NCBI GenBank assembly: GCA_025603075.1
Contig: MU626333.1
Location: forward strand, 29,239-93,238
DNA length: 64,000 bases
Direction of reading: 5' to 3'
DNA from: Neoconidiobolus thromboides FSU 785
Lineage: Eukaryota; Entomophthoromycota; Entomophthoromycetes; Entomophthorales; Neoconidiobolaceae
The notes under the pieces: model-generated
The model's database searches: none
What the model saw: only the letters and a program-made list of their open reading frames with translations
Told to the model about the DNA's origin: nothing
Made by a program: the position numbers and the translations under genes
Shown: piece by piece, positions 1 to 64,000 of the stretch
Numbering within the stretch: the stretch's first letter is position 1
Layout of the letters: the number at the start of each line of letters is the position of its first letter

Positions 1-454
1 CGCTTACATAATATTTAATTCTCTTAATTTTTAAATTTTTTGGCTCCCCTTTGTAGGTTTTTTTATCCAATGTAAGATTGCTAAACTATCACAGTCATTC
101 AATTTGTTAAATCACAAAATCAATCTACTTTTACTATAACTAGATGGAAATTAAATAGAAAACATGTGTGGATGTATTTTTTTGTAAGTGATAAAATTAA
201 AACACTCTCATATCATATGCTTTAATAGAAAAGTTTCTAGAAAAAATAAAACAAAAGTGTTTAAAAGTGAGATTAATAAGATTGATTTTTACAAATGTAT
301 GATGCACCCATGCTTTTTACCAATTGCCCCTTTTTACTATTTAAAAAAGCTAAAAATTAATTAACTAGCATACTATCCTAGCTTGGAAGTATGCTAGTTA
401 ACTGTTCCTTTTGGAATAAAAATTAAATTAATAATCCCCAAGTCAACATGATAC

Positions 455-552
455 GGGAATGTTTTTTTGATTTCATTACTTTTTCCATTTTTTAAGCACT
501 ACTTGAGTGGAAAGATTGTTAGTAAAATTCTTAAACAAAAAAATACATCCCC
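455..552 (+). mobile_element. Miniature inverted-repeat element, copy 1
   Basis: About 97-bp element starting GGGAATGTTTTTTTG and ending AATACATCCCC, flanked by a perfect 4-bp duplication ATAC (451-454 and 553-556). Orientation is defined throughout by the end reading GGGGATGTTTTTTT then TTTCATTA. No coding capacity. Confidence 0.9.
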
Positions 553-587
553 ATACAATAAATAGTTGGCTGTAAAGCTCATTATTT

Positions 588-686
588 GGAGATGTTTTTT
601 TTGGCTTCATTACTTTTTCCATCTTTTAAGCGCTATTTGCGTGGAAAATTTGTTAGTAAAATTCTTAAACACAAAAATACATCCCC
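588..686 (+). mobile_element. Miniature inverted-repeat element, copy 2
   Basis: Same family as the copy just upstream, from GGAGATG to CATCCCC, flanked by a perfect ATTT duplication (584-587, 687-690). Confidence 0.9.
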
Positions 687-958
687 ATTTGTCAAAGCAC
701 ATTTAAACTTAAACAGCTCCATTAGTTAATTCCTAAATTTTAAAATAACAAAAAGTAATAAGTAAAAAACATTATTATATACCATTCATATAATTATTAA
801 ATTTTTGATTAAATTATTATTTTTTAAAATATAAACACATGGTAAGATAAAGTGTTTTTGATTTAAATTTAATAAAGTATTGCAAAATAATGAAACTTTT
901 GATATATAATTTTTTTTTAATCCTTTTTATAATTTATGATTTTTCTATAGCTTATAAA

Positions 959-1419
959 TGTGAAATCTGGTACTCAGTGACTAGAATCAAAAGCAGCTTT
1001 TCCTTGGTTGACTAGCTGTAAGTCGAAAGGTTCTAGTTTATGTGACCAAGATAGACTTAAACTATGAAAGATAGGATCTAATAGGCTACGGACTATGTAA
1101 GGCAAATAGAATAAACAATACTATTGTAAAACCTACATAAAATATTAAAAAGTTTAGTGAATTCGTTAGACGTACAAAATATCAAGGAATAATTCAATCA
1201 AAAAGCCTCAAATTATCGTGTTCTAAAATCTCTTTTATACTCTGAAAAGTATAGATATCAAAACGGCGAGATAATGTCTTTCGGAATCATATGACAGAAA
1301 TTCTCATAACAAATGAAAACAAGAGCTTGGGGTTGATTGTGCCTGAACTTGAGAACATAACAACTTAAATGATTGTTGTATTATGATCAATCGTAGGGCT
1401 GATAAAGCGATATTTCACA
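959..1419 (+). mobile_element. Solo LTR, copy A
   Basis: A 461-bp unit beginning TGTGAAATCTGG and ending GATATTTCACA, so it has the TG...CA ends of an LTR inside an 8-bp inverted repeat TGTGAAAT/ATTTCACA. It recurs inverted at 33023-33487 and again at 63666 to the window end. A short TAAA duplication flanks it (955-958, 1420-1423). No internal retrotransposon region or second LTR is adjacent, so it is called a solo LTR. Assignment to a retrotransposon family is not possible from the LTR alone. Confidence 0.75.
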
Positions 1420-1433
1420 TAAATAATATATAT

Positions 1434-1528
1434 GGGAGTGTTTTTTTTAATATCATTATTTTTCCACTTTTAAGCGCCATTTGAGTGGAAAGATTGTTAG
1501 TAGAATTCTTAGACAAAATAACATACAT
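1434..1528 (+). mobile_element. Miniature inverted-repeat element, copy 3 (decayed right end)
   Basis: Starts GGGAGTGTTTTTTTT and keeps the core TAAGCGCCATTTGAGTGG; the right end is degraded to ACATACATAT, and no clear target duplication remains. Confidence 0.75.
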
Positions 1529-1555
1529 ATATAAAGTTTTTAAAATTAAATATAT

Positions 1556-1726
1556 GGGGATGTTTTTTTAAGCACTATTTAAGTGGAAAGATTGTTATCA
1601 AAATTTTTAAACAAATGGGGGTGTTTTTTTGTGTTTAAGAATTTTACTAACAATCTTTTCACTCGAATAGTGCTTAAAAAATGGAAAAATAATGAAATCA
1701 AAAAAAACATCGCCAAATATATCTCT
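1556..1726 (+). mobile_element. Miniature inverted-repeat element, copy 4, interrupted by copy 5
   Basis: The left part runs 1556-1616, with an internal deletion of the CATTACTTTTTCCA part. The right end resumes at 1719-1726 after a nested copy. The whole is flanked by ATAT (1552-1555, 1727-1730), which supports the interrupted reading. Confidence 0.7.
1617..1714 (-). mobile_element. Miniature inverted-repeat element, copy 5, nested in copy 4
   Basis: Inverted copy from GGGGGTG to CATCGCC with a perfect AAAT duplication (1613-1616, 1715-1718). It sits inside the A-rich right end of copy 4. Confidence 0.85.
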
Positions 1727-2245
1727 ATATATAAAGATAAATTTTAAAAAAAGTTAGGAAAATAGTGTTAAAAATGAATTTTATATTAAAACAATGAAAG
1801 ACAACCTTACAATGATTATTTTTTTTATTGTTCTTAATAAAATACTTGGAAATTTATCTTTTCGAAAAAAACTATTTATAAATATGAGTATATCAATAAA
1901 ACTTATGTAGATATGGGTACAGATTTTACAAGTGTTTCAGTTTTTTTTAAAGTAGACTAAAAGTGACTTTAAATTGTTAACAGTTTTATTTGAAATGCTA
2001 TGTCTCATGAGTTGATTCCACTTTAATATATTTTTATGTATTCAATGGAAAATAAAATAATAACGTTCCAATTTTATTTTATCTATTGAAAAAGAAAAAA
2101 AAAAGAAAAATTGCACTACAACAGAAAAGGGATATCTGATACTAATCAAATGATAAATTACGTCCATCAACTTTAGCTTTAGTAAATCCTAGTTATTAAC
2201 TTGAATACGAAAAACAGTTTAAATAAAAGATTATGTTATAAAACA

Positions 2246-3601
2246 TCAACCATCATTAAGTTCCAATAATTTCAACTTAACTTCATCCGATAAATTAAAA
2301 TCCAAATAATCTTCATTATTAGGATAAAGATTAAACACTTGTATCTTTGGACAATTAGAAACTATTAATTCAATAGCTTGTTCTATATTACCTTTACAAT
2401 CACTCAATGAAACGTTTGTTAAATTGGAACTTTTGAGTGGGCTATTTGATGCTAAATTATAATTCAAATTCTTTTCATTTATAAACACACATTTAGCTAG
2501 ACATAATATACTTAATATTGGATAACAAGTAATTAAATTTTCCAAAAATAAATTCGTTATAGAAACATTAGTAATCGTTAAACTAATTAAATTACTACAC
2601 TTCAACTCATGGTTATACGTTAAACTTAATTTAGGATCACAAAAGATATCTTCCGCTAATTCAAAGTTAGTTAAATTGGGCAAATTGAATATCAAATATA
2701 ATTTATAATCATTTAAATTTTGACAAAAGCTTATGGATAAGATTCTTAACTTTGGAAATGTAACTTTAGAGATTTCAATATATTGTAAATTTTGGGCAAA
2801 AAATCGAATTTTGGTGACTTGAGAGGTACCTTTCACTGTCATATCTCCATTGTTATATAAATATAACTCCTTTAATTGAGGGAGATTATTTAAGTTTAAT
2901 ATATACTCTTCATTACAATAAGATTGATTGGCGATATTTAAACTTACTAATAAATTAAAGGGTTTATCGAGGAGCTTCTTTAAATCATACTCAATTAAAT
3001 CAAAATAAATACTCAATCTTTTTAAATTTGTTCTATTTTTCAATATTTTTTCTATGATCGGGTTGTGATAGCCTATATATGAAATTAAACAAAACTCATT
3101 GATAGTCGTTGGAAGGGTTGTTATTATTTCATCAAATAAATAATCATCAATATCTTCAGCTCGAAAATAAGTTATATTCTTAAATAGCTCCTTAAAACAT
3201 ATGTTGTTTTTATTCGTATAATCTTCAAGTGGTAAATTATTAATACTCTTTTTATAATCCATCATAGTAACGTTAAATTCTTTATACTCTTTTATATTAA
3301 TTAAATACTCATCTAATGTAAAATGAATTGTTTTAACGTTGGTTAGATACTCTTTGTACTCCAAATACATTGCATCCTTTACGTACAGTCTCTTAATAAA
3401 TGGTCCATACTTTTTTAATATTTTTAACATAATTTTATTATCTTCATCTGAGGTAAAATTGAGATCAAAACTCTCTATTAGCAATGGTAATATCACAGAA
3501 TGCCATCCTTTATTTACAGCAGCTAATCGAAACCTATAACTTTTGTCAAGATGAGATAAGATCTCTTTCAATATTAAATCAGGAAGTAAATTTAATTGCA
3601 T
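2246..3601 (-). CDS. F-box / leucine-rich-repeat protein
   Basis: A single-exon 451-aa protein. Residues about 4-44 (LLPDLILKEILSHL, then VNKGWHSVI) look like an F-box, the motif that binds Skp1 in SCF ubiquitin ligases. The rest is made of irregular leucine-rich repeats of about 24-28 residues, for example LPQLKELYLYNN, FPKLRILSISFC and LPNLTNFELA. By family knowledge such proteins recruit substrates for ubiquitination; the substrate here is unknown. The start is the first ATG of the frame, and the F-box begins almost at the N-terminus, as is usual. A second, clearly different F-box/LRR gene lies at 8059-9672. The ends of the F-box are fairly clear; the repeat count is not. Confidence 0.85.
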   Translation of the reverse strand: MQLNLLPDLILKEILSHLDKSYRFRLAAVNKGWHSVILPLLIESFDLNFTSDEDNKIMLKILKKYGPFIKRLYVKDAMYLEYKEYLTNVKTIHFTLDEYLINIKEYKEFNVTMMDYKKSINNLPLEDYTNKNNICFKELFKNITYFRAEDIDDYLFDEIITTLPTTINEFCLISYIGYHNPIIEKILKNRTNLKRLSIYFDLIEYDLKKLLDKPFNLLVSLNIANQSYCNEEYILNLNNLPQLKELYLYNNGDMTVKGTSQVTKIRFFAQNLQYIEISKVTFPKLRILSISFCQNLNDYKLYLIFNLPNLTNFELAEDIFCDPKLSLTYNHELKCSNLISLTITNVSITNLFLENLITCYPILSILCLAKCVFINEKNLNYNLASNSPLKSSNLTNVSLSDCKGNIEQAIELIVSNCPKIQVFNLYPNNEDYLDFNLSDEVKLKLLELNDG

Positions 3602-4154
3602 TTTGATTAAAAAAAAGTCGACTTTGGGTCTAGATTGGTTCTTTAATCTTCTTTTGAAACTCCGAATTTATTTACTGAAGTGTTATTGGTTCGATTTTTT
3701 CATATTGCATCACCTAAAATTAAATCATATTTTTTATAAAGAGAGCAAGTTGAATTGAAGGATTTGTGATTATTATTAAGTGAATGATAATCAAAGCTAA
3801 TCCAATTATCATTCTTTAGTCGCCTTCTATTTCTTTATAAAGAGTTTAATTTTAAAAGCTATTTTATAGCCATATGGTGGTAAAAACAGTGTAATAATTA
3901 TAAAATTAGAGTTGAAATTTTAAATTTTAATAGTAACAAAAGTTATTTAGTTGATGTTACTTCTTTAGCATATTTATGCTACTTATGATATCTTTGATAG
4001 TAAGAATTGTTTTATCAAGGAGTAATATAGAGTTATTATATTGGTAATAGTTCTATTAATAACTCCTAACATCAAGGACTTTGAAAGTAATATCATATTC
4101 AAAGCAAACCACTAATTTTTATATAATATTTACAATGTTATAATAATTAATTTA

Positions 4155-4192
4155 ATAATTCAATAATTCAATAATTCAATAATAATTTTGAT
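4155..4192. repeat. Short tandem repeat, unit about 9 bp
   Basis: About four copies of TAATTCAATAATTCAA-type units in tandem. No coding function; ordinary microsatellite. Confidence 0.8.
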
Positions 4193-5566
4193 AGTTATAT
4201 GACAAAATTTCCTTATTATAATATCTTTTATAGCTTTTATTTGCTTTTGTTTAGATTAATTATCTATATAAAAAGCTTATTTTGTTCTGTTTTATTTTTT
4301 ATAAAATTTTAACTAAAAATTTATATAAACAAATATCTTACTAAATTTATTAAAAATACTAATATACTATATAGAATATTTCTATACACTTCTAATAAAG
4401 GATTTGATTAATAATAAGCACAAAAAAATTAATAGTGTTTATTTCAATTATTAAAGTTGTACCAACATGAAATAATAAAAAAGAATACCTTTGGAATTCA
4501 ACTTATAAAAAAATAGATTAAATTAATTATGATTATTCAAATAATTTTATAATCAATCTATATATTATGATCCTTAGTTTATTCTATTGCAACAGAAATA
4601 TAGATACTAAAATACTTTTTTTTATTAAAAAATACTAGTTTATTTTAAGAAGATTTCATTTATTAAAAAAATTATTATTTCTATCAAATATACTTTTTAA
4701 CCAATAACTCAATATTATTCATTCTATTGAAATAACTAAATACCCTATTTAGAACCGTATTTTAAAGATATCATCACTTTATTTTATATATCATTACTAT
4801 CATCTTAGCAATCTTTCACTTTAAAATCCAGGTTCTATTTTTAAAGGAATTATTATCTCTTTTTATTTACAATTGATTATTATTTTCTAAACTCAACTGT
4901 TATTCCAAAAATTTCAATGATTCAACTAACTAAAATAAAATAAGAATCCCTTTCATCCCTTAAATTTCAACTTATTAAAAATAGTAAAACTAGCAATTTA
5001 TCGCTATTTTAATTCGACAGAACTTCTATATATTAAATGTTGATATGTTATCAATAGGTCTAATTTGAATGGATTCTATTCTATGACATTAAATATTGAT
5101 ATTAAATTAAATAATATCTTTAGGATATCCATTGTTGAAGGAAAAGTATATTTATCTCCATAATATTAAGTAATAATAATATATTAAAATCAAGATTTTT
5201 ATTGTTATTATTCTTGATAAGAAAAATAAAATTTTAACATTCGAGTTTTTATTATTGAATAGCCTCCTTTACTACTCTTGGTAACTAGGAATGTGATTAT
5301 AGTTTTAAAATTAACTAAATTAAAATAATATCTCAAAAGGTGGCGTTATTATGCATTATTTTAATAGGTATACTTACTATATTAAATACTCTATTTTATT
5401 TTTAGAATTTAATTTATTCTATTTGGTTTGGTTTGATATTTTACTATACAAAATATAATAAAAACAAATGTATTTTTAGAATATTTAATATACCACAGAT
5501 TCTGGGGTAATTCTTAGTTGAAAATAAAAGAAAGATAATGCTACATATACCGAGTTTACAAACTAG

Positions 5567-5576
5567 TATAAAAATA
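5567..5576 (+). promoter_or_regulatory. TATA box of the Thr-rich secreted protein
   Basis: TATAAAAATA lies 84 bp before the ATG at 5651. This is the same spacing seen for the secreted-protein cluster further right. Confidence 0.6.
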
Positions 5577-5650
5577 GCATCAACATACTACAATTTTATC
5601 ACAAAATAAAAACAAAAAGAAAGATATATTGTATAATCAAATCCAAAAAA

Positions 5651-6775
5651 ATGCAACTCTTATCATTGGTTCAAGTAATTTTATCTGTAGCTACCATTCA
5701 AGCACTTGACCTTAACGCTGATCTTCTTAATAATCAAAACTATTATGATTACCCCAACCCTCCTTATGGTCGTCCTATAAAAACGGTTACTGCTACATTG
5801 ACAAAGACTGAAACTGAAACATGTACCACTACCGTGACTAAGCAACCGATTATCAGCACAGTTTATAAACCAACTACAGTAATTCAAACTACTACAATTA
5901 GTAATAAACCAGTGACTTCTACTGTTCGTACCTCTATTTATATTACAAAATATAAAACTTCTTTTGTTCCTACCACCACCACTTGTTATGAAACATTAAC
6001 AAAAACAACCACTGTATCAAATAAGCCAACTTCTTGTTATCCAAATACCATTACTAAGACCAATGTCATTACATCTTATGTACCAACTACTTCTTATGCT
6101 ACACAAACCAGTACCTTAACTTCCATCCATTACTCTACCATTACCAATACTGCTACTTCAACTATTGTTCAAACTTCCGTTATTCCAACCACTATTACTT
6201 ATGTCTCCACTATCCAAGTACCCACCACAATTACTCAAACTTCTACTCTTAATGTACCCACTACTATTTTATTAACTAAAACCATCACTTCTACTGTACA
6301 AAATACAAATACTGTCTACCCAACTAGTACAGTGACTATTACTAGTACTAAAAATGAATATCAAACTATTACCAATACTCAAACACAAGTAATTACTAAG
6401 ACTGAAAGTACTTGCAATACATCGAATACCAGCTCATCAGTAAGTTCTACTCAATCAACTACTTCAACTTATGGTACTACTACTCCAATCACTACCAAGC
6501 CTTCCACCACTACTTCAAGTGTAAACTCTACTACTTCTACTTCCTCCACTCCAGCTACTACTAAGCCTTCTACTTCTACTACGCCTACTTATCCTACATA
6601 TGATACTAAACCTGTACCATCATCTTCTAGTAGTAGTAAGACTACCCCTACATATACTAAGCCAACACCAACCTATACTAAGCCAACTCCTACATATACT
6701 AAGCCAACTCCTACATATACTAAGCCAACACCAACCTATAGTAAACCTAGTCATGGGTATCCAACTTATTATTAA
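5651..6775 (+). CDS. Secreted Thr/Ser-rich mucin-like protein
   Basis: A 374-aa protein with a signal peptide at residues 1-18 (MQLLSLVQVILSVATIQA, probable cleavage after QA). The mature part is dominated by Thr, with Ser, Val, Pro and Lys, organised in loose repeats such as TSTVTKTT and NKPTS. Only a few Cys are present, in the ETCTTT, TTCYETL, TSCYPN and STCNTS contexts. The C-terminus, residues about 331-365, carries tandem TPTYTKP repeats and ends HGYPTYY. Such composition is typical of heavily O-glycosylated fungal wall or extracellular proteins. There is no hydrophobic C-terminal tail, so a GPI anchor is unlikely. The exact role is unknown; adhesin-like or spore-coat functions are possible but not shown. 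Confidence 0.85.
   Translation: MQLLSLVQVILSVATIQALDLNADLLNNQNYYDYPNPPYGRPIKTVTATLTKTETETCTTTVTKQPIISTVYKPTTVIQTTTISNKPVTSTVRTSIYITKYKTSFVPTTTTCYETLTKTTTVSNKPTSCYPNTITKTNVITSYVPTTSYATQTSTLTSIHYSTITNTATSTIVQTSVIPTTITYVSTIQVPTTITQTSTLNVPTTILLTKTITSTVQNTNTVYPTSTVTITSTKNEYQTITNTQTQVITKTESTCNTSNTSSSVSSTQSTTSTYGTTTPITTKPSTTTSSVNSTTSTSSTPATTKPSTSTTPTYPTYDTKPVPSSSSSSKTTPTYTKPTPTYTKPTPTYTKPTPTYTKPTPTYSKPSHGYPTYY
6644..6746 (+). repeat. Five tandem 21-bp coding repeats (TPTYTKP)
   Basis: In-frame tandem repeats encoding TPTYTKP, the last as TPTYSKP. Synonymous differences (CCAACACCAACC versus CCAACTCCTACA) show that they are not all freshly copied. Length polymorphism between strains would be expected. 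Confidence 0.85.
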
Positions 6776-8058
6776 ATAAGCAATCAATAAATAAAATATT
6801 TGAATTTTTAACATATGGAATTATCAACTTTTAAATATTATTTATTTTAATACTTTTTTAAAAAAAAATTATAAGTAGTAGAATTATATATTAGTTAGAA
6901 CGAACAATAATAATAGTTAAGATGTATAAAGTATCTATTAATATTAAGAGATTTATCCGTCAATGGAATATCCTGATATGATATGTAAGTGATGAGTTTG
7001 TTTATTCCCTTTCTATAAAAAAGTAGATATCAAAAAAATAATGGTTGAAATTTACTTTTTTAAAATTATTATTATTGGATGAATAATATCGAGAAATTGA
7101 TAATAATTGATTAGAAGATATATATATATTAGATTTAATTTACTTGAAATACACAACTATTGTTGCTATAGTCAAGTGGTGATATTTGTATTTATTCTCT
7201 TTGATTGCTATATCAAAATTTACTATTTTTTTTAACTCTCTTTTAATATTAGCTCATTATCAGTGTTTTCAAAAATCTTTATTCAAGTAAAAAAGTAACA
7301 AAAAGGTTGCAATAATTACTGCATCAGTTTTAGAAATTAATACCAAACTTACTATTGTTTTTAGATAGTAATAACGTTACCTGTTGCATCCAACAATGTT
7401 TTATTAACTATAGATATGAAATTGTTTAGCATGAAAACGGATTTAATACAAAAATTGATATTCTAGAAAATTCAATTTCTCTTATAACTACTAAAACTCT
7501 ATTGTGGCTTGTATAACTATTGATTTAAAAATAAAATCAAGGTAGAATCTTAAGATTTAGGTTTAAAAAAACTAAATAAATAATTAGCACTAAAAATTAG
7601 CACAACTTAAATCACAATACAGTTACAGTAGTTGTAATATTTGTTTGGGATTTCAAAATCGAATTTTAGAACAATTAATTAGAAGATTAAAGAATATGGG
7701 AACTGTGTGATAAGGATAATAGCTTTATTTGATAGAATAAAGTCAACATAAATTATAACAATGAATCTACATAAAAACGAATTATTTGAAATGAAACTAA
7801 TACAATACCATAACTAATATTTAAAAAAGTGACTATAAATTGAACCCCTTAATCAAAAATCAGTTTGATATTAAAACTACTCTACTTACTAAATAAGTCT
7901 ATAAATGACTTGAATTCCCATTAAAGAACTCATTTCAAAGTGTAACTGAAATCAAGTTTAAGCTTAATTTTGAATTTCTAAACCAATAAAGTAAGCCCCT
8001 CAATTAGATAAATTGTACTAAACTAAAAGCTTTTCTTTTTGTATTTATTTTTTTAACA
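6776..8058. other. Intergenic stretch, nothing recognised
   Basis: AT-rich DNA with no plausible exon, RNA gene or repeat copy visible to me between the secreted mucin-like gene and the second F-box gene. Confidence 0.55.
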
Positions 8059-9672
8059 ATGAATCCATCTAATATTAAAGAAGGACCACTAAGCAATAAA
8101 CGACGATTAGATATTAATAACAAATTAAAGGAAAATGTAGCGGAAAATAACAATCCAGATATGATAATGATTAAAAAGAGTAAATATGAGCTAATTACTA
8201 ATACTTCTTCTTCTTCTTCTTCTTTTCAAGCTTCAAGCCCATTCAATAATCTACCTGATCCAGTATGGGATCGATTAATACAATATCTTCCCTTTAATAC
8301 AATGGTACAAGCAAGTCAAGTAAGTAAAAATTGGCGTCATCAAATCAATCCTTATTTATGGAAAAAACCAAGCTATCAATGGTATTTAAAGATTATCAAA
8401 GAGAATTCATTTATTAAAAATATTACGCATTATCAATCTAATATAAGAAATATTGATTGTATTAATATTGAACCAAGGTTATTGTCTAAAGCAGTGGGAT
8501 TATGTCATAATTTAGAAGCATTAGCATTGAATTGTTCTATGCCTATAGTTTGGAAGGATCAAGAGTTAGTTGAGGTTTTAAGTCATCAACATTTAAGATA
8601 TAAATTAAAACATTTAGCTATTTTTAATTTAAATTTAGAGTTTTCAAAATGGAAAGAATTAAGTGAAATAATTTGTTTTATGAGGAATTTAATATTTTTA
8701 ACATTACCGCCTAATTTCCCTTATAATACAGCATTTAAGAATTTACCAACATCGTTAAAGTTTTTAAATTGTTCATTAGATAATGAAAGTTATTTAAACT
8801 TATTAAGTTTAGACTTGAATAATTTTATTGGACTAACAATGAATTTTAATATATATTTAAATATATCTTTAGAAAATTTGTTATTAAAATTGAAAAAGTT
8901 AACTACTTTATCTTTAGAAGGAAACGGATATATCTCGAAACTAAATCATTTGATTAATCCCAAATTATTAACAGGATTGAAAATTAACATTAATACCAAT
9001 AAAGAGGATTTATTAATTCTATTAAGAAAATGTAGGAATTTAGTTCATGTAGAATTTTGTAATATATGTTGTGATGATCGAACTATTAAACTATTGTTAC
9101 GACATAATTTTAATTTAAAAGTGTTAAAAGTAATCAACACTTCTATAACTACATCAGGAATTGCAAGTATTTTTAAAAGTAAAGCTAAAATTCAACAACT
9201 AGAACTTCAATGTCATCATGAAAATTGCGGACCTTATAATTTAGAATTAGATAAATGTGAATTCTTATATCAATTAAAAGAATTAAATATAAATTTAACT
9301 TTGTATTTATCAATTAAAATATTGAAAGCATTGAAATTTATGAAATCCTTAGTTAATTTTCAATTCTTACTTTCTTTCAATCAATTAGGCAATATTGATT
9401 GTCATTCTATCTTTACTCCTTCTTTACCTTATCTTGCTTTCTTCCCAATTACTATTCAATTAGATTATTTGATGAATAATTGGCCAACTTATTTTAAATT
9501 TCAATGTTATACATTAACTAAATTTCATATTCAATTAAAAGGAAATGAATTATTTATGAAACTATATAAAAAAAGAATGATCGAATTGTTTAAGTTAGCA
9601 TTAAAAGTTTCACCTTGTATATTGAAACCCATGTTATTATATCAAGAGGAAATAGTTTATCCAGAGTTTTAA
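8059..9672 (+). CDS. F-box / leucine-rich-repeat protein
   Basis: A single-exon 537-aa protein. An N-terminal basic, probably disordered segment with a KRR patch near residues 14-16 and a serine run (about residues 50-55, a TTC repeat in the DNA) precedes an F-box at about residues 62-104 (FNNLPDPVWDRLIQYLPF, then SQVSKNWRHQI and a LWKKPSYQW tail). The remainder is a degenerate leucine-rich-repeat solenoid, for example LKKLTTLSLEGNGYI and FNLKVLKVINTSITTSGI. The predicted role is substrate adaptor of an SCF ubiquitin ligase. It is not a close copy of the F-box gene at 2246-3601; the two share domain layout only. Substrate unknown. Confidence 0.85.
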   Translation: MNPSNIKEGPLSNKRRLDINNKLKENVAENNNPDMIMIKKSKYELITNTSSSSSSFQASSPFNNLPDPVWDRLIQYLPFNTMVQASQVSKNWRHQINPYLWKKPSYQWYLKIIKENSFIKNITHYQSNIRNIDCINIEPRLLSKAVGLCHNLEALALNCSMPIVWKDQELVEVLSHQHLRYKLKHLAIFNLNLEFSKWKELSEIICFMRNLIFLTLPPNFPYNTAFKNLPTSLKFLNCSLDNESYLNLLSLDLNNFIGLTMNFNIYLNISLENLLLKLKKLTTLSLEGNGYISKLNHLINPKLLTGLKININTNKEDLLILLRKCRNLVHVEFCNICCDDRTIKLLLRHNFNLKVLKVINTSITTSGIASIFKSKAKIQQLELQCHHENCGPYNLELDKCEFLYQLKELNINLTLYLSIKILKALKFMKSLVNFQFLLSFNQLGNIDCHSIFTPSLPYLAFFPITIQLDYLMNNWPTYFKFQCYTLTKFHIQLKGNELFMKLYKKRMIELFKLALKVSPCILKPMLLYQEEIVYPEF

Positions 9673-10343
9673 AAATAGCTGAAGAAGTTTATTAAAAAGA
9701 GTTTATCAGGGTTGTATTGTTTTCAATTATTAAAAGATGTAATTTATTTGGAATTGAATGCATTTAGAAAGGATACTGAATCTGGTATTTTATGTTATAG
9801 TTGTTAGCTGAATTATTTTATTTTAATAAAATAATATATTTTAGAGTTAATAATATATTACATTCTATGTTTCTTATATTATTATGAACTTAAAGTTAAT
9901 TTTTTTATTGTTTTTTTTTAATTAACTTCACTTTTTGATTGTTAAAATGTATATTTAAAAACTAAGAAGGAATATAGACAAGGTTGAAATTGTATAATTA
10001 ACGCAAATACTCTTTATTTAAGTTATTTGTATCCTGATAATAATAAAGAATAGATTAGATTAATATCATAAATAATACTTACTTTATAAAATTGATATTA
10101 GTAATTGAATATTATTTTTAAACTAAATATATATATTAATACTTATAAAAAATACAGAATTAAGGCTCATTTTAGTTAAATAAAAAATCAGTCTTAACTT
10201 ATCTTAACTTCATTTCATCAATATTGTGCATCTACTCCCTTAATTTTTAAATCAAATCAATATCAATTTATTTTTATTTTTATATGATATAGATATATAT
10301 ACATAAATAAACTTCAATTATCTTCAGATACAACCCTCTCTTT
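9673..10343. other. Intergenic stretch, nothing recognised
   Basis: AT-rich sequence between the F-box gene and the 3' end of the BLOC1S1 gene. No exon or RNA gene seen. Confidence 0.55.
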
Positions 10344-10909
10344 TTACAACCTTTCTTCTTCAATCTTTTCCAATACACCAGCCACTTGTTCCATTTCTCT
10401 TTCAATAACTTTAGACCAATGTTGTACATCTCCTAATTCCTATTATTATTATTAAATAAAAACATTCCAAATCTAAAGCTTGTTCTTATAAATATAGAAA
10501 ATAATTCAATTACCTTTAAAGCGTCATTAAATTGATTAATCATCGTTGACCATTGGGAAGCTTGTTTTTGTAATAAATTAGCTTGTTGTAAAACTTGAGT
10601 TATTTCTTTATAATCTAAATTTTTTTGTTTTTTTAATATATCAGATACTCTAAAAATAATAATTAATTAACATTTAACATTTTATAAAAAACTCATTTAG
10701 CTTCATTGTTATTACCTTTCATTTAATTTCTCGGATAAATGTTCACTACTTTCTTTAATAGCTAATTTAGCGTCTTTACGAAGTTGAGCTAATAAAGAGA
10801 GGTCAAGGGAAAGTGAAGGGAATTGATAAGAATTACCGTTAGTTAATTTAAGCTTAGATTGACGAAGTTGATGTTCTTTCAATAATTGAGATAACGTTTC
10901 TTCACCCAT
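10344..10909 (-). CDS. BLOC1S1: BLOC-1 complex subunit 1 (GCN5L1-like), 3 exons
   Basis: Spliced model on the minus strand: exons 10716-10909, 10514-10649 and 10344-10439, introns of 66 and 74 nt with GTAATA/GTAATT donors and TAG acceptors, giving 141 aa. The N-terminus MGEETLSQLLKEHQLRQSKL matches the family's LSRLLKEHQ opening. Exon 2 carries KQASQWSTMINQFNDALK and exon 3 starts ELGDVQHWSKVIEREM, which correspond to the conserved region FNxALKEIGDVENW. The protein is a helical, coiled-coil subunit of BLOC-1/BORC-type complexes that act in endolysosomal trafficking. I chose the ATG at 10909 because it aligns with the family start; an in-frame ATG at 10984 would add an atypical hydrophobic extension. 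It is divergent from the RNase P subunit gene, with only 179 bp between their ATGs. Confidence 0.85.
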
Positions 10910-11088
10910 TATTAATATTAATAATTTAAAAAAATAGTCAAAAAAAATCCCGTTTAAGTTGAATTCATCATCAATTTTAACCAATCCAATCGAGGTATTT
11001 ATGAGTTTGAAAATTAATAAATATTTAATGTAAATAATTCTGTATACTTTTTGAATATTTGTATAGAATAAAAATCAAGTTTGAATAA

Positions 11089-11706
11089 ATGGGCAAGAAA
11101 GAGAAGTTGAAAAAAGGAAAAAAAGCAATTGAAAATAAAGAGATTTTATTAAGAATGAACTTTTTATATCAAGCTAGTAATTTAATGAGTAATATTGATA
11201 TTAAATATCCCCAAAAAGAGGATTCAAAGGGATCAGAAGATAAATCAACTGGATTAGAAGGAAGAAAATTAACTGGTCTATCTAGAGCATATTTAAGTAA
11301 TTTAAAATCAATATCTAAAAAGCTGGTTATTAAAATGTAAGCTTCGATTAATATATAATTAATAAATAAAAAAATGGTCTAAATTTTGACATTTGAATTT
11401 TAGGGATCCAGCCATTAAACGAAACATTTGTAAACGATGTAACAGTAATTTAATTCTTGGTAAAACATGTAGTATTAAAGCAATAGGTAATTCAATTTAT
11501 CATCTAGTTTCATAGTTCTTTTCTTTTTATTTGAAATAATGATTTGTTTATTTTGATTAATAATAGAACCTAATGACAAAGAAGGGGAAAAAAAGAAACA
11601 TATAAAATTGGAATATACTTGTCAATTTTGTTATTATAAGAAAAGTTATTTACAAAATCCAGAATATCAACTATTTAGTGATAAAAAGGAAAACATATTG
11701 GAATAA
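11089..11706 (+). CDS. RNase P protein subunit, Rpp21/Rpr2/Snm1 family, 3 exons
   Basis: Exons 11089-11336, 11404-11486 and 11567-11706 give a 156-aa protein. A Lys-rich start (MGKKEKLKKGKK) precedes a helix (LLRMNFLYQASNLM, later LSRAYLSNLKSISKKLVIKM). Next comes a zinc ribbon whose first pair is CKRC in exon 2, right after IKMDPAIKR, and whose second pair is CQFC in exon 3. The segment KLVIKMDPAIKRNICKRC is close to the conserved KRLVLRxDPSVKRTLCKRC region of Rpp21. The protein binds the RNA of ribonuclease P (tRNA 5' processing) or MRP in the nucleus. The splice that joins AT to G restores the Met-Asp-Pro of the family, which strongly supports intron 1. Confidence 0.88.
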
Positions 11707-12195
11707 CTGAAACTTAATATAGAATGTTATTTATGTTGAAGCATGATAATTTTTGATTATTATTATTAATTTATCATTTTAATTGGATTTTATAATTACT
11801 TATTTATCAATTGTTTATTTATACTTATTCCCATGTAAAATTTTATATTATTATCTATTAAGTATAGATGTGCAAAAAATTATATAAAATGTTCGAGAAC
11901 TAATTGTTATTTCAATAGTAAAAGTCTAATGGATTCAAAAGTAAGTATGAATAATCACACTAGATCGTAAAATAGATTATATATAAAAAATAATAATAAA
12001 ATTAGATCTAAACGTCAAAATTATTATCATTTAGAGTTGAACTTATTATTAAAATAGTTTGTATTAAAAAAAAGTGTAGGTTAAGCTATCTAATGTATAA
12101 AAAAAGGTATTCATATTATTGTTTTATATTTAATACTAATATGCTCTAGTTTATTAATTAAAATTATTATGTTTATGTAGATAACTTTGATTTTA

Positions 12196-12245
12196 TTATT
12201 AATAAATATATTTAAAGAAATTATTAATAAATATATTTAAAGAAA
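12196..12245. repeat. Perfect 25-bp direct tandem duplication
   Basis: Two exact copies of a 25-bp unit beginning TTATTAATAAATATATTT, at 12196-12220 and 12221-12245. Looks like a recent slippage or fill-in duplication. Confidence 0.9.
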
Positions 12246-12916
12246 TTAATCTTAATATATATTAATTATAATTATAAACAAAAATTTACAATAACATCTA
12301 TTTCAATTTCAAAAACAGCTATAAATCCTAACATATTCATACTACAAACTTTAACTTGCTATTTCAAAAATACAATAATTTCATCATAATAAACATTAAT
12401 TAAAAAAGATGAAGCTAAAAAGAGGTTAACTTTCATTACAATATGGTCAAAATCTGTTAAGACAAGTAAGGAGATTAAAATAGAATTGTTGTTGCAGATC
12501 TTTCTTTTGACTAGGGGAATTTTCAATTTGGTAGAGATCTGATTTAAATACCCATTATTCGAAGACTTGTTTTTAATCGCTATCCTCGTATAACTTATAA
12601 AAATTATACATATTTGATATGTTAACTCTAATTTCAAGTATTTTAAAACTTTGTTAAGTATATCAAGTAATTCAATTTTGATTAAATTGGTCATACAAAT
12701 TTTATTTAATATTAGCCAAATGTTTTTTATTTAAATTCATATAAGATTTATGATCTATTTGTAAATGTTCCTATATTGAATAAATTTAAAAACTTGTTTA
12801 AAGAAAAGACTTTTATAGTAGTTTATGTATAAAAAACGCGAAATCAGTATGTGAATGCCGTTTTAGATATTTTGTTCACTTTTTATCTAGCATAAAATTT
12901 TAAATAAACACGATTA

Positions 12917-13009
12917 GGGGATGTTTTTGGTTTCAGTATTTTTCTATTTTCTAAAGACTATCTGAGTGAAGATTGTTAGTAAAATTCCTAAACAAAAAAA
13001 TACATTCTC
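12917..13009 (+). mobile_element. Miniature inverted-repeat element, copy 6
   Basis: From GGGGATG to CATTCTC, flanked by a perfect ATTA duplication (12913-12916, 13010-13013). The interior is slightly shortened. Confidence 0.88.
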
Positions 13010-14061
13010 ATTAAATGCTGAAACAAGAACGATATTTGTATGGTTTTTTATTTATTTTTCTTAAACATAACAAAAATCAATTCTAGGAATAATACTCGGT
13101 ATTTATTTACAATATAAATATATTGAAATCGGAAAATAATTGTACATTGAGTTCCAATTTTTCCATATTAAAATAACACATGTAAATGTTTTTACTTATA
13201 AATTTGATCAATGATTTTTTTAAATTTAAGTAGTAAAAATGAACAAAGCTGTCAAGAGAAAAAGATACAGCTATATATATAAATAATATAAGTTTTAAGA
13301 AAGTTTACTATTTGTTTTCGACAACTTTTGAACTCTTTAAGAATAACAAACACCATTAAACCCACTTTTCTGACTTATTGTACGTTCCAATCTTTAATAT
13401 TCACATTAATGTCTAAAGGTAGTAATTAAAGATCATTATTTTAAAACTAGAACATTATATGGTTCTCCAATTGTGAATCAAATACTATTATAAATTTATT
13501 TTAAGGAATGACGGATGAACCCTGTTGTTGTAGAGCCGAATTGAAATGCTAATAAAAAAGTCATTAATATGAGAATAACGCAACATAAAGAATGATTTCA
13601 ATATGATGTATGTATACACTAAGTTCAATTATTATGTAATGTTGAGTTCGAAAAAGTTAAATTGGTTATACTTTTGTCTATTTTTTATTTATGGAAGTGA
13701 CATTAACTCCATTCCTACTGTTTTCTAAATCTGTTAATATGGTTTTATTTATTGAATTCAATTCTTAAAGTTGTGCACCACAGCAAAGGAAATCTGAAAC
13801 CAGTCCAATTACTCTTTGTTTTCCAGGGTGAAGAGCTACTTATACATACTATATTTAGACAAATCTACTCTGAATGGGAATCAGATTCATGAATCCAATC
13901 ATATTTTATATGCAAATGAAATGCGAAAATTGATTGGAATGCTCATCATTGACACAATGCACAAAGAATGATTAAAAATAAATACAATTAGGGAATACGT
14001 AAAAACAGCTGACTAAAAATCTCACTTTCAATCCCGAGGAAAAGGATTATGTGAAAATGTA

Positions 14062-14069
14062 TATAAATA
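14062..14069 (+). promoter_or_regulatory. TATA box of the aquaporin gene
   Basis: TATAAATA 67 bp before the ATG, followed by a C/A-rich leader that could contain the transcription start. Confidence 0.5.
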
Positions 14070-14128
14070 CTTTAAAATCACACATTTATTATTAAATCTT
14101 AACAAATTTTATCTTTTTTTTTTAAATT

Positions 14129-14989
14129 ATGGCTGGAGCAGACAAAGAATTTAGTATGGATATTGATGTAGCTGGAGCAAATGATTTTAAAGCAGCTAAA
14201 CGTACTGGCTATGCTGGTTTCAGATATCGTTATCGTGAATATTTAGCTGAATTTTTAGGTACAACTGTACTTTTATTATTTGGAAATGGTGTATGCGCAC
14301 AAGTTACTTTTAATGATGCCGCTAAAGGATCAAGTTATTTAAGTATCAATTTTGGTTGGGCTTTTGCTGTTATGCTTGGTATTTTCGTTTCTGGACCTAT
14401 TTCTGGTGCTCATATTAATCCAGCAGTTACTATTAGTAACGCTATTCATGGAAAATTCCCATGGAGAAAAGTACCAGGTTTTGTAGCTGCTCAAATCCTT
14501 GGTGCTATCCTTGGGGCCGCCCTTGTCTTTCTTATGTATTGGCCAGCCTTTAATAAGTTTGATGGCGGTGTACGTCAAACTTTAGGTGATCAAGCTACTG
14601 CTGGTATTTTTGCTACTTACCCTTACCCAACCAGTCCAATTTGGAATTGTTTTCTTACTGAAATTGTTAATACTGCTGCTATGATGATCTGTATTTGTGG
14701 TATCAATGACCCACGTCATAAAATTCCATCATGGATGGGTGCCTTAGCAGTTGGACTTTTAATTGGTGCCATTGGTATTTCTATTGGTCTTATGACTGGC
14801 TATGCTATGAATCCTGCTCGTGATTTTGGTCCTCGTTTCTTTACTCTTATGGCAGGATGGGGAACTGAACCATTTACTGCTTATAATTATTATTTCTGGA
14901 ATCCTATTGTTGCCCCAATAGTAGGAGCCACTCTTGGTATCTTCCTTTACGATGTATTCATCTCACCCGCTGAGCTTGATGACGAATAG
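14129..14989 (+). CDS. Aquaglyceroporin (MIP family channel)
   Basis: An intronless 286-aa six-helix channel. The two pore half-helix motifs are HINPAVT (NPA at residues 97-99) and AMNPARDFGPR (NPA at 228-230). The Asp after the second NPAR is the usual signature of glycerol-conducting members (GlpF/Fps1 type) rather than strict water channels. The N-terminus of about 35 residues is hydrophilic and cytosolic, without the long regulatory extension of yeast Fps1. The C-terminus is short and acidic (PAELDDE). Predicted function: passive transport of glycerol and small neutral solutes, possibly water, across the plasma membrane. Codons are more GC-rich than in its neighbours, which may reflect high expression. 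Confidence 0.95.
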   Translation: MAGADKEFSMDIDVAGANDFKAAKRTGYAGFRYRYREYLAEFLGTTVLLLFGNGVCAQVTFNDAAKGSSYLSINFGWAFAVMLGIFVSGPISGAHINPAVTISNAIHGKFPWRKVPGFVAAQILGAILGAALVFLMYWPAFNKFDGGVRQTLGDQATAGIFATYPYPTSPIWNCFLTEIVNTAAMMICICGINDPRHKIPSWMGALAVGLLIGAIGISIGLMTGYAMNPARDFGPRFFTLMAGWGTEPFTAYNYYFWNPIVAPIVGATLGIFLYDVFISPAELDDE

Positions 14990-15704
14990 ATTTTCTTCTA
15001 AACTGAGTTTAGTTTGGAGCAAAAGTTCCACAAAACAATTTTAATTAATTCTCACGAGTATTTAAATAAACCTTTATTATTTCAGACTTCTAATATTGAG
15101 TTAAATAAATTATTGTACAAATTAACTTATTTTTGATTTTATTAGAGATGTATTTTATGGATATTTTATAGAATGCCTATTGAAATGAAAAAAATTAGTT
15201 AAGTTTGGGTTAAAATTAAAGGATATTTACAGGCTAAGGATTGTCCCATGAGGTCAAATATAGGTCCTAACTCAGTAAATAGAAACGCCCATATGCTTTG
15301 GGAGAGGATTCCTTAAACCGACTAATAGTAAATTATATTAAAAATCTAGAATACAATGCATATATATTAATAAACGTTCAAACAACTTTAATAAAAAAAT
15401 ATCAAAAAAATATTGTAAAATCCATTTTTAATACAAACCTTAGTTATGACAAATATGATAATACACTTGTTCGTTGCTAATTGAGCATCTGATCTTTCAT
15501 GATTTCAACATAAGACTTCTAATAATCTGGATAATCTTTAACATAACATTGAGCCGACAAAGCTTATGCTATTTAATTTCAATATAATATGTAAGAGCAT
15601 AATTTGTGATTCAATTCAGTAATTGACTTATTTCCTTAATGCGTTTATTTTTAGAGTTAATTAAATTTTAAAGTTTTAGTTTATTTGTAGTTTTTTATGA
15701 AACA

Positions 15705-15851
15705 ATGAGAATATTATTTTCCAAAGTCCATTCTTTTTTAGAAATCAAAAGACCAAGGCCCCAAGTAGTTTATTTCAATGGAAAAGAAGACAAAACCTTA
15801 AAAGTTAAAGAATTAATTTTACGTTTTCCTGATTTGGAGTTATGTATGTAA
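15705..15851 (+). CDS. Possible small gene or 5' exon, function unknown
   Basis: The ATG at 15705 opens a frame reading MRILFSKVHSFLEIK, RPRPQVVYFNGKED and KTLKVKELILRFPDLEL, much more protein-like than the surrounding AT-rich noise. Unspliced it would be 48 aa. A GTATGT donor directly after the LEL codons (15844) suggests that it is a first exon. Continuations after AG sites at about 15894 or 15920 stay open in phase to a TAA at 16006-16008, but no downstream part is recognisable. The short basic start would suit a mitochondrial protein, which is only a guess. It could equally be a truncated remnant. Confidence 0.3.
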   Translation: MRILFSKVHSFLEIKRPRPQVVYFNGKEDKTLKVKELILRFPDLELCM

Positions 15852-16702
15852 AAAAAAGCTATTTGGCGTGAAAACTCATTAAGCAGTTTTCAAAATTAAA
15901 TTTGTTTTCTTAATTAAAGCTTGTTTTCTAATATTTGTCAATTTTAACCCAACAATGCTTGAACTCAATTATATTAAATGGTTTAAAGAATATAAATATA
16001 TAATATAAAAAGTAGACTAAAAGAAAGGATTAATATGTAAAGTTTATTATATCACAGAGAATATAAGCATATAAGCATATAAGCTTTTGTTAGAGATATG
16101 TTATTATAGTTAGAGATGGAAATCATTTTTATAAAAATTAATTGAATAAAAGGCAAATCTTAAAGAAAATTATTTAATTTCATGAAAAAGATTATAGATT
16201 ATTTAAACTTTTTCAGTGCCATAATAAATAAGATACGAATTTAAATCTACAAACTATCTTTAGAGCATTTCCAATATTTACTTGTAGCTTTAAGGCTATT
16301 TTATTGCTTTAGTAGCTTATTCAATTACTCTTAATATTAGAAAACAGTTAGTTTTAGAAACAAGAACCCACTTTTGTGATCATAATTGAAACTAAGTACA
16401 TGTATCATTTAATATTAATATAATTTATTAATACTAGTAATTATTACATAATATTAATATATTGCTAGAATATATAATATTAATTATTCAACTTAAAGAC
16501 ATGAACATTTTCAATTTTATGTTTTCTGACATTAATCATCACAATTTTTTCTATTTTTGAATTTAATGAAAACAGAAATTAAAATGCCCATATTATGTTT
16601 AAATTGAATCAGCAATATGTACTTATTTTTTAGTATTTTCATAATATAAACTTTAAAAAATAAATTAATAGATAGTGATTAATTTAGTTATTACGACTAC
16701 AT

Positions 16703-16800
16703 GGGGCTGTTTTTTTTGGTTTCATTATTTTTCCATCTTTTAAGTACTATTTGAGTGGAAAGATTGTAGTAAAATTCTCAAACAAAAAAAACACATCCCC
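16703..16800 (+). mobile_element. Miniature inverted-repeat element, copy 7
   Basis: From GGGGCTG to ACATCCCC; flanks ACAT and ATAT differ by one base, consistent with an aged 4-bp duplication. Confidence 0.85.
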
Positions 16801-17713
16801 ATATATTAAAAACCGCTTGGTATTTAATTAACTAAATTTATTCTTAATATTTAGAACATAGGATATTCTAAAATTTAAAATATTTATACTATTTTTATAA
16901 ATTATAATAAACAAATCGATAAACGATTAAAATACAAAAGTTAGATATCTACTTAATATGGTAAATTATAGCATATTTAAAAATTAGATTAAAAAATCAA
17001 ATTAGTTATACCTTTGTACTTTAAATGGTACAAGGAGACTTCTATTTAGCATAAGGGATATTGAGTAGAAGTCCTCGAGATGCAGGTTATTTCAGTGATC
17101 CCGTGAGTTAAGAGTGGAGTGGTTTTGTGTTATTTAATCTTGTAATAGTCAGGGAATCATATTAGACATTATTTAATTTACATAGTCTTATCATTTATTT
17201 ATACTGAGTCATCAATTAAAAGGTAAAGTACTTATATTAGTGACTTTCTCCTGTACTAGTCTTATATTTGAAAGACTGAATAACTAATACTATCTCAGCC
17301 CTAGTTGGTCAAGTCCTATTTAACAATGAATTTATTAAAATATAATTTCTTATAATTTACAATATTAATGTACCAAAAAGATAAGCAAAAATTCGAAAAT
17401 TTACAGACTAGTTGATACAATAACAGTGTGTTCAATTCCAGATTGTTTTAATTTAATAGTAATTTGTGTTATTGTTGCTATACAAAAGAAAACGAGCTAA
17501 ATTATAATTAAGAAGCTACAGTGCTTATTTTTATTAAATCTAATAAAAATTATTATTGTATTAAAAAAACAAACTTGAACTAGTTAAAACTAGTAGTTAG
17601 TGGGTTATTGTAGTACGAATATTACTGAAAACAGCTCCTAATACTCAAGAAATCTTTTATCTATAACTATAACAAAACTAATAATTAAACAACAATATTG
17701 AAAAAGATTATAT

Positions 17714-17805
17714 GGAATTGTATCTTTTTGTTTGAGAATTCTACTAGCAGCTTTTCCACTCAAATAGCGCTTAAAATGGAAAAATAATGAAACCAAAAAA
17801 CACCC
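17714..17805 (-). mobile_element. Miniature inverted-repeat element, copy 8
   Basis: Inverted copy from GGAATTGTATC to AAACACCC; core ACTCAAATAGCGCTTAA present. No matching 4-bp flanks. Confidence 0.8.
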
Positions 17806-17977
17806 TTACTTATTTAACCCATCAAATTCTTTCCTTGATTTAAACAGACATATTCAGCTTACTTGTGTGAAATTACATTGTTGCTAGTTAATGTAAAAAA
17901 ATTTCTTATTGTAGTTGAAAACCTTTAAATACAACTAACAGAGAAAAGGTATAAGAAAATATTCTCAAAAGGGAATT

Positions 17978-18049
17978 GGCTAGCTGGCGCAATGGTAGCG
18001 CGTTGGACTCCAGATCTAGAGGTTAGAGGTTCGACTCCTCTGCTGGTCA
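17978..18049 (+). tRNA. tRNA-Trp (CCA anticodon)
   Basis: A 72-nt cloverleaf without intron. The acceptor arm GGCTAGC pairs with GCTGGTC (18042-18048, with G-U pairs) and is followed by discriminator A at 18049. The D arm has GGCGCAATGGTAGCGC. The anticodon loop CTCCAGA is at 18008-18014, with anticodon CCA at 18010-18012. The T arm is AGAGG-TTCGACT-CCTCT. Internal promoter boxes A (TGGCGCAATGG) and B (GGTTCGACTCC) are intact, and a TTTTT terminator follows at 18053-18057. It resembles eukaryotic tRNA-Trp closely and is probably functional. Confidence 0.95.
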
Positions 18050-18242
18050 GAATTTTTAGTAATTGCTCTTTTAATATCAAAACAAACATTTTTCTTATCT
18101 AAGTTGGATTTGAAATATACCCAATTTAAATGATTAAAGAAATTAGAGATTGAGATTTAATTTTCATCATGTAAGAATCAAAATAGAAAAAAAGTAGATT
18201 ATATTTAATCATTTCTTTAAGTATATCTACTAATTGATTATT
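18050..18242. other. Spacer between tRNA-Trp and the DNA transposon
   Basis: AT-rich; contains the polymerase III terminator just after the tRNA and nothing else recognised. Confidence 0.5.
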
Positions 18243-18514
18243 ATATGGAGTTGTCCAAATTGATTTTAGAAATTAATCCAAATTTTAAGTTTTTAAATTT
18301 GCATCTTTAATGTGACGGTTAAATCTAAAAAGCCCAAAATTAAATCTCTTTATTTAAAACTTATTTTAATTGTTTCCTTTTCTTAAATAGTTAATTTTTC
18401 TAACTATATGTTTTATGTTATTTCTGTTGAATATTTAATAAATATATAGTATATAACTATGTAATTGTATAAATAGAGTTATTTGACTTTATTTTTTGTT
18501 GAAATAAAAATAAA

Positions 18515-20030
18515 ATGCAAACTTTCATAACTAAATTTCGAAATGGAATTTTGGAAAATTTCAATACAATAGGGAGGAGTACACAATATAAACATTGTAA
18601 TTCATTTATATCAATTTTGAGAGCTACTTACAACAACCTAAGGTTTATGGAATTTTATAACAAAACGAACTAAAGAAAAGATATATTATCAAAGTTTACT
18701 ATCGATAGTAATAAACTTAATCAAGCAATGTATAAAATTAGTGCTTTAAGGAAAACAGGAAATAAAAATCAACAGGTAGCATTATCATTAACTATAGCTT
18801 TAGTATATTCTTTTGATGAATGTAAAGGTATTGGGTTTAATATAAATAGAAATCAATATGATTATTCAAAAATAAGTAATAATAATAAAATATCAACATT
18901 ACAACCTATTATTAAAAATACAAAAAAAAAAGATAAGTAAATTGAAACCACTGTACAATATTTACTAAATGATTCGACTATTTCATCAAGATTCAATAAA
19001 AATAATAATGATAGTAAATATATCAGATAATATATATATTGAATAAAAGTAGAAGAATGATACGTAGTAAACATTCTAATGATTTGAAAGATAAAGCAGT
19101 AGCTAGATCGACATTTTTTAAATATATACCAAGTAATTTCAAAAATGCAGCAAGAAAAACAGATCTATGTAATACATGTAATCAGTATATAGTTAGAAAA
19201 AAGTTATCTGAAAATAAAATAAATACAGCGATAGAAAACGAAGCAGAGATAGAAGAAATTTTCAACGAATAAGAAAAATTATAAAAATGATAAAAATTCT
19301 GTGTTGATACTTAAAAAAACATATTTAATGAAACTATTAAAAAATTGGACAATAAGAGTTGTATAATAATTTTAGATTTTAAACAAAATATGGAAATAGG
19401 AACAAGACCAGATTCAATAAATTTAGACCATTATGATAAACAAGGTATATCAGTATTAGGCTTTGGTGTTTTATATTTAAAAGGTGATAAAGCAATAGGC
19501 AAAGTTTACTTTGATTATTTATCTGAAATACTAAATCATGATTCAGCATATGCAGGAGATTGTTTAATTGATTTAATCTCTACAGAGCTTTTATTTAAAA
19601 AGTTTACAAAAATTGATATATGAGCAGATACACGAAATCATTTTAAGTCTCAAGAGTTTCTATATTATATATTTAAACAAGTCTCTAAAATAAATAGTAG
19701 TTTAAATATTGATGTTAATTTTTTTGCTGAATATCATGGAAAAAGTATAGTTGATGGACATTTTGGAAACCTTTTAAAATGGAAAAGTAGTTTTAAAGCA
19801 TTAAGTAAAATAGAAATATTAATCAATTAATTTCAAGATTTGAAACTTTTATTTGTGAACATAAAATTAATAACTCGACTGTTAATAATGGGAAAACAGA
19901 TGTAATTTTTAAAAAGTATGAAGGAAACAAAAATAACAAAAGAATAATGGAAATACGGGGCATTAAGAAGTACTTAGATTTTATTAAACATAGCAACAAA
20001 CTACATTGTCATTCAGTATCTGATACATAA
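18515..20030 (+). pseudogene. Broken transposase
   Basis: Transposase-like fragments in shifting frames. From the ATG at 18515: FRNGILENFNTIGRSTQY up to a TAA after NKTN, then a second open part around 18728-18940, then 19039-19272, then 19345 onward. The last part has the clearest motifs: SCIIILDFKQNMEIG, then a TGA at 19621-19623 directly before ADTRNHFKSQEF. Related proteins typically have Trp before ADxxxHF, so the stop looks like TGG changed to TGA. It continues with NFFAEYHGKSIVDGHFGNL. The acidic residues in these blocks are plausible DDE/D catalytic positions. Multiple stops and frameshifts mean this copy is dead. Confidence 0.7.
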
Positions 20031-20221
20031 AAAAAGCGATATAGTTCCACTTAAAGTTATAGAGTCTATGAAAAATAGAAAAATTAAAAGATCAATCCTA
20101 GCTTACCTTACAAAGATAACAGAGAATCTAAAAATTTCGATATTTACTAAGCAAGTAAGCAGTTTGTTGAATAATAGAAATAGATTATTAAATGTTACTA
20201 TTACTTAAGTTATTAATAGCT

Positions 20222-20357
20222 AAGTTAATAAATAGTCAAAGAACAAGTAATTATAATAATGTGTAAAAACTATTGTTATATTACTTGTACTATATAGGGA
20301 TGGTTAATTATAGTTTTGGGACTAACCACTCCCTCCCATATAGCTATTTATTAACTT
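20222..20357. repeat. Inverted repeat inside the transposon
   Basis: Perfect 14-bp arms AAGTTAATAAATAG (20222-20235) and CTATTTATTAACTT (20344-20357). Between them is a second inverted pair, GGGATGGTTA and TAACCACTCCC. May be an inserted small palindromic element or a transposon subterminal structure. Confidence 0.6.
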
Positions 20358-20651
20358 GGCAATATATTAATAATGTAATTATAACATTAAAATAGTTTAT
20401 TTATTTGATAACAAATCTACAATATTAGTTATAAAGTAGTCAATAATAAACATTTCTCAATAAAATTTCATGACAATATGTATTTAAGATCTATTAAAAA
20501 TTCAGCTAACTTGCAGTATAAACTAGAATAGAATGATTTAGAACTGTGTCTGGATACTCTTGTTTTAATAAAAAATTGGATAAAATAATAAAACTAATTC
20601 AGACAACCCCATATATTGTATGTCATTTTGGACTATAAAAATATGACAAAA

Positions 20652-20700
20652 ACTGATTCCAGATATAAACATTAGGGATTCGACTCCTTGTCTAGTTGCT
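20652..20700 (+). pseudogene. Relic of a tRNA-Trp 3' half
   Basis: ACTGATTCCAGAT, GGGATTCGACTCCTTGTC and a following ATTTTT run align with the anticodon loop, T arm, acceptor 3' strand and terminator of the intact tRNA-Trp at 17978-18049. The 5' half (acceptor and D arm) is not recognisable. It lies 42 bp to the right of the transposon end. Not functional. Confidence 0.6.
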
Positions 20701-21503
20701 ATTTTTGTAATTTTTTCTTGGTATAAAGACTATATTATCTATCATAAAATAACAATGTAATATCTTTCACTGCAGTAGTAGCAAGCAAATATCCTGATAA
20801 AATATCCGTTTTTGGGTAAAATGAATTTCATCCAACCAACAATTGATTTAATTATAAATGCAGCTACAGATAATGTTTAAAGGACAATGTTTCAAATGAT
20901 TTTAATTAAAATCCATACTGATATTGTTAGAAAACTAAAGCTAGTTTTAGGTTCAAAGTTAGTATTATTCTTTCATATTGCAATTTTATTTTCTATTTGT
21001 GACGTATTTTTAATGGTATAGAGATAAATTACCATCAAAAGTGGATTTATCTGGACACTAATTTACTTCCTTTTTTATTCTGTTATTTGTCTGTCTTTGT
21101 ACAAAATAAAGTCTTCATTATTAGTTAAACACTGAAGCAAAAAAAGACATTTATATTTGGTAATTATAATAAATGTCTAATGTTTTGGGAATATTTAAAC
21201 TACTATTTTATACGATAACCTAAGGATTTTAGCTATGTAATACAAAACAATATTCAAAGTTAGTAAAGTGGTAAAGTTGAAGCTTGTTTATTTTTCAAGT
21301 AATTGAAATATGTTTAATTTTACAATAATAATTATTACAACTCATTTTAACAATAAAATTTAATACCAAACTTATATACTTAAGACAGCGTCACGATAAC
21401 TATTAGTAATACATTAACTCAATCACTTTAATTAAGTACATTTCGTCACTCAATTTTGTTTTTTTTTTGATAGGAAATTATCAATAATTTATCATACTCT
21501 GCT
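20701..21503. other. Intergenic stretch, nothing recognised
   Basis: AT-rich DNA downstream of the myotubularin gene (its 3' side). No exon, RNA or repeat identified. Confidence 0.5.
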
Positions 21504-23331
21504 TTAATTTTCCATAAAGCTGGTAATTTTGACTGAAAAAGATTCATCACTATTTGATTTTGAGCTAATGGGTAACAAAGGCAACGAAGGTGGAGGAGAA
21601 TGATAGTTCAATTCTTCATCCCTACGGCAAAACAAAGCTGACCAATATTTAAGGTATCTGGTATCAGCAATAATACTTTTATTATTATCAATATCAGTTG
21701 AATAAATTGGATTAATGTATTGATCTTTATCCGACATGATTTTCGACCAAATCGAATACGTGCTATTAAATAAATTAGGTTGCTGTTTTAAGTCCTGTTC
21801 TCTATCAAATAAAAAGTTAGCAAATTGACAAGAATAAGTATGTTGATATAAATGTATCAAAAACTTTTCATTAAATTCAAACATGGTTGGATTCTGTGTC
21901 CAAAGTTGATACGTACAGTCTAAAAATTGATGAAAAATTGGGCTTGTTTCTTTATCCTGTTCCGGTTTAGCTGAAGCATATTGATAAAACTTATTTTGCA
22001 TATTGGAAAGCAAACTTGGGCTACTAGTATGATTCAATTGAATAGAAGAATTATCTACAAATGCTTTGCTTTTTGTCAAATGCCCACATCGACTACGAAA
22101 TTTATATCCAAAACTTATCCAGTCCTTTTCAATTAATATACAAAACCCTTTTATAGTGCGATAAAAGGGATCCAGGCATAGCGCAGAAAGTGAAGTGATT
22201 TGGGCTGTACGATCCCAGCCATCGGAACAATGTACAACAACGTGAGAATCTAATTCATCAACATGCTTTATTACTTGGTTAGTAGCGTCCATTATTGTTC
22301 GAATATGCTTAAGCCAATTGCTTTTGGTTAATTGTATTCTACTAATGACTCCTTTCCCATCTGCAATGCAAATAGCTTCATTTAATTTATTAAGTGATTC
22401 CCTTACTACATGTATATTTTCTATACCCATGAACTCTCTTTTACAGTTGGGATAAAAGTCCATATTCTCCGAACCTGCACCAATAGCTTGATTAGCCATA
22501 GCATTAACCCCAGGTCTTGCATCAACAATAAGGTTATCTTTTGAAGGTTTGGTTTCAAAAATAGCTTGAATTAATCTTTCATCTTGGTACGAGCGATTTT
22601 TTTGAATACCAAGTAGTGGCTGACTACATCTTGTAATAGAAGATCCATTTGGATGTAAATAAGTTAATACTGGAAGTCGACATTTACTTCGATATTTACA
22701 AGCATATTTTAAAACCGCATCACTTACTGATGTTGGGACTACTAAGGTGCTAGGATAAGTAGGGCTAAAATTATAACTAGAATTAATCGTTGTGAATCTC
22801 CAGCTATTGCTGTTTGTTTCTATTCCCATACGTCGGAACTCTTCCATAGGTTCGTAGATCTTCCAGCCCTGTTCACGTTTGAAGGTAAATGGGGTACGAG
22901 GCTCAAAATAAAACGCATAAACACTAGTAATAGCATCTGAAATTATAAAAATATAAAATCAATTTTTCAGAAAAATAGATTAGAGTTTACCTATGCAAGT
23001 TAACTTCTTAATGGAATCAAAAGCGTCTAATACAAGGCTTTGAGATTTAAAAGAAAGTACAAAAAAAAGAAAGTGATGGCATTTAATTTCTAAAGGATAT
23101 TTACCATCATCAGTTAAAGGTAGACATTGTACGGATGAAATCAAAGAATAAGTAACCCATTTTTCTTCATTTGGATGAGAGAAAATGAGATGGTGTGGGG
23201 TTAAATGTAAAGTTCCAATTAGGGTCTCTGAGTGCATTAAAAGACTTACATCATTTACCTTAATATATTTAATTGGAAGTTGTGATTTTCAAATGACTTA
23301 TAGTTACCTTGGTTACTTTTATATGTTCCAT
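21504..23331 (-). CDS. Myotubularin-family phosphoinositide 3-phosphatase, 3 exons
   Basis: Exons 23308-23331, 22991-23258 and 21504-22936 give 574 aa; the introns are 49 and 54 nt. The first exon encodes only MEHIKVTK, and exon 2 continues VNDVSLLMHSETLIGTLHL, restoring the start of the PH-GRAM domain (residues about 1-105). The catalytic signature HCSDGWDRT (residues 333-341, Cys334 and Arg340 of the CX5R loop) is intact, so an active enzyme is expected. RPGVNAMANQAIGAGSEN upstream is another family hallmark. It should dephosphorylate PI3P and PI(3,5)P2 on endosomal and vacuolar membranes, like yeast Ymr1. I prefer the upstream start at 23331 because an ATG at 23237 would cut off the first strand of the GRAM domain. 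No FYVE domain follows. Confidence 0.93.
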
Positions 23332-24225
23332 TATAAAATTAAATTTGCATATATTTGAATAAATAGTTGGCTTAATAATAACAACTTATTTTTATTTATT
23401 TTCCTTTGTCATTAACTAATTTTCAAGTGACAACTGTTGTTTTTATTGGCTTGTTATTGCATTTTGTTCTTTCATTGGATATTTTAGATTTAAGTTGAAG
23501 GGAAAATATTATTATAATTTGATGGTTAACAATAAATCAGGTATATTAAATTTAATATATATAATATAATATAAACTACAATACAAAGGTAGATTAAAGA
23601 TAAAATTATAATGAATCAATAATATATATATATAATATCTTAATAATAGAACGTCTTTAAAAAAGGAGTGAATATGGTCTTACTTAACAGCTTTTATTTT
23701 ATTTATTTGCTTATTAAAATAAAAAACATTTAAAATGAACACTTATTTAAACCTACATATATTTTAATATCAAATAAACTTTGCTGGGTTATTTATATAT
23801 CTAACTAATAAATGGATCATTGATACTAGACCAATAAATTATAAATAAATCAAAAATAAATTAAAAAGTAAAATATACGCATAATGCTTTTGAGTAGATG
23901 ATGAAGAAAGGAGACTGTGTTTTAAATTGTTAACAAATTTAATTAGTATTTTTTAACATTTCAATAGCTCAACTAAATCTTCAATTACACTGTTTCATTA
24001 TCCACCAAAAAATGCTTGATATAAAGGTAAATATCGAAATTAATAATAAAATGTTAATAAGTTAAGCCGGGTATTCTTTTACTCTCATAGCTAATTTACT
24101 GAGTTATATTTTAAAATAATAATAGTAATAGTAACAAATAGTATAAAAGGCTTGAGTTTTCTAGTAAACAAAATTATAAACAGTCAATACACACATAGTA
24201 ATTTCAAATTAATAATAGTAGAATA
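23332..24225. other. Intergenic stretch before the secreted-protein cluster
   Basis: Divergent interval between myotubularin and the first cluster gene; AT-rich, holds only the TATA box of the latter. Confidence 0.55.
24142..24150 (+). promoter_or_regulatory. TATA box, cluster gene 1
   Basis: TATAAAAGG 84 bp before the ATG. Confidence 0.65.
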
Positions 24226-24501
24226 ATGTTTAAATCCTTTTTACTCTTATTCTTATCCTTATATTTTGTTACTGGCTCCAAAATAATTAAAGCAGGTACT
24301 AAAATAGTTACAGAAGTAGCTAAAGACATGTCTCATCGTTATGTTGTTGGTAAAATGGAAGATCAAACACCAAAGCCAAATACGGATGCACCAAAATTTC
24401 AAATGCCAAAACCTACAAAGCTAGGTGTTGAATATTTTAATGAGTATCAAAAAAAGAGATTTGGAAGAAGTTGGATTAAAAAAATCGTTAAAAGCCTTTA
24501 A
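24226..24501 (+). CDS. Small secreted cationic protein, cluster gene 1
   Basis: A 91-aa intronless protein. Residues 1-17 (MFKSFLLLFLSLYFVTG) form a signal peptide. The mature part begins with an Ala/Lys/Gly segment followed by the family hallmark TEVAKDMSHRYVVGK. A Pro/Lys-rich variable middle (PKPNTDAPKFQMPKPTK) follows, then a basic tail, RFGRSWIKKIVKSL. No cysteines, so it is not a disulfide-knot protein. It is the leftmost member of a same-strand family of seven intact genes and two pseudogenes. I recognise no known family. The basic tail and helical N-segment suggest membrane or nucleic-acid contact, but this is only inference. Confidence 0.8.
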   Translation: MFKSFLLLFLSLYFVTGSKIIKAGTKIVTEVAKDMSHRYVVGKMEDQTPKPNTDAPKFQMPKPTKLGVEYFNEYQKKRFGRSWIKKIVKSL

Positions 24502-25592
24502 CTGAATAATAAATTGTTATTTTTATAAGATCCTTTATAAACTATATTACTATTATTCGATGTTTTATTTTATAAAGTCCTTTAAAAGTAATTTATATCT
24601 TATTATAAGTAGTTTTTAGATTAATAAAGCTAAACAATTATAATTTAATAGTCAAGGTAATCACTGTATAGTCAGTTTACTTAGAAGTTAATCACTATCT
24701 ATATCAATAACAACTACATGTGCATTTTATTATAACAGTAGGATAAGTTTGTAATAGATTTCCTTCTACCACAATTAAACAAACGTTTTGTTCTATTTTT
24801 ATTTAATAGACTAACTATTCTCAATGATTGTAAATTCGATTGTAGTTGATTTAACTTATTAAATATATTCAGATCTCTTATACCTAGCCCTATATATATA
24901 GTAGCTTAGTTTGTGAGTGGTATTGATTTGTTTTTTTCAGTGAAGAGTATCTTTATTTACACTTAGTAGTTAATATTGCAAGTATCAACCTTAATTCCAC
25001 AAAGAGTAGGCCTAAACAATCATTTAATTAATAAGTTACTATAACTAATGATTTTATTTTTTCTTGTAATTAATTTACTGAGTGCTTATCTATGTCAATT
25101 ATTCATTGTATGTTTTAATAAACAGCAAGTTACAAAAATGAATTGAAAGTAATAAAGTCATAGGCTGTAAGTAAAAACATAACCTCAATATTTTGGAATT
25201 AAATATCAAAAATCTTAAGATGGTGCTATAAAATGGAATAAATTTGACTATGAAATTAATTTAGGAATTAATATATTATTTAAAAATATGTGAGCAAGTT
25301 ATTAGTTAACAGTTCTTGATTTATTTTTTATTCATTAAAATAGAAGAAGTATTCAATAGAATTTTTATTTCAAACTTACTATTATTACATTTAATATTAG
25401 ATGAATCTAGCTACATCATCATTATCTTTAAATTATAAACAAGTTATCGTAATTAATTAATACACTAAAATACGAATTAGAAACAAATAAATAAATTTTT
25501 GAATCATAGTAATTTGGCACCCTATTATGGTTGCTACAGATATGTAAAAGTACTTTATATAAAACTATAAAGCGAAACTAATAACATAATTT

Positions 25593-25691
25593 GGAGATGT
25601 ATTTTTGTATTTGAGAATTTTACTAACAATTTTTCCACTCAAATAGTGCTTAAAAGATAGAAAAATAATGAAGCCAAAAAAAAACATCCTC
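25593..25691 (-). mobile_element. Miniature inverted-repeat element, copy 9
   Basis: Inverted copy from GGAGATG to CATCCTC with a perfect ATTT duplication (25589-25592, 25692-25695). Confidence 0.9.
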
Positions 25692-26027
25692 ATTTGGATA
25701 AATAAAGTTAATTATCCATATTATTTCATAGCTTATCTATTAAATTTATATTAAAAATAAAAATGGCTTAAATATAACAATATTCCAGTAAAGATATTAG
25801 CATCATGTATTAAATAACAATAATTGAATATAAAGTTTTAAAAATTCACTAAAAAATTGCCTTAAAAAGTAAATAAAAAACAAAAAAATATATCAATATT
25901 TTTAAAGTGAACTCGTGGTATTAAAATAAATATATTGATATTTGAAAATATGAATTCATGCTGATAAAAGCACCAATATTAATGCTTTAACAAAAAACTT
26001 TGTATTAATAAAAATAAAAATCAATAG

Positions 26028-26037
26028 TATAAAAGGG
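26028..26037 (+). promoter_or_regulatory. TATA box, cluster gene 2
   Basis: TATAAAAGGG 83 bp before the ATG. Further upstream (about 25911-25975) a GAACTCGTGGTATTAAA...TGAATTCAT block is shared with gene 3 (28505-28575). Confidence 0.65.
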
Positions 26038-26110
26038 ATACAATTTCAAGAAGACAAAAGCATTAAGCAATTAATATAAATACAATAGTCTAAGTAAAAA
26101 CAGCTGAATC

Positions 26111-26386
26111 ATGTTCAAATTCTTCTTATTCTTCCTCTTATCTTTATACTTTGTTACTGGTTCTGGGATACTCAGAGCAGGTGTTAAATTAGGCACGGAG
26201 GTAGCCAAGGATTTAGCTCATCGTTATGTTGTCGGTAAAGCGGAAGATCAAATACCAAAGCCAAAGACAAATGTACCAAAACTTCCAGTATATAAACCAA
26301 CAAAATTAGGTGTTGAGCTATTCAATAAGTATCATAATAAGAAGTTCGGAAAGAGATGGGTTAAAAAGATCGTCAATAGTCTTTAA
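26111..26386 (+). CDS. Small secreted cationic protein, cluster gene 2
   Basis: A 91-aa protein with signal peptide MFKFFLFFLLSLYFVTG. The mature region reads ILRAGVKLGTEVAKDLAHRY then VVGKAEDQIPKPKTNVPK, ending NKKFGKRWVKKIVNSL. It is closest to the gene at 34291. The Lys-Arg pair before WVKK could be a Kex2-type processing site that frees a short C-terminal peptide; the other paralogues have Arg-Ser or Ala-Arg-Ser at this place, so such processing would not be shared by all. Function unknown. Confidence 0.8.
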   Translation: MFKFFLFFLLSLYFVTGSGILRAGVKLGTEVAKDLAHRYVVGKAEDQIPKPKTNVPKLPVYKPTKLGVELFNKYHNKKFGKRWVKKIVNSL

Positions 26387-27260
26387 CTTAATAAAAATTT
26401 GATATTTTTGTTAGATTTGACTACATTTTATATTATTGCTATTGAATTCTAATTTTATTAAACGTTTATAAGTTCGACTTTTATCAAATGTAATTTTAAA
26501 GTTTTAGGATCAAAAAACCCCTTAACCTCGATGACCTAGAGTAGTTATTATGTGATGAGTTCGTTTATGAACTAGCCAAAAACTATGATGATGACTAATC
26601 ATTAATTACCTTTTAATATTACAGCGGAATCTGGTTTCCAGTAGATTGCTTAACATACAATCAGAAACAAATACTTTATGATCCGTTTATTATCTAACTA
26701 ACATCAGTCATTCCCGTTAACTACAGCTTTTAATTGAACTCAATCTGAGTTATTAAATACTTTTAGATATCTCATGACCAATCCTAGGATAACACAATAG
26801 TTTGAGTTTTAGGAAATACTGTTTTATTTTGTAAGCTCAAAGCTGCTTTGCACTGTGATATGTAATTAATGCTACTGATGATAAACCTGAGGTCTCATAA
26901 ATATTGGTGCAGAAACAACTATTCGCTTCAAATTTAGATTTTTCAAGAGGTTCTTATATCTAATGTATGTTAGCTCTTGACATGGTTTGTTTATTGAAGG
27001 TTTACATAAAAAACTTATTTAGTATTTTGATAAATGTTAGGTTATCGAGGCTGAATTGAAGACCATGAAATTATGGACTAGTACCAAAAATAAAACAAGC
27101 TTACTTTATTTCAAAATAGTATGATGGTAAAGAGGATTAAATTGTCAAATATAATAAATATAGTTTTGAAAGATACGTCGATTTTGACTTCATTACTTTA
27201 TTTCTCTTATGTTAAAATTTTAATATGACTATAAAACGGAATGATAAAAGTACAAAACGA

Positions 27261-27358
27261 GGGATATATCTTTTGTGTTTAAGAATTTTATCAAGAATTT
27301 TTTCACTTAAATAATGCTTAAAGGATCGAAAAAGTGATGAAGCCAAAAAAACGTCTCC
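27261..27358 (-). mobile_element. Miniature inverted-repeat element, copy 10
   Basis: Inverted, diverged copy from GGGATATATC to ACGTCTCC; core TTAAATAATGCTTAAAGGA visible. Flanks do not match clearly. Confidence 0.75.
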
Positions 27359-28315
27359 AAATGAACTTTTGTGAAAGAGACTTTTTTCAATAAAGTGATA
27401 TACCAAATAAGGTGTTTTAGGTTCACCTATTAAACTATTACATGACAAGCAATCCCATTAACTTTTATTAAAAGTGGCTTATTTCTTTAAAATGCAATAA
27501 ATGTATATATTAAATAACAAGCTTTTAAAACAGCCAACACATAATAATCTAAAGGCTCTGTAAACAAACTATAAAGTGTTGCTATTAAATCAGTATTGAA
27601 AAAATTACTGGATATATTTTATTTTAAAAATATTTAGAAAACTGCTATAAAAAAATAACATAAGGCATTTACAAATAAAGAAATAAAAATAAAATTTTAA
27701 ACTTAACTTTATAATTGAGCTATTGATTAAGTTTGTCAAGAGTATTATAAAAATTGAAACTGTTGTATTAGAATATCATATAAAGTAAAAAGATTCGAAG
27801 TTATACAGACATCTAGTATGTATACTTATTTAGTAAGTTGAGTTGTTTATATAGGATTGAAGGATTAACATATCTAAGTAATTCACCTCAATTGTCCCAA
27901 ATTATTATATGAAAACTCCCTTTTTTTCTACTTCCGCAACCTATCATGTCCGTTTGAGTATACAAAGGAACAAATTTAAATGAGTTCAATATAATTTCTT
28001 ATCGTCTTTGGATGGTTTATAGGAAACTGAAAGTCTTCCCGCAATCTAATAGTTCCTACAAACACCTTGCTTACCTTTATGGTATCTTATCTCGCTCTAA
28101 TTTACAAATAGGTAAAAACGCTTAAAAGTTATAAATTGACTGTTTTAAGATTATTAAATTAATTAAAAATATTAAAATCTGAATATGGAAGTGGCATTTT
28201 CGTTTTAATATTCAACTAAAGATTATTTTAAAATTTATTTCAAAAGAATAAACAAAATATTGAAGATAGAAATGACATTACTATAAATAACCTTTATAGA
28301 ATAATAGATTGAATA

Positions 28316-28357
28316 ATTTAATAAGAATGATTTAATAAGAATGATTTAATAAGAATA
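28316..28357. repeat. Three tandem copies of a 14-bp unit
   Basis: ATTTAATAAGAATG repeated three times (the last ends ATA). Lies about 310-355 bp upstream of cluster gene 3. Confidence 0.85.
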
Positions 28358-28591
28358 ATAAATAAATAAAAATAAACAAAACAAAATATTCAAACTAGTT
28401 TCGTAAATTAAGAACTATATACATTTATGATTAAAAAAGTAAACTGGATGATTACTATAAAAGTAAATAAATAAATAATAAAAAATAAATTAATATTTTT
28501 AAATGAACTCGTAGTATTAAAGATAAAAATAAAATTAATACTATTAATATTTTGAAAAATGAATTCATATCAATGTAGGGAAAGCAGATAG

Positions 28592-28600
28592 TATAAAAAG
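28592..28600 (+). promoter_or_regulatory. TATA box, cluster gene 3
   Basis: TATAAAAAG 79 bp before the first ATG, 82 bp before the second. Confidence 0.65.
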
Positions 28601-28670
28601 CATCCGATTCATAAGAAATAAAAGTATCAATCAATATAGTATATAATAACTGATAGCTAACATTCATAAA

Positions 28671-28985
28671 ATGATGATTAAATTTTACTTATTCTTCCTC
28701 TTATTCTTATACTTTGCTGCTTCTTCTAGAACATCTAAAGTGATTAAAGCAGCTGAAGGAGTAGGGAAAATAATTACAGATCAAGTTCATAGCTTTGGAA
28801 CTGAAAAGTTGACAGGGAATTCAAACCGAAGACCAAGCTCACAATCAAAGATAAAAGTTCAAGTAGAGCCAAAGTCAACCCCAGTTCTACCAAAAGCATC
28901 AAAATCTGAAAAAGATTTCGTTCATAAGCATGGTTTCATGAACAAGAGCAGAAGCTGGATCCAAAAGATTGTTAATAAGCTCTAA
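28671..28985 (+). CDS. Small secreted cationic protein, cluster gene 3 (divergent)
   Basis: A 104-aa, most divergent intact member. Signal peptide MMIKFYLFFLLFLYFAASS. The HRYVVGK hallmark is replaced by VHSFGTEKLTG, while the C-terminal motif RSWIQKIVNKL is kept, which together with the signal peptide, the promoter and the location identifies it as family. The middle is longer and rich in Ser, Lys and Pro. The second ATG (28674) aligns better with the MFKF start of paralogues and with the TATA spacing, so the true start may be there (103 aa). Confidence 0.75.
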   Translation: MMIKFYLFFLLFLYFAASSRTSKVIKAAEGVGKIITDQVHSFGTEKLTGNSNRRPSSQSKIKVQVEPKSTPVLPKASKSEKDFVHKHGFMNKSRSWIQKIVNKL

Positions 28986-29351
28986 TCTAATTTAATAAAA
29001 TTTTGATGCATTTAAGGGGTTGCTAATATTCGCTATTGTTTAAATATAAAATTACTTTTTGCAAGAAACTTCATATCAGTCTAATTTTGAAAAAAGAAGT
29101 TTAGATCCCTAGATTTAGATTGATAAATCAGTAGTCAAATTAATCACAACACAGAGGAATTTAATGAATTAAAAACTATGATGCCAGCTTAATTCAAAAT
29201 TGTATTATATAAAAGCAATAACTGTTCATCAATATATCTCTTACTATGATAATCAAACTTAATTATTTTATTTATGGTGCTTCATCAATCGATTTTGGTT
29301 ATCCTTATCTATTAATAGTCCTTTACTAAAAATTGATTTGAAACATTATAT

Positions 29352-29449
29352 GTAAGTGTTTTTTTCGGTTTCATTGTTTTTTCCATTTTTCAAGCGCTAT
29401 TTGAATAAAAGATTGCTAGTAAAATTCTTAAACAAAAGAATACATCCCT
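29352..29449 (+). mobile_element. Miniature inverted-repeat element, copy 11
   Basis: From GTAAGTG to CATCCCT with a perfect ATAT duplication (29348-29351, 29450-29453). Confidence 0.85.
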
Positions 29450-29812
29450 ATATATTACTTATTATGGCAGTTTATTGCAGTTCACAGCTAATTTATCAGC
29501 AAAATCCATCACATGATCAAATTATAAGTCTATAGTTGTTTGGTAGTAGAATTTTAATCAAGTTTTCAAGTACTTTGAAAAATTAAAAAAATCATTAATT
29601 AGAATATAACAATAATCAAATTATTTAAAAAATTCTAATGTTTATTAAGTTAAATAATATTAGGAATCTTCTCAATGCAATTTCTAATTTTCTTTTTTAT
29701 AGACTCATTATCATGTAGTGATTTTCAATAGTAAACTAATTCTAAATTGTGATACTTGCCTAATTGAAAAAATGCATTTGTTATTAAAGGAAAATAGACT
29801 CTTGCTACATCT

Positions 29813-29909
29813 GGGGATGTATTTTTATGTTTAGGAATTTTAGTGATAGTTTTTTCATTCAAATAGCACTTAAAAAATGGAAAAAGCGATGAGGCCAAAA
29901 AAACACCCC
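29813..29909 (-). mobile_element. Miniature inverted-repeat element, copy 12
   Basis: Inverted, well preserved: GGGGATGTATTTTTATG to AACACCCC, with a perfect ATCT duplication (29809-29812, 29910-29913). Confidence 0.92.
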
Positions 29910-31093
29910 ATCTCTTATTTTCACAATCAAGCGTTAGCATTTTATTTATACTATTCATATTATTTTTATCTAAGTGGCTTTAATTATTATCATTAATGTA
30001 ACAGTATTTTAGTCAAGTTGATCTTGGCTATTAACTACTTTTAGATCTTCCTTATCTACTTTTGCAGGTAATAGAATAGACTGAGTTATAGGTAACACTA
30101 GTTTAATTTTCAAGTAAACATAGCTTTCATTTACGATTTAACAATTTTCGTGTCAATAGTAATCTTAAAAGTCTATAAAGGATGTTGTACAAATAATTAT
30201 TTGATTTGAGTTTGAACTCTTGTAGTTATTATATCTCCTTTGTAGTTTATTTATCGATTATTTAAACAAGAATTTTGATTATTGAATTTATCATTAATTA
30301 ATAACTTACAGGAGTTACCTGGAAGTAATGGGTTCACAGCCAGCAATAAAAAGTAAAATCATAATATTCCAAAATAAAATAACAAAGCAAAAGGATTCAA
30401 TCATTATGATCAACGTTTGGTAAGCTCTATTTTATTATTTAAAAATTTAATCTTACCGAAAATTATTGACTTCAATTATGATTTTACTTTTTTGACTTCA
30501 AACTTCACTTTCTTTATTTGTCAACTTTTTACAATGACAAAAATGAACATTGTACAAATTGAATTTTGATAAAAAATAGAAATCATTATAATAAAATTAT
30601 ACATTAGCTAGAGAATTTGGCTTTGCCTTATAAAATGATTATATAAATAAGGCGGTTTTAATCAATACTTGCTTTATAAGTTATATAGCATTAGTCTAAT
30701 TTTTTTTGAATTTTTACTAACTTTAGTAACAAACAATTTTGCTATAAAAGATTATGTACAGATACTAATAGAGTAATAGTTGTTTTGTATAATTATCTTG
30801 TAATCGCCTTGAATTTCCTGTTATTATTTAAGAATTTTTATATTCCTATCTAGAGAGGAAAGCGTTTTATTTATATATAAGGAAAAAACCAAAAGAGGGT
30901 TTGTTGCTACATATACCACCCAAGATTTTAAACTGAACCAGGAAAAAGAAAAAGAAATAAGAAATAACATTAATAATTCTGAGGTACTAAGCATAGCCGC
31001 TTTACAACCCAAATACTATCTAGTAGCTGACACTTTGAATGCAGGGATCAAAAAGAATTGACTCGAATATTTTTTATCTTTAGAGGGTTTATA

Positions 31094-31181
31094 AGGTAGT
31101 TTTTTGTTTAGCTTTAATTGTAGCCTTTCCACTCAAATAGCGCTTAAAAACGCAAAAAGCAATGAAACCAAAAAAACGCCC
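31094..31181 (-). mobile_element. Miniature inverted-repeat element, copy 13
   Basis: Inverted, diverged; core CCACTCAAATAGCGCTTAA and end AAAACGCCC are clear. No clear duplication. Confidence 0.75.
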
Positions 31182-32124
31182 AATTAACAGAGAAAAGAGT
31201 AGGTGAGCCCTTTTTAAGTTAAAGCTTTCCGTCGTTTGATAGTCACTTTGATTGACAAGATTACTTTAGTCATGTTGTAATTCAGTTCTTTGAGATAGTA
31301 ATATATGATCTAAATGGCAGGACTAGCTATAGGTAGAAGAGCCGCTCTGATAACAAAAGGAAAGTGTCTTAAAAAAGGAGAACGAAAGCAAACATTCAAA
31401 CATACTAGATAATTGTTACTTGCCTATCTAATTATCTCATGAATATATATTCATGGTTTTATGAATGATTTTATTGGTTATATTGTAAGCACTTAGACTG
31501 CTGTTTTTAATTTTTTTGAATATTATTGTTATAAGTAGAAGCTTTCTATTTCAATAGTTTAATAAAAACTGAAATAGAAATAAAACAAAAACATGGATTT
31601 TGGTATTTATAAGTTTATAAAACGAGATAATATAAAGCAATTTATATTATTTCAAATGTTTTATATTATATAAATAAAACTTGATATTGTAAATGTTTTT
31701 TCCTGTCTCAATAGTTTGTTCATTTTATAAGCACTTAGAATTTGAATAGGTAAGAATAAAGAATATCATTATTTCCGAAGGTCATACTATTAATTCCGTA
31801 GGCAATTAATTAAATTTTATTTTTAAAGAAGCATAAATAATATAAATGATAACTTAAAAAATGTCTCGATTTCACATATTGAACACTTATTATCATTTAT
31901 TAATATTGAAAACGTAGGTTTTACAATTACTATAGAAAGTAAATGAAAAAGCAGTCATTGATGTTTATTGATAACTAATAAAACATTTCTCAATGATATA
32001 TTAAAACCTCTTATAAAATAATTGTATGATAATAAAGATACAAACAAAAAGCGTTCGATTCACAACAAAAATATGTAAATGATTATTATAATATTTAATG
32101 TATATAGTCAATACATACTGAAAC

Positions 32125-32397
32125 ATATTCAAATTTTACCTATTCTTCCTCTTATCCTTATGTTTTGGTACTACTTCTGCATTAATCAAAGCAAGTATTA
32201 AACCAAGCACTGAAGTATTTGAAGATTATCTTGTCATTCCACTATTGGTATAATAGAAAATTAGATATCAAATCAAAATAGTGGATACATCGTGTAAAGT
32301 GCTACTACCAAGAAAGTTAGATGTTGGGTTATTTAATAAGGCTCAAAAGGTTAGATTCAGGAAGAGATGGATTAAAAAGATTATCGATAGCTTTTAA
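32125..32397 (+). pseudogene. Secreted-family pseudogene 1
   Basis: Full-length relative of the 91-aa genes. The start codon is ATA instead of ATG (32125), and codons 43-44 are TAA TAG. Otherwise the 91-codon register is unbroken: a signal-peptide-like FKFYLFFLLSLCFGTTS, an altered middle, and a C-terminus RKRWIKKIIDSF ending in TAA at 32395-32397. The TATA box is also lost (the corresponding sequence reads GATACAAACAAAAAGCG). Recently enough broken that no frameshift has accumulated. Confidence 0.85.
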
Positions 32398-33022
32398 TCA
32401 ATAAAACCATTAAACTTTCAACACTTTTATTTGTATAGTTTAGATTATTAATTGTGTTTTAAAAAACTAAGTTTAATAAATTTTCGATTAGCATGACCAA
32501 AAAGAAACAAAAATTCATATTTCTTTAATAAGTAAACTTTGATGGCTTTCATTAACTAGTACTTTTCGATTAGATTGACTCGAGCTATTAAACACTTGTA
32601 AATCTCTCATTGCCAATCCTAAAGATAACATAATAAGTTGATTTGTAAGCGACATTCACTTGTATTGTAAGTGGGCTAATCTCATTGTGTTACGATCAAT
32701 AACTGACGTTATAGATACAACCTCAAGGCTTTTTAAAGAATAACATATAGAAATTGTTTAGCTCAACCAAATCCTTTAAAAAGCTTATTAAATGGATTTT
32801 TTTTAAAGAAATTAGCCTCAGGTGTTTCATTAACTAGGATAGAGATATAAATGCCAATGTCATGTAATTTAGAGACTATATCATTTAATGATACCATTCT
32901 GAAAGTGTAGGAGGTACAAGAAGAGAGTCCAAGCTTTTAGTATCCTTTTAATATTAAGAAAGATGGAATGTAAATTACTTGGACTATAATATGATTAACG
33001 CTTCTCATTAAAGGGAGAGAAG

Positions 33023-33487
33023 CGTGAAATATCGCTTTGTCAGCCCCATAGTTAATTATAACATAATAATCGCCTAAGTTGTCGTATTCTCGATTATAAA
33101 GACAATTAGTCCCATACTGTTATTCTGATTTGTTAAGAGAATTCCTATCTTCGTCTCAAAGAATATTCTCCCCTCGTTTTGATATTTATATTTATCGGAG
33201 TATAAAAGAGGTTCTAAAACATAATAGCTCGAGGCTTTTTAACTGAATTATTCCCTGATATCTCGAGCATTTAATAAAGCCGCTAAGTTTTCTTAATAGT
33301 ATTTTACGTAGATTTTTACATTAGTATTGTCTATTCTATTTATCTTATATAGCTTGTAACCTATTACGTGCTATTCTTCATAATCCAAGTCTATCTCAGT
33401 CACATAAACTAAGACCTTTCGACTTATAGTGTAGTTAACCCAGCAATAGCTGTTCTTGACTCCAAACACTGAGTACCAGATTTCACA
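33023..33487 (-). mobile_element. Solo LTR, copy B (inverted)
   Basis: About 465 bp, reverse complement of the LTR at 959-1419 and of the one at 63666. The + strand reads CGTGAAATATCGCTTTGTC at the left and GGTACCAGATTTCACA-like sequence (GAGTACCAGATTTCACA) at the right. The terminal TG is mutated to CG on one side. No adjacent internal region, so a solo LTR; no clear target duplication. Confidence 0.8.
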
Positions 33488-33656
33488 GAGGCATTTAATT
33501 CAAAGGAGGTATTTAAGAAGGCAGTTGGATAGATTGAAGAGAAGCAAAGCTTTTTATTTTTATATCTCATTACAAATTTGCTAAGTTAAAACCATATCAG
33601 GTGATAATATATTTTTTCTATTATATATATAAAGATATTAATGTAAAGGGGCTTAT

Positions 33657-33754
33657 AGAAGTGTTTTTTTTAATTTCATTACTTTTTCCATTTTTAAGCA
33701 CTATTTAAGCGGAAAATTTGTTAGTAAAATTCTTAAACACAAAAATACATCCCC
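33657..33754 (+). mobile_element. Miniature inverted-repeat element, copy 14
   Basis: AGAAGTG to CATCCCC, perfect TTAT duplication (33653-33656, 33755-33758). Confidence 0.88.
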
Positions 33755-34211
33755 TTATGTTATTTAAATATTAATTATAATAATAATAAAAATTAATACA
33801 TGAATATTTCTTTCTTTGTTTTGATATTATGACTATTTTTTAGACAGTTTAGGATTTGGAAATATTAAAACTAAAATATTAAATAAGAAACCATGTCCAT
33901 ATGCTATTATAAGAGTGAAATAACAGTAATGAAGGTGAAATAATAGTAAAAATAGGTGAATAAATTTATTGACTTAGTAGCTTATTTACCAAATTATATA
34001 GCCAGTGTGATTAAACAATACAAAAGTAAATAGCTTCAAAGAAATAAATCAGTTTCATAAATTAAGGGCCCATAGTTATTTATAATATTTTAAAGATAGA
34101 GTAGAGAATTACTATAAAAAGTAAATAAAAAATATTTCTTGGTAATTCTTTATATCGTGTTAATATTTCTAAACAGATAGCTTCCAACAATATGTTATTG
34201 GAAATAAAAAG

Positions 34212-34220
34212 TATAAAAAG
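34212..34220 (+). promoter_or_regulatory. TATA box, cluster gene 4
   Basis: TATAAAAAG 79 bp before the ATG, followed by GGTTCAATTCACA, which is shared with downstream paralogues; the further upstream motif TTACTATAAAAAGTAAATAA is at 34109-34128. Confidence 0.65.
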
Positions 34221-34290
34221 GGTTCAATTCACAGTAAAAAAAATATACAATTAACATAAATAATAGTTATTAATCAATACATCTTATAAC

Positions 34291-34566
34291 ATGTTCAAAT
34301 TCTACCTATTCTTCCTCTTATCTTTATACTTTGTTACTGGTTCCGGAATACTCAGAGCAGGCGTTAAATTAGGCACAGAAGTAGCTAAAGATTTAGCTCA
34401 TCGTTATGTTGTTGGTAAAATGGAGGATCAGGTGCCAAAAGCAAAAACAGATGTGCCAAAAGTTCCAACATATAATCCAACAAAGCAAAGTATTGAAAAC
34501 TTTGATAGGATTAAAAAAGGTTCTTTTGGGAAAAGATGGGTTAAAAAAATCACTAATAGATTTTAA
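34291..34566 (+). CDS. Small secreted cationic protein, cluster gene 4
   Basis: A 91-aa protein. Signal peptide MFKFYLFFLLSLYFVTG; the mature N-segment ILRAGVKLGTEVAKDLAHRY is identical to that of the gene at 26111, followed by VVGKMEDQVPKAKTDVPK. The middle diverges (TYNPTKQSIENFDRIKKG), and the tail FGKRWVKKITNRF keeps the KRWVKK motif. The sharp contrast between identical N-terminal and divergent middle segments is typical of this cluster. Function unknown. Confidence 0.8.
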   Translation: MFKFYLFFLLSLYFVTGSGILRAGVKLGTEVAKDLAHRYVVGKMEDQVPKAKTDVPKVPTYNPTKQSIENFDRIKKGSFGKRWVKKITNRF

Positions 34567-35633
34567 CACAATAAAAATTCGATATTTTTTATAAATATAT
34601 GACCATGTTTTATATTGTTTTATAATTGTTTTTTTATTACAAAATGCCTTAAATTACGATTTCACGGTACCAAAGTTGGTATTAAAACTTTCGATAATAT
34701 CTGTAAGCTTGATACCCTAGGATATTATTATCTGATGAGTCCGTCAGTAGATTAATAAGTTACAAAACTAGGTTAATTAAAAAAGTATTTTATATGATTA
34801 TAAAACCCGACCCCATATACATCCAACACTATAATAACAAAATGTAAATATTTTACTTATAACATTTTAGCTAATTGATATTGATTATTTTCATTGATTG
34901 ATAGCCTTGAAATTGAAAAAGATTGGGGTTAGAAAATATTTCTAAACCTCTTATGAATAATTATAAGGGATATAAAAAAACGATTTATAAACAATATAGA
35001 TAATTTATAAAGTAGGGATTGTTTTAAGTTATTACTAATCATTAGTGTTGTTAGTATTGACCTTAGTTTTTTTGAAGGCTAAGTTTAAACTGACTGTTTG
35101 ATCTAATTTGTATACTTTAAGGACTTGTCATAGCTAGTACATCTTTACTTCTTTCGATAGCCTGTTCGTCAATAGCTATATACAATTATTTATTGAGTAT
35201 TTTAATAAATAGCAACTTACAGAACTGAGATAAACGAGATGGAATTATGGACTGGAATTAAAAATATAAATAACGTACTGTTTAAAAATAAAACGAATAG
35301 GAGATAAATAGTTCTATTCAGTAAGAAAACAAATTTAGTTTATGATTATGGTTTTGGCTATTAACTTTAAAACTACTCTCGATATTTATCAACTTTTTAA
35401 TACAATGACAAACATGTATGTTACATGATATAAAATTGAATTTTGATAAATAACGGAGATTATTTAAAAAAGTAATACGCTAACTAAAAGATTTGATTTT
35501 ACCTTATAAAACAATTTTTAAGCAATTTGCTTTATCAATACTTACTTTTAAGTTGTTTGCATTAAATGTACCTTTTTTTAAAGTTTCACAAATTCTAGTA
35601 GTAACAATTTAATTTTTTTTAAATAAATGTATA

Positions 35634-35723
35634 GGGGTGTATTTTTGTATTCAAGAATTCTATTAACAATTTTTCCACTTAAATAGCGCTTAAAAAATGA
35701 AAAGGGTGAAGCCAAAACACCCC
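35634..35723 (-). mobile_element. Miniature inverted-repeat element, copy 15
   Basis: Inverted copy GGGGTGTATTTTTG to AAAACACCCC, with a small deletion in the GAAAAATAATGAA part. Flanks do not match. Confidence 0.82.
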
Positions 35724-36722
35724 TGCATATTAATAAAGGAATGAACATTTTAAATGACTACTTCATGGCTAACCTGAAATTCCTATCAATGCTGATAATT
35801 TTGCTTATAAAATCGATTAAAAATGTTATAAATATTTAAGTTATTGTGGTTAAAGTATTGGAATGCAATGAGATTCTGATCTTTTCTACTTTACCCTCAA
35901 TTTTTTCTATTAGTTTTTATTAGCAACTTCTCTATACCCTCACTACGTGCTGTTTCTTTCATTACATTTATAATATAGACGCCATAAATTGGGGTATAAA
36001 AATACTAATTTTGTCTAACTTAATTAGAAGCCGAGACAAGCAAATTTAAGTTGTTATCCGCTATCTATTCACTTTCTCCTAATAGTTTTCAGCCTCTCTC
36101 TTCCTCAAACTCAAAGCTTTCTTATTTTGATATTTATTTTATAAAGATCTTGCGAGTTCATCCTCTTTCAAGATGCTTTTAAAAAAATAAGAATGCCTTT
36201 TTTAAATATTTTGTCTATGTTAAGTAGCTTAAAATTCGAAACTACTATTAGTAAAGTTCCTAAATAAAAATAAAGTGATAAGCTGAATTATTAAATACAA
36301 AGAAATATAACAAATATATAAATGAATTAATGATTTTATTTATTTCCGAAAATTATCAATTAGGTTTTATATTAAAATAAGAAAAAAAAATTCTATTTTC
36401 ATGAATTAAGTACTCATAGTTATAAATGTTTAAGGTAAACTATACAATTTCTATAAAAGGTAAATTAGAAAATAATTCTCAATGGTGTATTAATATTTCT
36501 AGTATAATAGCCATTAATAGCACATCAATGTTCTCAATTAAATAATTCTTAATAATTAATTAATATTTGTTGCAAAATGATCCTTAACAATGTATTGAAA
36601 TAACTCTTAACGGTATATTGATAAAATTATAAAGTATGAAAAGCATCCAAATTAAAGAAAATAAAAGTATCAAACAATTTATATGATTTATATAACTAAT
36701 ACTAATTAGCATCAACCAAAAT

Positions 36723-36990
36723 ATGTTTGAAGTTTTTTTATTTTTCCTCTTATATATCTTTTTTGTCACTGGTTCCAGGCCACTTTAGAAATTAGGTAGG
36801 TTAGCGGTGGGAGTAGCTAAGAAGTACGCAATAGTTTAGCTCAAGGTAAATATACTTCTCAAATTCAATAATATAACACGTAGCTTTCAAAATCTCAAGC
36901 ACAGCATTTAACACTGGATAATCCTGCTTTTTTAAAAGGAATTAAGAAAAAAACTTAGGAAAAGATGAATTTAAAAAATTACTAATAGCA
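36723..36990 (+). pseudogene. Secreted-family pseudogene 2
   Basis: The ATG at 36723 opens MFEVFLFFLLYIFFVTGS, a clear signal peptide of the family, but TAG stops it at codon 22 (36786-36788). Traces of the mature part continue (KLGRLAVGVAKKYA, then another TAG), and a frameshifted tail near 36950-36985 recalls the C-terminal GKRWVKK region. The usual TATA is replaced by TATGAAAAG at 36635. More decayed than the pseudogene at 32125; the right boundary is approximate. Confidence 0.75.
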
Positions 36991-37382
36991 ACTAATGAAA
37001 ATTAGATATTCTTATTAATTCTAATTAGTCTCATAACTTATATATATATTTGGTTTTTTACTAGGTAGCTTTTTTTGATGATCAACTTTTAAATTATTTA
37101 CGTTAAAGGGCCTTATACTTAATAATTTAAAATAGTTGTTTGATAAACTACTAATAAATTTATACTGAGTTCTAATATTAGCCTAATAAAGTAACAATTT
37201 AGTTTAAAAGAAATATTGGTACAAGCACACTTTTGATCCCCATAAGCTAAGATAAAGTTATACTGATAAAACTCATGATAGTTAGACTTTGATAGTTTTC
37301 TTAAATAATAATTATTTGATTGAAATTGGTTTGGATTATCAGCTACTTTTAAATTCCTTATGCGTAATTCTATAAATGAAAT

Positions 37383-37480
37383 GAGAATGATTTTTTTGGC
37401 TTCATTACTTTTTCCATCTTTTAAGCGTTATTTGAACAGAAGAATTATTAGTAAAATTCTTAAACATAAAGATACTCCCC
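37383..37480 (+). mobile_element. Miniature inverted-repeat element, copy 16
   Basis: GAGAATG to ACTCCCC with a perfect AAAT duplication (37379-37382, 37481-37484). Confidence 0.87.
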
Positions 37481-38179
37481 AAATAATAGTTTGACTTCAA
37501 GAAATACTAGTGCATTTTGTAAACGTGGAGACTACTTAGAGTCACGATCAGTAAATGGCGTTAAACTCAGTACTTTTGAAGATTTACAAAAGGTAGTAAA
37601 TAAATAATCGCTTATTAGATGGCTTCACAAATAGCCTAGTAATCTACTTGGGAAAAAAGAAGGGTTTTTTTACAACAGGAATTTTTATTTTGAACTATTT
37701 AATCAAAAAAATTTTTAATTGAAATTTGTTTTATCTAAAAAGTAATAGATACTATGGCAAAAAGAATATTATGTTGTAATTACATACTCTTTTAATTTTA
37801 AACAATAAATAAATCACCATATTAAAGTTCAGAAAGTTGATAAAATTAAACAATATATTAAACTATAAGCCACAAGAAAATTAGATAGATAAAATCTTAA
37901 ATTTCATTATTTCCGAAGGTCATTTATTAAATCTATAACTAAAGTAATAAAAACAATGCAAAGATAAACATTTTAAAAAAAATGTCTTATCTTCCTGTAC
38001 CAAACATCTATAATCATTTGTTAGTATTAAAAAGGCAAATTTTACGATTACTATACAAAGTAAATAAAGAAGAAATCATTAATATTTATTAATGTTTTCA
38101 ATAAGATACTTCTTAACAGTATATTATACCTTTAATAAAACAATTCCATGCTATTAAAAAGAAAAAGAAAAAGAAAAAG

Positions 38180-38188
38180 TATAAAAAG
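38180..38188 (+). promoter_or_regulatory. TATA box, cluster gene 5
   Basis: TATAAAAAG 84 bp before the chosen ATG at 38264, directly after an AGAAAA repeat. Confidence 0.6.
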
Positions 38189-38263
38189 AACCTAATTAAC
38201 AACAAAAAAAATACTATATAATTGATATATACACAATCGTTCCAAACCAATCCATATAACAAT

Positions 38264-38590
38264 ATGTTTAAATTCTTTCTGTTGTTTCTCTTGTCTTTAT
38301 GCTTTGTTACTAGTGCATCACTAGCTAGAGTAGGTGTTAAATTAGGTACCGATATAGCCATGGATTTAGCTCATCGTTATGTGGTTGGTAAAGCAACTGA
38401 AAAAGCAAACCAAAAAATATCGGATTATAAACAAAGCTTACCTAAGCCAGCACAAACTTTACCAACAAGTGCTGCTGATATGGTTGTTAAAGTAAATCAA
38501 AATGCAGCAGCAGCTGGTGCTGCTCAGATTAATAAACTTTTTAAAAAAAAGGCAAGAAGTTGGATTAAAGAGATTGCTAATAGCATTTAA
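38264..38590 (+). CDS. Small secreted cationic protein, cluster gene 5
   Basis: A 108-aa protein from the ATG at 38264. An upstream in-frame ATG at 38222 would put 14 residues before the signal peptide and is rejected because paralogues and TATA spacing favour 38264. Signal peptide MFKFFLLFLLSLCFVTSA; the mature part starts SLARVGVKLGTDIAMDLAHR and YVVGKATEKANQKISDYKQS. The middle has an Ala-rich stretch (NQNAAAAGAAQINK), the tail is KKKARSWIKEIANSI. It forms a subfamily with the two genes at 39893 and 41198, sharing almost identical N-terminal halves. Confidence 0.8.
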   Translation: MFKFFLLFLLSLCFVTSASLARVGVKLGTDIAMDLAHRYVVGKATEKANQKISDYKQSLPKPAQTLPTSAADMVVKVNQNAAAAGAAQINKLFKKKARSWIKEIANSI

Positions 38591-39892
38591 ATCAATAAAA
38601 GGTTGATATTTCATCAATTTTAGTTATATTTTGTATTTCTTTAGTTAATTTTTATTATTATAAGAGACTAAAAGCTAATACATATGTTTGGGCCTATATT
38701 GCTTTATACTCGATATTTCACAGTAGTTACTACCTTAGAATGTACTGGTAAATATACATTGGGCTCTGTCAGCCCAACTAAAAACGTTTACTTTTTCAAA
38801 AGATAAAACCATACTATTGTAATTTTAATTACTATAAGTGAAAACGATTTATACTCAAAGATTTTAATAAACGGACTTCGGTACTTCTCATTGATAAAAT
38901 ATTTTCAATCTGAATTGACATGGACTGATAATTACCTTTAGATCTCTCATACCTAATTTTACTAATGATATAGCGGTTTGGCCTCTAATCAATACTAGTG
39001 TATTTTCTTAAACATGAGGATTAATTAAATTGTAATAAATAACAAAATTCAAAATTTTAAACTTTTATAAAAGATAGCAAATAAAGGATTGACTATCAGA
39101 TAACTTCATAAATAGCCTAATGGTTTTTCTAAAAAAAGGATAAAGTTCTTTACTGCAACAATAATTTTTATTTTTGAATTACTTATTAAAAGATCCTTTT
39201 TGATTAGAATTTGTTTTATTATGAAAATTAAAAAACATTTTCTAATTACTATTATAACAATGTACACCACCTAATTTCCAAAAAATATAGTTCTGTGAAA
39301 TTATAAAATCAAGTAAAAGCTACAAAACATAAAAGGAACAGTGAAATAAATAAAGTAGTGGAATTTATTATTTCGAAAAGTCATTTATTAAGCCCATTAC
39401 TGAAGTGATGAGAACAATATAATAGTATACTTAACTATGCTATTAAAGTGACTCTGCCATATATTAACCCTTCTTTACCATAAAGTCTATACTAAATTAA
39501 AATAAGTATTTTGGTTTTGGATTTTATTTAATTAGCTGTATTTAAGATAAAGTTGTGTCAAAGTAAGCTTTATTTTATCTAAGGTCACTTTAATAGCAAC
39601 TTTTAAAGTATTCTAGAAAAAATATATTAGCTTCAGAAATTGAGTAACCATAATTCTTGAAAATTAAAAAACTAAATTTTACAATTAATATAGAAAATAA
39701 ATCATAAAACAATTCATAATAGCATGTTGTTATGTTTAATAAATTGGTTCTTAATACTTATTAGTATCATTAATAAACTAGTTCCGTATTGTCTAAAATA
39801 GTGATAAGGGTATAAAAAGCGTTCAATTCACAATTAGAATATTACATAATTAGTATAATATAAAATACTTATCAGCTAGCCTATATAAAAAT
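38591..39892. other. Spacer between cluster genes 5 and 6
   Basis: AT-rich 1.3 kb; only the duplicated promoter region near the right end is recognisable. No miniature element. Confidence 0.5.
39811..39819 (+). promoter_or_regulatory. TATA box, cluster gene 6
   Basis: TATAAAAAG followed by CGTTCAATTCACAATTAG, 82 bp before the ATG; essentially identical to the promoter of cluster gene 7. Confidence 0.7.
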
Positions 39893-40219
39893 ATGTTTAA
39901 ATTCTTTCTGTTGTTTCTCTTGTCTTTATACTTTGTTACTAGTGCATCACTAGCTAGAGTAGGTGTTAAATTAGGTACCGATATAGCCATGGATTTAGCT
40001 CATCGTTATGTGGTTGGTAAAGCAACTGAAAAAGCAAACCAAAAAATATCGGATTATAAACAAAGCTTACCTAAGCCAGCACAAACTTTACCAACAAGTG
40101 CTGCTGATATGGTTGTTAAGATAAATCAAAATGCTATAGGAACTATTCCTGCTCCATTTAATAAGTTTACCAAAAAGAAGGCAAGAAGTTGGATTAAGAA
40201 GGTTATCAATAGTATTTAA
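39893..40219 (+). CDS. Small secreted cationic protein, cluster gene 6
   Basis: A 108-aa protein, nearly identical to cluster gene 5 through YKQSLPKPAQTLPTSAADMV, then diverging (NQNAIGTIPAPFNKFTKKK) into the tail ARSWIKKVINSI. The C-terminal part is instead nearly identical to cluster gene 7. It therefore looks like a mosaic of its two neighbours, consistent with unequal crossing-over or gene conversion. Signal peptide as in the paralogues; function unknown. Confidence 0.82.
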   Translation: MFKFFLLFLLSLYFVTSASLARVGVKLGTDIAMDLAHRYVVGKATEKANQKISDYKQSLPKPAQTLPTSAADMVVKINQNAIGTIPAPFNKFTKKKARSWIKKVINSI

Positions 40220-41197
40220 ATGAATAAAAATTTGACATTTTTATTAGTTTTAAACATATTTTTTATGTTTTTATTAATTTCTATTATATATTATTTTAAA
40301 AGCACATACTAATTTTCCAAATTAACATATTGAATAATAAATAACCCACAGGAGGAGGCTAAAAAGCTAATACAAATATTGGATAAAAATTTTTGACGAT
40401 GGGATAAAAAATTTTGTAGTAAATCTATTATACAAAGTATAATGTATAATTGTATCAAGTTTAAAATTTGTTAGATTACCTTTCTTTGAGATATAAAGAA
40501 AACAACATAAAATTTTAAGTTGAATTAAAGTAAAAGTAATAGTATATTATAATGAGTTCAGGATTACAATATATATAATTTTTTACACAACTTTATTGTA
40601 ATTTCACAAATGTAATACAATTCCAGTTTATAATCAATTGAATTAGTTCCTACATATAGTTAAAACTTCAAAGTATATTACATTGGGACAGTTTTTTGTT
40701 TTGAGCCAAAACATGACTGTTAATAAAGAATTTATTACTAGTAATATTTTCTTTCAACTAAATATTAAAAATGAACAATTTGATATAAAGCTATATATAT
40801 TATCTTTAATATATACAATAGGTTTGTGTAAAAAAATTGAGCCTATTCTCCCTTTATGCCCTTCATTATGAAAACTTTTTAACTTACGCCTCTAGCTTCA
40901 TAAATTAAGTAGACATGCTTGTTTATGAATATTAATAAGATAAACTCTACAATTACTGTAGAAAGTAAATAAATAAATAAATTTGTTCTTAATGATATAC
41001 TATTATGCTTAATGAATTAGTTCTTATTACACATTAAAGCTGTTAATAAATTAGTTTTTGATGCGTTAAAACTATTAATAAACTAGTTCCGTATTGTCTA
41101 AAATAGTGATAAGGGTATAAAAAGCGTTCAATCCACAATTAGAATATTACATAATCAGTATAATATAAAATACTTATCAGCTAGCCTATATAAAAAT
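40220..41197. other. Spacer between cluster genes 6 and 7
   Basis: AT-rich; the last 120 bp or so before 41198 duplicates the region before 39893. An open frame of 62 codons at 40683-40871 has no support. Confidence 0.5.
41116..41124 (+). promoter_or_regulatory. TATA box, cluster gene 7
   Basis: TATAAAAAG 82 bp before the ATG; upstream motif TTACTGTAGAAAGTAAATAA at 40953-40972. Confidence 0.7.
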
Positions 41198-41524
41198 ATG
41201 TTTAAATTCTTTCTGTTGTTTCTCTTGTCTTTATACTTTGTTATTAGTGCGTCACTAGCTAGAGTAGGTGTTAAATTAGGTACCGATATAGCCATGGATT
41301 TAGCTCATCGTTATGTGGTTGGTAAAGCAACTGAAAAAGCAAACCAAAAAATATCGGATTATAAACAAAGTTTAGCTAAAGCAACATCAAAACCTTTACT
41401 ACCAATTGGTGCTAGTGTAGCTATTGAAGTGAGTAGGAATGCAGGTGGTATCCCTGCTCCGTTTAATAAGTTTACCAAAAAGAAGGCAAGAAGTTGGATT
41501 AATAAGGTTATCAATAGTATTTAA
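41198..41524 (+). CDS. Small secreted cationic protein, cluster gene 7
   Basis: A 108-aa protein. Signal peptide MFKFFLLFLLSLYFVISA, then the same LARVGVKLGTDIAMDLAHRY as in the two genes to the left. The central segment is replaced (LAKATSKPLLPIGASVAI, EVSRNAGG), and the end is PAPFNKFTKKKARSWINK then VINSI. Rightmost family member; the next gene (43386) is unrelated. Function unknown. Confidence 0.82.
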   Translation: MFKFFLLFLLSLYFVISASLARVGVKLGTDIAMDLAHRYVVGKATEKANQKISDYKQSLAKATSKPLLPIGASVAIEVSRNAGGIPAPFNKFTKKKARSWINKVINSI

Positions 41525-43385
41525 ATGGATAAAAATCTGATATTTTTATCAGCTTTACTCATTTTGTATTTTTATTAATTTTTGTTGTATATTATTTTAA
41601 GTAATACAATCATAAATCCATAGACAGGAGTCTACCATAATCCATTTATCAGTAGAATTCATCATTTTAGCATCCATAGCTTAAATAATTAAGTATAACA
41701 AATAAAATTACTATTACTATTCTATTAATATTAATTAGTAATATTTGATAGTTTCTCTCAATTAGTTTGTAATAAGCTAATTATTTGATACTTAGGTATT
41801 GAATATATATTAGCAATAATTATAAATTTCAAGAAATTAAAAAAGTTCAACTTAACTTTCCAAAATTCAAACTAAATAGATATAGGGATGTTTTTTTTGA
41901 TTTCGGTACCTTTCCATTTTTTAAGCACTATTCAAATGGAAAGATTGTTAGTAAAATTCCTAAACAAAAAATACATCCCCAATATTTTATTTACGTAATT
42001 GCTAAGATTACTTATATGTCAGACTACAGAGCCAAAAAATCACTTTGCTAACTATTTATGCTAACTCAAAAAACTACAATTTCAAAAAAAGTACTTACTT
42101 ACTACTTGGATCATCTCACTTAAACTTTTTCTTCACAAACTGTATACATTATCTCACCATAGTCTAATTTCTAAGATTGCACTGCTTTTTTAATAGAATA
42201 TCTACATTAATCTATTAATCAAAAGAATGTTTTTTTATATTATTAACCTTCTTGTAATTTTGGAGATTATTGGATTCTCTGATGATCCCATTTTCAAGTC
42301 AAATACTCATTTCATGTCGATTTAGCTTTTCTACTCCTGTTAACCTCTTTCTTTTTTTAGAAACAATGAATTGTACAGTATTAGAATTAATGTACACTAT
42401 ATCAGCTGTTTGTTTGATACAAACATCTTGTTGAATTAATAATATCTATGAACTTTTTTTGCGAATAAATCTATCCAACCATCCTTTCTATTGATAAATG
42501 TTTACATTCGATGTATTATATTTCTTATACAATTATTACATTATTTCATTTAAGTATAGTTTTTGTTCCATTATGGATCTCCAGAATTTCATTTTACTTT
42601 CAAAAGCTATTTCATTACAAGGTCAATAAAGAAAAACGATAATTTAATCCCTTTATTTACCTTTATTTCTCTCAATTCGACCAAATATTGTAATATCTTA
42701 ACTTGAATATAATTTTAGCTGTCATGTAGGAATTAATGCTCAATTTCTGAAATGCACCTTAGCACTTTTTTCTTTTTCAACTGTTAGAATTATTGACCTG
42801 CCTTGAAACTTATCAGCCATAATACTATGATTTTGATAGTCATTTTTATGTAAGCCTTTGCCCTTGGACGTTATGAAACCTAAGATTAAAAGATTCAGAT
42901 TCAAGTTGGAATTATTTAGTTGAAATACTGGTTTTTTTAATTTTTTTGATATTCATTACGTGAGTTTGTGTCTTGAGGTATTATATGATCTTGAATTTAA
43001 AGGCTTTAATCTAGTATAAGAAAAGAAAAGATTAAAATTTTGAAATTCTTTATTAAGGTTTGATTATTGATAAAACTGATCATAAGGTTAATCCTCAGTA
43101 CGCAAAGCTGTTTAATGTAACAAAAAGATTCAAATCAACTGATTTGAATTAATTTTACCTAAGTATTAAGGTAAATATTTCTTTAGTTCTGTTTACTATC
43201 TATTTCAAGGTATGTATTTTTTTAAAAAGGAAGTATTTTTGGATGGAAATCCCTTTTTTGATAATTACCAAGGTTGTTTTACATTTTATTTTGAAAAAAA
43301 GTGATCAATTTTTCAACCAATCCGAATATCGATTCGAAAAATTTGAAAAATTAAAATTCAAAATAATTTAGTTGAATTTTTTCAA
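41525..43385. other. Intergenic stretch with one miniature element
   Basis: About 1.9 kb; one miniature element (41885-41980). On the minus strand near 42290-42440 a conceptual stretch QQDVCIKQTADIVYINSN then TVQFIVSKKRKRL resembles a transposase helix-turn-helix, but it is followed by stops. Otherwise nothing. Confidence 0.5.
41885..41980 (+). mobile_element. Miniature inverted-repeat element, copy 17
   Basis: GGGATGTTTTTTTTG to ATACATCCCC; flanks ATAT and AATA do not match exactly. Confidence 0.88.
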
Positions 43386-45483
43386 ATGTGTGGTATTTTA
43401 CTTTTAATTCAAGTACAAAATCAACAACCTTTGTATTATCCATCCATATTAGAAGCTAACAAAAGAAGAGGTAAGTTAATAAAAGCCACACTTAGACTCA
43501 TGAATCCCACTAATTAATTCCAAGGCCCTGATGCTCAAGATGAGTATAAATTAAATATTAATATTAATAATAAAACAATAGAAATATTATTTTATGGATT
43601 TGTATTACATTTAAGAGGTGACAATGTAGTGAAACAACCAATAGTTAATGATAGGGGAGATGTGCTATGTTTTAATGGAGAAATATTTGGTGGATTAAAA
43701 GTAAATTTAAAACATTCTTAATAGATAGATGGAGTATTAATTGAATTAAATTAGGTTAATGAACATGAAAATGATGCAGTTGTATTATTTAATGAATTAT
43801 CAAAATTAGAAAATGAGAATGAAATTATAGAGTTATTAGATCAATTACAGGGTCCCCATGCGATTGTTTATTATAAAGTAAGAGATTGGATTTTTTACCT
43901 TTTACTGAGTTTATCAATATATTTTAGAAATCTTTAAATACTGTTTATTTTGGTAGAGATAAACTAGGTATTCGATCTTTATTAAAATTAGAAAATGAGG
44001 ATAATTTTATTTGTTTAACATCGGTTTCAACACCTTTATTATTTGAACAGAAAGAAATAGAAGATGATACAAAAGAAGTAGAAGTAGGAGTTTATTCTGA
44101 AATTGAAACAAAGAGATTTTTTAAACTACAATTTGATCAATATTTTGATGACTTAAAAAGCCTAATTCAACCTATTATTAGACCTTCTCATGGAGAAAAT
44201 ATAGATTTAGCTGAGTATTTGAAGATTAATGATGTTATACCACAAACTTTAGAAAAAGATATATTAAGTGATAATGATTTGTTTTTGAATGATATAATAG
44301 AAAACAATCATATAATTCTAGATGAATTTTATGATAAATTAAATCAATCCGTTTACAAAAGAGTGATAACAATACCTCCAAAACAGTAAGTAATATATTT
44401 GATAATAAGTTAATATAACAAATAGTAACAATAGATTTAAATAGAAATAAGAATGATGGGTCTAGAATAGCCATCTTATTTTCTGGCGGTATAGATTGTA
44501 CCATCTTAACTTATTTAGTTGATCAACATTTACCTAAAGATGAAAGTATTGATTTATTAAACGTAGCATTTGAAAATCCAAGAACAAAAAACATTAATTT
44601 TAATGTACCTGATAGAAAAACTGGATTAGAATCATATGAAGAATTGAAGTAAAACTGATATTATTAAAATAAGATTTTATTCATATAATTAACCTTGTTT
44701 ATTTAATATTATTATAATAGATTGTTATGTCCAAATCGTACATTTAATTTTGTTAAAATAGATATTCCTTATTCTGAAGTACAACTTCACCAATCACGCA
44801 TAAAATATTTAATTCATCCTTCCGACACTATAATGGATTTGGTAACTTTATTACTCATTTAATTAAAGCTATTTAATTACTAATAATGATGATAAATTCA
44901 ATAGAGTATAGCTTTAGCCTTTTGGTTTTCAGCACGTGGTAGTGGATATATTGATAACAACGGAGAAAGAATAGAATATACAACCAAAGCCAAAGTATTA
45001 ATTTCAGGTTTAGGGGCAGATGAACAGTTGGGAGGTTACTCAAGACATCGAACAGCATTTGAAATGGGTAGTTGGGAAAGGTTAATTAATGAGGTAAGTG
45101 AACAAAAGCATATAAACCTACTAATATTATCCCTAAGCTAATATTAATAATTCTTTATTATTCAGGTCCAACTGGATGTCTCCCGAATTAATTTACGAAA
45201 CTTAGGACGAGACGATCGTGTCTGTACCGATTGGAGTAAAGAAGTACGATATCCATTTTTAGATATTGAATTAATGAACTATTTGAATCAATTATCTATA
45301 AAAGATAAAATGGATTTAAGATATCCACGTGGTTTAGGTGAAAAAGCAATATTAAGGGCTTTAGCTAAGAAACTGGGTTTTAAAATACTACCTAGATTAT
45401 TTAAACGAGCAGTTCAATTTGGTTCTAGAACAGCCAAAATGCTACCTAGTGACAGCCAAACAAAGGGACATGATAAGATTTAA
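43386..45483 (+). CDS. Asparagine synthetase domain-containing protein (ASNSD1-like), 8 exons
   Basis: Exons 43386-43470, 43525-43700, 43755-43877, 43928-44385, 44445-44648, 44721-44841, 44905-45093 and 45166-45483 give 557 aa. The N-terminus MCGILLLIQ supplies the Cys2 nucleophile of class II glutamine amidotransferases; RGPDAQDE, then LRG and CFNGEIFGG follow as in ASNSD1. [13 protein letters not shown] ends this domain. The synthetase part has the ATP-binding loop LFSGGIDCT (exon 5) and [18 protein letters not shown] (exon 7), and ends with [13 protein letters not shown] and [15 protein letters not shown]. The cytosolic relatives are poorly characterised and are distinct from true asparagine synthetase. 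All eight junctions keep the frame. Exon 5 uses the TAG at 44442-44444, since the earlier TAG (44434) would lead to a stop. Confidence 0.9.
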
Positions 45484-45597
45484 AGATGAAGAATAACAAA
45501 ACATAGAATAAAATAAATTTAAAAAATTTGAATTTATTATTATCATTATTATCATTTCCTTTTTTTACACGCTCAAATATTTAATTTAAACTACTAT

Positions 45598-45947
45598 TTA
45601 ATATTCTTCTTCATATTGAGACCTAAATGGATCCATCTTTGTCTTTACTTTTCTAGCTTCTGTTTTAACCGTTTCAGTCATAAACTTTTCCCACATGGAG
45701 GATGCTTCTTTGAATTCAGAACCTACATCAGCTAATGCTTCTAAATTCGAATTAAATATATTCATGGTACCAATGATTCGATTAAGGCTCTAAAGAAAAT
45801 ACTGAAATTAGATGAAAAGATAGGGATGTTAGGAAATATTTAGGCGATGGAGCGATATAAAAAAAATAAACCTACAGTGTCAATTTCATCTATTAATTCC
45901 TGTCTTTCTTTACGAAAAGTTATACTTTCAATTTCAAATTGAGTCAT
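45598..45947 (-). CDS. DAD1: DASH complex subunit Dad1, 2 exons
   Basis: Exons 45876-45947 and 45598-45789 (intron 86 nt, GTAGGT donor) give 87 aa. The N-terminal FRKERQELIDEIDTSLNRII, then MNIFNSNLEALADVGSEFKE and ASSMWEKF, match the Dad1 pattern (ERQxLLxEI, then LNxxLExVxxVGxEFxxVSSLWxxF). Dad1 is a coiled-coil subunit of the fungal-specific DASH/Dam1 ring that couples kinetochores to spindle microtubules. The tail (KTEARKVKTKMDPFRSQ, EEEY) is basic and longer than in the smallest homologues. Convergent with the ASNSD1-like gene; the stop codons are 115 bp apart. Confidence 0.85.
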
Positions 45948-47171
45948 TTTTAAATTATTATAGTTGAATTAAAATTGTTTTTGAAAATTAGAATTTGTTG
46001 AGCTGTTTTTTAAAATAAATGTCATTGGTTGAGATTTAAAAGTGCAAATTTTGGGAGCATTCAATTCAAATTTTGCAACGCAAGGTGGATTGTTTTTTAA
46101 GTTTAAAAATTCAAAATTCTAGAAGTTGTTTCAATAAAAAGTAACGAATAAACTATATAGTGATGTTTTTTTGATTTCATTACTTTTTCATTTTTTAAGC
46201 ACTATTTGAGTGGAAAGATTGTTAGTAGAATTCTTGAACAAAAAAATGCATCCCCATATTTAGCTATTAATATATGAAATAATATTAAATCCATTTTTAA
46301 AAAATATTAAATTGAAAATAATGACAGCTGTTTTACCACTATTATTACTCAAGGCAGACGTTAAGTTTTATTAAAAAACGTTTTTCTGCTGGGTATTAAG
46401 ACTATGACTCTAAGGAGCCACTCAAGTATTTATTAAATTTTTGAACTTTAGAGGTGTTGGATTTTTATTAATTCTCCTATTTTTACAACTTAATAGATAG
46501 TGATTATTTGAAATGAAACTGGATTATTTTGAATCGTTTTAATCAATGTTTCTAGTCAATGTATTTATATAGTAAACTACTCTTGAATCCTTATTATTTG
46601 AAACAGTTTTTATTTTAAATATTATGAACTTAGCATTAAAATAAATCATCAACAAAACAAAAATTTAAAACCCAAATTTTTTTAATACTTCTAAATATGA
46701 TCAAAGCTTAATTAAACACTACTATTTTTTACAAATATTCTAATAAACTGAAATCAATTCTTCAAGTTATAACACTTTTAATAATTTCTATTGAAGATCT
46801 TTAATTACTGTTTTAGAAATGGCATTAAAATTATAGGAATTATTTATAAGAGCACCTTGATATTTAAAACTGAAACCAAAACGAATTCTAAATATCAATT
46901 TATATAATTGGTTCATTTGATTTATTTTACTAATTTAATTGCTAGTGGCTTAAATTTGCAGTTTAGTTTAATAGAATCAGCTATTTTTGAAGAATTATTT
47001 TTTTATCTTATTGATATTTTGTTCTCATTTATATTTTACCTTGTTACAAAGTATTACTTATACTTAGATATTTAGGTAGGTTGGGTATTTAGTATTAAAA
47101 GATTGTTAGTGACTTAAAGACTAATTTTCATTTTATATTAGAAAAAACTTTGAACTATATACAAAGAAAAG
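45948..47171. other. Intergenic stretch with one miniature element
   Basis: 1.2 kb between DAD1 and the RasGAP gene, divergent promoters; one miniature element (46159-46255). No other feature recognised. Confidence 0.55.
46159..46255 (+). mobile_element. Miniature inverted-repeat element, copy 18
   Basis: AGTGATG to CATCCCC, perfect ATAT duplication (46155-46158, 46256-46259). Confidence 0.9.
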
Positions 47172-50100
47172 ATGATGGACGCAGATGCACTCATCAAATC
47201 TCTAATTGATAGATTAGGGAATAAAGTAATTCTTCTTTTAATTATATTACTATTATACTAATATTATAAAAGCTATCAACCTTAGGAACAGGAGGGAAGA
47301 TTGAAGCATATGAAGCTGATCCTTTAGTATCCCAAACAGTTCGTTCATTAATTGATTTATCACAATATAAGGTACAGGTGACCATACAAGCTTTATTAGA
47401 CTTATTAGAAAGATCAATAAAAGTAAGTTTTCTTATTTCTATTGATATAAGAAATTAAAAATTAAAACTTTTAATAGATTGGCACTGAAGAGATAACTAA
47501 TGCCGATACCATGGTTCCACAATCCTTTATATTAAGGGTTATCAACTTATGTATAACCCGACATTGGTCTTTTTATTTAGATCCAACAATAGCAAACTCA
47601 AGAACCTCAACTAGTTTGTTTGATGAAGTAGATGAAAATGGAGTTAAAGATGATGATAATATGTCCGTTAAAAGTGGTCGATTAAATGGTGAAGGGAATC
47701 CACCATTATCTCATCGAAGCTCTTCATTAACTGGAGTAGTTCATAATGATAATGGACTTAAATTACTTGAAGATCCACCACCATTAGAAGAAGGTTTAGC
47801 TTTTAGTTTAATGAGAAATGCGTTCCAATTTCTTCATATTACTTATGCAGGGGATATAGCAGAAGGTTTTTTATCTTTAAGTGTGAATTCAAATGGTACA
47901 AGTATGTCCAAATCAGAAAAATCCCCAATCCGAATGTTTAAAGCAGGTTCCGATATTCGTACACAAATTCAAAATTCAGCAAGTTCTATACTTAAATATA
48001 TCTCTGCTTCTAATTGGTCGACAGTATTTCAACGATTTAAAGCAAGGATTACTTGTTTATCACAAACTAACGACGAAAGTATTGAATTAGGAGATCTCAA
48101 ATATTTAGAATATTGTAATTTAAATGAAAAGAGAATGGCAATGATATTTCAAGATTTAAATGTATCTTTTTTACAATTTAAAAGAGGCACTCAAATTAAT
48201 TTTGCAGCTATTTTACGTAGTTGTATTTGGAATTGGATTGAGACCTATCCCTTAAGTTTTATTAATTTACATAAAAATCAAAAGAGATTTGAAGGTAGTC
48301 CAGAAGTATTATTTGATATTTGTAATGGATTAGCGGATAATAGTAGAAAAAAGACTGCATTTTGGCCACTTCAAGTAATGCTTTTAGTCCTTTGTCCTGA
48401 TATTTTAAGTGGTATTATCAAAGGAAATTCACCTAATTCAAAAAAGAGTCAATTTTTTGATAATTTACGTAAAACATTAAAAGGAAAAACATTAGCTGAT
48501 GTAGCAGCTGTAGCTTATGTTGATCTTTGCAAAGCATCTACTTATTTAGCTAATATTGATGAAGCAGCTTTAAAACATATGATACCAGATATTGAATCTG
48601 AATTAAAAGAAAAGTTATTTGATCCACTACGACCTTTTGTTACAGCCGAAAATATCATTGATCAAAAATTAATGATTGATTGTTTAACAGCCTTTTTCCG
48701 GTTAAATGCTAATAATGCAATGCAATCTTTAATACCCATTTGTTTAAAAGAAAATGTACCCATTGCATTTAAATTGGTCTTAGTTAAGAGTTGTTATAAT
48801 ATTGCATCTCAAGCTTATTTACCTTGGAATCCAACTATATCTTCCATGTATTCTACTTTAGCTGGTCCAATGAGAAAATTGTTTCAACAAAATTTAATAT
48901 TAGATAGAGCGGATCTTTCCAATACTACTTTACCAGCAGACAAAAAAGCACGTAAATTGTATTTAATGCAAATTGAAGAAACAAATGAAAAATTAGAAAT
49001 ATTAATGAGTGTTTTGAGAGTATATCGATCCGAACCAATGTTGGCAATTGTTGGTCATACACCAGAAACTCAATATAATGAAAATTCCCAATTATTACAT
49101 AATATTACTATTTGTTTGAAGGATCCTAATTTGACTATACGTACTTGTGCAGCTGAAGCTTTACTTGAATTACATAATCCATCTTTAATTGAAAAATGGG
49201 GACCAGAAGAAACAATGATGGAGTCTTTTTGGAGCTGCAGCTCAACAATACTCACCGACATTTCTAGACAAATTCTAGATTACAAAGCAAAGGATGATGG
49301 TATTCGTTATTTTGTTGAAGTATTATATCAGATATTATTGCGACGAGTTAAATTTATCGAAATTCATAAAGATAAAATTCATAAAGGTATTAAAATACCA
49401 GAACGATTGGTTTCTCTAGTAGCTTTAGAAGTAGCTCTATTAGTGATGTTATGTATGCCAGATTCTGAAATCTGTTCTCAAGCTACATTTTCTTTAGGTT
49501 TATTAAGTAAAGAAATTGAGTTGACAAGTGAACTTAATGATGTAGATGACTATAAGTTAACTTTATTTGATAATAGAGCAGTTTACAACATGTTACCTAA
49601 AGCTGGTGTATTAGTTACTGGTAGAGTAGCTCAACAAAAAAGTATAAGAAAAATATTACGATTGGTTCAAATTCAAACCCCTGGGAATTTATTAGCTTGG
49701 GAAGAAGTCTATAAAAGATGGAAAAATTTAAAGAATATAGCTACAACACCACCAGACGAAGCGCCAGTTGATTTATTAGAAGTACCTAAAAAGAAAACAA
49801 ATTTTTTTAATACGAATCGAAATTCTACTCAACAAATAGTAGCCCCAACGTTACCACAAACAGATAATAAAAAACAACTAGAAATGTGGCAAAATTATAC
49901 TGGATTTTTATGTGCCATGGGAGGTATTTGTGTAGTTGGTGAGGAAAAAATTAAAGAAATGGAAAAACTAAAAGAAGATAGTGCTAAAAAAAACATCAAC
50001 TTACATTTTAGAACGGGTAAACCACCAAAAAAAGTACAAGATCCAAATGCTATCGTCAATCGATTTATTATGGATATGGTGGAATTATTAATTTGTGAAA

Positions 50101-53100
50101 GTCCATTTGCTCGTGAAATTGTTAAAGAATTAATTGGTGCCGAATTAAATCCTGCTAATTATGGTAATTTATTTCGACATTTAGAAACTATTGTTGGTAG
50201 GTTCTTTAGTGAAGGTGGAGATGTTAGCTGTAATGATTCATATACTATGTTTGTTGAACAAGCTATATCTGTATTAAAATTAATATTGGACCGATTAAAT
50301 GAAAATGCGGAATATATATTTGCAGTCGATCTAGATATGGGTAATTTATTATCTTCATTTGCAAGATATTTAAATCATGCGGATAATTCACCAACTACCC
50401 TTCGAGTTAAAGTCAAAATGAGTCAATTGACTGAAATTTTAATGTTGAAAAAGGATTTAGTTAGTTTAAGACATGAATTTCATTTTCGTAATAAATTGTT
50501 AGAAAGTATGGTAGAATGGACTTCAGATTTTGCAAAAACAACGGATTTAGGTAGTCATGAGGAAAGTAGTGAAAAATTATTTCGAGATTTGGATTTGGCT
50601 TTAATGAAAACAGTAGTTTTATTATTAGACGGCTTGCCTTTATTAGCTCAAGATACCAAAAGTGAAGCAGAACGTATGGAAGCCAAATCCAAATTATTTT
50701 ATAAATATTTTTCTTATTTTATTAAATTATTAAATCGATGTCGTATATTAGAAACAATCGAAGTAGGAAGTCATTCTATTAGAGATAATAGTGATTTAAT
50801 GAATTTGTTATCCAAATCTAAAGAGTCTTTAAAAGATCTTGGTCCACTTAAAGATTATACTATTTTAGCTTTATCCAATTTATTAAGTGCTAATATTGAA
50901 TCTGGTTTAAAATATTCTTTATCTATGGGTTATCATGAAGATACTAAAACTAGATCCGCTTTTATGCAAGTATTAACCAATATTTTAAAACAAGGTACCG
51001 AATTTGCTACTTTGGGCCAAACCACAGATAAAGATCGATTTCAAAGGATATTTACTTTATTTGAAGAAGAAGATCTTACACTTGCTATGTCCTTATGTGA
51101 TGTATGCCCAGTTTCTGATGTAGATGATCTAAGTTCTGTATTATTAAATTTATTCGATAGTTTGGGTATAACAATTAAAGTATTAAAAGCAGTAATTGAA
51201 AAAGAAATTTATAAAACAGATTCGTCCCCTGAATTATTTCGTCGTAATTCAATGGCTAGTAGACTATTAGCTTCTTTTGCTAAACTTTATGGGGATGATT
51301 ATTTGAGAATTTGTTTACAACCTATCCTTGAAGAAATGGTTAATAATCCACGACCTTATGAAGTCGATCCATCTAAAATTGGACCTGGTTCCGATGGTGA
51401 AACCAATTTAGCCAATTTGAAAAAAATGTGTCAAGCTTTCCTTGATTCTATTATAGAATCTAGTCATAAAATACCTACTTCGTTGCGAGAAATTTGTAGT
51501 TATTTAGCTAAAGTAGTAGTTGAAAAATTCCCAGAAGCTAATACAACTTCGGTTGGTGGTCTTATGTTTTTACGTTTCTTTTGTCCAGCAATTGTAGCTC
51601 CTGATATTCAAGGATTAGTTAAAACAGTTACGGATAAAGATTTAAGACGTGGTTTACTTTTGATTACTAAAGTTATTCAAAATCTTGCTAACAATGTATT
51701 CTTTGGTGCCAAAGAAGCTTTTATGATTAGTTTAAATGATTTATTGACAGATTATATTCCCAAAGTTACTAATTATTTGGTAGAAATATCAACACCAATT
51801 GAAGGTGAAGTAGCTCAAGTTAATGAAGGTGTTAAATTGGAAGATGATGATGTGGCTCGTTTACATTATTATTTAGTAGAAAATATTGAACGTATGGGTA
51901 GAGATATTGCTACACACAAATTATATACTGCTTTTCCAATTACTCAACGTATTATAGATCCAACTTTATTTGAAAGAAAAAAAGCGGAATCTAAACATGC
52001 TTATTATAGATTGACCATTTTATTAGCTCAATTAGGTAATCCAGAAAAACAAGAAAAGAAAAAAATTGGGGTGCCAGCACCATCAGCTAAATCAGGTGAA
52101 CAAGCTTATAAAGATTTTATGACTAAAAATAGGAATAGAGATATTACTTCTATTGCAGAAAGGAAAATTTTTTATGAAGGTGGATTATCTAAAGAAAGAC
52201 GACCAGTATTTTACTTTATTGCGAGAAGATTAATTGCTGAAGCAATTGATTTTGATTTATTAATGGTACAAATTTTCTTATCGTTGGAAAAATATGCTGG
52301 TAAATCCTATGAATTATTATTTGATATAACTCAGTTTGGTGCACCTAATGAATTGCCTATTTTATTTGTAAATCAAATTTTTAGTGTTTTTCCAGCGGAA
52401 GCTCAACAATCCATTTCTTCCATTTATTTTTATAATGTTAATACAGCTTTTCAAAGATATACAAAATCATTAGATAAAACTTTACCATTTAAATTTGCAA
52501 AGAGAACTTCATTCCCATGTAATTTATCCGAATTAGCAGAATATATTCATCAAGTAGATATCAAACTACCACGTTTAACAATAGCATTAGAAGCAGAAAC
52601 TGGTATTGCCTTTTCACCAGTAACCTGTATTACCCATTTAAAGCAGCATGTACCATCCAGTATTAAAGTATTACAAGATACCTTACAAATCAATATGTTA
52701 AAAAAACAAGAGATCCTTGGGTTATCCTCTTATTTTAATGATGTTTATCATATTTCTCAAATAGATGATGTTAGTATCTCAAGTTATAAAGATGAAAATT
52801 GTTTAGCTATTAAATTTGATGGAGGTGCTTCTACAATGATGTTGATTTCTCCAAAAATTGATTTGATTTGTAAAGCTATTAGAAACGCTAAAGCACGTTA
52901 TCTTGTTTCTAAACCAGCTGGTATTGACGAACGTGTTATACGTCCAAATAATGTACCAGGTACTTTATTAAATATGGCCTTATTAAATTCAGGTAGTGAA
53001 GACCCTAATTTAAGATTAGCTTCTTACAATATGTTATTTGCGTTAAGTTCAGTATTCAAATTTGATGCAGGAAATCAATTAATGATAGCCAAAGATTTAT

Positions 53101-55274
53101 GTATTCCTGGAAATAATACCAGTTTTGTTTTAACGGTTAGTGAAAGATTAGCAGCAACAGAACCTCAATTAACATTTGAATTTTTAAGTGAATGCTTTGT
53201 GGGTATCAAAAATTCCACTACACCATTAAAGCATTTATGTTTAGAATATATGGCACCTTGGTTGAGTAATTTAACGTATTTATCACGCAATTCAGCTTTA
53301 GAAGCTGGGGGTATTCATAGTCGTACAAGAGAATTATTGATATTAATGTTCGATTTAACAGTTAAAGAAACTGAAATGGCGCCTTCTATTCAATCCAAAA
53401 TTTGGCGTACTATTGGTCAAGTAGATGAATTAATTGATTTGGTACTTGATACCATTGTACAATATGCAGTAGAACATGGCGCTGGTTCTGTACAATCTGA
53501 AATATTAGCAGATACAACAGTAACTTTATCAGCTGTTAATGTACGCGCTGGTAAATTAGTATCTAGATTAAGAAAATTGATATCTAAAACAGCAATCAGT
53601 CCGAAACGTATATTAACAGAACATGTGGCTTGGGTAGAGATTGCAGTATTAGTACGATTTAATTTAATGTTATCATTTAATAATCGATTTATTGCTCAAC
53701 ATTATTTACCTGAAGTATTTCATTCAGTTTCTATATTAGCTGCTTCCGGACCACCCATTATTCGATCTTCAATTCATGGCTTAGTTATTAATGTAATTCA
53801 ATCTCTATGTACTTGTTTACCATCCGATCATCCATCTTTACGTATCTTATCAAATTTGTTAGCAGATTTTTCAGAACCTAAATTCCGATTGTTATTTGGT
53901 TTAAATCGAGTCAATATTAATGCCTTTTCTAGATCAGCTGAAGCTAACATTGATACTAATGATCCAATTCCATTATCTAATCTAGAATCCATTGTTCATA
54001 CTTTATTAGATGTTATTAGCTATGGCTCAGTATCTGTTGATCAATCAAATATTTGGAGGGCACGTTGGATGTCTTTAGTAACAAGTACAGCCTTTCAATT
54101 TAATCCAGCAGTCCAACCGAGAGCCTTTATTGTATTAGGATGCTTAGCACGTGGTGAAGTAGACGATGATTTATTATATCAAATATTAGTAGCATTAAGA
54201 GGAGCATTGGAACTATTTGATGATACCGATTGTAATTTAATTGTATCAATTATACTATGTTTATCCAACATAATAGAAAACTTACCAGCTGATAGTAAAT
54301 ATTTACAACCTATGTTTTGGTTAGGGATTGCTTTTGTTGAAATTGGACATATGCCATTAGTTTCACCAGCAGTTAAATTAGTCGAAGTTGTAATTAAAAG
54401 GATGAATCTATACCATATGTTTACTAATGAAGCACCAAGTACTGTATTAATGAAAGCAAGACAACCCTTTGATCATGTATCTTCCAAACTAGATCAAGGT
54501 TTAGGTGTTAATTTTTCTACAGACTTTTCTTTTGCTTTTTCAGCAGTATTTTTAAGAGGTTTAAAACAATCATTAACAAAAGCATCAACATTAACTATGT
54601 TTAAATTAATGCTTGAAATTACACAAAAAGCATATTGTGAACCAAATCAACAACCACAAATCTTAGGTTATTTATGTGCCCAATTACCAATGGCAGCTAA
54701 AAATGGAGATTTAAAAGAATTATTAGAAGCAGCTAATATTGAAGATTGTGAAGTAGATAATAATGAATTAAACAATACCTATTTTAAAATATTTGATAAA
54801 TTACCTGTAACGGATAAAGTGAATACCATTCTCTTAATTTCAATGATGACTGGTTTGTTACAATATGCCGAATTTGAAGCTGAACATTTATTTTTATATG
54901 GGTTTTTGGCAGAGGCTGCTTTAGCTTATCCAGAAATCTTTTCTTTAGTGTAAGTTTATTTAATTATAATTATCTATAATCTCATTTATTAATATTGAAT
55001 TCTATATAGCCAAAAAAGACTAGTACCTAAAATGACTCAAGTTTTACATTCGAATCAAACAGCAGCTATTATAGATTCAGTGCAATCTATTTTATATACT
55101 GTGATTTCCAATCCCTTTTATAAAGGTACTTCTCATAAAGATATTTCCTTAGCATTAGAACCATTAGGTTTTGTGGGGTTATTAGAATGTGCAGCTATCC
55201 CTGATTTACCTAAAGATGAATTATTACACAATGCACGATTGGCCGCTGGTTTAGTAGAAAATATTATTGGTTAA
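47172..55274 (+). CDS. Neurofibromin/IRA-type Ras GTPase-activating protein, 4 exons
   Basis: Exons 47172-47225, 47273-47422, 47478-54949 and 55010-55274 give 2646 aa, similar to neurofibromin (about 2,800) and shorter than yeast Ira1/2. The protein stimulates GTP hydrolysis by Ras and so dampens cAMP/MAPK signalling. The long N-terminal part is helical-repeat-like. The RasGAP domain lies at roughly residues 1270-1520: ELFRRNSMASRLLASF contains the arginine finger (Arg1323, aligned with neurofibromin Arg1276), and MFLRFFCPAIVAPDIQG (from about 1431) is the FLRFxxPA motif. A Sec14/CRAL-TRIO-like and PH-like module follows (about 1635-1890, LSKERRPVFYFIARRL). The C-terminal third is helical. 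The donor GTAAGT at 54950 bypasses an in-frame TAA and joins LVQKRLVPKM. Confidence 0.93.
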
Positions 55275-55494
55275 AATTATTGAAGACAGTTTTATTATTT
55301 TAATTCTATTTTATACAAAATGAATAAATAAATTTAATATTATTAAGGTTCTTATTAAAGAAAAGATAAGTTTTTTATTTAAATCAATTAAATAGAATTA
55401 TATAAAAGGAATGTGTGGAATCGAAAGAACTTTATAAGAGAGCGAAATAAGAAAGAGAAAAAAGAGAGTGAGTATATAATCAATAAGAATTCAA

Positions 55495-56169
55495 TTAAAA
55501 TACTTTATGATCAATAAATTTGAATTTATCTACTTTAGCACAGATATAGGCCATTGTCGTAATAATAGCTAAACAAATAGGGGTATCTAAATTTTGATAA
55601 AAGAATAAAGTACCTGGTTTTAGCAATTGATAATCTCTTTGAAATTTAGCAATTAATAAATTCTTTGATTTATTAATTAAATGATAACCCATTGGTTTAT
55701 GTTCATTGCCAATAGGTAATATATCTAATTTAAAATTCATATTGGAATTAATTAAATGTTTAATTTCCAACTCATAACTACGCCATTGAATAAAACCTAA
55801 ACTTAATAAATAAGGCGAATGTAAAATAAACTCATAACTTTGTTCAATATTAAATTTCAATTGATAACTCTTTCTTTTAATTGGTAACATACTAAATTTA
55901 CAATTTAATTCAATTATATTCTTTTCTTCTGTTTCAATTACATTATATTGATTTAGCTTTTTTAGCCCTCGAAATGTATATGCTATATCTTTTTTAAAAT
56001 CATTAATATAATAATAATTATGACCTAAGATACCTCGTTCACTAAAGATATATTGAGAATAAATTTGATTTGTATTTGGAAAATTGAGTTCACTAAGTTG
56101 TAAATTTAATCGACTTCGTTGACTTTTTTGACTACTATGGCTACTAGATATTATTGATGTAGAAGACAT
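55495..56169 (-). CDS. Hypothetical protein, possibly tubby/LURP-like beta barrel
   Basis: A 224-aa intronless protein. The first 20 residues are Ser/Arg-rich and probably disordered (SSTSIISSSHSSQKSQRS). The remainder alternates short strands (YTFRGLKKLNQYNVIE, SYELEIKHLIN, KNLLIAKFQRDYQLLKPG) in a way that recalls tubby C-terminal or LURP-one barrels found in many fungal proteins. A hydrophobic stretch (TPICLAIITTMAYICAKV) sits near the C-terminus and could be the central barrel helix or a membrane segment. I do not recognise a specific family. The gene is convergent with the RasGAP gene and divergent from a similarly built gene at 57001. Confidence 0.6.
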   Translation of the reverse strand: MSSTSIISSSHSSQKSQRSRLNLQLSELNFPNTNQIYSQYIFSERGILGHNYYYINDFKKDIAYTFRGLKKLNQYNVIETEEKNIIELNCKFSMLPIKRKSYQLKFNIEQSYEFILHSPYLLSLGFIQWRSYELEIKHLINSNMNFKLDILPIGNEHKPMGYHLINKSKNLLIAKFQRDYQLLKPGTLFFYQNLDTPICLAIITTMAYICAKVDKFKFIDHKVF

Positions 56170-57000
56170 TGAATAAAATTGTTTCTAAATAATTAAAAGC
56201 TTAGTTACCTTGATATATTTCATAGCTTCTATTTTTCAATACAAAAGTTAAATTTCCATCTTAACTTGATGTACCAATAAATTAAATTTCCGTATTATTT
56301 TTACATCTTTTGTCCTTTATAAAATTGAAGATTTTAGTTTGCTTGGGTCTTAAAATTTTCAGTTAATTAAATTGATTAACTAGAAGTAGTAAATCTCTTT
56401 TCATTGGTTTAAAAATAGAAAATTTAAGCTTATTTTAAAAAAAATTGAGATTTGAAAAAATTAAAAATGTACAAAGAATAATTGATATTTTCAATCTTTA
56501 AATTTAAATTTATATAGTTCTTATTTCTATAAATTATAGCGTCAAAATAAAAACCCCGCTTATTGACTTTCTTTTAATATCATATTGATTTTCTTTTTAT
56601 ATTTATTGACCTTCTTTTATAAACCTTTAATTGAATTTTTCCAAACCAATTGAACTTTTCTTAATAAGAAGCATTCCAAATTAGACCACCAAATAAACCT
56701 TACCACTAAAATAGACTTATAAAAATTCTTTTCACCATCAAAAATCATTCAATTTCAATAAGTTATTACTAAATAATGACTATTTCAATGATTTCGAAAT
56801 CATACTCTTATAATAACTTTTGAAGTTTAAATAACTATTACTCAAATTAAGTAAAATTAAGCTGTCACTTGTGTATCAATGAAATGATTTCAAAGGATGA
56901 TATCATTTTTGATCAATCCTTATGTTAAAAAAATTAGTATAAATTCAGATTGAAAGACAGTCAAAAACAAAGATTAAAATTAGGCATTGAATTTTAAATC
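56170..57000. other. Divergent intergenic stretch
   Basis: 830 bp, AT-rich, between two divergently transcribed orphan genes; probably shared promoter region. No specific site identified. Confidence 0.5.
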
Positions 57001-57603
57001 ATGATAATTGTACGGGACACTACAAGTATGCGAAGTAATTCAATTAACAGTATGGAAGATGTTCCACTTCAAGAACTGGGGGATAATAATGTAACAAATA
57101 AAATGGAATTGATTTTAGAAGATAATAGTCATGTGAAAGATAATAAAATATGTTTATTGAAAGATAATAAAAATCAATATTTGGTTACATTATCCAGTCG
57201 AAGTAGTGGTATTATAATTGACCAAAATAAAGTACCTATTGGCTTAATATCAAAGAGTGGGCTAAATGGTCGGATATTGGGAGAATATACAATTAAATTA
57301 TATCTAGAAGAAAAGAAATTTACTGTAAAATTAAGTAAAACGAATAAATTAAGTAAGAACCCTAATGAATGGTTAATTCAAGTTAGTAAAGAACAAAGTA
57401 AAAAAATCAGCTTTTTAAGACATCGAAAACTAGTATTTTGTAAAGATAAAGAGATGGATAATTGGCATCTCTATTGTACAGGAATGGATTTAAACATTTT
57501 ATTATTAAGTGTATCACGGAATCAAATTGAATTTCATACCTTACTACCTAGTCATTTTAAGCTTCTGTTGGCTTTCTCTATTACTTTTATATTGAATCGT
57601 TAA
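57001..57603 (+). CDS. Hypothetical protein with hydrophobic C-terminus
   Basis: A 200-aa intronless protein. An acidic, polar N-terminal third precedes strand-like segments (KNQYLVTLSSRSSGIIID, EYTIKLYLEEKKFTVKLS, WLIQVSKEQSKKISFL) and ends with SHFKLLLAFSITFILNR, a hydrophobic terminal segment as in tail-anchored proteins or the final helix of a tubby-like barrel. Size, strand pattern and hydrophobic end resemble the divergent neighbour at 55495-56169, so the pair may be very diverged paralogues; sequence identity is too low for me to assert this. An in-frame second ATG lies at codon 10. Function unknown. Confidence 0.6.
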   Translation: MIIVRDTTSMRSNSINSMEDVPLQELGDNNVTNKMELILEDNSHVKDNKICLLKDNKNQYLVTLSSRSSGIIIDQNKVPIGLISKSGLNGRILGEYTIKLYLEEKKFTVKLSKTNKLSKNPNEWLIQVSKEQSKKISFLRHRKLVFCKDKEMDNWHLYCTGMDLNILLLSVSRNQIEFHTLLPSHFKLLLAFSITFILNR

Positions 57604-58170
57604 TTGTGTATATTAAAATTGTATTTAATTTGTAGTTTTGATATGTTCGATTTGATTATTTTTTAGTTTATTTTTTCAAAGCATCAAAATTGCATTTTTG
57701 CTTATAGATTCAGCCTAAGTTATTAAAGTCATTATGATGGGTATTAGTATTTATAAATAAAACACTATGTGATTTATAAAGTTAAAATTAATATTATAAT
57801 AAAAATCAATATTGGAGTAATATATAGTAGAGGCTATAAATAATATATGTGGGTATTTTTTTGACTTCATTGTTTTTTCCATTCTTAAGCGCTACTTGAG
57901 TGTAAAAATTATTAGCAAAATTCTTAAACAAAAATATATCCCCATGTGATAATAATATATCTAGGCTTGCAAGTTTATGACAGTATCTGATAAAAATCGT
58001 ACTACAAATTTTAAATTAGTAAAAAACTTAGTTAATGCGTCTATTATATGATTGGTTTAAACCTAAGCCATCCAAAGAGAATATTCTTTAATATATTATA
58101 AAAAATAAAAATATATTATATTATTTTTTTTACCTCATTTTAATTAGACAACAATATAAAAAACAATAAA
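57604..58170. other. Intergenic stretch with one miniature element
   Basis: 570 bp; contains the miniature element at 57851-57943 and otherwise AT-rich sequence. Confidence 0.55.
57851..57943 (+). mobile_element. Miniature inverted-repeat element, copy 19
   Basis: GGGTATTTTTTTGAC to AATATATCCCC, perfect ATGT duplication (57847-57850, 57944-57947). Confidence 0.88.
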
Positions 58171-58599
58171 ATGAACAATCCCAAATCAGTAGCTTATGGA
58201 TGGTAAATAATAATCTAAGAATAATATCATAATTAATAAACTAATCAAATTCCACTTTTTAGGGCGGCATTAACAGTAGGTAAAGAACAAGCAATAAGGA
58301 ATTAATCAAATAAAATAATAATTAAAATTTCAAAATCCACCAGCTGCTGCTTTTTCTTATATTATGGCCAAAGATGAAATTGACAAAAGAAGAAAAGCTT
58401 ATGCTCATAAACAAGAGATATTAACTTGTAAGTTTTTATTTTAATCTTATTTGAGATATTTAGTCAACCTTGGATTTTTTTTCTCGCAGGGGAACAAAGA
58501 GTAGCCAACGAAGAAGCTAGATTAGCTAAAGAAAAACCAGCAGTTGAAAAAACAAAAGAGAATCCGATAGAGAAGACTACTTCACTAGAGAATAAATGA
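58171..58599 (+). CDS. Small single-pass membrane protein, probably mitochondrial, 4 exons
   Basis: Exons 58171-58202, 58263-58279 (only 17 nt), 58344-58427 and 58490-58599 give 80 aa. The sequence starts MNNPKSVAYGWAALTVAAAF, then SYIMAKDEIDKRRKAYAHKQ: a short hydrophobic segment (residues about 9-25) followed by a charged helical tail rich in Glu and Lys. This layout is seen in a group of small uncharacterised fungal proteins with an (A)FxYxxAKxxIDxRR motif, which I associate with an uncharacterised domain family (perhaps DUF4748; not verified). Each junction keeps the frame, and the W codon is split at two of the three junctions. Convergent with the gamma-SNAP gene; stop codons 96 bp apart. 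Function unknown. Confidence 0.75.
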
Positions 58600-58695
58600 T
58601 AAATACAAGTAATCAAAATTATTTTACTAAAGAATAAAAGATAATGATATTTTATTGATTTATTATAAGAAATATTAAAGTTTTAAATAAAATAT

Positions 58696-60076
58696 TTAAC
58701 ACAAAGAGTCGTCATCCGATTCAATAATTTCTTGTTTTTGTTTTTCATTAGATGGAGGGATATCTCCTGGTTTAGGTTCATTAGAAGATAAGGTAGTAGT
58801 TGGCTGATCCTTAATAGGTAGTTTAACAGTAGAAGTACCAGGTAATTTTAATCGTTTAGCTACTTTTGCGATCTAAAAAATTATACAGTTTTTAATATAT
58901 GAATATTTTAATATATAAAATAGAAACTTACTTCATTATCCAAAAACAAAATGGCATTTTTATTTATACAGTTTAACCATTCTTCTTGATTACTATCTTC
59001 ATAATAACATAACAAAGATTGAATCATTTCATATTCACTAGAGCCAATAAAACCATTTCTTCAAATAAAATAGGTTAATAAATAGATTTATCAATAATAT
59101 TAATATTCACTTACTCACTATTACCCCAATCGATAATTTTTTTGCTAGCAATTGAATCACCATAAGCTAACCAAATAACAAATAAACTTAATATGATTTT
59201 ATTGGATGTGGATGGGTTAGTCAAATTATTAGTAATTTGTTTCATTTCTTTTAATACTTTATCCGCTTCGATCCAACTATTGAAAGTAATTAATTTAATA
59301 ATAATAAATAAACTAATTCTTACTTTTTTTCTCTTATCAATAAGCTTTGCCATTTTCGATAACTTTCAATACTGAATTTCCCTTTTTCTTCACTTACATA
59401 AATTTCACAAGCCAATTTTAATAATTCAATTGCTTTCTCTACTTCAATAGGTTCAAAGATCCTATTCATATGAAAAAATCAAAACCATTATTAAAATAAC
59501 ACCACTCTATATAAAACTTACTTTGCATATTTCTCTAACAATTGAGCTGCAATATCCATCGACCCAGATAATTTATAATAATCTGAACTAGTCATTAAAT
59601 GCCTATAAGCTACTTCATAATCTTGTAAATTTAAAGCTAACGAACTTGATTGTTCATAACATTTTCCGGCCATAAAATAACTAGATATTTGAAATAAGTT
59701 CCAATTAATATATTTGAAAAATAAACGGATAAAAGTAATATTTACTTATTGATTTCTAGATAATATTTACCCGCTAAATTATAAGTTTCTAATGCTGGTT
59801 TGTTATATTTAATACTTTTATAACAATTGGCTATAAGAGAGAAAAATTAGCTTTAATCATTATGGTATTGTTTTTTGTTTAGTTCCATATAGCTTACCAG
59901 CTTGTTCATAATATTGAGCTGCTATCGAATAATCGGGACTTGAAAACCAAGATTTTTTAGTACTAAAAGAGATGTACAAGTATTATTTAAATCCAAAGTT
60001 AGACATTAATATTAAGTTACGATTTTTCTGCTTTTTTCAGAAAGTCTTGTGCTTCTTGAAGTTTACTGTCTTCCAT
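58696..60076 (-). CDS. NAPG: Gamma-soluble NSF attachment protein (gamma-SNAP), 8 exons
   Basis: Exons 60021-60076, 59898-59962, 59746-59830, 59522-59680, 59324-59461, 59115-59276, 58932-59058 and 58696-58872 give 322 aa (human protein about 312). The N-terminus MEDSKLQEAQDFLKKAEKS, then SWFSSPDYSIAAQYYEQA, follows the pattern LxKAEKxLKxxxxxWxPDYxxAAxxYxxAA. TPR-like helices follow (YNKPALETYNLAGKYYLE, YRHLMTSSDYYKLSGSMD). GFIGSSEYEMIQSLL matches the PGFxGSEDxxxLExLL region, and the acidic end ESDDDSLC mirrors the terminal Leu-Cys of vertebrate gamma-SNAP. It recruits NSF to SNARE complexes for disassembly in membrane fusion. Seven introns of 47-67 nt, all in phase. Gamma rather than alpha is favoured by the SWFSSPDY segment and the C-terminus. 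Confidence 0.88.
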
Positions 60077-60421
60077 CAGATTTATTTTTATCAAAAAAGT
60101 TCTCTAGTAAATAATGTGATGCTATTATTTTTATCAATTTTTGGGTAGTCACTGAATTTAATTTAAACCTATTATAAGACTAAAAAAACTTGCCCAAAAA
60201 AAGTTCTACTCTTAAAGACTTTATTACATCACAATTATAAAAAAATCCAGCTTTTACTTAAATGTTTTTTCGATATAATTGTGATAATAAAAAGCTGCAT
60301 AAATTAGTTGGAATCAATAAAAAAATGAGATGAATTTATAAAATATAAATGATTTTCAACTTTATTACTATAATAAAACACACTTAAAGATATAACTAGT
60401 TACTGAAACTAGAAAAAAGGA
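60077..60421. other. Intergenic stretch, nothing recognised
   Basis: 345 bp, upstream of gamma-SNAP and downstream of the seven-TM gene; AT-rich, no site identified. Confidence 0.5.
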
Positions 60422-61249
60422 TTAATCATCCGAGAGCATCGAATACTTTGAGTAGCCTTTTATAAAGGTGAAGCTCTTATTCTTAGTTCTCTTCAAGTTA
60501 GCAGCTGTTATAAATACAATAATAGGTTGAATAAAACCAGCTAAAGATTTAAGTAATATACTAGAATAAGCGACATTGACACTTAAACTTGGTAAGATAG
60601 TCAAGTTGGATAATACAAACAAAAATAATAAGAGGTAAGAAGAGAATAATACAATCAATGGGGATAAAAAGTTAACTAAGAATAAGACTAAAGAGTAATC
60701 ATGTTTTCTAAAGCATTGGAATAAATAAAAAGTGAATGTTATAGTTGAAAGTATTATAAATAAAATATAATAAGTATATAGATTTAAAACGACAACACCA
60801 TCATCACTTAATTCAATTATTTGATTCATACTACACCATAAAATTATATTCTCTATTAAACTGGATAGTAAAGCGACCATTAAAATGACCTTATAATGAG
60901 CGGAAGTAGCAGTTGTATAACTGTTTTTAAAATGGAAGAGTAGTACAAATAAATATAATACATAATAACGTTCTATAATACATTGTAAAATTGAATTTGC
61001 ATAATATAAAATTTGATTTAAATTATAAATGGAAATTATATGAGAGAGGATATTACTTGATTGATAAACTGTACTCATAACAATAATGGAATACATAGGT
61101 TGAATCTGCTCATTTCTTAATTTTTTATATTTTGGATTATTATAAATAAATAAATAAACTAAATTTAATAAGAGTGCTAATCCACTTATACCAATAGAAC
61201 TATATTGAGTTAGAAGTAAATTATTAGCGTCAGCATTATTGTCACTCAT
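60422..61249 (-). CDS. Orphan seven-transmembrane protein
   Basis: A 275-aa intronless protein with seven hydrophobic segments at about residues 15-35, 50-70, 83-105, 118-140, 153-177, 185-213 and 222-250. A short polar N-terminus (with DNNADANN) and a basic C-terminal tail of about 27 residues (LKRTKNKSFTFIKGYSKY) follow the usual N-out/C-in receptor layout. No DRY, NPxxY, retinal-lysine or Ste2/Ste3 hallmark is evident. The IERYY at the third segment's cytosolic side is only vaguely like an E/DRY motif. It could be a lineage-specific G-protein-coupled receptor, but a transport or structural role is equally open. Confidence 0.65.
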   Translation of the reverse strand: MSDNNADANNLLLTQYSSIGISGLALLLNLVYLFIYNNPKYKKLRNEQIQPMYSIIVMSTVYQSSNILSHIISIYNLNQILYYANSILQCIIERYYVLYLFVLLFHFKNSYTTATSAHYKVILMVALLSSLIENIILWCSMNQIIELSDDGVVVLNLYTYYILFIILSTITFTFYLFQCFRKHDYSLVLFLVNFLSPLIVLFSSYLLLFLFVLSNLTILPSLSVNVAYSSILLKSLAGFIQPIIVFITAANLKRTKNKSFTFIKGYSKYSMLSDD

Positions 61250-62105
61250 TATTATTATTATTGTTTTAGAATACGTTAAATTTTATCTATCTACTCTTAT
61301 TTATACTTTTTTCAATGCTACTACTATGTTTAACTTCCAAACTAAGAGTGGCAAAGCAAACAAAATGTGTAATAATTTTCAAGCTTGATTTAAATTAATA
61401 AAAAAAGGATGATCATTTGAATTTCTTATATCATTCATTTTATATCATTACTTTTATTTCAAACAAAAACGATATTAAGTGCTCGAGTTTTTTTAGTAGA
61501 GTACCTTTTTTAATTTATTTCTTTTTTCATTTAGTTACCCTTTCCACTTTATTTTTTAATAAATTCTCTGATTGCTTTAATCAATTTACTAGTTTTGTGT
61601 TCCTGCTTTCTATCAAATAAGTTTGAATTTAGTTTGTTCGAATTTAGTTTGAATTTGATGCTTATTGTACCAGTTTATGCCAATTCCTACATGATTTGAT
61701 TTTCGATAATCACTTTTGCATAATTTTTTGTCTGCAACATTGGCTATAATCATTTGCATATAGAAAATATTCAAAATTATTAGATAGTTATTTAACACTA
61801 GTCTGACATCTGATGAATCTTTTCTTTTAGTAGTTGACTTTATAATCTGGATTATTCAACGTCATTCTATCTTAATTAGAATCATATCTCATCAGACTTT
61901 TTCAATAATAGCATCAGCTAATGATCAAAAATTATTGGTAGTCAAAAAGTATTTCATGGTGTCATTCATATTTCCTTATTCTAAAGCTGATAAGGATCTC
62001 TTTAAGTCCTTTCTTTGGCTAAAGAGCCGCTAACTCTAACGCTTCCCTGCTTTTTTCACAACAATTTTCCATTTCATTGACTATTAATTCTCACATTCAC
62101 TACTT

Positions 62106-62200
62106 GGGAGTGTTTTTAATTTCATTATTTTTCCATTTTTTAAGCACTATTTAAGCGGAAATTTTGTTAGTAAAATTCTTAAACAAAAAAATACACCCTC
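62106..62200 (+). mobile_element. Miniature inverted-repeat element, copy 20
   Basis: GGGAGTG to CACCCTC, perfect ACTT duplication (62102-62105, 62201-62204). Confidence 0.9.
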
Positions 62201-62647
62201 ACTTGTTTTTATCAAATAAATCATTGTTCTTACAATCACTAAAGTGGAAAAATGGGTGATGGTTCAGATTTATTTGGGAAAATTTATTCTTGAAATCGCG
62301 CAAAAAATTATAAATTAGACAAGCTTGAATAGGTTTGCACTAGAATTTGTAAGTATAAGCACTTTTAATTCCATAATAAATTTTAAGGATTAGCACTAAA
62401 TTAAAATTTATAAGCGAAAGTTTAAATAAAATACTTGAATTAATATAAATTAAAAGTAAAATTTTAGTATTTATGATTTTTTTAGTTAATATCATATGAA
62501 AATTAGTCAGTCAGAACTTTTATAACGAGTTTTATAAAATAGTATAAACTATGTTTTTGTTTAAATATAACAAAAATTTAATTGTTTTTGTATTAATTAT
62601 TTAATGCAGATTTTTTATTTGTTGGTGTTGAAATAAAAGATCCTCAA

Positions 62648-62673
62648 ATAATGAAATCAAAAAAAACATCCCC
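62648..62673 (-). mobile_element. Miniature inverted-repeat element, fragment
   Basis: Only the terminal AATAATGAAATC...ACATCCCC part, about 26 bp, remains. Confidence 0.65.
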
Positions 62674-63369
62674 GTATATTAAAAATTTTAAATAATGTTC
62701 TATATTAAATAATGATTTTAATGTTATAATTTTTTAGCATTTTTAACTTTGGAAATAAGTTGGTTGTACTATTAAATAGTATGTTAAAATTTTATAGTTT
62801 TTTTAATGTACATTTTTTAAGTTTATCCAATAAAAATTATTAGAAGAAATTATATATTAATAATGTTTAATGTTAAGATAAAGTCAAAAATGATATTTCA
62901 GCATCTATTTTATATGTATTCATTATTTATGAATGCTTCATAAAAAAATAAAGAAACATACGATTTTTTGTTACATGACTCAATATAAACCATTCAATTA
63001 CAACTCGATATTTTTCTGTTTATTTTTACATGTGGAAAATTTAGTTTATTTCGACAGCTTTATAAAGTGCTAGAATAGTGAGTAGGATCAAAAGGTTTGG
63101 TAGGCAAGAAGGGCATCCTATGAAGTTGACCATGTGGCCTTAATCAGTATATGATAGCAGTCATATTTTTTGGGAGAGGACCTTGATCGATAATAGATGT
63201 AAAGAAATTATTCGTATGATTACCTTTTTTTATGTACAATGTTATTATGAAGAGTTAGGAAAGGGCAAATTTATCGCATAACTTGCTCAAGTTGAAGTGA
63301 ATTAGTCATATTATATAAGCAGCTAATAAGTTAGAATAAAATCATCCCAGGCTAGGAAAAATAGTATAT

Positions 63370-63466
63370 CGGGATGTTTTTTTTGATTTCATTATTTTTC
63401 CATTTTTTAAGCGCTATTTGAGTAGAAAGATTGTTAGTAAAATTTTAAACACAAAAAAATATCACC
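63370..63466 (+). mobile_element. Miniature inverted-repeat element, copy 22, abutting a transposon end
   Basis: CGGGATG to TATCACC with ATAT on both sides (63366-63369, 63467-63470). The right ATAT is immediately followed by the terminus of the larger DNA transposon. Confidence 0.88.
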
Positions 63467-63470
63467 ATAT

Positions 63471-63665
63471 GAGGCTGTCCTAATTAGTTTCAGAATTTAC
63501 TTAGAAATTAGTCCAAATTTAAAAATTTTAAATTTGTCTAATGTGACGGTCAAATCTAAAAAGCCCAAAATTAAATCTCTCTACTTAAAACTTATTTTAA
63601 TTGTTTCCTTTTCTTAAATAGCTAATTTTTCTAACTATACGTTTTATGTTAGTTCTGTTAGATAT
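63471..63665 (+). mobile_element. Left end of a second copy of the 2.36-kb DNA transposon
   Basis: GAGGCTGTCCTAATTAGTTT and the following region (GTGACGGTCAAATCTAAAAA, then TAATTGTTTCCTTTTCTTAA) match 18247-18425, the left end of the transposon beside tRNA-Trp. The match stops at 63665, where an LTR begins. Confidence 0.8.
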
Positions 63666-64000
63666 TGTGAAATCTGGTACTCAGGGTTTGGAGTCAAGAA
63701 CAGCTATTTCTGGGTTGACTACACTATAAGTCGAAAGGTCTTAGTTTATGTGACTAAGATAGACTTGGATTATGAGGAATAGCACGTAATAGGTTACAAG
63801 CTATATAAGACAAATAGAATAGACAATACTAATATAAAATCTACGTAAAATACTATTAAGAAAACTTAGTGGCTTTATTAAATGTTCGAGATATCAGGGA
63901 ATAATTCAGTTAAAAAGCCTCGAACTACTATACTCTGTAAACTCTTTTATACTCCGATAAGTATAAATATCAAAACGAGGGGAGAATATTCTTTGAGACG
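63666..64000 (+). mobile_element. LTR, copy C, truncated by the window end
   Basis: Starts TGTGAAATCTGGTACTCA and follows the LTR at 959-1419 for the 335 bp visible. It could be a solo LTR or the 5' LTR of a complete element continuing beyond the window; the sequence here cannot tell. Confidence 0.8.

Follow-up and report, generated by a model that had tools for sequence, protein, structure and literature searches.

Neoconidiobolus thromboides FSU 785 is an insect-associated fungus in the order Entomophthorales. The genetics of insect-associated early-diverging fungi is described as poorly characterised (PMC10515909). One stretch of its contig MU626333.1, 64,000 nucleotides long and referred to here as the window, carries a run of small related genes, and the locus raises the question of whether these genes are functional and, if so, what their products do. 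A sequence-only reading had described an undescribed family of small secreted cationic proteins and had suggested an environment- or host-facing role. The analysis set out below indicates that the family probably does consist of tandemly duplicated small secreted cationic proteins, known so far from N. thromboides alone, and a role that faces the environment or a host is plausible.

The tandem array and its remains

Seven intact open reading frames (ORFs), all on the plus strand, align as one family and form a tandem array; each was present at the start position proposed earlier. The ORFs and their alignment define three subgroups: subgroup A, with products of 91 aa (gene 24226, 24226–24501; gene 26111, 26111–26386; gene 34291, 34291–34566), subgroup B, with products of 108 aa (gene 38264, 38264–38590; gene 39893, 39893–40219; gene 41198, 41198–41524), and subgroup C, which is the single gene 28671 (28671–28985, 104 aa), the most diverged member. 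The public model K502DRAFT_349510 (P0001) joins genes 24226 and 26111 through a supposed intron of 1,732 bp, placed by us at 24444–26175, and it appears that two family genes have been fused in one model; in K502DRAFT_349512 (P0005), the model for gene 34291, there is an extra upstream start, which is doubtful.

A family DNA profile run on the window, with E-values accepted up to 10, found nine places, all on the plus strand: the seven genes and two pseudogenes. Both pseudogenes had been recognised before, and the profile and their in-frame stops bear them out. Pseudogene 32125 (32045–32429, E 2.8e-40) has lost its start codon and contains two adjacent in-frame stops, its tail remaining in frame, and the promoter element is missing from its usual place. 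Pseudogene 36723 (36631–37022, E 5.6e-22) has a stop shortly past the signal peptide, several more stops and an altered promoter element. A decayed relic of the family 3′ end lies in the opposite orientation at 29571–29710 on the minus strand, where it was not picked up by the profile and is recognised through its similarity to gene 39893 (74% over 85 bases, E 6.6e-10) and gene 41198 (68% over 141 bases, E 1.2e-6). The remains of the family are therefore not all on the plus strand, and the earlier statement to that effect holds for the seven genes and two pseudogenes but not for this relic, which adds one further case to a correct picture of many paralogues and decay. It had also been stated that no other gene lies between the members: a scan blind to short-exon genes found no ORFs of at least 100 aa, tRNAs or Rfam families between them, and in this sense the statement stands, but the interval does contain repeats: of the 21 copies that a dispersed ~105-bp repeat has in the window, eight lie here, as does a single copy of another, longer one.

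Promoter elements, codon constraint and exchange between copies

All seven intact genes combine an uninterrupted ORF with a TATA-type element of their own, and six of them have AATAAA close behind the stop. The motif RGTATAAAARG occurs seven times in the 64 kb (0.66 expected; seven or more in 0 of 100 shuffles), with one copy ~80 bp upstream of the ATG of each intact gene, on the plus strand: at 24140–24150 (gene 24226), 26026–26036 (26111), 28590–28600 (28671), 34210–34220 (34291), 38178–38188 (38264), 39809–39819 (39893) and 41114–41124 (41198). A further upstream element, ATTACTATANAAAGTAAATRA, is found on the plus strand at 28451–28470 (gene 28671), 31926–31946 (pseudogene 32125), 34108–34128 (34291), 38047–38067 (38264), 39684–39704 (39893, three mismatches) and 40952–40972 (41198); the copy at gene 28671 is read by us as having one base missing, and ungapped it has six mismatches. 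Downstream, AATAAA lies no more than eight bases past the stop in 6/7 genes, gene 41198 having GATAAA instead. A conserved stem-loop in the 3′ UTR, which seemed likely by eye, was rejected: the folds differed, with z-scores from −4.25 to +0.90 across the seven genes.

The whole ORFs are under codon constraint, and the copies duplicate locally, exchange sequence and decay. Indeed constraint on the whole ORF was found at p < 0.05 in six of the eight pairs tested (26111 v 34291, p 1.5e-5; 24226 v 26111, p 1.9e-7); with the leader removed, significance was lost in the A–B pairs tested (p 0.065 and 0.094). Together, the TATA-type elements, the AATAAA signals after the stops and the whole-ORF constraint make the seven genes look functional. 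The same observations bear on the view that this is a decaying or selfish tandem array without a present role, in which ORFs stay open through chance and conversion. The two pseudogenes and third relic, the dispersed repeats between genes and the recent B–B pairs, in which constraint is non-significant (p 0.1 and 0.17), would fit such an array, but they are set against the constraint in most pairs and against a TATA-type element kept at its usual place in 7/7 intact genes and 0/2 pseudogenes, which together make a decaying array very unlikely.

In the three 3′-most genes (38264, 39893 and 41198), the first half is near-identical and switches sharply to diverged linkers. When genes 38264 and 39893 are compared in 60-base bins, identity is 97–100% from the ATG to +240, 57–77% upstream and 72–75% beyond, and synonymous differences number 0 at ~31 sites versus 9 at ~39 (p 0.0036). 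Because the near-identical first half ends abruptly in diverged linkers, this pattern is read as the mark of gene conversion or recombination among the three genes. The linkers also bear on the possibility that the proteins are host-directed effectors, which would be secreted in the insect, bind specific host molecules and evolve in an arms race. A family seen in one species only, arranged in tandem, subject to birth-and-death and with a linker that changes faster, would suit effectors, as would the two of 21 pairs in which linker-plus-tail dN slightly exceeds dS (0.90/0.82 and 0.83/0.76); in the other 19 of 21 pairs, however, dN is below dS.

The proteins and their proposed action

The seven proteins (91–108 aa, below the ~150 aa that bounds small secreted proteins) all begin with a hydrophobic leader of 18–19 residues, assigned by eye as a signal peptide and of the length proposed in the sequence-only reading. 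Its hydrophobic stretch covers ~14 residues (by eye), after which come the small residues (G, S, A) typical of cleavage sites. If the leader were instead kept as a signal anchor, these would be small membrane-anchored proteins whose basic part faces the lumen or the outside; the leader is strongly hydrophobic and its cleavage is a prediction, but the stretch is short for a membrane anchor and the residues after it are cleavage-site-like, and an anchor is the least probable of the readings considered here. No cysteine occurs in any of the seven mature proteins, unlike hydrophobins, cerato-platanins and defensins, which are cysteine-rich fungal secreted proteins with a conserved Cys pattern; ‘cysteine-free’ is thus accurate for all mature parts but not for the signal peptide of 38264, which contains one Cys. 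The alignment recovers the DLAHRYVVGK-like core expected in most members in six of seven (it is absent from 28671) and the W-containing basic tail expected in all of them in 7/7. KR/RR sites are absent from 38264, 39893 and 41198 and number one in each of the other four, at a position common only to 26111 and 34291; a Kex2-released tail peptide was rejected as a family-wide feature because subgroup B has no such sites.

The mature parts have a pI of 10.05–10.54 and a net charge of +9 to +12, of which the last 22 residues carry +5 to +7 and the first 28 residues +1 or +2. AlphaFold models of 26111 (helices 2–29 and 47–72; pLDDT 57.1) and 39893 (helices 3–34, 53–63 and 71–89; pLDDT 54.9) are of low confidence and contain no tertiary fold; they suggest, at that confidence, a helix–linker–helix architecture. 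Hydrophobic periodicity, taken as the mean of the three subgroups, was equalled by 0.15% of 2000 shuffles for the last 16 residues and by 1.85% for the N-terminal 25, which is consistent with amphipathic helices at both ends; the peak lies at 85–90 degrees and not at 100, except that in the tail of subgroup B the value at 95 comes close to the peak. Among single proteins, which are non-independent paralogues, the best 18-residue hydrophobic moment was above shuffles at the 5% level in 2/7, and that of the 13-residue tail in 5/7.

On the basis of these sequence features and models, the best explanation, held tentatively, is that the family consists of secreted membrane-active cationic proteins, antimicrobial or cytolytic. 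Cleavage of the leader would release from the cell a protein of 73–90 residues with a net charge of +9 to +12. In this protein, a variable linker would connect an amphipathic helix at the N-terminus with a basic, Trp-containing helix at the C-terminus, and the chain would largely lack a fixed fold while in solution. On contact with an anionic membrane, the helices would fold on its surface and disturb it, with binding driven by the basic tail. The targets may be competing microbes or insect host cells, and paralogues that share an N-terminal half but differ in their linkers may provide a wider target range or a higher dose. Against this, the predicted N-terminal helix, with conserved acidic residues and nearly neutral, is unlike classic antimicrobial helices.

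A rather unlikely alternative is that the proteins face the fungus itself, as structural or adhesive proteins that bind its own wall, conidial mucus or cuticle surfaces, the array raising their dose. High net charge without disulphides or a predicted fold would suit a coating or adhesive, the common TATA-type element would fit strong expression, and conversion that keeps the halves alike would fit dosage. Inspection of the seven sequences by eye, however, found neither repeats nor a GPI-like C-terminus nor any extended stretch rich in Ser/Thr, the Trp that is invariant within the basic, putatively amphipathic tail exceeds the need of a charge-only coat, and the linkers diverge, whereas dosage alone favours homogeneity. 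Host-directed effectors are less probable again, given that AlphaFold predicts no folded binding surface and that N. thromboides is also a saprotroph. Returning to membrane activity, it is possible, though doubtful on present sequence evidence, that the family is a new class of secreted fungal proteins that act on membranes, private to this one species and organised as a modular array in which conversion holds leader and N-terminal helix identical from copy to copy, linkers diversify and a common promoter element co-drives the copies.

Relatives, known systems and significance

Searches of the 23.1-Mb N. thromboides genome returned matches at this cluster only, and those of a protein database returned this locus only, the latter search requiring shared 5-residue words and scoring 7986 candidates in one run. 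Up to E 10, Pfam gave three weak families for the seven members, each matching 1/7 and the best at E 0.036; NCBIfam profiles gave no match and the best PDB match was MANF (E 0.044). No described family was therefore matched significantly in Pfam, NCBIfam, PDB or the protein database, and the family can still be called undescribed. The matches to MANF, DUF3568 (E 0.036) and Egg_lysin (E 0.1) were taken as chance, as were nine PHROGs matches (best E 0.033) and the match of Coleoptericin, which involved gene 39893 only (1/7; E 0.13, 12.9 bits against a curated cut-off of 25). A viral or bacterial origin was rejected, 58 pattern matches in viral contigs and 22 in bacterial and archaeal contigs yielding no relative by tblastn. 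In the literature searchable by titles and abstracts, with subscription journals mostly outside its scope, there was no description of the family and no mention of the locus prefix K502DRAFT.

Candidalysin, from Ece1 of Candida albicans, is a fungal peptide that is secreted and amphipathic, as the present proteins are predicted to be, and the membrane action proposed here has been shown for it; Kex2 releases it from a longer precursor by cleavage after KR sites (PMC5784256). The present family differs in having one short chain per gene and no conserved KR/RR sites flanking the cores. Insect cecropins are cysteine-free, cationic products of gene families, with a leader and a flexible hinge between two helices. 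The family resembles them in its leader, two predicted helices, linker, Cys-free cationic mature part and paralogues, and differs in that its predicted basic Trp-bearing helix is C-terminal and its linker long. Pfam includes profiles for cecropin and for Cyt toxin; neither was one of the three families that the seven members matched up to E 10. In the same fungal order, CytCo and the coronatins of Conidiobolus are toxic molecules acting on insect cells, hemocytes included, which lends some support to host-directed effectors; the two sources disagree on the nature of coronatins, proteins in one and non-ribosomal peptides in the other (PMC11203964; PMC12387763). In the present family, Pfam gave no toxin domain.

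In a comparison with three other Entomophthorales, 16.3% of N. thromboides genes fell in species-specific orthogroups, the lowest share of the four species, and species-specific genes are thus not rare in this fungus (PMC10515909). Like other species-specific families of the order, the present one has so far been seen in a single species; what sets it apart is that its genes lie in a tight array, have a promoter element in common and show signs of conversion. The cluster gathers cationic, probably secreted proteins in a compact set that lends itself to testing, and in it loss of the promoter element accompanies coding decay. If its products are membrane-active, they would form a new peptide family; even if they are not, the cluster offers a clear small case of orphan-gene birth, conversion and decay.

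Family members, codon constraint and the search for relatives

The seven intact open reading frames that a sequence-only reading had recognized in the cluster are present at window positions 24226, 26111, 28671, 34291, 38264, 39893 and 41198, which serve as gene names, and both of its pseudogenes, 32125 (32045-32429, +) and 36723 (36631-37022, +), are recovered by a family DNA profile that finds only these and the seven genes in the whole window at E up to 10. The genes form one family under codon constraint with a shared promoter element, and the array shows duplication, conversion and decay. The proteins align as three subgroups, A (24226, 26111 and 34291), B (38264, 39893 and 41198) and the diverged C (28671), and 11 positions are invariant across the seven, one of them the Trp of the basic C-terminal tail. 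The location of the whole family on the + strand holds for the seven genes and two pseudogenes, but not for a minus-strand relic of a family 3' end. In a BLAST search of the window with the seven gene stretches, this relic matches gene 39893 at 29626-29710 (74%, E 6.6e-10) and reaches 29571 through its match to gene 41198 (68%, E 1.2e-6); over 29571-29710 a tail-like reading is kept, with a stop at the corresponding place. It accounts for four of the nine rows outside the family, the remaining five spanning only 26-48 bases (E 1.6e-4 to 0.007). The reversed-window control returned 13 rows, of which nine (E 3.4e-7) trace to one and the same 25-base sequence that aligns with mirror positions in genes of the family itself, and the best of the others has E 0.002. 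Searches of the species' own genome (23,116,642 bases, 392 contigs; E up to 10) gave eight matches with 39893, seven with 28671 and eight with 24226, every one inside the cluster.

Synonymous and nonsynonymous differences were compared by Fisher test in 8 of the 21 gene pairs. Over the whole ORF, p was below 0.05 in six of these (24226-26111, 1.9e-7; 26111-34291, 1.5e-5; 26111-39893, 0.0022; 28671-26111, 0.0036; 28671-39893, 0.014; 34291-39893, 0.016), and constraint was not significant in the recent B-B pairs (p 0.1 and 0.17). The mature parts alone, without the leader, gave p < 0.05 in 3/8 pairs (1.4e-5, 2.3e-5 and 0.0063), the two A-B pairs (0.065 and 0.094) and 28671-39893 (0.15) being not significant; the linker and tail alone likewise did so in 3/8 (0.00045, 0.0019 and 0.03). 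When dN and dS were computed for all 21 pairs, dN in the linker and tail slightly exceeded dS in two, 34291 with 38264 and 34291 with 41198.

A seven-protein profile retrieves the hypothetical proteins K502DRAFT_349510 and K502DRAFT_349512 of Neoconidiobolus thromboides FSU 785. The first (142 aa) comprises residues 1-73 of 24226 and residues 23-91 of 26111, and its supposed 1,732-bp intron (24444-26175; by our placement GT at 24444-24445 and AG at 26174-26175) takes in the tail and stop of 24226 and the promoter and leader of 26111. Because each gene has its own TATA-type element, leader and AATAAA, this model is most likely a mis-join of two neighbouring family genes. K502DRAFT_349512 has a start that precedes the TATA-type element of gene 34291 and is likewise doubtful.

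The view that the family lacks a described relative stood up to the searches made, only weak matches being found in Pfam (three families, each from one of seven members, best E 0.036) and the PDB (best E 0.044) and none in NCBIfam (0/7 members). Word-based searches of the proteomes in a protein database of 5.8 billion sequences gave six matches with the whole-protein profile (7986 candidates with most shared words scored), six with the mature profile and one with mature 28671, all from the cluster's own locus. The viral and prokaryote contigs searched yielded no relative, and among the papers listed in literature searches on the species and related topics none showed a description of the family. 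Neoconidiobolus thromboides is placed in the Entomophthorales, and species-specific genes are not rare in it, since according to one comparison of four Entomophthorales 16.3% of its genes fall in species-specific orthogroups, the lowest share among the four (PMC10515909).

Upstream elements and sequence exchange between copies

On the two strands of the 64-kb window the 11-base pattern RGTATAAAARG has seven matches, one before every intact gene (chance expectation 0.66; seven reached in 0/100 shuffles). Because it was defined after the alignment had been viewed, there is some circularity in its frequency, but none in the finding that all matches in the window lie with intact members. TATAAAA starts at -79 to -84 in 7/7 intact genes; at the aligned place TATA is absent from pseudogene 32125 and altered in pseudogene 36723. 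Pseudogene 32125 has another TATAAAA/TATAAAG string at -113 and pseudogene 36723 has two, at -271 and -95; some intact genes also carry extra ones upstream. A second element, ATTACTATANAAAGTAAATRA, likewise picked after alignment, is found ~180-250 bases upstream in several members: 34291, 38264, 41198 and pseudogene 32125 have one mismatch each to one form, 39893 has three, and 28671 has six when ungapped, which we read as one missing base. It is weak (four mismatches each) in 26111 at -255 and pseudogene 36723 at -276, and absent from 24226 (best match, seven mismatches). Of 2000 stretches of 300 bases drawn at random from elsewhere in the window, none came within four mismatches; at up to one mismatch the genome holds seven places, four of them in the cluster, against two for the reversed pattern. 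Part of this sharing is explained by common descent. AATAAA follows within 8 bases of the stop in 6/7 genes, and 41198 has GATAAA instead.

Identity was profiled in 60-base bins for four gene pairs. In the pair 38264-39893, identity is 57-77% over 240 upstream bases, rises to 97-100% between the ATG and +240 and falls to 72-75% beyond; in 39893-41198 it is 97-100% between -120 and +180, drops to 68% and then returns to 78-88%. No sharp high-identity block appears in these bins for 26111-34291, which peaks at 92-93% in the first 120 coding bases, or for 24226-26111. Between 38264 and 39893, synonymous differences number 0 of ~31 sites in the first part versus 9 of ~39 in the rest (p 0.0036). 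Since selection on protein sequence does not keep synonymous sites identical, these data indicate that gene conversion or recombination keeps the leader and N-terminal helix alike.

Repeats and neighbouring genes

A dispersed, MITE-like non-coding repeat of ~105 bp with inverted ends (GGGGATG...CATCCCC) has 21 matches in the 64-kb window, all but one of which are long (for example 46162-46256, +; 25592-25688, -; 33661-33754, +), some in adjacent pairs; the 23.1-Mb genome gave 3072 first-look candidates, of which 40 were scored. Flanks of 20 copies agree over three bases in 12 and four bases in 8, with the border picked for best agreement (three-base control, 67/380 mismatched left-right pairs); a target duplication of 3-4 bp is probable but unproven. 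A second repeat (33024-33487, 63666-64000 and 959-1418) gave 534 first-look genome candidates with a 336-base query; the 40 scored held 41 matches including the query itself, and since 40 are at 91-100% identity it was probably active recently. Flanking genes encode a myotubularin-like phosphatase with a GRAM domain (21507-23237, -) and a neurofibromin-type RasGAP (2480 aa, one open frame; 47511-54953, +). Two other ORFs lack a Pfam match at E 0.001: one of 275 aa with many hydrophobic stretches, seven-helix-receptor-like by eye (60422-61249, -), and one of 374 aa (5651-6775, +) that is Thr/Ser/Pro-rich, has PTYTKPT repeats and, by eye, a leader, and resembles a cell-wall protein.

Protein properties and possible role

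The family proteins would be secreted, with mature forms of 73-90 residues (pI 10.05-10.54, net charge +9 to +12, 3-5 Pro) that contain no Cys in any of the seven. Charge is concentrated C-terminally, the last 22 residues carrying +5 to +7 and the first 28 only +1 or +2. Periodicity in hydrophobicity is strongest close to the helical value, at 85-90 degrees per residue. For angles of 95-105 degrees, the subgroup average, in which the 28671 stretch was entered without its gap, was equalled by 0.15% of 2000 shuffles for the last 16 residues and by 1.85% for the N-terminal 25. Single-protein tests are weaker (below 5% in 2/7 for the best 18-residue moment and in 5/7 for the last 13 residues). AlphaFold, given the seven-sequence alignment, predicts helix, loop and helix for 26111 (pLDDT 57.1, pTM 0.21) and three helices for 39893 (pLDDT 54.9, pTM 0.19), a secondary structure that is plausible as a model and from which no fold is claimed. 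The mature protein may be of helix-linker-helix form, and its basic, Trp-bearing tail could bind membrane; action on membranes is, tentatively, a reasonable candidate for the family's role. A structural or adhesive role seems rather improbable, and service as specific host effectors is unlikely. Other Conidiobolus species are reported to produce molecules toxic to insect hemocytes (PMC11203964, PMC12387763), and by this analogy a host-facing use of the family is possible.
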